From Candidatus Aquidulcis sp. (GTDB lineage Bacteria; Chloroflexota; Anaerolineae; Anaerolineales; UBA4823), in assembly GCA_020723385.1 (NCBI GenBank), contig DYIZ01000059.1, positions 1 through 34,038 on the forward strand: DNA of 34,038 nucleotides. The letters run 5' to 3'. The translations under genes and the position numbers were made by a program. Numbering within the stretch: position 1 is the first letter of the stretch; every line of letters begins with the position of its first letter. The notes beneath the pieces were generated by a model. It did no database searches, was not told the DNA's origin, and saw only the letters and a program-made list of their open reading frames with translations. Below, piece by piece: positions 1 to 34,038 of this stretch.

Positions 1-1422
1 AGTCTCATACTCGGAGGCTCTCACCGTCTCGAAGGGATGTCCATAGAGCACGCGCCGCCCGGTGTACGCCGGGATGAATAAGCCAGTATCCGGCGCAGCC
101 AGGATCAGCGCACTCGGTGGAGATTTTGCCGCGATCCATTCGAAAGCCTGATACTCAGCCCGTGAGAGATAAAGCATCGGGTCATGGCTACGCGCCCCAA
201 ACAAACCACTCATCAGGATCAACAATTGCGTCGGTAAGATTAAAAATATCGTTCCTGCCAGAAGCCAGCGATACAGACGCGGCCGTTGAGCCGCGAGGCG
301 CTCCAATCCCAACGCGGCTAACCCGGCTATGGGGATGTACAACCCCATGATGAAACGTCTCTGCAAGCCCACTGGCAGGTATATCAGCGCCAGCCCCAAC
401 ACAGCCCAGGCAATCAGTTTATCTGTATTGCGGGAGCCATTCACCAATGCGCTAATCGCCCCTGGGATAGCCAGCAAAAACAGCGGCGAAAACGAGAGCA
501 GCAAATCCCAAACCGGAGGCGAGGATGTCAGGTTTTGGGCGTTCCAGCCCGCTAATACCGGGTCGGTATAAGTGACCCATAGATCATAAATTAGCACCGG
601 CCCCCCGCCCAAAACCAAAGCCGCCAACCGGGCCAGGTCCAATTTACGGGCGACGAGATGGGTTACCCACCGTGCGACCAATGACGAAGGCGTTGCCCTC
701 TTGATGTCGCGCTCCGGGGCAGCCAACGCATCTCGCCCCGCGCTCAATGCTATCCACCCAACCCACACCACCCCAACCACTACAACCCCGAACGGAGATA
801 CCAAAGCCAGCGCCAGCGCAGCAAAGAACACGGTTATGGCTACGCGAATATTCTCCCCGTCCACTTTGGGAGTGAGCAGCCACAGGATCAGCCCCAATCC
901 CAGCGAAAAATGCGGGTTACTGTACGCCGAAAGAAACGGGTACGCCTCAGCCACCCAGAAATCCGAGGTGAACAGGCCAAACATCACCGCCAGCCACCCC
1001 ATACCCGAGCCAAAAACTGCCAATGCTATCGCCAGACGGCGCGGGCGCGGCGACTGAATGGTCGCATCGAAAAACCGGACGATGTTCCAGTACATCACCG
1101 CCACCCCGATCAGCCGGGCCAAATGGTAAACGATAATCAGCGGTAAGCCCAGCCAGCGAGCGATGTGTCCAAGAAACAGATAGAACAGGTTGATGTAAGC
1201 CCCCTCCCCCGCTTCCGAAGTGTAGGGCAAATGGAAGCGCCAGTCGCCCTGCCAACCCTGGTACATCTTCGCAAGATATGAATTTTGATCGTTCGGATTG
1301 AACAGAAACCCACCGAAAACATGGTCGGGGCCGGCAGCCGCCCACGCATAAACATACGGCAGTGTGGTCAGCGCCGCCAGTCCCGCCAGAAGCAGCCAAA
1401 ATCCCCTCGAAGGCAGTTTCAT
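1..1422 (-). CDS. Multi-spanning membrane protein, possible GT-C-like envelope protein (partial, C-terminus missing)
   Basis: The minus-strand frame is open from an ATG at 1422-1420 to the left edge (474 codons, no stop), so the C-terminus lies outside the window. The product starts MKLPSRGFWLLLAGLAAL and has about ten hydrophobic segments, near residues 7-25, 84-115, 131-151, 172-183, 196-222, 261-277, 303-327, 334-350, 356-372 and 384-402. A long loop after the first segment carries an acidic/aromatic patch (FNPNDQNSYLAKMYQGWQGD). This layout, with a first extracytoplasmic loop followed by many membrane helices and a soluble tail, resembles GT-C glycosyltransferases or related envelope-assembly proteins. 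I recognise no diagnostic catalytic motif, so the function is open. There is no Shine-Dalgarno before the ATG, but a TATAAT lies 6 nt upstream, suggesting a leaderless transcript. It lies downstream of rpoD but beyond a hairpin terminator. Confidence 0.85.
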   Translation of the reverse strand, partial: MKLPSRGFWLLLAGLAALTTLPYVYAWAAAGPDHVFGGFLFNPNDQNSYLAKMYQGWQGDWRFHLPYTSEAGEGAYINLFYLFLGHIARWLGLPLIIVYHLARLIGVAVMYWNIVRFFDATIQSPRPRRLAIALAVFGSGMGWLAVMFGLFTSDFWVAEAYPFLSAYSNPHFSLGLGLILWLLTPKVDGENIRVAITVFFAALALALVSPFGVVVVGVVWVGWIALSAGRDALAAPERDIKRATPSSLVARWVTHLVARKLDLARLAALVLGGGPVLIYDLWVTYTDPVLAGWNAQNLTSSPPVWDLLLSFSPLFLLAIPGAISALVNGSRNTDKLIAWAVLGLALIYLPVGLQRRFIMGLYIPIAGLAALGLERLAAQRPRLYRWLLAGTIFLILPTQLLILMSGLFGARSHDPMLYLSRAEYQAFEWIAAKSPPSALILAAPDTGLFIPAYTGRRVLYGHPFETVRASEYET

Positions 1423-1428
1423 GGCGAC

Positions 1429-1456
1429 ATTATAAGCCTTAACCAACCGGCAACAA
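1429..1456 (-). promoter_or_regulatory. Candidate promoter for the membrane protein gene, leaderless
   Basis: On the minus strand a perfect -10 hexamer TATAAT (1434-1429) lies 16 nt after a weak -35 TTGTTG (1456-1451). Only 6 nt separate the -10 from the ATG at 1422, so initiation at the usual distance would begin at or next to the start codon. No ribosome-binding sequence is present. The hairpin just upstream would isolate this gene from rpoD transcription, so a private promoter is expected here. Confidence 0.4.
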
Positions 1457-1460
1457 CAAA

Positions 1461-1491
1461 GACTCCCAGAGTTATGGAAACTCCGGGAGTC
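1461..1491 (-). terminator. Hairpin terminator downstream of rpoD
   Basis: An inverted repeat with 13-bp arms (1461-1473 and 1479-1491) surrounds a 5-nt loop. In the minus-strand RNA the only imperfect position is a G-U wobble, while the plus-strand RNA would have an A-C mismatch, which favours folding of the minus-strand transcript. The minus strand continues with TTTGTTGTTG, a T-rich tail. It lies 28 nt past the rpoD stop codon, as expected for an intrinsic terminator. A close relative of the same hairpin occurs at 7301-7332. Confidence 0.7.
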
Positions 1492-1518
1492 GGTTGTCTG
1501 ATATAAATTTTGAGCTGA

Positions 1519-2745
1519 TTATCCGAGGTATTCGCGCAACTTCCGGCGGATTGCCGGGTGGCGCAAACGGCTCAATGCCTGGGCCTCGATCTGGCGCACA
1601 CGCTCGCGGGTGACGCCCATCTTGCGGCCGACCTCTTCGAGGGTGTAGGCTTGCCCATCCAACAAACCATAACGCAGTTGGAGGATGCGCACTTCGCGGG
1701 GCGGCAGTCCGTTGAGCACGCTGTCAAGATGCTCGCGCAGCAGGTTGTAGGTGGCAGTTTCGTCCGGCGCGGGGACTTCCTCATCCTGGATGAAATCTCC
1801 CAGGACAGAATCTTCCTCATCGTCGGTAGGGGTTTCCAGCGAGAGCGGGCGGCGCGCCACCTGGATCATGTTTTCGACCTTGGAGGGCGTCACTTCGAGG
1901 GCCTGGGCCAGCTCATCCACCGAGGGATCGCGCCCGAGGCGCTGCGTCAATTGGTGTTGGACGCGCAGCAGCTTGTTGATCTGGTCACCCATGTGAACGG
2001 GCACCCGGATGGTGCGCCCCTGGTCAGCGATAGCGCGGGTTACCGCCTGGCGAATCCACCAGGTGGCGTAAGTGCTGAATTTGTGGCCGCGCCGGTAATC
2101 GAATTTCTTGGCCGCACGGATGAGGCCGATATTGCCTTCCTGGATCAAATCCAGGAAGGGAACGCCGCGCCCCATATACTTCTTCGCCACACTGATCACC
2201 AGGCGGGAGTTGGCGGTAATCAGATGCTCACGGGCCGCCCAGCCATCTTCAATTGACATTTGCAATTCACGCCGTCGGCGAGGGTTGACATTACCTTTGG
2301 CCAGTTCTTCACGCGCCAAACGGCCGGCCTCGATGCGTTGAGCCAGCTCGACTTCCTCTTCGGCGGTGAGCAACGGGACGCGCCCAACTTCCTTGAGATA
2401 GAGGCCAATCGTGTCGTCGGTATCAATGTTGGCCAGGTAATTGTCGTCCACGATTGCCACCGCGGGCGCAACTTCTTCACTGGTCCCCTCGACCTCTGCG
2501 GCTGCCAACTCTTCCTCGGTTGGACCGGTGGCGGGAGCATCGTCCACGTAGGGGATGCCGGCAGTGACCAACGCCGCGAAAGCCTCCTCGAGCTGGTCAA
2601 CATCTTGCTCGGCTTCGGGAAATAAAGCAAGGATATCGTCAATCGTCACAAAGGATTTTTGACGACCCATTTCGATCAAACGCGCAACGGCCGGGTGACC
2701 CTCATCCTGTCGCTCGATTGCGCTAATTAATTCGTCTTCTCTCAT
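1519..2745 (-). CDS. rpoD: Primary RNA polymerase sigma factor (sigma-70/SigA)
   Basis: This 408-residue housekeeping sigma factor directs RNA polymerase to -35/-10 promoters. A short region 1.1-like acidic N-terminal domain (1-70) is followed by an acidic linker, region 1.2 (about 107-140, [16 protein letters not shown]), region 2 (174-248, with the core-binding segment [20 protein letters not shown] and the -10 recognition/melting segment [18 protein letters not shown]), region 3 (255-332) and region 4 (345-402). The -35-binding helix-turn-helix lies at about 368-394 ([20 protein letters not shown]). The length suits a primary sigma lacking the long non-conserved insert of E. coli RpoD. The start is fixed by a GGAG ribosome-binding site a few bases upstream of the ATG. 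It lies 138 nt downstream of the DUF4340 gene on the same strand, with its own candidate promoter between. Confidence 0.97.
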
Positions 2746-2812
2746 AGTTTCTCCGCAGGCAGGCTACCATACAAAATGCAACTGCCAGGCCAGTCTCGAC
2801 CAACCTGTAAAC

Positions 2813-2841
2813 AGGATACACTCTTTTGAAACCAAAATCAA
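2813..2841 (-). promoter_or_regulatory. Candidate rpoD promoter with overlapping dyad
   Basis: On the minus strand TTGATT (2841-2836) and TATCCT (2818-2813) are spaced by 17 nt, a sigma-70-type arrangement with four of six matches in each box. A small dyad CCTGT-aa-ACAGG (2804-2815) overlaps the downstream edge of the -10 and could be an operator, although a dyad this short can arise by chance. The leader to the rpoD ATG would be about 60 nt. Confidence 0.4.
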
Positions 2842-2883
2842 TACCCAATTTGACCACCCCGGCGCTGAAGCCAAACCGGCAGG

Positions 2884-3645
2884 TCAGGGTTTAATCGTCG
2901 CTGACGGCTGGGGAGTCAGGATCGCTGTTGGGGACGGAAGGGTGGGGATGGGTGTAGCCGGCGGCTCAGACGTGGCCGTTGGGGTCACAAAAACAACGGT
3001 AGATGTCGGCAATCCGGTAGTGATGGTCAGTGTTGAAGTCACTGTGCCCGTCACCGGGAATGTCGGCGTCGGTGTTACGGGGAGCGGAAGCTTATCGAAA
3101 ACGGTGAGAATCGGATCCAAACCATATTTAGCGACAACCTGTGGGAAGCCGCCGTTGAGTTGAACGTAATATCCGCTCCCAGTGGGGGTGCTAACGCCAA
3201 CCCGAACAACGTACTGTTCTCCGGTAACGAGGCTCAACGTTATGGTATAAGCCGGCGTCGCCAGGCCAAAAAGATCCAGGCTTACCGGTTCTGTTATGGT
3301 AGTCAAGGAAGTGATGTAACCAAGCTGCCCCATCACGGAAGTTACATTGGCTGTATCCGTCACCGTCAAAGTGGGGGTGATGGGATTAATGACGGCCCAC
3401 CCCCCCGAGGGGTCTCGGCCGATCAGGACCACGTCGCCGCCGGCCTTTTCGACTTTCAGGCTGTTGGCAGTATATTCATCGGCGTTGAACAAGTATTGCG
3501 GCAGAGGCGCGCTGGTGGGCGTCGGCGTACTTTTCTGCCCGATTTTCGTTTCCCGGACAAATACGACGGCGGTGAAAAAGAGCAGAAATGCCCCCAGGAT
3601 GATCAACGTGTTAACTCGAAGGAAAGGTGTGTTTTTTCGATCCAT
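2884..3645 (-). CDS. DUF4340-like membrane-anchored protein of the Gld-type ABC operon
   Basis: The product is 253 residues. One N-terminal membrane segment (about residues 12-30, VNTLIILGAFLLFFTAVVFV) is followed by a Pro/Thr linker. A beta-rich extracytoplasmic domain (about 48-180) has the order expected of DUF4340: a 'wvi..P' segment, then LFGLATPAYTITL, then a YVVRVG strand and a YYVQLNG strand. The C-terminal 65 residues are almost entirely Thr, Pro, Ser and Val, a low-complexity tail that may be exposed on the cell surface. DUF4340 proteins are regularly encoded next to GldG-like auxiliary proteins, as here, so it is probably an accessory part of that transporter. The exact role is unknown. 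It is last in the operon, and a 16-bp intercistronic stem separates it from the GldG-like gene. The ribosome-binding site is weak. Confidence 0.8.
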   Translation of the reverse strand: MDRKNTPFLRVNTLIILGAFLLFFTAVVFVRETKIGQKSTPTPTSAPLPQYLFNADEYTANSLKVEKAGGDVVLIGRDPSGGWAVINPITPTLTVTDTANVTSVMGQLGYITSLTTITEPVSLDLFGLATPAYTITLSLVTGEQYVVRVGVSTPTGSGYYVQLNGGFPQVVAKYGLDPILTVFDKLPLPVTPTPTFPVTGTVTSTLTITTGLPTSTVVFVTPTATSEPPATPIPTLPSPTAILTPQPSATIKP

Positions 3646-3693
3646 CAGGATTTTCTCGAATCTTCAGGCGATATAACAGAGCGGCGATTGGCT

Positions 3694-3733
3694 GGCTGCG
3701 GTCGAAACACCATCTCCTGTTTCGACCGCAGCC
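3694..3733 (-). repeat. Perfect 16-bp intercistronic inverted repeat
   Basis: The arms 3694-3709 and 3718-3733 are perfectly complementary over 16 bp around an 8-nt loop. The hairpin sits between the GldG-like stop codon and the DUF4340 start. Neither strand has a T-tract after the stem, so it is a poor intrinsic terminator. It looks more like an mRNA-processing or stabilising element that could set unequal expression of the two genes. In the minus-strand RNA the loop reads GGAGATGG. Confidence 0.75.
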
Positions 3734-3758
3734 CAAGCCGCTGATTTCTGGCGACTGA

Positions 3759-5315
3759 TTACCGGCGACGCCGGATAATCAAAACAGCAATACCGGCAAC
3801 CACAATTCCAAAAGGCAGGATGCACAGTGAACCAAGGAAGAGCACGGGAACGGTGTACCGGCTGGCTGGAACATTGAGAACCCGTTCGGTGACCACCTTT
3901 TCGGTCAGATTGATCAGTTCTTCCTGCTTGACCGTCCAATCAATAGAGTTAACGATCAGATCCAGGTTGCCGCCCGCGCTGAGGCTGCTATCAACAGCAA
4001 ACCCCGAATTACCAAAAACGATAAGGCGCGCCTGGCTGGTTGAGTTCTCCGCGGCCATCGCCAAAGACAACTGGCCCACCTGATCAATCCCGTCATTCGG
4101 CTCAGGGCTATTAGCCAACAACGAATCCATGTCGGTCTCACCCCAGGATTGACCAGCGGTCGTGACCAGATCATCGTAGGTGATGCCAGAGATTACTGCG
4201 CGGGTGGTCACACTGCGAGCATTGGGGAAATAGGTGGTCAGGCCAGTGAGGTCAGCCGTAATCTGATGGGTCGAATAGTTTACGCCCACCGCAACAAATG
4301 GCTGGCCGAGGAGCTGCTGACCGACGAGGTCAATAATGATGTCGTTGGTCAACACAATGCCCCAGGTATCAGACAAGTACGCAGCCAGGGGATCGGGAGC
4401 ATCACCAAACTCGGTTGCCAACACAGGATCTTCCATAACGATCAGCGAACCGCCCTGGGCAGAAAATGCGGCCAGGACATCAACTTCTCCCTGGGAGAGG
4501 GGCTTCTGCGGGCCGGCGACGATCACCAGTCTGGCATCGGCCGGAATGCTGCCTGTTTCAAGCAGATTAAATGTACCCACCTTGTAATTCTTCTGTTCAG
4601 CCGTGCTCTTGAGCTGAGCTACCGAGCCATTTCCGGTCGTTTCGGGCGTGTGCTCGCCATGTCCGGACAAGAAGTAAATGGCCGGTTGATCGGGATTCAT
4701 CAGGCGGATCAACGCCGAAGTGACATCCTGCTCTTGTGCAGAAGTGACTTTTTCGCGGCGCTCACCCATTTTCAGGATGAGCGTTCCATCTTGCGTAATG
4801 CCTTCTGCCTGCGCCAAGGCTAACTGCACATCGGGGTCAATGAAATTGTACTCCAGCTTGCCCTGGCTCTTGTCGGCATATTGATTCAACAAGTTGCTGA
4901 CAGTCTCCGTTGACATCCGGCTGGTATAGAATGCCTGAATAGTCACCGTATCCGGGAGATTCTGAAGCACCTCGATAGATTCTTTTGCCAGCGTGTTTTC
5001 CTTGTCGGCGGTCAAATCCCATTGGATCGAGGTTTCGGAAACCAGGAAATTGATCAGGACCAGGATGCCAATCAAACCAATCAAGATCAACAATGTGTTG
5101 CTGCCAAAACGCGCTTGCCGGCCGGTAAAGATTTTCTTGATTTGCTGTGGATCCAAGACGACATAAGCCAGCAGACCTAAGAGTGTTATACCGACACCAA
5201 TACCAAACTTCCAGTCAATTTTCTGCACGAAGAAGAAAATTGCAGCCGTAGCTAATACGCCTAAGAGAGAAACGTAAAGCCCCAAGGGGGCATAACGACG
5301 CCATTCGGATTTCAT
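3759..5315 (-). CDS. GldG-like ABC transporter auxiliary protein
   Basis: This is the auxiliary component of a Gld-type ABC system, 518 residues from the chosen start. Two or three membrane segments lie near the N-terminus (about 12-30, 37-54 and 73-92). A conserved junction follows (WDLTADKENTLAKESIEVLQ, 99-118), then a large extracytoplasmic domain with the family's GATase-like strand AIYFLSGHGEHTP and a second conserved strand LIVMEDP. One C-terminal membrane helix (about 480-510) ends in a basic RRRR tail. A GTG at 5330 would extend the frame by five residues. I prefer the ATG at 5315 because a GGAGGT site lies just upstream and it gives a classic 4-nt ATGA overlap with the permease stop, implying translational coupling. 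The family is known from Bacteroidota gliding, but similar operons occur in non-gliders, so motility should not be assumed. Confidence 0.88.
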   Translation of the reverse strand: MKSEWRRYAPLGLYVSLLGVLATAAIFFFVQKIDWKFGIGVGITLLGLLAYVVLDPQQIKKIFTGRQARFGSNTLLILIGLIGILVLINFLVSETSIQWDLTADKENTLAKESIEVLQNLPDTVTIQAFYTSRMSTETVSNLLNQYADKSQGKLEYNFIDPDVQLALAQAEGITQDGTLILKMGERREKVTSAQEQDVTSALIRLMNPDQPAIYFLSGHGEHTPETTGNGSVAQLKSTAEQKNYKVGTFNLLETGSIPADARLVIVAGPQKPLSQGEVDVLAAFSAQGGSLIVMEDPVLATEFGDAPDPLAAYLSDTWGIVLTNDIIIDLVGQQLLGQPFVAVGVNYSTHQITADLTGLTTYFPNARSVTTRAVISGITYDDLVTTAGQSWGETDMDSLLANSPEPNDGIDQVGQLSLAMAAENSTSQARLIVFGNSGFAVDSSLSAGGNLDLIVNSIDWTVKQEELINLTEKVVTERVLNVPASRYTVPVLFLGSLCILPFGIVVAGIAVLIIRRRR

Positions 5316-6052
5316 CGCCACCTCCGCCACTCAACCAGCGCTGTTCCAAAGAACAAGAACAACGCAGTGAGACTGATAAAGAAAACCACATCTTTCAAAG
5401 CAATCGTTCCCCGGTAAAAGCTCACAAAATGCGTGATAATATCCAGAAAATCTAGAAGCGTCTTCCAGAAACCCTGAACATAGGATGTAAATTGGTTCGA
5501 CAGCCACAAAGCCAGAACCACGCCCAGACTGATGAAAAAAGCCGCGATCTGGTTGGCAAACAGCGCCGACACCATCACACCAATCGCCAGCATACTCGAG
5601 GATAACAACAGCAAGCCCAGGTATCCGGCGATCACCGGGCCAAAGTCAATCCCGGGCTTCACCATAAAATTCAACACCAGGGGGAAGACACCTGTCAGCA
5701 GCAGCAAGGAGGCCATAAATAGAAAGCTGCCCAGCCACTTTCCCAACACAAGCTCCCAATCCCGGACGGGAGCAGTCAACAGCAGCTCCATCGTACCCGA
5801 CCGCTGTTCTTCAGCAATCGTGCGCATGGTAACCGCCGGAATGGTGAACAGCAATATCGTGACCATGGGGCTAATCACCATTTGAGGACTTGGGGCAGTC
5901 GGTGAATAAGCCATTTGCGAGATCGAACCGTACATTGTGAGAGAAAAGAACAGCCCCAAAACCAGCATAAACAGAAATGCTACGACATAAGCGATTGGGC
6001 TGATAAAAAACAGCTTATACTCGCGGCGAGCGATCGTCCAAATGTTACGCAT
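5312..6052 (-). CDS. ABC-2 type permease (GldF-like)
   Basis: A 246-residue membrane protein with six hydrophobic segments. It starts MRNIWTIARREYKLFFISPIAY, the cytoplasmic coupling segment typical of ABC-2 permeases. The intracellular signature TMRTIAEEQRSGTMELLLTA (about residues 81-100) is characteristic of the GldF/NosY/CcmB-like branch. It should form the membrane channel with the ATPase encoded upstream and the GldG-like protein downstream. The start has a good AAGGA site about 7 nt before the ATG. The gap to the ATPase stop is 14 nt, and the last bases overlap the next start. The transported substrate cannot be read from the sequence. Confidence 0.9.
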   Translation of the reverse strand: MRNIWTIARREYKLFFISPIAYVVAFLFMLVLGLFFSLTMYGSISQMAYSPTAPSPQMVISPMVTILLFTIPAVTMRTIAEEQRSGTMELLLTAPVRDWELVLGKWLGSFLFMASLLLLTGVFPLVLNFMVKPGIDFGPVIAGYLGLLLLSSSMLAIGVMVSALFANQIAAFFISLGVVLALWLSNQFTSYVQGFWKTLLDFLDIITHFVSFYRGTIALKDVVFFISLTALFLFFGTALVEWRRWR

Positions 6053-6066
6053 CGTGCCATCCTTTC

Positions 6067-7065
6067 TTATTCTTCTACTTCGTCTTCGGCAATTTCATCA
6101 GTATCGAAAGCCGCTTCTTCCTCACCGTCATCCGAAACGGAGGGCGGTTGCGGCTCTTCGCGAGTCAGCTCGACGAAAATATCTTCCAGGCTGACATCAA
6201 TCGCGTGAAGTTCCAACAGATCGAAACCTGAGTTGATTACTGCGCGGGCGACATCCGGCCGCACATCCTGACCCGGCGTTAATTCGAATTCCAACGTATT
6301 GTCAGGGCGCAAGTTGACCCGTGAAATCCCGGGGACCTTGCCGAGCACTGTCTCCAACCCATCGGGTTCACCGCGCACCTTGAGAACCACGCGCTGCGAA
6401 CCGGCCAAGCGAGACTGCAATCGTTCCGGCGTATCTTCGACCACGATGCGGCCTTTGTTGATAATCAGCACCCGGTTGCATACTTGCTGCGCCTCGGAAA
6501 GGATGTGGGTAGACAGCAGAACTGTGCGCTCCTTGCCAAGCTCGCGGATCAGATTACGCACGTCAATAATCTGCGTCGGGTCGAGGCCGATGGTCGGCTC
6601 GTCGAGTATCAGAACTTCGGGTTTATGGAGCAAGGCCTGGGCCAATCCCACCCTCTGGCGCATCCCTTTCGACAGCGAGCCAATGTAGCTGTCGGAGCGT
6701 TCTTCCATGTGAACGACTTCGAGCACTTCATCCACCCGGTCTTCGATATCGCGCAGATTGCGTAACTCGCCCATGAACTTGAGATACTCGAATACGCTCA
6801 TCTCCGGGTACAACGGCACAGTTTCGGGCAGATATCCGACACGCCGGCGCACTTCCAAGGATTGCTCGACCACATCGAATCCTGCGATTTCAGCCCTACC
6901 CGCCGTGGGCGGCATGTAACCGGTGAGGATGCGCATCGTCGTTGTTTTTCCGGCCCCGTTCGGCCCCAAAAATCCCAGGATGTCCCCCTGCTCGGCGTGA
7001 AAAGATAAATTATCTATCGCACGGCGCTTGCCATAATCTTTCGTCAGGCCTTCGACTTGAATCAT
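6067..7065 (-). CDS. ABC transporter ATP-binding protein (GldA-like)
   Basis: The product has 332 residues from the chosen ATG at 7065. It is a complete nucleotide-binding domain: Walker A GPNGAGKT (34-41), signature LSKGM (131-135), Walker B VLILDE (151-156) and switch histidine STHIL (His187). After the NBD, a C-terminal domain of about 80 residues (222-302) ends SLEDIFVELT, typical of DrrA/GldA-type exporters. A very acidic tail follows (303-332). A longer reading frame begins 36 nt upstream, but a GAGGAG site 5 nt before the ATG at 7065, and the conserved start IQVEGLTKDYGKRRA, favour the shorter form. It is the first gene of the four-gene operon and powers transport with the permease and GldG-like protein. 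Its leader carries an attenuator-like hairpin. Confidence 0.95.
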   Translation of the reverse strand: MIQVEGLTKDYGKRRAIDNLSFHAEQGDILGFLGPNGAGKTTTMRILTGYMPPTAGRAEIAGFDVVEQSLEVRRRVGYLPETVPLYPEMSVFEYLKFMGELRNLRDIEDRVDEVLEVVHMEERSDSYIGSLSKGMRQRVGLAQALLHKPEVLILDEPTIGLDPTQIIDVRNLIRELGKERTVLLSTHILSEAQQVCNRVLIINKGRIVVEDTPERLQSRLAGSQRVVLKVRGEPDGLETVLGKVPGISRVNLRPDNTLEFELTPGQDVRPDVARAVINSGFDLLELHAIDVSLEDIFVELTREEPQPPSVSDDGEEEAAFDTDEIAEDEVEE

Positions 7066-7087
7066 AATCACTCCTCTATATGCGAAC

Positions 7088-7119
7088 AAAAAGCACGGCA
7101 ACCATACGGGTGCTGTGCT
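7088..7119 (-). promoter_or_regulatory. Attenuator-like hairpin in the ABC operon leader
   Basis: In the minus-strand transcript a 12-nt arm (7119-7108) pairs at 10 of 12 positions with 7103-7092 around a 4-nt GTAT loop, followed at once by TTTTTGTT. This is the form of an intrinsic terminator, but it lies inside the leader, between the promoter at 7199-7228 and the start codon at 7065. It could be a transcription attenuator or simply a leaky stem. I see no known riboswitch aptamer upstream. Confidence 0.4.
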
Positions 7120-7198
7120 ATCAACGTGGAATAAATTTCAGGTCAGTGATATTATTACGTCCCCGAAGGGTGGATTTGGTGGGGTAGACCCGTGTAAG

Positions 7199-7228
7199 TT
7201 TATACATTAAAGAAAGCAGGCAAGTCAA
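7199..7228 (-). promoter_or_regulatory. Promoter for the Gld-type ABC operon
   Basis: On the minus strand TTGACT (7228-7223) and TATAAA (7204-7199) are spaced by 18 nt, each matching five of six consensus positions. The transcript would start near 7192, giving a leader of roughly 127 nt before the ATPase ATG. Confidence 0.6.
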
Positions 7229-7300
7229 GTGGTTTATAACCTTCTAATGAAACGCTAATTTTTTGTGTATTTTGGCACAATCAGTCTCGACAACGGGTAA

Positions 7301-7332
7301 GACTCCCGGGGTTTTTGGAAACCCCGAGAGTC
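7301..7332. repeat. Dispersed hairpin repeat, second copy
   Basis: The arms 7301-7314 and 7319-7332 pair at 13 of 14 positions around a TTGG loop. The sequence is closely related to the rpoD terminator hairpin at 1461-1491, including the bases around the loop. No T-tract follows on either strand, and it lies between two divergent promoters (ABC operon and tRNA), so it does not look like a terminator here. It may belong to a genome-wide palindromic repeat family. Confidence 0.65.
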
Positions 7333-7377
7333 ATCAGCCGCCAACAATGTGCTGAAAACTAAAAACCAAAGCTTTCC

Positions 7378-7406
7378 TTGACATCTCTCTGCGCGGTGGC
7401 TATAAT
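7378..7406 (+). promoter_or_regulatory. tRNA-Gly promoter, perfect consensus
   Basis: TTGACA (7378-7383) and TATAAT (7401-7406) are separated by exactly 17 nt: a full sigma-70 consensus promoter. Initiation would fall near 7412-7413, a few bases before the mature tRNA 5' end at 7419. Such strong promoters are expected for stable RNA genes. Confidence 0.9.
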
Positions 7407-7418
7407 CTACCCACTTTA

Positions 7419-7490
7419 GCGGGTGTAGTTCAGTGGTAGAACGCTTGCTTCCCAAGCAAGATATCGTGGGTTCGAGTCCCATCACCCGCT
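7419..7490 (+). tRNA. tRNA-Gly, anticodon CCC
   Basis: The cloverleaf is complete. The acceptor stem is GCGGGTG (7419-7425) with CACCCGC (7483-7489). The D arm is GTTC/GAAC. The anticodon arm CTTGC/GCAAG encloses the loop TTCCCAA, anticodon CCC. The T arm GTGGG/CCCAT holds TTCGAGT, with one G-U pair. The discriminator base is T (7490) and CCA is encoded at 7491-7493. The anticodon CCC reads glycine GGG codons. The terminator stem begins at the last base of CCA. Confidence 0.97.
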
Positions 7491-7492
7491 CC

Positions 7493-7527
7493 AACAGGTT
7501 CGCCGAATGGCGAACCTGTTTCGTTTT
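7493..7527 (+). terminator. Intrinsic terminator of the tRNA-Gly unit
   Basis: A perfect 12-bp stem (7493-7504 with 7509-7520) has a 4-nt GAAT loop and is followed by TCGTTTT within a T-rich tail. It sits directly after the encoded CCA, closing a single-tRNA transcription unit and separating it from the sensor operon that begins at 7636. Confidence 0.92.
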
Positions 7528-7598
7528 GCTGAACTAACAGGATTGCAAATCAATGACAATCTGTAATTTTATTGCAACGCGGATGTCACGGCAGGCTT

Positions 7599-7617
7599 GC
7601 ATTGACAATGCTAAAAT
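7599..7617 (+). promoter_or_regulatory. Candidate sensor-operon promoter (extended -10) with palindromic operator
   Basis: An extended -10 element TGC-TAAAAT (7609-7617) lies 18 nt before the first start codon, with no clear -35 at the expected distance. It overlaps a perfect dyad GCATTG-a-CAATGC (7599-7611) that could be a regulator site. The leader would be only about 12 nt but contains AAGGTG, a usable ribosome-binding site. As the only sizeable gap before the 26-kb gene series, 7528-7635 is where its promoter should be. Nothing else is visible in the gap. Confidence 0.35.
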
Positions 7618-7635
7618 GCTGTCATAAGGTGCCAC

Positions 7636-8025
7636 ATGACAAATCCAACCCCAATCATCCTATACGTCGAAGACAACCCTGAAAATCGCCTGCTTGTCCG
7701 GCGCATCCTGATGGCGGAAGGTTTCGATATCCACGAGGCATCCAGCGCGGCTCATGCCCTTCAAGTTCTAAAGTCGCTGCAACCGGATTTGATTTTAATG
7801 GATATCAATATGCCTGAGATGGATGGCTACACATTGTCAGGTCATCTCAAGGAGATGCCTCACCTGAGACGCGTGCCGATCATTGCCCTGACAGCCAATG
7901 TGATGAGGGGCGACCGTGAACGTATTTTGGGCGCGGGTTTCGATGGGTATATCCAAAAACCGGTAGATGTCGATTCCCTCCCCGAAGACATCCATCGCTT
8001 TCTAAGTGAGGTGGGCCATGGGTAG
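7636..8025 (+). CDS. Receiver-only response regulator (CheY/DivK-like)
   Basis: A single receiver domain of 129 residues with no output domain. The acidic pocket is E12-D13, the phosphoacceptor is Asp56 in LILMDINMP, the switch residue is Thr86 (IALTA) and the conserved lysine is Lys108 (QKP). All residues needed for phosphotransfer are present, so it should accept phosphate from a histidine kinase or phosphotransfer protein. It would then act by protein-protein contact, as CheY or DivK do. It is the first gene of the sensor series and overlaps the next receiver gene by 8 nt. AAGGTG lies just before the ATG. No partner kinase is encoded in the window. Confidence 0.95.
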   Translation: MTNPTPIILYVEDNPENRLLVRRILMAEGFDIHEASSAAHALQVLKSLQPDLILMDINMPEMDGYTLSGHLKEMPHLRRVPIIALTANVMRGDRERILGAGFDGYIQKPVDVDSLPEDIHRFLSEVGHG

Positions 8026-8500
8026 TAACCAACCAGTTCAAACCGATAGACAATCACAATCTACCGGGAGCAGCCCGGCGCAAACGTCTCGCAAAGATGC
8101 CATTTCCAAAGACACAACTGTGCTGGTTGTCGAAGACAATGTGTCTAATTTTGTTTTGATTGCCCGTATGCTGGGCTATATGGGCATCCATTGTGAGTGG
8201 AAAACCTCGGGATACGAAGTTGTCGAGTATGCCGATACCCTGCCCCGGCTCGACCTCATCTTGATGGATATCCGCCTGCCTTACGAGGATGGGTATGGCG
8301 CTCTTCGGAAAATCCGCGCTTCACCCGAGCTAAAGGATACCCGTGTAGTCGCCGTCACCGCCGAGGCCAGCCAGGAGCAAATCACGAAAGCTCGCGCCGC
8401 TGGTTTCGATGGATTCCTGGGAAAGCCGCTCGACATGGATCGTTTCCCCGATCAGATTCGCCGCATCCTGGCCGGGGAAGCTGTTTGGGAAATGAGTTAA
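8018..8500 (+). CDS. Receiver-only response regulator with N-terminal extension
   Basis: The product has 160 residues from the ATG at 8018. A GTG at 8006 would add four residues, but GAGG six bases before the ATG favours 8018. A polar, probably disordered extension (1-32) precedes one receiver domain. Its key residues are E39-D40, phosphoacceptor Asp84 in LILMDIRLP, Thr114 (AVTAE) and Lys136 (GKP). There is no DNA-binding or enzymatic domain. Two stand-alone receivers in tandem at the head of a sensor operon suggest either two signalling branches or a phosphate sink. The 8-nt overlap with the first receiver gene implies translational coupling. Confidence 0.94.
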   Translation: MGSNQPVQTDRQSQSTGSSPAQTSRKDAISKDTTVLVVEDNVSNFVLIARMLGYMGIHCEWKTSGYEVVEYADTLPRLDLILMDIRLPYEDGYGALRKIRASPELKDTRVVAVTAEASQEQITKARAAGFDGFLGKPLDMDRFPDQIRRILAGEAVWEMS

Positions 8501-8531
8501 TCAGAATTTTGATATTCCTCTGAGCCAACCG

Positions 8532-10721
8532 ATGACCAATCAAATCATTTGCCCGAATTGTGGACGGCCTGTCGAGAGGGGGGCGCGTCAGTGCCAGCAT
8601 TGCAGATACGAGCTGACGCCGCCTTCACCGGAGAACGAGAATCCCGCGCCCCCGGAGAATAATTCCACCTCTGGAAGCCCGATTTCCCCGGAAACGCTGG
8701 TACCCCGCCTGGGAGATTACCTCATCGAAGTAGGCGTTCTGGCCCCCGAAGATTTGACGCGCGCCCTGGAATATCAAAAGACGATGAGCGGTCAAGGCCG
8801 CCAGATCTACCTGGGTCAGGCATTGACTGCCCTCAATCTCATCGAGCGTGACGTTTTAGACCAGGTGGTTACTCAGCAGCTCCTTTCCCTGCAAGCTGCT
8901 TTACGGGAGACAAACCGCCAACTGGAACAGCGCGTCCGGCAGCGCACGCAAGACCTGGAACGCCGGCTGATCCAGATCCGCACTGCCGCAGAAGTGACGC
9001 AATTCGCCATCTCGGCTTCAAATCTAGATGAGATGCTCCAACGAACAACGCATCTCATCGTCGAGCGATTTGGCTATTATCACGCCTCGATTTTCCTGGT
9101 TGATGAGATAGGGCAGGAAATCGCCCTGCGAGAAGTTGCCGGACCAAATGCCGCTGAATTAAAACGGCGGGGTGCAAAACTTGGTATCAACCTGCACTCG
9201 ATCATTGGATGGGTAACCACTAACAACCAGCCCCACATCGCCGCGGAAGTCGCCCAGGATCCCTATTATCTTCACGACGATCTTCTCCCAGATACTCGCT
9301 CCGAGGCCAGTATTCCGATTGCGATGGGCGATAAAGTCTTGGGGGTTCTGGATATACAGCACAGTCTCCCTAACGCGTTCGACGGGGACGCGGTGGCAAT
9401 CCTGCAAACTATTGCCAATCATATTGCCTCGGTCATCCAAAATTTCCGGCTTCTCGAATCCACCCAGATCAATCTACGGGAAATCTCTCTGCTCTACCAG
9501 ACCAGCCACCAGATTTCGAAGATCGAGACTGCGGGTGAAGTCTACAAGGTTGCTATTGCAGCCTTGAAACAGGCGCCCTACATTACCTCCGTCTTGTTGG
9601 CAGACCCCAACGGGTTGCGCATCGCATCGTTGAACGATCCCCAGGCGGCGAAGACGATCAGCATCGAGACGATGCCGCTCATCATCCACACCGCTATCAT
9701 GGACATCGAAAACCAGGTCGCATCTAAAGCGCCGGTTATCGTCTCAACCAGGGATCAGTTGACGAACTATCCAGAATCGCTGTCTCAATGGCTAAACCGT
9801 CTCGATTGCAAAACGCTCGCTTTCATCCCCATCAACCGCGGCGGCAAGCTGGAAGCCATTTTTCTCCTGGGCACACGCCAGGGATTGGAATTGACGCCTA
9901 CCACCCTCGAGCCCTACACCAGCCTGGCGCAGTTGACTGTGACTGCACTGGAAAAAATCTACGCCTGGCGGCGTATGGAAAAAAGCCTGGCCGCGCTGCA
10001 AACCTTGAATACCATCAGCCAGGCTGTTTCGGTGGAAACAGACCTGCACGCGTTGTATTTGCTGATCCACAACCAGGTCAGCCAGGTGATGGGAGATGTC
10101 AACTTCCTGATTGCCATTTACGATCAGGAAACCAACCGGGTTCAAATTCCCTACATGTACGATGGGGGCGATATCCGGTCGGTAGCACCGTTCCCGCTCG
10201 GTGAAGGGTTGACCTCGATCCTGCTGCGTACCCGCCAGCCGCTGCTGATCGTCGAAGATACCGAGAGGCGGGCGCGTGAGCTGGGCGCGATATTCATCGG
10301 ACAGCCGGCAAAATCCTGGCTAGGCGCGCCCCTGTTGGTCGGCGGCGAGCCTATCGGCGCGATCATCGTTCAGGATCTCGAAAAAGAGCATCGTTTCGAT
10401 GAAGAGGATCAGCAGTTATTGATTACGCTGGCATCCCAGGTCGCTGCGGCAGTTCACAACGCCCAACTGCTCGAAAGCACCCATCGCCAGGCTGAACGCG
10501 AACGATTGCTATACGAAATTACCAGTAAAATCCGCGGCTCAGTGGATACGAAAAGCATCCTGACAACGACAGCCACCGAATTGAGCAAGGCGCTCACCGC
10601 TCATCACGCTCACATCGAGGTTGGTCTCAAACCAGAAATGCGCAACACAGCCAATGAGACACCGGTATCCCCGGAGGCGATCGCTATCCCTGAGAACGGG
10701 AATGGGAACGATCCCGTTTAA
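8532..10721 (+). CDS. Soluble sensor 1: zinc ribbon, MshEN-like module, three GAF domains
   Basis: A 729-residue protein without membrane segments. A four-cysteine zinc ribbon (C7-C10, C21-C24) is followed by a Pro-rich linker. Residues 59-116 resemble the MshEN/GSPII_E_N module: RLGDYLIEVGV...LTRALEYQ fits the known c-di-GMP-binding pattern RLGxxLVxxGx...LxxxLxxQ well, and a second, degenerate copy starts at LGQAL. A coiled coil (118-150) leads to GAF1 (about 155-305, with the array's RFGYYHASIF and TRSE motifs), a more divergent GAF2 (317-475) and GAF3 (490-645). The C-terminus (651-697) is the short helix-strand stub found in all nine sensors, then a disordered tail. It has no HAMP and no output domain. 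It is the only soluble member and may link the array to a cytoplasmic signal. The ribosome-binding site is weak. Confidence 0.9.
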   Translation: MTNQIICPNCGRPVERGARQCQHCRYELTPPSPENENPAPPENNSTSGSPISPETLVPRLGDYLIEVGVLAPEDLTRALEYQKTMSGQGRQIYLGQALTALNLIERDVLDQVVTQQLLSLQAALRETNRQLEQRVRQRTQDLERRLIQIRTAAEVTQFAISASNLDEMLQRTTHLIVERFGYYHASIFLVDEIGQEIALREVAGPNAAELKRRGAKLGINLHSIIGWVTTNNQPHIAAEVAQDPYYLHDDLLPDTRSEASIPIAMGDKVLGVLDIQHSLPNAFDGDAVAILQTIANHIASVIQNFRLLESTQINLREISLLYQTSHQISKIETAGEVYKVAIAALKQAPYITSVLLADPNGLRIASLNDPQAAKTISIETMPLIIHTAIMDIENQVASKAPVIVSTRDQLTNYPESLSQWLNRLDCKTLAFIPINRGGKLEAIFLLGTRQGLELTPTTLEPYTSLAQLTVTALEKIYAWRRMEKSLAALQTLNTISQAVSVETDLHALYLLIHNQVSQVMGDVNFLIAIYDQETNRVQIPYMYDGGDIRSVAPFPLGEGLTSILLRTRQPLLIVEDTERRARELGAIFIGQPAKSWLGAPLLVGGEPIGAIIVQDLEKEHRFDEEDQQLLITLASQVAAAVHNAQLLESTHRQAERERLLYEITSKIRGSVDTKSILTTTATELSKALTAHHAHIEVGLKPEMRNTANETPVSPEAIAIPENGNGNDPV

Positions 10722-10750
10722 GTCGAACCCGCCCGCTCTGGAGACGAGCC

Positions 10751-12415
10751 ATGCAACTCACCAAACTCTTCCGAACAAACGAGAACCAGATTCCACAATC
10801 CGAGCTGGTGGCTCAACGCGAGCGCATTATTAGCAACATGCTGCGGGTGATGAGCGCGCTGGGATTGGCATTGGTTGGGGCCTATGCAATTACAACAGCA
10901 ATCCCGCAGAAACATTGGGTAATGCTGGCCATTTACATTGGCGTTTACGCCTGGACGCTGGTGATTACTTTCGTGCGGCGGATGCCTTACAACGTTCGGG
11001 TCTATGGGCTGCTGGCGTTGATCTATTTCCTCGGCCTGGCCACGTTCCTCCAGGAGGGATTGCAAAGCAACGGGCGGCTCTATTGGTTGGCTTTCATGAT
11101 TATCGCCGGAATTGTGCTGGGCGTGCGGGGCGGGGTAATTGCTTTGTTGATCAGCCTGGTTACAGGGACCGGCATCTATTACCTCATGATATCGGGTACA
11201 GTCGCAACCCCTGCGATGGATAATTCTGAAGGATATTGGATCAAAGCCGCCGTTAATTTTCTGGCTGTGGGAGGCGCAACACTGATGTCCATGCTGACGC
11301 TTGTCCGCAGCCTGGAGAGCGGTTTGGTTCATCAAAGGACGCTTTCAATCGAGCTGGAAAAGGAACGCGGTCTTTTGGAGAAGAATGTGGCAGACCGGAC
11401 GCGTGATCTGGCCCGCCGGTTGATGCAAATTCGCACCGCGGCAGAAATCTCGCAAGCCATCAGTGCGGTTCTCGACCTCAATGCATTGTTGCAAAAAATC
11501 GTTGATCTGATCAAAGATCGCTTCGAGATGAACTACGTCGCTGCGTATTTGATGGATGCGCAAGGCTCGATGGCAGAATTAAGCGCGGCAACCGGCGAGA
11601 TTGGGAAAGTCAAATTGGCCGAAGGTCACCGCCTGCCGGTGGGCGGCGCTTCGATGATCGGCCTGGCGATGGCGAATCGTGAGCCGCGGGCGATCCTCGA
11701 TATTTTCCCGGGGACCGATAAACCCGGGGGATCGTACCTCCCCTCATCTCGTACAGAGCTTGCCCTTCCCCTAATCAGCGGCGACAAAATCCTTGGAGCC
11801 ATCACCGTCCAATCCAATCGTCCCAACGCCTTCGATCAGGACGATATCACCGTTCTGCAGGGCATCGTAGACAGCCTGGCGATTGCGCTCGAAAACGCCC
11901 GGCTGTTCCAGCAAGTTCAGAATACCGTCGAAGAAGTGCGTGCGCTAAACCGCCAATACCTGGTGCAAACCTGGACCGAAGTCGCGCGTACCCCCGGCAG
12001 ATTAAGCCTCTCGGTTGAAAATCCAGAAGCGCTCAACCTATCAGCCATTGACCAGGACGAAAATACACAATCAACGCCGCTTGAAGTGCCAATTGTGCTG
12101 CGCGATCAATCTATTGGAAAGATCACCCTCAAAGCCAACAAGCCCTGGTCTGCAGAGGATACTGCTTTCGTTGAAGCCGTCACCACCCAGGCTGCCCTGG
12201 CGTTGGAAAATGCACGCCTGCTCGAAGAAACCCAACGACGGGCTGCGCAAGAACGCTTCGTCGCCGAGATCGCCCGTAAAATGCGCACGACGACCGATAT
12301 CGAGACAATTCTCCGCACCGCGATCCTGGAACTTGGCCGTGCATTGCGAGCATCCGAAGGCCGGATTCAGATCAAGGTTGGCGAAGACGACTCTTCTCCA
12401 ACAAAGCGAGGTTAG
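10751..12415 (+). CDS. Membrane sensor 2: six-helix membrane domain with GAF chassis
   Basis: The product has 554 residues. Six predicted membrane helices (about 34-50, 57-76, 84-100, 111-127, 128-147 and 165-185) form a MASE-like bundle with short loops, so any ligand is probably sensed within or near the membrane. A cytoplasmic coiled coil (195-228) follows directly, with no HAMP. Then come one GAF (about 230-385, with the SRTELALPL version of the array's TRSE motif), a diverged form of the YG...AW segment (397-412), a partial GAF strand pair (445-490, VLRDQSIGKITL) and the terminal stub (493-543). In the GAF the FYH motif is replaced by MNYVAAY. No kinase, cyclase or chemoreceptor domain is present. 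GGAG lies upstream of the ATG; the next gene follows after 3 nt. Confidence 0.9.
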   Translation: MQLTKLFRTNENQIPQSELVAQRERIISNMLRVMSALGLALVGAYAITTAIPQKHWVMLAIYIGVYAWTLVITFVRRMPYNVRVYGLLALIYFLGLATFLQEGLQSNGRLYWLAFMIIAGIVLGVRGGVIALLISLVTGTGIYYLMISGTVATPAMDNSEGYWIKAAVNFLAVGGATLMSMLTLVRSLESGLVHQRTLSIELEKERGLLEKNVADRTRDLARRLMQIRTAAEISQAISAVLDLNALLQKIVDLIKDRFEMNYVAAYLMDAQGSMAELSAATGEIGKVKLAEGHRLPVGGASMIGLAMANREPRAILDIFPGTDKPGGSYLPSSRTELALPLISGDKILGAITVQSNRPNAFDQDDITVLQGIVDSLAIALENARLFQQVQNTVEEVRALNRQYLVQTWTEVARTPGRLSLSVENPEALNLSAIDQDENTQSTPLEVPIVLRDQSIGKITLKANKPWSAEDTAFVEAVTTQAALALENARLLEETQRRAAQERFVAEIARKMRTTTDIETILRTAILELGRALRASEGRIQIKVGEDDSSPTKRG

Positions 12416-12418
12416 GGA

Positions 12419-14323
12419 ATGAGCATTCGAACCCGCATAATCCTGTTCATGGTATTGATTGGGCTCATCCCGATTGCTGTCATTGCTATTCAGGCAAATC
12501 AAAGCTTCACCTACCTCCTTGATAAGGCGATTGCGCTGAATCGCACGTCCCTCGAAAACGCCGGGCAAGATGCCATCCGGCAAAAAGCCCAGACTGTTGC
12601 TCGCGAAATTGCCCTTTATCTAAAATACCATCCCGAAGTCGGCTTCTCAGACGATGCGACTCTCGAAGCCAATACCGACCTTGCGGCAATTGCTGTCCAA
12701 CCCGTCGGTGAGACGGGTTACACGGCCGTGTTCGATTCACGGGCAATTACACATTTCCACAATGACCCGACCAAAGTCGGAATGGATCTGAGCACCCTGG
12801 CCGGGACGCTGCCCGAATTCTGGAGCTTGTTTTCGAATGCTTTGACCGGAACGCCCACTGAAGGTTACTATGACTGGGAGGAGAACGACGTCATCCGCCA
12901 AAAGTATATGGCTATCGCACCGGTGGAAGGAACGCCACTGCGGGTAGCGGCAACAACCTATATTGACGAATTCACTCAGGTTATCGTCACTACCGAAAAG
13001 GAATTGACCCAGGAAGCTGCAACGACCCAGAGGACCATCGGCATTACGATGGGTATTATGGCAGTGATTGCCATCGGTATGGCGGTTATTCTGGGCCTGC
13101 AAACCACCAACCCAATCAAGGCGATTGCAGCAGCGGCTACTCAGGTTATGCAAGGGAAGGCCGAGTCTGTACGCATCCCCTATCGAAACGATGAGTTAGG
13201 CATCCTGAGCCGCACAATCAATACGATGACGGCGCAATTGCGCAGTTCGGTCGAAAACCTGGAAAAGGAAGTTGCCAACCGCACGCAGGAATTAACGCGC
13301 CGCACATCACAGTTGAAAGCCGCAGCCCAGGTCGCCCGGGAAGCCGCCGCCATTCGTGATATGAAGCAGCTCCTCGACGAAGCTGTACGTTTGATCTCAG
13401 AACGGTTTGGCTTCTATCACGCGGGCATTTTCCTGATTGATGAAGCTGGTGAATACGCGATTCTACAAGCCGCGAACAGCAAAGGCGGCCAACACATGCT
13501 GGCACGCAATCACAAACTCAAGGTAGGTCAAACCGGAATCGTCGGTTACGTGGCCCAACGCGGCGAGCCGCGGATTGCTTTGGATGTTGGCGCTGACGCG
13601 GTATTTTTCAATAATCCCGATCTGCCTGGAACCCGCTCCGAAATGGCGCTGCCGCTCAAAACCCGCGGCAAAATCATCGGCGTACTGGATGTGCAGTCCA
13701 GTGAGCCGTCGGCTTTCAGCGATGAAGATATCGAAACCCTTCAGTTATTGGCTGACCAGATCACGATGGCAATGGAGAGTGCGCGCCTGTTCGAATCAGG
13801 GCAGGCAACCCTCAAAGAATTATCGGTCCTGTACGGCGAACAAACCCTTCAAGCCTGGCATGAGCGCCTGGGCGGGCAATCGTTGGCGTTCCAGTACAAC
13901 CGGCTTGGCGTGGAACCTGTCCTTTCAACCAGCGCGCTGGCCAACGATTCGCACACGCTGATCCTCCCCATTATGGTACGCGGCCAACATCTCGGTTCGG
14001 TTGAGTTGGTGCGAGAGCCAGATCAGGAAGCATGGAATTCGGATGACCGCGCCCTCACCGAGGAAGCTGTTGGGCAGATTGCACAGGCGCTCGAAAACGC
14101 GCGCCTGCTCGAAGAAATCCAACGCCACGCCCAACAGGAACGCCTGGTTGGACAAATCACATCCAAAGTCCAGGGATCGCTCGATCTGGAAATGCTGCTC
14201 AAAACGATCGTCCGGGAAATCGGGACGACGATGGATACACAACGGGTGCAAATACGCCTGGGGGATGCCTCAGTAAAAACCCCGGGAAACGGCGGCGCGC
14301 ATATCCAGGAGGACGCTCGATGA
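12419..14323 (+). CDS. Membrane sensor 3: Cache, HAMP and GAF chassis
   Basis: The product has 634 residues. A first membrane helix (6-24) and a second (207-227) bracket an extracytoplasmic Cache domain (30-190); FDSRAITHFHNDPTKVGMDL (105-124) is a clear Cache signature. A HAMP domain (228-280, with NDELGILSRTINTM) leads into a signalling coiled coil (270-300). The GAF domain (305-458) has RFGFYHAGIFL, GIVGYVAQRGEPRIALDVG and TRSEMALPL. The unassigned LYGEQTLQAW segment (471-500), partial GAF (512-562) and terminal stub (566-614) follow. No output domain is present. The next gene, a PotD-like binding protein, overlaps by 4 nt (ATGA), a strong hint that binding protein and sensor work together. 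The start has GAGG about 10 nt upstream. Confidence 0.92.
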   Translation: MSIRTRIILFMVLIGLIPIAVIAIQANQSFTYLLDKAIALNRTSLENAGQDAIRQKAQTVAREIALYLKYHPEVGFSDDATLEANTDLAAIAVQPVGETGYTAVFDSRAITHFHNDPTKVGMDLSTLAGTLPEFWSLFSNALTGTPTEGYYDWEENDVIRQKYMAIAPVEGTPLRVAATTYIDEFTQVIVTTEKELTQEAATTQRTIGITMGIMAVIAIGMAVILGLQTTNPIKAIAAAATQVMQGKAESVRIPYRNDELGILSRTINTMTAQLRSSVENLEKEVANRTQELTRRTSQLKAAAQVAREAAAIRDMKQLLDEAVRLISERFGFYHAGIFLIDEAGEYAILQAANSKGGQHMLARNHKLKVGQTGIVGYVAQRGEPRIALDVGADAVFFNNPDLPGTRSEMALPLKTRGKIIGVLDVQSSEPSAFSDEDIETLQLLADQITMAMESARLFESGQATLKELSVLYGEQTLQAWHERLGGQSLAFQYNRLGVEPVLSTSALANDSHTLILPIMVRGQHLGSVELVREPDQEAWNSDDRALTEEAVGQIAQALENARLLEEIQRHAQQERLVGQITSKVQGSLDLEMLLKTIVREIGTTMDTQRVQIRLGDASVKTPGNGGAHIQEDAR

Positions 14324-15417
14324 AATACGGGACCACTTGCTTCTTCAAAAGGATCATCGGATTGGCGCTGGCCGTGCTGCTGACAAGCTGTGCAGCGCCG
14401 ACCGCCTTGCCAGCGGTCACGCCTACCGCGCCGAATCTGGAAGCAAATGAGCTGAATATTTATAACTGGGACACTTATATTGACCCAACCATTATCACGG
14501 ATTTCGAGCAGCGTTACGGCGTCAAAATCAATTACGATGTCTTTGGCAGCAACGAAGAGTTGTTGGAAAGAGTCGAATCCGGCCAGACAGATTATGATCT
14601 TGTAGTCCCCTCCGACTATATGGTTTCGATCATGCGCGAGAAAAATTTACTGGCCCCGCTCGAAAAGGAAAATATCCCCAATATTCGAAACATCAGCCCC
14701 GAGTTCACCAGCCCGAACTACGATCCAGGCAACCAATATTGCGCGCCCTATCAATGGGGAACAGTCGGCATTGGCTATAATATCAATTCCACTGGCAGAA
14801 CAATCACGGGGTGGAAAGATCTGTTCGATCCTGGTTTTCGCGGCCGGGTCTCTATGCTCGACGACTCGCGCCTGTCTTTAGGTGTGGTACTGCTGTATCT
14901 TGGCTACAGCCCCAACACCACCCATGCCAGTCAGATTGCAGAAGCCCGCGACTTTTTGATCAACCGGGCAGATCAGATCAGCGCCTATGCCCCGGATACT
15001 GGACAGGATCTGCTGGCTGCGGCAGAGGTGGACCTGGCTTTCGAATGGAGCGGTGACATTTTTCAGCTTATCTCCGAAAACCCGGATATTCGCTACATCA
15101 TTCCTGAAGAAGGCTCGATCATCTGGACGGACAATATTTGTATTCTAGCAACGGCTCCCCACCAGGGTCTCGCTGAAATATTCATCAATTACCTTCTGGA
15201 GCCGCGCATTGGTGCGACCCTTTCCAATTACATACGGTTTAGCTCTCCCAACGAGGCGGCTTTGCCGTACATTAACGAAAGTGACCGCAACGATCCGGCG
15301 CTCTACCCGCCTGAGGAAGTACGCCGCAGATTATTCTTCGTGACCGATGTGGGCGCCGAAGCTGATGCGCTGTACCAACAGGCGTGGGCTGAAGTCATGG
15401 CGTCGAAGAACCCCTAA
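14320..15417 (+). CDS. Polyamine-type solute-binding lipoprotein (PotD/PotF family)
   Basis: A 365-residue type-2 periplasmic-binding-protein fold. A signal peptide ends in the lipobox LTSC (acylated Cys24), so it is anchored outside the membrane. Family positions can be aligned by eye with PotD: YNWDTYI (W50, Y53), PSDY (98-100), EWSGD (W243) and IIWTDN (W269 and D271). The last pair corresponds to the Trp-x-Asp that holds the amine in PotD. One acidic PotD position (in DDARE) is replaced here (DDSRL), so the ligand may not be exactly spermidine. No polyamine permease or ATPase is encoded anywhere in the window, while sensor genes flank it and the upstream one overlaps its start. A co-receptor role is therefore more likely than transport, although a remote transporter cannot be excluded. 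Confidence 0.9.
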   Translation: MKYGTTCFFKRIIGLALAVLLTSCAAPTALPAVTPTAPNLEANELNIYNWDTYIDPTIITDFEQRYGVKINYDVFGSNEELLERVESGQTDYDLVVPSDYMVSIMREKNLLAPLEKENIPNIRNISPEFTSPNYDPGNQYCAPYQWGTVGIGYNINSTGRTITGWKDLFDPGFRGRVSMLDDSRLSLGVVLLYLGYSPNTTHASQIAEARDFLINRADQISAYAPDTGQDLLAAAEVDLAFEWSGDIFQLISENPDIRYIIPEEGSIIWTDNICILATAPHQGLAEIFINYLLEPRIGATLSNYIRFSSPNEAALPYINESDRNDPALYPPEEVRRRLFFVTDVGAEADALYQQAWAEVMASKNP

Positions 15418-15435
15418 CCCCGAAAGGTGTCCGGT

Positions 15436-17682
15436 ATGCAAGTGCAACCATCACCCAAACCTAATAGAAAGCCATTCCGCCGCCGGACTTCGGTTCAGGT
15501 GCAATTGATCCTCGGAACAGGCTTTGTTCTACTCCTGGCGGTTTTGACTGCGTTGATCGGTCTGGGGAGCTTGATAAGCCTGCGGCAATCTGTAAACACA
15601 TCCCTGGTCACAGCGAATACCGTAAACCAGTTGGGGCTGGGAATCCAGACTCAATTCCTCCTGGCCCGGCAGAATGAAACCAACCTTCTAAACCGTTGGC
15701 GCACGACTGGTTTCAACGTCGAAATCAGCGGTTACGTGTACGGCAACGAATACCGTCTAGCAGAGGCGCGCACATACCTAAATCAGTTGGACGCGCTGGC
15801 GAAATCATCCCCCGATCCCGCGATTCTCTCTCTGACGACGGAAATCGAAAACCTGAGACCATTGCTCGATGAATACGAGGCGGCTTTTCAGTTGACCGTG
15901 GATACCCTCCGGGAACGCACCCGCCCGGAGGGTGTAGAAAGCCAGATGAACACAGAGTTGGCTTTACTCGAAAAAGAAATCGCGCCGCTTTCACCCGAAT
16001 TCCAAATCCTCATTCTGGAAATCCAATCCAACCAACAAGCCTATTTCGCAACTGGCAAGCAGGAATTCGTTGACAATGTGCGCATCAAAACCAACGAGTT
16101 AATAGATCAAATCGAAATCAGCCGGCCTGTGGATTTGGTCACCTCCAGCCTAACACCTATCGAGATGGTCGCGCACGCCGAAGCCTATTTGTCGGCGTTC
16201 AGTGAAATGATCAGCCTCGAGCAGAGCACGCAAATCAATTCAGCCATTTTTCAGAATATCACGAAAGAGATCAACGAGTCGGTGGATAACATCGGCGAAT
16301 ACAGCTTGTTTGGCCTGAACAGCGCAAATGCAGAACTCGAGCGTACTGGCAGAAACAGCATCGTAGCCCTCGGCGTAACCGCTTTCCTGGCTTTGGTGAT
16401 CGGCATTACCGGAGCAACATTCTCGGCCCGCCAGGTCATTGTCCCCGTGCGCCAGTTAAGCCAATCAGCCGAAGCCCTCGGTCGAGGCGAGCTTTCGACA
16501 CGCGCCCCCTTACGTGGCGGCGCAGAATTTGTCACCCTGGCCGAAACGTTCAATACAATGGCCGATCAACTCCAGCAAACCCTGGCCGGCCTGGAACAGC
16601 GCGTGGCAGAACGAACCCTTTCACTGGAACGGCGATCATCCCAGCTCCGGGCGGCTTCGGAAATTGCACGAGAAGCTGCCTCGGTGCGCGATCCCAATGA
16701 GCTGCTCAACCGCGCGGTCACTCTGATCCGCGATCGCTTCGGATTCTACCATGCCGGTATCTTCCTGCTCGATGAGCGCAGTGAGTACGCAGTGCTTCGC
16801 GCGGCAACCGGTGAAGCAGGCCAAGCCATGTTGGAACGAGGTCATAAATTAAAAATCGGCGAGGTGGGCATTGTGGGTTATGTAGGCAATACCGGCCAGC
16901 CTCGCATTGCATTGGATGTCGGTGCAGACGCCGTCCACTTCCGCAACCCGCTGCTTCCCGAGACCCGCTCAGAGATGGGCCTGCCCCTGAAAATTGGCCG
17001 TCAAGTGATCGGTGTTCTCGATGTGCAAAGCCGCGAGGCATCCGCTTTCGAGCAGGACGATGTTACCAGCCTGCAAATCATGGCTGACCAATTGGCTGTA
17101 GCTATCGAAAACGCCCGCTTATTCCAGGAATCGCAAGATAGCATCCATCAACTCGAAACACTCTATGGCCGGTACAGCCAACGCGCTTGGGAACGGATGG
17201 GCCAGATCAGTGGCATCCGGGGATACCAGTATGACCGAACGGGCATCCATTCGGTCACAACCGAAACCGGCGCAGGAAAGAAACATGCCAGCAAGGAAAT
17301 CCCCACCGCGCCTGTCAGTGTGCCTTTGAAGGTGCGCGGCCAGGTGATCGGCGCGCTGGATGTATGGCCGGAAAGCGAGTCCTGGTCAGCCGAGAGCACA
17401 GAACTGCTCCAGGAGGTTAGCAGCCGGGTCAGCCAAACGCTAGAAAGCGCGCGTATCTTCGAAGAGGCGCAAGCGCGGGCCATCCGTGAGCAAACGCTCA
17501 ACCAATTTACCTCCCGGTTCACCCGGTCGCTCGACCTGGATTCATTGCTTGCAACCGCAGTGCGAGAGCTGGGACAAATGCCAAACGTTACCGAAGCTTC
17601 GGTTCACATCGGGCCGCCGACATCTCAGGCAGATGCATCCCGCCCGGCTCAAGAATTGCCCTCCGGTGAAGATCAGAGGTAA
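15436..17682 (+). CDS. Membrane sensor 4: long helical periplasmic domain, HAMP and GAF chassis
   Basis: The product has 748 residues from the ATG at 15436. A GTG nine bases earlier is possible, but AAAGGTG is then better placed as the ribosome-binding site of the ATG. Two membrane helices (24-48 and 308-332) bracket about 260 extracytoplasmic residues that look all-helical. That is the size of the helical bimodular (HBM) domain of chemoreceptors; a CHASE3-type bundle is the alternative. HAMP (333-384), coiled coil (380-408), GAF (408-562: RFGFYHAGIFLLDE, TRSEMGLPL), segment LYGRYSQRAW (577-605), partial GAF (625-673, LKVRGQVIGALDV) and terminal stub (678-725) follow. No output domain is present. 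It sits right after the PotD-like protein, so it is another candidate partner. The next gene starts 2 nt after its stop. Confidence 0.91.
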   Translation: MQVQPSPKPNRKPFRRRTSVQVQLILGTGFVLLLAVLTALIGLGSLISLRQSVNTSLVTANTVNQLGLGIQTQFLLARQNETNLLNRWRTTGFNVEISGYVYGNEYRLAEARTYLNQLDALAKSSPDPAILSLTTEIENLRPLLDEYEAAFQLTVDTLRERTRPEGVESQMNTELALLEKEIAPLSPEFQILILEIQSNQQAYFATGKQEFVDNVRIKTNELIDQIEISRPVDLVTSSLTPIEMVAHAEAYLSAFSEMISLEQSTQINSAIFQNITKEINESVDNIGEYSLFGLNSANAELERTGRNSIVALGVTAFLALVIGITGATFSARQVIVPVRQLSQSAEALGRGELSTRAPLRGGAEFVTLAETFNTMADQLQQTLAGLEQRVAERTLSLERRSSQLRAASEIAREAASVRDPNELLNRAVTLIRDRFGFYHAGIFLLDERSEYAVLRAATGEAGQAMLERGHKLKIGEVGIVGYVGNTGQPRIALDVGADAVHFRNPLLPETRSEMGLPLKIGRQVIGVLDVQSREASAFEQDDVTSLQIMADQLAVAIENARLFQESQDSIHQLETLYGRYSQRAWERMGQISGIRGYQYDRTGIHSVTTETGAGKKHASKEIPTAPVSVPLKVRGQVIGALDVWPESESWSAESTELLQEVSSRVSQTLESARIFEEAQARAIREQTLNQFTSRFTRSLDLDSLLATAVRELGQMPNVTEASVHIGPPTSQADASRPAQELPSGEDQR
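15904..15933. repeat. Intragenic perfect inverted repeat
   Basis: ACCCTCCGGG (15904-15913) is perfectly repeated in inverse at 15924-15933 around a 10-nt spacer, inside the coding sequence of sensor 4. It may pause transcription or translation, or it may simply reflect codon choice for TLRERTRPEGV. No T-tract follows. Confidence 0.5.
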
Positions 17683-17684
17683 TC

Positions 17685-20600
17685 ATGTCTGAAGAAGAAC
17701 GATTGACGTCACCAGCCCAGACTATCCAACCGGCAAGCCGCGCCGGAGCTGATCGAACGCTACGAACTTACCGGGTTTTGTTGTCTACCCTGGGCATCTT
17801 CGCAGCGCTGACGATCGGCTTTTACCTGTATGTATTTTTTGCCAACGGAGCGCAAATCTGGCAAACATGGGTAGCTATTGGCCTGCTCTCAGGGGCAATC
17901 TTTTTAGTCCCTGCGGTCTATATGCTGGCCCGCCGAGGGCGGTTGAACCTGGCTGGCGCGTTGGTGCTCATCGGCGTTGCATTGGGTTACGGCGGCAATG
18001 AAATTGCCTGGAGCGGCCTGACCATCTTTCATACGATAGGCGGGTTGTTGTTGATCTTGCTGGCCGGCAGTCTTGTGCTGCCTCGAAAATATTGGATTTG
18101 GATAATGACTGCCATGATTTACGGCAGCTACCTGGTGATTGTCAATTTATTTCTGCCGATTCCCCGTTACAGCGCCGCCAATCTGCCGGTTCTGCTCCCC
18201 TATGCAATCGTCACCATCGCGCTGCTGACGCTGGCCATCGCCTTGCAGCTCCTATGGATAATCCAATCCCGCACGATCCGATTCCGCCTGGTTATTTTTG
18301 CCATCTTCCTGGTTTTGGTACCGTTGGCTATGGTAGGCGGGATTTCATGGGCTTTGAATGCCCAGACTCTTCAGCAGCGTGTCCAGGACCAATTGACTTC
18401 GGTGATTGTGCTCAAAGAATCCGAGATCAATACCTGGGTGGATAGTCTACGAGTCAGCCTGCTCCTGGCAGTCCCGCAACCTTCTGAGGTCTTCGCGATG
18501 GAAACTCTGCTGGAAGGGACAACTCCCGAAAATGCGGAGTTCTACCAGGTCACATATTCCCGCGTCGAAGACGATCTCCGCAGGATCATCGCCCAAACCG
18601 GCGCTTATGAAGAAATTTTCCTGATAGAGCCGGAAAAGGGTGAAGTCGTCATTTCTACCGATCCATCCCAGATTGGGACAATCAAAGACCGAGATTTTTT
18701 CAAGCTCGGTAAGATCAGCTTTACAGTGACCTCCCCCGCTTTGGAGCCTGAGCTTAACCGGATAGCCCTCTTTGCGGCCACGCCGGTATACAATGCCGAC
18801 GGATTGGTAATTGGCGTCCTGGCCGGCCGCGCCAATATGACACGGCTCAACGCCATCATGCAAGAGCGTCCTGGGCTGGGAGAAACCGGTGAGACTTACC
18901 TGGTCAGCAAAGATCATTATCTCCTATCCGCGGCCCGCGACCCCAACCAGATTGTTGGCGAAACGTACGAATCTTCCGAAGCCATTAATCAGGCTGTGGA
19001 TTTCGAAATGAGCGGCGACGGCTCGTATCAAAACTATGCCGGGATACCAGTTGTTGGCGCTTACCGCTGGCTGCCCGAAATGAAGATCGCTCTGATCGCA
19101 GAACAAGAACGATCCGAGGCGCTGAGCGCCACCACCCGTACATTGGTAGTAACCTTGATTGTTATCGTTGGCGCCGTAATTCTGGCGGGCCTGGCAAGCC
19201 TTTACGCCACCAGCCGGATCACCAACCCACTGGCTAATCTGGCCAGGCTGGCCGAGCGTATCGCTTCCGGCGATTTACGCCTGATGGCTGCTGTCGAGCA
19301 AGACGACGAAATCGGCGCTATGGCAAAATCCTTCAACATGATGACGGCTCAGTTGCGTGAAATGGTGAGCGGGCTGGAAAAACGTGTTGCCGAACGCACC
19401 AATGAGCTGGAGCAGCGCTCCCTGCAACTGCAAGTCGCCGCAGAAGTTGCCCGAGATGCCAGCGCCATCCGTGATCTCAATGAGCTTCTCGTCCGCGCTG
19501 CCAATCTCATCGTTGACCGGTTCAACCTTTACCACGTAGCGATTTATTTGAATGATGAGCGCCAGGAATTCACTGTTTTGAAAGCAGGCACCGGCGAAGC
19601 CGGGCGCATCATGCTGGAACAGAACTTCAAATTACAGATTGGCGCGGAGGGTATCATCGGATTTGTAGCCCATAGCGGCACGCCGCGCGTCGCTCTCGAC
19701 GTGCAATCAGACGCCGTGTACCTGAAGCTGGCTGCTCTTCCAAACACTCAGTCTGAAGTGGCGCTGCCGCTCAAAGTCGGCTCGCGCATCATTGGCGTTT
19801 TGGATGTGCAGAGCAGCAAGGAAGCTGCCTTCGACGAGAGCAGCGTCCGCATCCTGCAAACGATGGCCGACCAGCTTGCGGTCGCAATCGAAAGCGCCCG
19901 CCTGTTCAAAGAAACCAGCGATACCTTGAAAGAACTCGAAACCGCTTACGGGCGATATACCCAGGAATCGTGGCGCAGGATGCAAGAGCGGGCCGGCCAA
20001 CTCTACGGTTACCGCTACCAGGGTTTAGATGTCGAGGCGATCATCGGTGAAGCCAGGCAAAATCCAGAGGCGGCTGATGCTTTCAACAGCGGCCAACCCG
20101 TTATTACCAACCTGGAACCGATAGGGAACGAAGAACAGACCGGGATCGCGGTCCCTCTGAAATTACGTGGTCAGACCGTGGGGGTGGTCAATCTTCGTCT
20201 GCGAGGTGTAACTCCGGCGGGGCTGGTCGAAACCTACGAGGAAATCGCTAACCGGTTGGCCATCGCCATCGAAAACGCCCGGCTGCTCCAGGAAACGCAA
20301 TTCCGCAGCGAGCAAATCCGTCTGCTCCAGGAAGTGACCGCTGAAGCGGCATCCCACATCAAGCTGGAAGATTTATTAGCCGCAGTGACCCGCAAACTCC
20401 TGGATGGGCTGAATCTATCCCGTTGCTGCGCTTTCCTATTCGATCCCGACCGGATGACCGGCGTTCTCGTTGCTGATTGCGCGTCGCCCGATATGCCCGC
20501 ACTCGAAGAGCCGATGCTGGGTATCCGGCTGCCGGTCGCGGCCAGTGATGTATTTCAGGATATCATCCACAAGCGTGCAGCATTTGCCATCTACAATGTG

Positions 20601-21077
20601 TTCCGCAATCCCAAGGCAGAAACACTTCATGAATTCTTCCGCCTGCGGGGCACCCAAAGCGTGGCATTCATGCATCTGACGTCGCGGGGTGAAGTTATCG
20701 GCGTCATCATGATCGAAATTGCCAATCCGCAGCGCATCATTGGTGATGATAACCTGAGCTTGATTGATCAGATCAGTTTGCAAATCGCCGCCGCCATTGA
20801 CGTCGCCCGGCTGTTCGAACAAACCGAAAACCGGGCCGAGCGTGAGCGCATGATCGGCCATATCACTGGACGCATACGAGAAACAATGGACATCGAATCA
20901 ATGGTCAAGACAGCAGTCCAGGAGTTACGCCAGGCTTTGAGGGTGCCGGAGGTAGTCGTCCGGCTGGGCAAGCCGCCAGTTGCGCAGCCCCCTGCCGGTG
21001 ATTTTGTGTCCACTGATACGGATCTCAGCGGAAATGGACATCATCGCCCGGAGAATGGCGAGGAGAGTGGCGAGTGA
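17685..21077 (+). CDS. Membrane sensor 5: membrane bundle, double Cache, HAMP and extended GAF chassis
   Basis: This is the largest member, 1130 residues. Six membrane helices (about 35-53, 61-80, 88-105, 112-131, 135-157 and 170-193) are followed by another (201-221). A double Cache domain (about 228-475; the distal half has GLGETGETYLVSKDHYLLSA) and a second flanking helix (486-508) come next. HAMP (509-562, QDDEIGAMAKSFNMM), coiled coil, GAF1 (585-740), segment AYGRYTQESW (754-785) and partial GAF (818-867) follow the shared plan. It then has an extra complete GAF (about 880-1042) before the terminal stub (1046-1095) and a disordered tail. It thus combines two possible sensory inputs, a membrane-embedded bundle and a periplasmic Cache. 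The extra GAF is absent from the other HAMP sensors. The stop overlaps the next GTG start. Confidence 0.92.
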   Translation: MSEEERLTSPAQTIQPASRAGADRTLRTYRVLLSTLGIFAALTIGFYLYVFFANGAQIWQTWVAIGLLSGAIFLVPAVYMLARRGRLNLAGALVLIGVALGYGGNEIAWSGLTIFHTIGGLLLILLAGSLVLPRKYWIWIMTAMIYGSYLVIVNLFLPIPRYSAANLPVLLPYAIVTIALLTLAIALQLLWIIQSRTIRFRLVIFAIFLVLVPLAMVGGISWALNAQTLQQRVQDQLTSVIVLKESEINTWVDSLRVSLLLAVPQPSEVFAMETLLEGTTPENAEFYQVTYSRVEDDLRRIIAQTGAYEEIFLIEPEKGEVVISTDPSQIGTIKDRDFFKLGKISFTVTSPALEPELNRIALFAATPVYNADGLVIGVLAGRANMTRLNAIMQERPGLGETGETYLVSKDHYLLSAARDPNQIVGETYESSEAINQAVDFEMSGDGSYQNYAGIPVVGAYRWLPEMKIALIAEQERSEALSATTRTLVVTLIVIVGAVILAGLASLYATSRITNPLANLARLAERIASGDLRLMAAVEQDDEIGAMAKSFNMMTAQLREMVSGLEKRVAERTNELEQRSLQLQVAAEVARDASAIRDLNELLVRAANLIVDRFNLYHVAIYLNDERQEFTVLKAGTGEAGRIMLEQNFKLQIGAEGIIGFVAHSGTPRVALDVQSDAVYLKLAALPNTQSEVALPLKVGSRIIGVLDVQSSKEAAFDESSVRILQTMADQLAVAIESARLFKETSDTLKELETAYGRYTQESWRRMQERAGQLYGYRYQGLDVEAIIGEARQNPEAADAFNSGQPVITNLEPIGNEEQTGIAVPLKLRGQTVGVVNLRLRGVTPAGLVETYEEIANRLAIAIENARLLQETQFRSEQIRLLQEVTAEAASHIKLEDLLAAVTRKLLDGLNLSRCCAFLFDPDRMTGVLVADCASPDMPALEEPMLGIRLPVAASDVFQDIIHKRAAFAIYNVFRNPKAETLHEFFRLRGTQSVAFMHLTSRGEVIGVIMIEIANPQRIIGDDNLSLIDQISLQIAAAIDVARLFEQTENRAERERMIGHITGRIRETMDIESMVKTAVQELRQALRVPEVVVRLGKPPVAQPPAGDFVSTDTDLSGNGHHRPENGEESGE

Positions 21078-23992
21078 ATATAGAAACAGTCAATTCGATC
21101 TTGCAACTCGTTGCCTGGTTCCTGGCTCTGATCGAGGTCATTCTCGGCCTTTACGTTTTGCTGCTCAACATCCGGCATACCGCCAACTGGCACTTGGGCG
21201 TACTGCTGCTAATCTTCGCAATTGATAGTTATGCGATCGGAGCAATCTCGCTTGCCAAAACGATAGAGGAAGCCGCAACTCCCGCGTATATATTGGCGGC
21301 AATTACCCCTGCCGTCCAACCAGCCTTGCTGATGGTCACATTTGTGCTCATCAAGCCAGAACTGTTACGTAACCGTTGGCGTTACATCCTCTGGATAGGC
21401 TACGCTCTGGTATTGCTGCCTTTCGTCTTAACCACAATAGACATGGTGTTTGGCACGCAGATATGGTTCACAGGCATAAATCCCACTACGTATACTGGTG
21501 GTTATATTTCTATAGACGAATTCGCTACAGGGATCATCGCTGTACCCTATAAGATTGCCAATTTCGGGATTCTCTCGATAATTTTAGGTGGATTCGCCCT
21601 TTTTATATGGATTTTTGACAAAACCGCGTCAAACGCAACGCGTAAACTGGCGCGGATACTCTTCGCTGGCTATGTTATTGCGCTCTTCTTCCAATTCGTA
21701 GGGAGATCGGTACTCGGATTGCCGTGGTTGCTTGGGACGTTTGGGACTGTCACAAGCACTCTTATCACCAGCACGACACTGATCGTCATTTATGCCTATG
21801 CCAGCTTCCAGCAGATGATTTCAGAGAGACGGCTGCAAAGCGGTAGGCTACAGTTCCGATTAACTGCATTGACGTTGGTTATTACGATCCCACCCTTCCT
21901 GGCAGTATCATACATTACTAGCCTTGCCATCCAGAACGCCCTGGAACAGGAAGCCCAAAAACAACTCACCACATTAGGACAAGCTGTGGCGACGAACACC
22001 AGTACATGGCTTGACTTGAATGCCAAAGCCCTCCAACAACTTGTGCTGTTACCAGCAATCACCAGTATGGATGCAGCCAGCCAAAAACCTTACCTGGAGG
22101 TCATGACAAAATCCTACCCGCACATGTATCTGACCAGCACCACAGACATGAACGGCATCAATATTGCCCGTAGCGACAACGGAAGCTTGCTGGATTACCA
22201 TGACCGTTCATGGTTCACGGAGGCCTCAGCCGGCGCACCGCTGGCTTTACAAACCCTGATCGGCCGCACCAGTCTTCAGCCATCCTTAGTGGCGGCTATG
22301 CCAATCCGTAATGCTAACAACGAGATCGTTGGCGTGGGCATGTTCGGCTCTACGCTGACAGACCTGGCAAAACAGATCGAGGTTAGTACCATCGGCGAGA
22401 CAGGCTACACTTACATCGTAGACACACAGAACAAAGTCATCGCCCATCCTGATCCACAAGTTACCTCCGAGCTGAGAGATATTACCGACTATCCCCCCAT
22501 ACAACTCGTGCGGCAAGGCCAAAGAGGGATCGTCTCTTTCACAGACGAAGATGGCATCACCTGGCGCGCCTACGTTAACCGACTAGACAACGGATGGGTC
22601 GTTATCGTTCAACAAAAAGAGACCGAAATCCTGGCGACAGTAAACACTTTGCAACGAATATCCTGGAGTGTGATCGCCGCTGAGATTCTCTTGATCTTTG
22701 GCCTGGCCTGGCTGACCATCCGACAGGCCATTCAGCCCATCGGGTCGCTCACCAAAACGGTGACCGCGATCACCGAAGGTGACCTGGAACGCGTCGCCCC
22801 GGTGGAAAGCGATGACGAAATTGGCGTTCTGGCCCGGTCGTTCAACAGCATGACTTCACGCTTGCGCAACTCTCTGCAAAACCTCGAGCAGCAAGTCGCC
22901 GACCGCACCGCCGACCTGGAATCCCGCTCGAGCTACCTGCAAGCTACCGCTGAAGTCGGGAAAGCCATCGGCACAATATTGGATCCGAACGAACTGATCA
23001 GCAACGTGGTCGAAACCATCCGCCAGCGATTCGATCTGTATTATGTCGGCTTGTTTTTGGTGGATGATACCGGCCAATGGGCCGTGTTGCACGCCGGAAC
23101 CGGCGCGGCTGGGCAAGCCATGTTAGCCCGCAATCATAAAATAATGATCGGCGCCGGGATGGTCGGTTGGAGCGTTGCCAATGGCCGGGCGCGCATTGCC
23201 CTCGAGGCAGGCGAAGACCCGGTGCGTCTGGCATCTACCGAGCTGCCCGATACCCGGTCGGAAGCCGCGCTCCCCCTCCGGTCGCGTAACCAAACCCTGG
23301 GCGCGTTGACCATCCAGAGTGCACGGCCCAATGCCTTCAACAAAGATAATATCGCCGTGTTCCAGATCCTTGCCGATCAAGTGGCCGTGGCCATTGACAA
23401 TGCCCGTTTATTCAACCAAACCCAGGAAAGCATCAAGGCTATGCAGCGAGCGTTCGGAGAGTTGAACCGCGAAGCCTGGAGTAAATTGTTCCGCGCCCGG
23501 CCGGAAATCGCTTTCCTCAGCAATGAACAGGGGGTTCACTCTGCACCCGACGCCTGGTTTACAGAAATGGCACGCGCCTGGCAAAGCGGGCAAATCGTCA
23601 TGCGAGACGAACCGGGCAACGGGGCCAACCTGACGCTGGCAATCCCTATTAAAGTCCGCGACACGGTTATCGGCGTGTTGGATACTAGAAAGCCAGCCTC
23701 AAGCGGCCGCTGGTCACCCGAAGAGATGGCATTACTGACCACGATCACCGATCAGTTGAGTGTCGCTCTCGAAAGCGCCCGGCTCTACGAAGAAACCCAG
23801 CGCCGCGCCACGCGCGAACAGCAAGTCGGCCAGATCACTTCTCTCATGCGAGAAACACTCGATATTGACACAATCCTCAAAACGACCGTACGCGAGCTGG
23901 GTGAGGCGCTCGAAAATGTCGAGGTGTCCGTTTCCTTGAACCTGGAAGAGACACCAACCGCCAATCAGAATGAACCGTCTCATGGAGGATGA
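21074..23992 (+). CDS. Membrane sensor 6: 7TM module, Cache, HAMP and GAF chassis
   Basis: The product has 972 residues. The start is a GTG in a GTGA overlap with the preceding stop codon. Residues 8-242 form a seven-helix module like the N-terminal 7TM domain of some histidine kinases, with a conserved NWHLG loop after the first helix. A further helix (262-284), a double Cache domain (290-518) and a helix (529-549) follow. The Cache has the DYHDRSWF motif (374-381), close to the RxWY of amino-acid-binding Cache domains, but the later aspartate of that motif is not evident (GMFGSTLTDL), so amino-acid sensing is doubtful. HAMP (550-602), GAF (625-778), segment AFGELNREAW (793-822), partial GAF (850-903) and stub (907-955) complete it. 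The GAF belongs to the LYYVGLF/GMVGW subtype shared with sensor 8. No output domain is present. Confidence 0.91.
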   Translation: MNIETVNSILQLVAWFLALIEVILGLYVLLLNIRHTANWHLGVLLLIFAIDSYAIGAISLAKTIEEAATPAYILAAITPAVQPALLMVTFVLIKPELLRNRWRYILWIGYALVLLPFVLTTIDMVFGTQIWFTGINPTTYTGGYISIDEFATGIIAVPYKIANFGILSIILGGFALFIWIFDKTASNATRKLARILFAGYVIALFFQFVGRSVLGLPWLLGTFGTVTSTLITSTTLIVIYAYASFQQMISERRLQSGRLQFRLTALTLVITIPPFLAVSYITSLAIQNALEQEAQKQLTTLGQAVATNTSTWLDLNAKALQQLVLLPAITSMDAASQKPYLEVMTKSYPHMYLTSTTDMNGINIARSDNGSLLDYHDRSWFTEASAGAPLALQTLIGRTSLQPSLVAAMPIRNANNEIVGVGMFGSTLTDLAKQIEVSTIGETGYTYIVDTQNKVIAHPDPQVTSELRDITDYPPIQLVRQGQRGIVSFTDEDGITWRAYVNRLDNGWVVIVQQKETEILATVNTLQRISWSVIAAEILLIFGLAWLTIRQAIQPIGSLTKTVTAITEGDLERVAPVESDDEIGVLARSFNSMTSRLRNSLQNLEQQVADRTADLESRSSYLQATAEVGKAIGTILDPNELISNVVETIRQRFDLYYVGLFLVDDTGQWAVLHAGTGAAGQAMLARNHKIMIGAGMVGWSVANGRARIALEAGEDPVRLASTELPDTRSEAALPLRSRNQTLGALTIQSARPNAFNKDNIAVFQILADQVAVAIDNARLFNQTQESIKAMQRAFGELNREAWSKLFRARPEIAFLSNEQGVHSAPDAWFTEMARAWQSGQIVMRDEPGNGANLTLAIPIKVRDTVIGVLDTRKPASSGRWSPEEMALLTTITDQLSVALESARLYEETQRRATREQQVGQITSLMRETLDIDTILKTTVRELGEALENVEVSVSLNLEETPTANQNEPSHGG

Positions 23993-23993
23993 C

Positions 23994-25013
23994 ATGAAAG
24001 GCAAGCTTCAACTCCCGGTTTCTATCATCACAAGCATTGTGTTGATCGCCTCAACCGTCACAGCCTGCACAGGTCAAAAAACGCCGACCACACCCCCGTT
24101 GGATTCCGTGACCCTTCAACTCCAGTGGGTCACGCAAGCCCAATTCGCCGGGTATTATGTAGCCCTCGATAAAGGTTGGTATCGAGACGAGGGGATTGAT
24201 CTGACCATTATTCCGGGCGGCCCCGATCTGACCCCGGTTGATCTGGTTTCATCAGGAACGCGAGACTTTGCCACAGCTTTACTGGCTGACCTGGCGAGCA
24301 ATGTTCAAGCTGGAAAACCGGTCATTGGCATCGCTCAAATCCAGCAGCGAAATGGGCTGCTCCTGATCGCCAAGAAAGAATCGGGGATTGTGGGGCCGAA
24401 GGATTTCGCTGGCAAGAAAGTAGGTGTGTGGCTCGGCAGTTGGGAAGCGCAATTCGATGCGCTGATCGCCCAACAAGGGATCAGCTTGCAAGATTTTACA
24501 CTGGTGAGCCAGGGCTACAGTATGGACACATTCATTAACGGCGAGTTGGATGTCGCTTCGGCGATGATTTACAACGAATACTACGCCGTTCTCGAAAGCG
24601 GCATTGACCCCCAGGCAATCACAATTATTGATTACGCTGACTTCGGCCTGGATTTTCCCGGCGATACGTTATTCACATCCCAGAAAATGATCGAAGACAA
24701 GCCAGATCTGTGTACCCGCATGGTGCGCGCCAGCCTGAAAGGCTGGCAGTATGCAATCGAGCATCCTGAAGAAGCCGCCGATATCGTTCTCAAATACGAT
24801 AAGACTGGCGTCCAAACCCGGCCGCATCAAGTGTCCATGATGACGGAAATTGCCAAGCTAGTCCTGGTCGAAGGCCGCCAGTTGGGCCGCTCGGATGATA
24901 CGGCTCTTCAACGGACAATTGATACATTGGTCCAGTATGGCGTGCTTCAAGGCGCCGTTCAGGCAAATGAGATCATGACCAACGAGTATTGGGATAAAGC
25001 CCAAAGCGAATAA
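23994..25013 (+). CDS. NMT1/THI5-like solute-binding lipoprotein (ThiY-type)
   Basis: The product has 339 residues from the ATG at 23994. An in-frame ATG at 23970 would overlap the previous gene; GGAGG five bases before 23994, followed by a proper signal peptide, decides for the later start. The lipobox is VTAC (acylated Cys25). The mature protein shows the family hallmarks LQLQWVTQAQFAGYYVALDK (41-60), EGIDLTIIPGGPD (66-78) and a GKKVGVWLGSWE hinge strand (140-151). This matches pyrimidine-precursor binding proteins of the ThiY/NMT1 type. The cysteine-rich active-site motif of the yeast Thi5 synthase is absent, so it is a binding protein rather than an enzyme. No thiamine-precursor permease, ATPase or TPP riboswitch is nearby. 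Placement between two sensor genes, 1 nt after one stop, suggests a sensory role. Confidence 0.9.
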   Translation: MKGKLQLPVSIITSIVLIASTVTACTGQKTPTTPPLDSVTLQLQWVTQAQFAGYYVALDKGWYRDEGIDLTIIPGGPDLTPVDLVSSGTRDFATALLADLASNVQAGKPVIGIAQIQQRNGLLLIAKKESGIVGPKDFAGKKVGVWLGSWEAQFDALIAQQGISLQDFTLVSQGYSMDTFINGELDVASAMIYNEYYAVLESGIDPQAITIIDYADFGLDFPGDTLFTSQKMIEDKPDLCTRMVRASLKGWQYAIEHPEEAADIVLKYDKTGVQTRPHQVSMMTEIAKLVLVEGRQLGRSDDTALQRTIDTLVQYGVLQGAVQANEIMTNEYWDKAQSE

Positions 25014-25029
25014 GGTGTTTGGAGGTCTG

Positions 25030-26919
25030 ATGTCATTCAAATTCTTACGTCGCATGTCAGTGCGTGCCCGCATTGTGGGTGGTTTCGCTATTTTATTGCT
25101 GCTGTTGGCGTTGTCGGTCCCGCTGATTGTGTACAACCAATTTGCTCTCACCAGTCGCGTCCAACAACTCACGAATGTCGAGGCGAAATCAGATCGCTTG
25201 CTTCTGCTGACCCTGTCTCGAATCCTTTCCTCACGGGTCAACCTGACACGCTACGCGGATGATCTGGTTCCCAGCCCGAGCGATGCCCTGGCCGATATTA
25301 CCCAGGCTTATGATTACGTCCAGGAGGCGAACCTCCTGGTGACCTCGCCTGAACAAAAAACTGCGACCGCACTTATCTTAAGTGATCTTGTCCAGTACAA
25401 AACGCTTGTCGGCGAGGTGCAGACCGCCCGTGGACAAGACCGAACGCAGGATGTAACAACGATGATATTCAACGCGAACCGGCTCGAAGCCTCGATCGAA
25501 GAGCAAATTCGAGCGGTGGTCAGCGACAGTGAAATCCGGGTTACATCTGCCAGCACGACGACACTCGCCGAAGCACAGCAACGGCTGTATCTCTTGGTCG
25601 GCGGGTTCATCTTGATCTTTGCCGTGTCCCTGGCCATCGCGGCTGTTATCCAACGCAGCATCACGAAACCAATCGCCGAGCTGCGTGAAGGCGTCCAGGC
25701 GTTCCGGCTGGATCGGAAAGCAACCCACATCTCATCCGTAGGCACCGACGAGTTGAGTGTCCTGGCGCAAACATTCAATCAAATCACGTCAGAACTGGCG
25801 CTGTCTTATTCCACCCTGGAACAGCAAGTCATCGAAAGAACGGCTGCCCTGGCTCGCCGCTCTACCCAATTGGAAACGGCATCTCAGGTCTCACGAGAAA
25901 CAGCATCGGTATTGGACTTACAGCAGCTATTGAACCAAACCGCTACCCTGATCAGTGAGCGGTTCGGGTTTTATCACGTTGGCGTATTCATGCTCGATGA
26001 GAATAAAGAATGGGCGGTCCTTCAAGCGGCGTCGAGCGAAGGCGGCAAGAAAATGCTCGCGCGTGCCCATCGCCTGAAAATCGGTGAGACGGGCATCGTT
26101 GGGTATGTGACAAAACATGGAGAAGCTCGAATAGCCCTCAACGTTGGCGAGGATGCGGTTTTCTTCAACAACCCAGACTTGCCCAACACACGGTCCGAAG
26201 TTGCCCTGCCCCTGCGAGCGCGTGATGAAGTGATCGGCGCACTCGACGTACAGCACATCCAGGAAAATGCCTTTTCCTCTGAAGATGTATCTGTCCTTCA
26301 AACCCTGGCCGATCAGATCGCTCTTGCCATTAGCAATGCCCGCCTCTATCAACAAGCCCAGACCAGCCTGGAACAACTCCGCCGGGTCTATGGTGAATTC
26401 TCCCGGCAGGCATGGGAGCAAATTACCCGCCAAAAAAGCATTCCGATGTACCGCTATGTCCACGGAGAAATCCTGCCCGAAGAGAACGTATTAGCGCCCG
26501 AGATGCGCCAGGCGATTGCAGAAGATACCCCAATCACCAAAGAACCCTCGACAAACAAGGGCAGTGAAGCGAGTATCACCATCCCGATAAAATCCCTGGG
26601 GCAAACGGTAGGTGTTCTCAATGTAAGTCGAAAGAATGCCGACCGAAATTGGTCAGAAGACGAAATTGCCCTCATCGGAACGATTACCAACCAATTGGGT
26701 GTGGCGCTCGAAAGCGCCCGTTTGTTCAGCGATACACAACACCGCGCAGAGAACGAAAAGATCGTCAGCTCAGTAACGGCCCAGATGCGGCAAAGCCTGG
26801 ATGTTGACACAGTTTTACAAACTGCTGTCCGGGAGATGCGCCGGATCATGAACCTGGCCGATATTGATATCCAACTGGGTGTTGAGCAGACCACACAATT
26901 AACCCCAACCCAGGGTTAG
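25030..26919 (+). CDS. Membrane sensor 7: four-helix-bundle domain, HAMP and GAF chassis
   Basis: The product has 629 residues from the ATG at 25030. GGAGGT at 25021-25026 supports this start over a GTG at 25015, although the spacing is short. Membrane helices (16-36 and 187-207) bracket about 150 helical residues, the size of a chemoreceptor-type four-helix bundle. HAMP (208-260) is slightly diverged (GTDELSVLAQTFNQI). Coiled coil, GAF (284-438: RFGFYHVGVFMLDE, FFNNPDLPNTRSEVALPL), segment VYGEFSRQAW (453-478), partial GAF (513-562) and stub (568-616) follow. No output domain is present. It lies 16 nt after the NMT1-like gene and could be its membrane partner. An 18-bp stretch of its stub coding sequence is identical to that of sensor 8, evidence of fairly recent duplication or recombination. 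Confidence 0.91.
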   Translation: MSFKFLRRMSVRARIVGGFAILLLLLALSVPLIVYNQFALTSRVQQLTNVEAKSDRLLLLTLSRILSSRVNLTRYADDLVPSPSDALADITQAYDYVQEANLLVTSPEQKTATALILSDLVQYKTLVGEVQTARGQDRTQDVTTMIFNANRLEASIEEQIRAVVSDSEIRVTSASTTTLAEAQQRLYLLVGGFILIFAVSLAIAAVIQRSITKPIAELREGVQAFRLDRKATHISSVGTDELSVLAQTFNQITSELALSYSTLEQQVIERTAALARRSTQLETASQVSRETASVLDLQQLLNQTATLISERFGFYHVGVFMLDENKEWAVLQAASSEGGKKMLARAHRLKIGETGIVGYVTKHGEARIALNVGEDAVFFNNPDLPNTRSEVALPLRARDEVIGALDVQHIQENAFSSEDVSVLQTLADQIALAISNARLYQQAQTSLEQLRRVYGEFSRQAWEQITRQKSIPMYRYVHGEILPEENVLAPEMRQAIAEDTPITKEPSTNKGSEASITIPIKSLGQTVGVLNVSRKNADRNWSEDEIALIGTITNQLGVALESARLFSDTQHRAENEKIVSSVTAQMRQSLDVDTVLQTAVREMRRIMNLADIDIQLGVEQTTQLTPTQG

Positions 26920-26947
26920 CTATTCCAATAATGGACGCGAGGCAAGT

Positions 26948-29779
26948 ATGACCACGTCAGGTCAATCATCATCCAAACCAATCCAGCGATTAGCCATAGG
27001 CGGAAGCACGATCTTTACAATCGTCTTGATCGCATCGCTCCTGCAACGATCGCAAGGGCAGTCTGGCAACGCGTATCTTGTGTTAACCGGGTTGTCTGGC
27101 CTGGCGCTGGCTGCCTACATCTTCGCTGGGTGGCTTGCGAACCGGCCCAAGGGAATCGTCCCTGCATTGATGATCACAACGCTATCGCTGGTCGCAATCA
27201 CGGTCATTCCAGGGTATTTCCTTGCAGACTATTGGCCTCTTGGCCTGGCTTTCAGCCTGTTTCTGGTGGCTGAAGCCAGCCTGTCTCGCCGGCCATCGGC
27301 GGTTGTCCCCATGACGCTGTCTGCCCTTTTGGGTTTTGCCGCCCTGCTTGCAGTTGACCTGTGGGTGGCCCCCTCAGAAGGGCTACCCAGCCTGATTGCA
27401 CTGTCGTCAGGCCCGGTTATTGCCATCGCAATCGTCATGGGCCTGGTTGTAGCCACCTTGATCGGAATCGAATGGCAGTCCAGGGCGCGCAGCCTGAGGC
27501 CTAACCTGGGAACGCAGCTTTCTCTGTTGTTCTCATTCGTATCGGCCGGCTCGATCCTCGCTGTGCTCATCGTGGTGGTATTTCAAATCCGGGGTTTGCA
27601 AGTCAGGCAAATTGGGCAGAGCTTTCAGTCCTTTGCCGAATTCCAGGCCGAACGTGTGGGCAACAATCTCGACCAGCAAATCTACCTGCTCAAACAGCTT
27701 TGGCGTGACCAGACTCTCACTTACGCCCTCAACACGGCTAACACCACCTATGGTTTTGCTGCTTTCAAGCCAGAAACACTCGATAAACTGCGCCAAAAAG
27801 ATATCGAGTGGCAGGCTTCGGGCGAGGATAGTGAATTCGTCAATCAATATACACTCAATCAACAAACCCAAATTCTGGCCCGGTTCACCACCACCAACCC
27901 ACGCCACTCGAACCTCATCGTCACCGATAAGCTGGGCGCGTTGATCGGTGGTCTGGGCAACAAGCCTGCCCATTATTACTTCGGCGACGAAGCCTGGTGG
28001 AAAGCGGCCTGGAACAATGGCGAAGGTGGAATCTATATCGGAGACCTGACCTTTGACAATGAAACGGGGACGGCCACGGTGCTCATTGCCATGATCTTCA
28101 AAGATCCATCCGCCGCCGCCGATTCGCCCGATCCGGAAATGGGCCGGCGTATTGGCGTTTTGGCCTCCACCTATAATCTTGAGCAAATCCAGGGGTATTT
28201 CATCAACCCGCTCTCGCCCAGTGAAAGTATTAATCTGATTTCGCCGGAAGGGAAAATGATCGCCAGCACCAGCGCCCGCGCTGGCGATGAAGCCATGCCT
28301 GGGCTGCTTGCGCCTGGCATCACCGCTGCTAATACATCAACGCGGACGCTTGGGGCCGATGCAAACCAAAGGCGCGAATTAATCGCTAATGCCCCCATCA
28401 ACACCACAGACCAGTCCAACCTGGAGCCGATCAAGGCGCTTGGCTGGCAGGTTGCAGTTTCGCAAGCAGAAACCGACGCCCTGAAGCCGGTGACCGAATC
28501 GGTTGAACTCGCCGGTTTTGTGGGTATCCTCGCCGTCTGTTTGGTCATCCTGGTTGCTTCGGAAATCTCTCGGCGAATTGCCCGCCCTATAATAAATCTG
28601 ACGGAAACCGCCGACCACATGACCCACGGCGATCTGACGCGGCGAGCGAAGCCATCTGGCCCGATTGAATTGTTTACACTGGCGGAGGCATTCAACACAC
28701 TCACTGATCGCTTGCAACAAACCCTTACCGGCCTGGAACAGCGCGTGGCTGAACGGACGCAAGACCTGGAGCGGCGTTCAACACAAATTCAGGCCGCCGC
28801 CGATGTTGGCCGGGCCGCTGCTTCGATTTTGGATACCGGCGAGCTGCTCCAGCAAGTCGTCGAACTGATTCGTGAGCGGTTTGGGCTATATTATGTTGGG
28901 CTGTTCCTGGTCGAAACAGGGGGAGAGTGGGCCGTTCTACGCGCCGGCACCGGCGAGGCCGGCAAAGTATTGATCGCCCGACGCCACCGGATCAAGGTTG
29001 GTGAAGGTATGATCGGTTGGTGTATCAGCCACTCTCAAGCGCGTATTGCTATGGATGTCAAACAAGACGCCGTGCGTCTCGTCACCAATGAGCTGGCGCT
29101 CACCCGGTCGGAGGCAGCCATCCCCCTGCGGTCACGCGGCCGCGTTATCGGCGCGCTGACCGTGCAAAGCGATCAGCCAGGCGTATTTGACGATCCGACC
29201 ATCGCCGTCCTGCAAACCATGGCCGATCAGGTGGGCGTCGCACTCGATAATGCCCAATTGTTCACCGATAACACCGAAGCCCTAGACGCAGCCAAGCGCG
29301 CTTACGGCGAATTAAGCCGTGAAGCATGGACGAAAATCCTGCGCACCCGGCCAATCCAGGGCTACCGCTGTGATGAGGCCGGCGTCATCGCCATCCGTGA
29401 AGGCGAAATAACTTCGTCAGACCGCGAGGACGATCCAACCGAACTAAAAATACCGGTTAAAGTGCGTGGGCAAGTGTTGGGCGTTATCCGGGCGCACAAA
29501 CATTCAGATGGAGCGGTATGGAGCAAAGACGAAATTACCATGATGGAAAATCTGGTTGACCAGATGAGTGTAGCTCTTGAAAATGCCCGTCTGTACAGCA
29601 ACACCCAACGACGCGCCGAGCGCGAGCAGTTAATCGCCGAGATCACAGCACGCGTGCGTGCGTCTACCAGCATTGACACGATTTTACAAACTGCTGTCCT
29701 GGAAATTTCTGAAGCGTTGCAGCTCAAGCAAGCCTCGGTGCAACTGAGAAGCGGCAACGGAGGTCACTCCGATGACTGA
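26948..29779 (+). CDS. Membrane sensor 8: membrane bundle, double Cache, HAMP and GAF chassis
   Basis: The product has 943 residues. About six membrane helices (17-33, 42-62, 70-90, 97-110, 120-138 and 153-173) precede a helix (191-211), a double Cache domain (about 215-515; key strand FGDEAWWKAAWNNGEGGIYI) and a helix (520-540). HAMP (541-592), coiled coil (590-618), GAF (616-770), segment AYGELSREAW (785-812), partial GAF (830-880) and stub (886-934) follow. The GAF is of the GLYYVGLF / GMIGW / VRL..ELALTRSEAA subtype, closer to sensor 6 than to its immediate neighbours. The DEAWW motif is typical of Cache domains in chemoreceptors, but the ligand cannot be named. No output domain is present. 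GAGG lies about 7 nt before the ATG. The last 8 nt overlap the next gene. Confidence 0.92.
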   Translation: MTTSGQSSSKPIQRLAIGGSTIFTIVLIASLLQRSQGQSGNAYLVLTGLSGLALAAYIFAGWLANRPKGIVPALMITTLSLVAITVIPGYFLADYWPLGLAFSLFLVAEASLSRRPSAVVPMTLSALLGFAALLAVDLWVAPSEGLPSLIALSSGPVIAIAIVMGLVVATLIGIEWQSRARSLRPNLGTQLSLLFSFVSAGSILAVLIVVVFQIRGLQVRQIGQSFQSFAEFQAERVGNNLDQQIYLLKQLWRDQTLTYALNTANTTYGFAAFKPETLDKLRQKDIEWQASGEDSEFVNQYTLNQQTQILARFTTTNPRHSNLIVTDKLGALIGGLGNKPAHYYFGDEAWWKAAWNNGEGGIYIGDLTFDNETGTATVLIAMIFKDPSAAADSPDPEMGRRIGVLASTYNLEQIQGYFINPLSPSESINLISPEGKMIASTSARAGDEAMPGLLAPGITAANTSTRTLGADANQRRELIANAPINTTDQSNLEPIKALGWQVAVSQAETDALKPVTESVELAGFVGILAVCLVILVASEISRRIARPIINLTETADHMTHGDLTRRAKPSGPIELFTLAEAFNTLTDRLQQTLTGLEQRVAERTQDLERRSTQIQAAADVGRAAASILDTGELLQQVVELIRERFGLYYVGLFLVETGGEWAVLRAGTGEAGKVLIARRHRIKVGEGMIGWCISHSQARIAMDVKQDAVRLVTNELALTRSEAAIPLRSRGRVIGALTVQSDQPGVFDDPTIAVLQTMADQVGVALDNAQLFTDNTEALDAAKRAYGELSREAWTKILRTRPIQGYRCDEAGVIAIREGEITSSDREDDPTELKIPVKVRGQVLGVIRAHKHSDGAVWSKDEITMMENLVDQMSVALENARLYSNTQRRAEREQLIAEITARVRASTSIDTILQTAVLEISEALQLKQASVQLRSGNGGHSDD

Positions 29780-32756
29780 AAAGAAAACGATCCACTCTCG
29801 AGCCAGGTCATCTGGCGCGCCCCAAGCTGAAGCAGTCATAAGCCGGGCAACGTGGGCCACAGCCATTATCGGCTTTCTCATGCTCGGTATGGGCGTCTTC
29901 CTGCTAATTACAGCATTGCCACTCAAGCACTGGCAAAATGTTGTCGGGGTTGCCATTCCGTGGCTGGTGAGCGCTACTGCTATTCTCGGTTTCATTATGG
30001 TCAGGCGTGGGCGGGTGTTAGCGGGTCTGAGCTTGACCCTTGGCATGTTCCTGGCTGCCTGTGTTATCGAGGTGTTGCTGATCTCCGGCGGCTACGGCCC
30101 AATCCTGGCTATTTCGGCGTTCGTAATCACTTCCGGTATGGCGATCTTCGCCATGCCAGTCAACCGCGCCGGGCGATTCGTCATCATCAGTGCGCTTGTC
30201 GGAACGGCCGTCTTACTTCTAGATATTTTTCCACCCTCCTTTCTCCCGCGACAACCAGGCAAATCTTTGAGCTTGTGGGCCGTGTTGATCGCCTGTGTCG
30301 CGGCGGTGGTGGTATTTCTCGGCCTCATCCTTTGGCGGTTCAAAACCTTCAACCTGCGCCCAAAGCTGATCATCTTCTTCATCGTAACCATTTTATTAGC
30401 AATCACCGCTATGGCTGTGATGAATGGCTTTCTCATTCGAAATGCGTTAACCGAAGCGGCCAACCGCGCCCTCAACACGGGGGCATCAGAAACAGCAGCG
30501 GTTGTGGATGATTTCCTGCGCAGGACCAGCTATTCTACGAACGACGAAGCCGCTCTGGCGGGATTTTCAGCCTATCTATCTCTCAGTCCCGAAGCCCGCC
30601 ACAACAGCGCTGCCGAACAAACTGCGCTATCCCTGTTGCAAAATCTAAAAAGCAAGGCGCCGGCTTATGCGGCTTCCTACATGCTGATTGATTTGAACGG
30701 CAGGGTGATCGCGGAAACCTGGAATGTTGATCCCGATACTTACCCGCCTTTCTTGGGTCTGGATATCGTAGACAACGATTCATTCCCCCTTATGTTGAAC
30801 TCAGGTTACCCGTACGTATCACCCCTCTTGTATTCACATGATGATAACACTTATTATCTCTACTTCGCCGGCAGAATAACCGGCAGCGAACATTTACCCG
30901 TGGGCATTCTGGTTGTGCGTTATTACGGCGATGTCCTGCAATCGCTGGTGGCAGGCAAATACGGCCTGGCGGGTGAAAACTCCTATCCCATTTTGTATGA
31001 CGACGAAGGCATTTGCCTGGCGCATGGGCTCGATGAAAATCTGATCGGAACCACTGTCGTTCCCCTTGACCCAGCCAAAGCTGAGGCGTTCCAAACTGCC
31101 GGTCAGTTGCCTCCCGATCCGATCGAAGAATTAACCGGCAATTACCCCGATCTAGCCGCAGGGCTGGCGCTCGGAAAGACTGGAAAACCCTTCTTCAGCG
31201 CGTTGGTGCCAGGCAAGAACGCGGAAATTCACTCCGGCGCAGTGTATTACATGGGCACTCGCTCCTGGCGGGTAGCTTATGTACAGCCTCAATCAGCATA
31301 CCTTGGCCCGGTTCAAGAACAGACCCAATGGACTATCTTGCTCGCTCTGGGGATTGCTTACCTTACCACCATCTCGGCGACCATTATGGCTCAGTTTCTG
31401 ACCCGGCCAATTATGGTCCTCACCGAGGTTGCCAAGCGAGTCTCCGGGGGAGACTTGATGGCCCAGGCGCAAATCCGTAGCCAGGATGAAATCGGCACGC
31501 TGGCCGGCACATTCAATGCAATGACCACCGAACTGCGCCAGACCCTGGAAGGGTTGGAACATCGCGTCGCTGAACGCACGTCCGACCTTTCGAAAGCATC
31601 CGAACAGATGCAGAAACGCGCCAACCAGCTCGAGGCCGTCTCCGAAGCGGCCCGCGCCATCGCCTCCATCCAAAACCCGGAAGAATTGCTCCAAACCGTG
31701 ACCCGCATCGTGAGCGAGCGGTTTGGTTTCTATCATGTCGGCATCTTCATGTTGGATAAAGTACAAGATTATGCAGTTTTGCAGGCAGCCAACAGCGAAG
31801 GCGGGCATCGTATGCTGGCGCGCGGCCACCGGCTCAAAAAAGGCCAGGGCATCGTGGGCTATGCGGTTGCACATGGCGAGCCGCGCATTGCCCTGGATGT
31901 GGGCACGGACGCGGTATTCTTTGACAATCCCGACCTTCCCTACACGCGGTCTGAAATGGCGCTCCCCCTCAAAGTAGGTGAACGTGTGATCGGCGCACTG
32001 GATGTTCAAAGCATTCAACAATCGGCCTTCATCGAAGAAGACGTCAGTGTATTGACCACGTTGGCTGACCAAGTTTCTATCGCTATCGAAAACTCACGGC
32101 TCTTTGCTGAAACCCGTATGGCTCTTTCTGAGCTGCAAACCGTGCATGCCCAATATTTGCAGGAGGCCTGGTCTCAGGTTGCAGAGGCGCGCCGTGACGG
32201 GTACGAGTATCAATCCGGAAGAGTAAAACCCCTGGACAGGGCTGCCAACAGTGAGATGTGGGATATTGCCTCGAGCGGAGGCCCGACGATCGTTGTTACA
32301 CCGCCGGAAGACATCACCATAGCCAGCAAATCCTCACACGCCCTGATTGCCCCAATCACCGTGCGCGGGCAAGTTATCGGGATGTTCAATCTCGGTGATA
32401 CCGAAGAGAACCGGGCCTGGGACGATGAAGATATGAACTTCATCAAAACCATTGCCGACCAGGTTGGGCTGGCGCTCGAAAACGTCCGCCTGCTCGAACA
32501 GACCCAGCGCCGTGCAGAGCGCGAGCATCTCGTGACTGAAATTACCGGCAAGCTGCGCGCCTCCAACGACCCGCAGATCATCCTGCAAACCGCCGTAAAC
32601 GAGCTGCGCCAGGCGCTGCACGCCCGGCATGCCCAAATCATCATCCAACCGGTGCTGCCAGAAAGCGATCCAGAGCAGCCTAACCCAGACGACGGTAACG
32701 GGAGCGCACCCGATTCCGATCTCCAGCACGAAAGAATCAGCCGTGAGAACGATTGA
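29772..32756 (+). CDS. Membrane sensor 9: membrane bundle, Cache, HAMP and GAF chassis
   Basis: The product has 994 residues. Six membrane helices (about 29-48, 56-77, 82-104, 109-128, 135-153 and 168-187) are followed by a helix (199-221), an extracytoplasmic Cache-type region (228-515) with an unusually acidic DIVDNDSFPLML segment, and a helix (519-541). HAMP (542-594, SQDEIGTLAGTFNAM), an extended coiled coil (586-625), GAF (626-776: RFGFYHVGIFMLDK, TRSEMALPL), a diverged segment VHAQYLQEAW...GYEYQSGRV (791-818), partial GAF (855-905) and stub (910-958) follow, then a long acidic tail. The coiled coil carries one extra heptad-like insertion (SKASEQMQKRANQLEAVSE) compared with other members. 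No output domain is present. GGAGG lies 8 nt before the ATG, inside the previous gene. Confidence 0.92.
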   Translation: MTEKKTIHSRARSSGAPQAEAVISRATWATAIIGFLMLGMGVFLLITALPLKHWQNVVGVAIPWLVSATAILGFIMVRRGRVLAGLSLTLGMFLAACVIEVLLISGGYGPILAISAFVITSGMAIFAMPVNRAGRFVIISALVGTAVLLLDIFPPSFLPRQPGKSLSLWAVLIACVAAVVVFLGLILWRFKTFNLRPKLIIFFIVTILLAITAMAVMNGFLIRNALTEAANRALNTGASETAAVVDDFLRRTSYSTNDEAALAGFSAYLSLSPEARHNSAAEQTALSLLQNLKSKAPAYAASYMLIDLNGRVIAETWNVDPDTYPPFLGLDIVDNDSFPLMLNSGYPYVSPLLYSHDDNTYYLYFAGRITGSEHLPVGILVVRYYGDVLQSLVAGKYGLAGENSYPILYDDEGICLAHGLDENLIGTTVVPLDPAKAEAFQTAGQLPPDPIEELTGNYPDLAAGLALGKTGKPFFSALVPGKNAEIHSGAVYYMGTRSWRVAYVQPQSAYLGPVQEQTQWTILLALGIAYLTTISATIMAQFLTRPIMVLTEVAKRVSGGDLMAQAQIRSQDEIGTLAGTFNAMTTELRQTLEGLEHRVAERTSDLSKASEQMQKRANQLEAVSEAARAIASIQNPEELLQTVTRIVSERFGFYHVGIFMLDKVQDYAVLQAANSEGGHRMLARGHRLKKGQGIVGYAVAHGEPRIALDVGTDAVFFDNPDLPYTRSEMALPLKVGERVIGALDVQSIQQSAFIEEDVSVLTTLADQVSIAIENSRLFAETRMALSELQTVHAQYLQEAWSQVAEARRDGYEYQSGRVKPLDRAANSEMWDIASSGGPTIVVTPPEDITIASKSSHALIAPITVRGQVIGMFNLGDTEENRAWDDEDMNFIKTIADQVGLALENVRLLEQTQRRAEREHLVTEITGKLRASNDPQIILQTAVNELRQALHARHAQIIIQPVLPESDPEQPNPDDGNGSAPDSDLQHERISREND

Positions 32757-32787
32757 CCGGCGCGCAGACTAGATTTCGAGGTGAATC

Positions 32788-33585
32788 ATGACCCAGTTGA
32801 TTGCTGTGACAAACGAGAAAGGGGGCGTCGCCAAAACGACGACAGTCTTATCCCTGGGAGGCGCGCTGGTCGAAGCCGGCTACGAAGTGTTGCTGGTAGA
32901 CCTCGATGCGCAGGCCAACCTGACTCTCGGGTTGGGGATAACCCCAGCCAAGGTTCGCCGCTCGGTTGCCGATGTGCTGCTGAACTCGGCCTCGGTTTTG
33001 AGCATCAGCCGGGAAACGCCTATTCCCGGCCTGGACCTGCTCCCCTCCAATGCCGATATGGGCCTCGCCGAGCGATTCCTCTCGATCCGGCAAAATTACG
33101 AGCTGCTTCTTAAAAATGCGCTCAGCGGCCTGACCTCTTATGACTATATTCTCGTGGACTGCCCCCCATCGTTGGGCGCAGTCACCATCAATGCCATGAC
33201 CGCCGCGAACCTGATTTTGATACCCACCCAGCCCGAGTATTTTTCCGTCCACGGGCTGCGCGGCGTGCTGGCTGCCATCCGGCGCATCCGCAGCCAGCAT
33301 AACCCGGATGTCAATTACCGGGTTTTGATCACCATGATGGATCGCCGTAACCGTATCCATCACAATATGAGCGAACAGCTTCGCGCAACCTTCGGTGAAG
33401 GCGTTTTCCAAACCGTCATCGAAACGGATACCAAGCTGCGGGAAAGCACCGTAATCGGTCTGCCCATTACGCACTTTTTCAGCCGCAGCCGCAGCGCCAT
33501 CCAATACCGCGCCCTGGCTCAGGAGTTAACCCAGAATGTCCAAGAAACCGCCACGCCAGAAGTCCGTCCGCAACCGGCTCAATAA
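32788..33585 (+). CDS. ParA/MinD-family ATPase, probable array-positioning protein
   Basis: A 265-residue ParA-type ATPase. The deviant Walker A motif KGGVAKTT (11-18) has the signature lysine K11 and the catalytic K16. The switch I/A' motif is VDLDAQANLT (37-46), and Walker B is ILVDCPPSLG (121-130). The absence of an N-terminal helix-turn-helix places it with small chromosomal ParA/Soj and ParC/PpfA-type proteins. No ParB gene or obvious parS-like cluster is seen in the window. Orphan ParA proteins encoded with chemosensory genes are known to distribute receptor clusters (ParC in Vibrio, PpfA in Rhodobacter), so a role in placing the receptor array is a reasonable inference. Sharing by a downstream partition system is the alternative. 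GAGGTG lies before the ATG, and the next gene overlaps its last 50 nt. Confidence 0.93.
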   Translation: MTQLIAVTNEKGGVAKTTTVLSLGGALVEAGYEVLLVDLDAQANLTLGLGITPAKVRRSVADVLLNSASVLSISRETPIPGLDLLPSNADMGLAERFLSIRQNYELLLKNALSGLTSYDYILVDCPPSLGAVTINAMTAANLILIPTQPEYFSVHGLRGVLAAIRRIRSQHNPDVNYRVLITMMDRRNRIHHNMSEQLRATFGEGVFQTVIETDTKLRESTVIGLPITHFFSRSRSAIQYRALAQELTQNVQETATPEVRPQPAQ

Positions 33586-34038
33586 TCTCTTCGCTGACCT
33601 GGAGCAGGACGCTACCTTTCTGCCTGTCTCCGGCGAACAATCGCTGCCCGGTTGGATGTGGGAATGCGATGCTGATGGCCTGTATTTGAATTGCGGGCCA
33701 GAAGTGGAAGCCATCTTGGGCATCCCGCCGAACGACTTCAAAGGCCAGCCTCTGACGAAGTTCGCCCTACACTCCCGCTCGATAGAGCTGCTCGAAAATT
33801 CTCTGAAGCGCGCAGATTTTCCAATCGAGATCAACCTGCACTTCATCAACACAGAAGGCGATCTCGTCCCGATATTGCTTCATATCTTCGCCCCGCCGGA
33901 ATCGGGTGAAGGCGGTATGCGCGGCTTCGTTCAGGTGACGCAGCCAATCAAAGAATATCCCGCGGCCCAGGCAACACAATTGCCTGAGATGGGAGAACCG
34001 CCCGCGGCTCCAGAGCCTCCGCCAGCGCCAAAAGTCCG
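33536..34038 (+). CDS. PAS-domain protein (partial, C-terminus missing)
   Basis: The frame is open from an ATG at 33536 to the right edge (167 codons visible). A basic N-terminus (MSKKPPRQKSVRNRLNN) is followed by one PAS domain (about 36-138: GWMWECDADGLYLNCGPEVE, then ILGIPPNDFKGQPLTKF, then an INTEGDLVPILLHIF strand). A Pro/Ala-rich linker (143-167) then leaves the window. The start lies 50 nt inside the ParA gene, and AGGAG 10 nt upstream supports it. No alternative ATG, GTG or TTG exists near the ParA stop; the next ATG would cut into the PAS fold. As the last visible gene of the series it is a candidate for the missing output or adaptor protein, but what follows the linker is not visible. 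Confidence 0.85.
   Translation, partial: MSKKPPRQKSVRNRLNNLFADLEQDATFLPVSGEQSLPGWMWECDADGLYLNCGPEVEAILGIPPNDFKGQPLTKFALHSRSIELLENSLKRADFPIEINLHFINTEGDLVPILLHIFAPPESGEGGMRGFVQVTQPIKEYPAAQATQLPEMGEPPAAPEPPPAPKV

Follow-up and report, generated by a model that had tools for sequence, protein, structure and literature searches.

Sensor kinases driven by a binding protein have been characterised in only about ten cases, and the discovery of more has been named a major need (PMC9602780). Docking of the binding protein on its receptor has been demonstrated structurally for TorS, LytS and LuxQ, and the HBM-type receptor CtpL works with the binding protein PstS (PMC6321045). In the xylose system XylFII-LytS of Clostridium (PDB 5xsj, 5xsd), the binding protein docks on LytS, whose outer domain is a four-helix bundle; PMC9769921 and PMC6321045 outline this complex and the side on which docking occurs. 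TorT-TorS, which responds to TMAO (PDB 3o1h-3o1j), joins a binding protein to the two-storey helical outer domain of a hybrid kinase. In the NspS-MbaA system of Vibrio cholerae and Sinorhizobium, polyamines are signalled by a binder of the PotD family that is co-transcribed, with overlap, with a HAMP-containing receptor (PMC9993111). CuaD-CuaSR of Ruminiclostridium is a three-component system in which a lipoprotein binder is encoded with its sensor (PMC10384115). GlnH-GlnX of Corynebacterium is an example of a kinase-less helical receptor, with a four-helix bundle, that takes its input from a binding protein and uses a separate kinase, PknG, for output (PMC9769921).

Here we analyse an entire contig of 34,038 bases (the window), whose closest named relatives lie in Anaerolineae and elsewhere in Chloroflexota. 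It carries an operon in which two lipoproteins, SBP1 and SBP2, are each encoded beside a receptor (S4 and S7, respectively) and not beside an importer, as is the case for binding-protein-stimulated membrane receptors. We consider it likely, with a probability of roughly 0.8, that both are binding proteins devoted to signalling rather than transport, dock on S4 and S7 and feed an array of receptors without kinase domains.

The locus shares features with each of the known systems and differs from all of them. S7 has a predicted four-helix-bundle outer domain, as LytS does; unlike LytS, a histidine kinase with a sugar-type binder, it is a HAMP-GAF-GAF protein without a kinase, and SBP2 belongs to the NMT1 family. 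The S4 outer-domain model is similar to TorS. In contrast to the hybrid kinase TorS, S4 has no kinase and gives a better match to McpS; TorT lies outside the PotD family. SBP1 and NspS are both PotD-like, and the pocket residues retained in SBP1 (W, D, W, D) correspond partly to those of NspS (PMC9993111), but MbaA acts alone through a GGDEF-EAL output, whereas S4 has GAF domains only and lies within an array. Unlike the systems described here, CuaD binds cellobiose and CuaSR includes a true histidine kinase. GlnX, in contrast to S4 and S7, has neither HAMP nor GAF and is a single receptor, and PknG is a Ser/Thr kinase. The principle is thus known; what is new is the setting, an array of kinase-less GAF receptors that receives several inputs of this kind. 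No published description of such arrays was found in a small literature search.

Organization of the receptor operon

The operon comprises 14 plus-strand genes (positions 7636-33585, intergenic gaps of -23 to 31 nt; Table 1). By Pfam they encode two stand-alone receivers, nine GAF-domain proteins, one ParA-like ATPase and the two lipoproteins. None of the nine GAF proteins has a kinase, cyclase, phosphatase or methyl-accepting domain detectable with Pfam. Cache-type domains were found in S3, S5, S6 and S8; the matches in S3 and S8 fall below the curated cut-offs, and that in S5 is barely over. Neither S4 nor S7 has a Pfam match to a Cache domain, and the outer part of S9 matches nothing.

Table 1. 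Features of the receptor operon in the window, with the evidence for each assignment
Feature	Position	Strand	Evidence
Stand-alone response-regulator receiver	7636..8025	+	Pfam Response_reg, E 9.8e-28
Second stand-alone receiver	8006..8500	+	Pfam Response_reg, E 4.2e-20
S1, soluble GAF-domain protein	8532..10721	+	Pfam GAF
S2, MASE11-GAF membrane protein	10751..12415	+	Pfam MASE11, GAF
S3, Cache-like-HAMP-GAF sensor without kinase domain	12419..14323	+	Pfam
SBP1, PotD-family lipoprotein, candidate partner of S4	14320..15417	+	Pfam SBP_bac_8; PDB PotD relatives; clade; synteny
S4, HBM-HAMP-GAF-GAF sensor without kinase domain, putative SBP1 receptor	15427..17682	+	Pfam HAMP/GAF; orthologs 3' of SBP1 in 6 genomes
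S4 outer domain, predicted helical bimodular fold	15565..16362	+	AF2 pLDDT 88.7; McpS Z 18.0, TorS Z 14-15
S5, dCache-HAMP-GAF sensor	17685..21077	+	Pfam
S6, dCache-HAMP-GAF sensor	21074..23992	+	Pfam
SBP2, NMT1-family lipoprotein, candidate partner of S7	23994..25013 (ORF from 23970)	+	Pfam NMT1; clade 100/99; synteny 12/12
S7, four-helix-bundle-HAMP-GAF-GAF sensor without kinase domain, putative SBP2 receptor	25015..26919	+	Pfam HAMP/GAF; ortholog TarH or 4HB_MCP_1 matches
S7 outer domain, predicted four-helix bundle	25111..25602	+	AF2 core pLDDT ~90; LytSN Z 17.1
S8, dCache-HAMP-GAF sensor	26948..29779	+	Pfam
S9, HAMP-GAF sensor with a big outer domain unnamed by Pfam	29772..32756	+	Pfam
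ParA/MinD-like ATPase, last gene before contig end	32788..33585	+	Pfam AAA_31, E 7e-49

SBP1 belongs to the SBP_bac_8 family (Pfam E-value 1.2e-26), and its nearest solved structures are PotD and PotF. It scores 194.6 bits against the NCBIfam PotD equivalog, below the cut-off of 582 bits. SBP2 is an NMT1 protein (Pfam E-value 7.7e-52; 177 bits versus a cut-off of 20.5), with 4nmy and ThiY (3ix1) as the nearest solved structures. Both have a lipobox: ...LLTSC with Cys24 in SBP1, and ...TVTAC with Cys33 in SBP2, counted from the ORF start at 23970. The likely start of SBP2 is Met9 at 23994, which opens the Lys-containing n-region of its signal peptide and lies 1 nt past the S6 stop. As the first-pass annotation had it, both lipoproteins lie at sensor-sensor junctions: the ATG of SBP1 overlaps the end of S3 by 4 nt, and SBP2, read from Met9, follows S6 with a 1-nt spacing, as does S7 after SBP2. 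Two small corrections concern the spacing: SBP1 is separated from S4 by 9 nt, and the SBP2 ORF as listed (23970-25013) overlaps S6 by 23 nt.

No importer in the assembly awaits either protein

SBP1 and SBP2 come from importer families, and many of their homologs are linked to permeases. They might therefore be ordinary importer subunits that were relocated beside sensors and serve permeases elsewhere in the genome. Within the window, no importer permease or ATPase is present, which bears out what had been noted from the sequence at first reading; its sole ABC genes (3759-7101, minus strand) are of the ABC-2/gliding type and belong to another operon. In the whole genome, a search for BPD_transp_1 permeases returned 60 matches, all of which were located.

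The only relatives of SBP2 in the genome are encoded on contigs C63 and C223, each adjoining its own permease and ATPase. Both SsuC-like permeases (C63 and C223) are thus paired with their own NMT1 protein. The C63 set is probably a RibXY-type riboflavin importer, a type known from Chloroflexi, because an FMN riboswitch lies over it; its RibY-like protein falls outside the SBP2 clade in the tree described below. For SBP1, the only relative is a distant one on C13, beside a fused permease. PotB and PotC of relatives were used as queries and revealed no PotBC-like permease in the genome: the top score was 79 bits, versus mostly 200-590 bits for PotB/PotC orthologs in PotD-linked loci, and the top matches are fused permeases of the FbpB type that have binding proteins of their own. 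For some sugar-type permease clusters, on C61, C215, C225, C171 and C194, no ORF for a binding protein was recognised in the stretch inspected, as judged by lipobox and length criteria only; none of these clusters is Pot- or NMT1-like.

Within the limits of the incomplete assembly (6.43 Mb, 95.6% complete, 239 contigs), no importer awaits SBP1 or SBP2. The first-pass annotation had named, as the observation that would refute a sensory role, a permease/ATPase pair elsewhere that is devoid of its own binding protein and co-occurs with these genes rather than with the sensors; no such pair of either transporter type was found. We also considered that SBP1 or SBP2 complements an importer that has lost its binding protein and rejected this, since the assembly shows no unpaired permease of the Pot or NMT1 type.

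Each lipoprotein is paired with one type of sensor across genomes

We collected homologs from approximately 550 whole genomes, drawn from the order and the class, together with GTDB contigs, and classified their neighbours. The closest relatives of SBP2 (57-75% identity) come from 11 other genomes (G429, G425, G005, G477, G378, G367, G506, G136, G302, G511 and G454, the last with an SBP2 gene cut by the contig end so that only C-terminal codons are readable). All are encoded directly 5' of an S7 ortholog, which makes 12 of 12 with the window included (gaps of -10 to 76 nt). There is a clear break in identity: every homolog at or above 57% adjoins an S7 ortholog, and the relatives that come next, at no more than 40%, are mostly encoded near permeases and ATPases or belong to another, distinct set near other sensors and kinases. 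In the tree (48 rows, 43 of them different), 11 S7-linked proteins make up one side of a branch with 100/99 support, with permease-linked proteins as the sister group, and the NMT1 proteins encoded in other operons with sensors or kinases group apart.

The association also holds when approached from the sensor. A search of 396 genomes of the class with the S7 outer domain gave 11 strong matches (E-value < 1e-40), and SBP2 adjoins in 10 of them. The exception is G376, where an S7-type domain has no binding protein directly upstream. All nine genomes with a detected sensor-clade SBP2 are among the 11 with the S7 domain (chance probability ~1e-16, shared ancestry ignored). Moreover, distances between SBP2 proteins correlate with those between S7 outer domains (r = 0.68, Mantel P-value 0.0008, 10 complete pairs), versus r = 0.28 for the S7 GAF domains in the 10 complete pairs; the partial r is 0.64.

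For SBP1, sensor-linked relatives (51-60% identity) were found in G349, G335 and G376 and on two further Chloroflexota contigs, L099 and L100, and each is followed by an S4 ortholog (spacing of 2-308 nt; the S4 gene of L100 is split by a frameshift). The SBP1 sensor clade is accordingly encoded directly 5' of an S4-type sensor in 6 of 6 cases, the window included. Other SBP1 relatives with a readable transport neighbourhood adjoin permeases. One of these, in G298, is 58% identical to SBP1, about as similar as the sensor-linked proteins, and for this reason identity alone would mislead and the tree decides. In the tree of 53 homologs, a branch supported at 100/100 sets the six sensor-linked proteins apart from the rest. 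From the groupings in the two trees, NMT1 proteins would have had to enter sensor operons separately at least twice, and a PotD protein once.

The close permease-linked homolog in G298 is a point in favour of SBP1 and SBP2 being displaced importer subunits. Yet the sensor-linked proteins fall in separate clades with fixed sensor neighbours, the genome has no PotBC-like permease, and both of its NMT1 importers have a binding protein of their own. We consider such a role very unlikely.

One could also expect the lipoproteins to be hitchhikers of array duplication and shuffling that have no present function, given that the arrays are variable and several binding-protein families occur in them. 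This is contradicted by conservation. Members of the S7-linked SBP2 clade share 127 positions with conservation of at least 90% and keep the lipid-anchor cysteine; relative to the permease-linked sister clade, 50 positions are the same and 23 are fixed differently. The conserved positions, clade-specific residues and conserved cysteine point to strong purifying selection on this clade, and make a hitchhiker origin without function the least probable of the explanations considered, close to negligible.

Predicted outer domains of S4 and S7

A high-confidence AF2 model of the S4 outer domain consists of two long and several short helices (pLDDT in Table 1). Its best matches among solved structures are McpS, over 215 residues, and TorS, both alone and in complex with TorT, over approximately 220 residues. 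The domain models as an HBM-type fold with two stacked helical bundles. The Pfam HBM profile does not match S4 or four of its orthologs at an E-value of 0.01; the domain is fast-evolving.

The S7 outer domain was modelled from a single sequence, with no orthologs included, as a four-helix bundle. Among the structures aligned, LytSN of XylFII-LytS ranks first (Z 17.1, rmsd 1.9-2.0 over 119-120 residues), with the next match at Z 15.5. Orthologs of S7 give scattered matches to four-helix-bundle families (TarH or 4HB_MCP_1), and three helix residues, S73, N76 and R79, are invariant among them. Bundles match many proteins, so the similarity to LytSN supports the docking reading but falls short of proof. 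The predicted outer folds of both S4 and S7 are of types on which docking of binding proteins is known, as it is for dCache.

Direct ligand binding also occurs in HBM and four-helix domains, as in McpS and PcaY, and Tar likewise binds ligand in such a fold. S4 and S7 might then sense small molecules by themselves, with the binding proteins buffering or scavenging ligand and making no contact with the sensor; the invariant residues S73, N76 and R79 of the S7 orthologs could form a direct ligand site. Direct sensing, however, leaves unexplained both the strict one-to-one pairing and the correlation between SBP2 and S7 outer-domain distances, and we regard it as unlikely. Docking of dedicated binding proteins on S4 and S7 is our preferred reading. 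That binding proteins present ligand to sensors was the core of the first-pass annotation, and the specific pairings, the clades and the predicted partner folds give it strong support.

Ligands

The annotation further proposed that the array reads polyamines and a pyrimidine-like compound, which is unproven. SBP1 was aligned with PotD, and positions that we take from the PotD literature to line the pocket were placed on it through this alignment. At these presumed positions SBP1 keeps W50, S98, Y100, D182, W243, W269 and D271, and it lacks equivalents of PotD E171 and Q327, which are replaced by L185 and V341. D99, D246 and D271 are constant across the SBP1 sensor clade. The E171 site is occupied by L, S, E, E, I and D in its six members; Glu is kept there in 29 of 39 permease-linked homologs. 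NspS, the PotD relative that signals through MbaA, likewise departs from PotD (PMC9993111). A cationic amine is a plausible ligand for SBP1, to judge from the residues retained; a specific polyamine is not established.

The NMT1 family includes binders of riboflavin, sulfonates and other compounds. The permease-linked sister clade of SBP2 adjoins genes for a xanthine-dehydrogenase-type FAD subunit, a carbon-nitrogen hydrolase, an amidohydrolase and AFOR. These neighbours are catabolic genes of the purine/pyrimidine type and point to breakdown of nitrogen heterocycles, and a ligand of this class is hence suggested for SBP2. Given the 23 fixed switches relative to the sister clade, the ligand of the sensor-linked proteins may differ from that of their importer-associated relatives. 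We looked for riboswitches in the permease-linked sister clade as a further clue to the ligand and found none.

Possible routes of the signal

We infer physical contact between each binding protein and its sensor, and signalling that depends on ligand. SBP1 and SBP2 would be lipid-anchored on the outside of the membrane, each capturing its own ligand, and would dock on the S4 HBM domain and the S7 four-helix bundle, respectively. The docked or ligand-closed state would shift the helices, and the change would pass through the HAMP coil to the GAF-GAF part. A HisKA/HATPase (or His_kinase) output domain is absent from S4, S7 and the 14 orthologs scanned. Since neither sensor has a kinase domain, the signal would have to exit via a partner: another member of the array, a separate GAF histidine kinase, or the receivers at the head of the operon.

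The array as assembled contains no kinase, and the contig ends soon after the ParA gene. Related arrays do have kinases: on L131 and L186, receiver-receiver-GAF-HisKA-HATPase hybrids are encoded near a binding protein, and L099 has a HAMP-GAF kinase. On contig C66 of the same genome as the window, we found a kinase with a membrane part, three GAF domains, HisKA and HATPase. Its GAF stretch is 66% identical to that of S4, versus 45% at most for other members of the array. By this similarity the C66 kinase could be a partner of S4 through GAF and coil contacts.

The first-pass annotation regarded two binding-protein families in one array as unusual. Related arrays in fact often carry more than one (Peripla_BP_6, SBP_bac_6, NMT1); what stands is that, among the arrays inspected, SBP1 and SBP2 occur together only in this window. 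In these related arrays, Peripla_BP_6 and SBP_bac_6 proteins precede dCache sensors. A general rule that a binding protein is required by every helical sensor and by no Cache sensor was rejected on these grounds.

Two binding-protein families that are each tied to one receptor over many genomes offer ready pairs for structural and ligand work, and the kinase-less receptors raise a testable question, namely by which route such inputs reach an output. As a more speculative and rather doubtful extension, the operon might encode a modular, chemoreceptor-like array for gene control, in which kinase-less GAF receptors share a histidine kinase through their GAF coils, are placed by ParA and act on the two receivers, with binding proteins as plug-in parts. 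The interchangeable inputs of such an array would be Cache domains, helical domains with separate binding proteins and fused binding-protein domains. Were this the case, the binding proteins would be adaptors that widen the detection range of a single array.

Binding proteins and transporters

The NMT1-type importer of the window's own genome is probably RibXY, since an FMN riboswitch lies upstream of it. The ABC-2/gliding-type transporter operon adjoining the array has no relation to the array's binding proteins, SBP1 and SBP2. Further binding proteins (Peripla_BP_6, SBP_bac_6) occur in related arrays, each with a dCache sensor directly downstream. Peripla_BP_1/3 domain matches were found in 5 of the 47 other array sensors of one sensor alignment; hence, binding-protein folds are also present fused into array sensors. 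On a nanoarchaeal contig, a PotD-like protein follows two HAMP/GAF-type proteins, a gene order that is possibly a distant parallel.

Other array-associated genes and a candidate kinase

Sensor arrays of this kind repeatedly include or adjoin a gene for a ParA/MinD-like ATPase, which is reminiscent of ParC/PpfA, proteins that position chemoreceptor clusters. Genes in related arrays encode an Nramp-type metal transporter, between two sensors, and, at an array end, a receiver domain fused to a pyridoxal-phosphate enzyme domain (PALP). The GAF domain of S4, the sensor paired with SBP1, is 66% identical to one stretch of a histidine kinase of the same genome. This protein is a candidate output kinase for the array sensors, which lack a kinase domain.

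Locations of the features discussed (L, loci; C66, contig of the window's own genome, G000)
Feature	Location	Strand
ABC-2/gliding-type operon	window 3759-7101	minus
FMN riboswitch	L149:8428-8569	
Further binding proteins	L129:6397-7584; L188:5455-6756; L182:3118-4137	
PotD-like protein, nanoarchaeal	L111:9491-11071	
ParA/MinD-like ATPase	window 32788-33585; L099:5406-6257; L130	
Nramp-type transporter gene (genome G005)	L129:2529-4100	
Receiver-PALP fusion	L099:9758-11410	
Histidine kinase, 955 aa, three GAF domains	G000:C66, L205:4253-7120	minus
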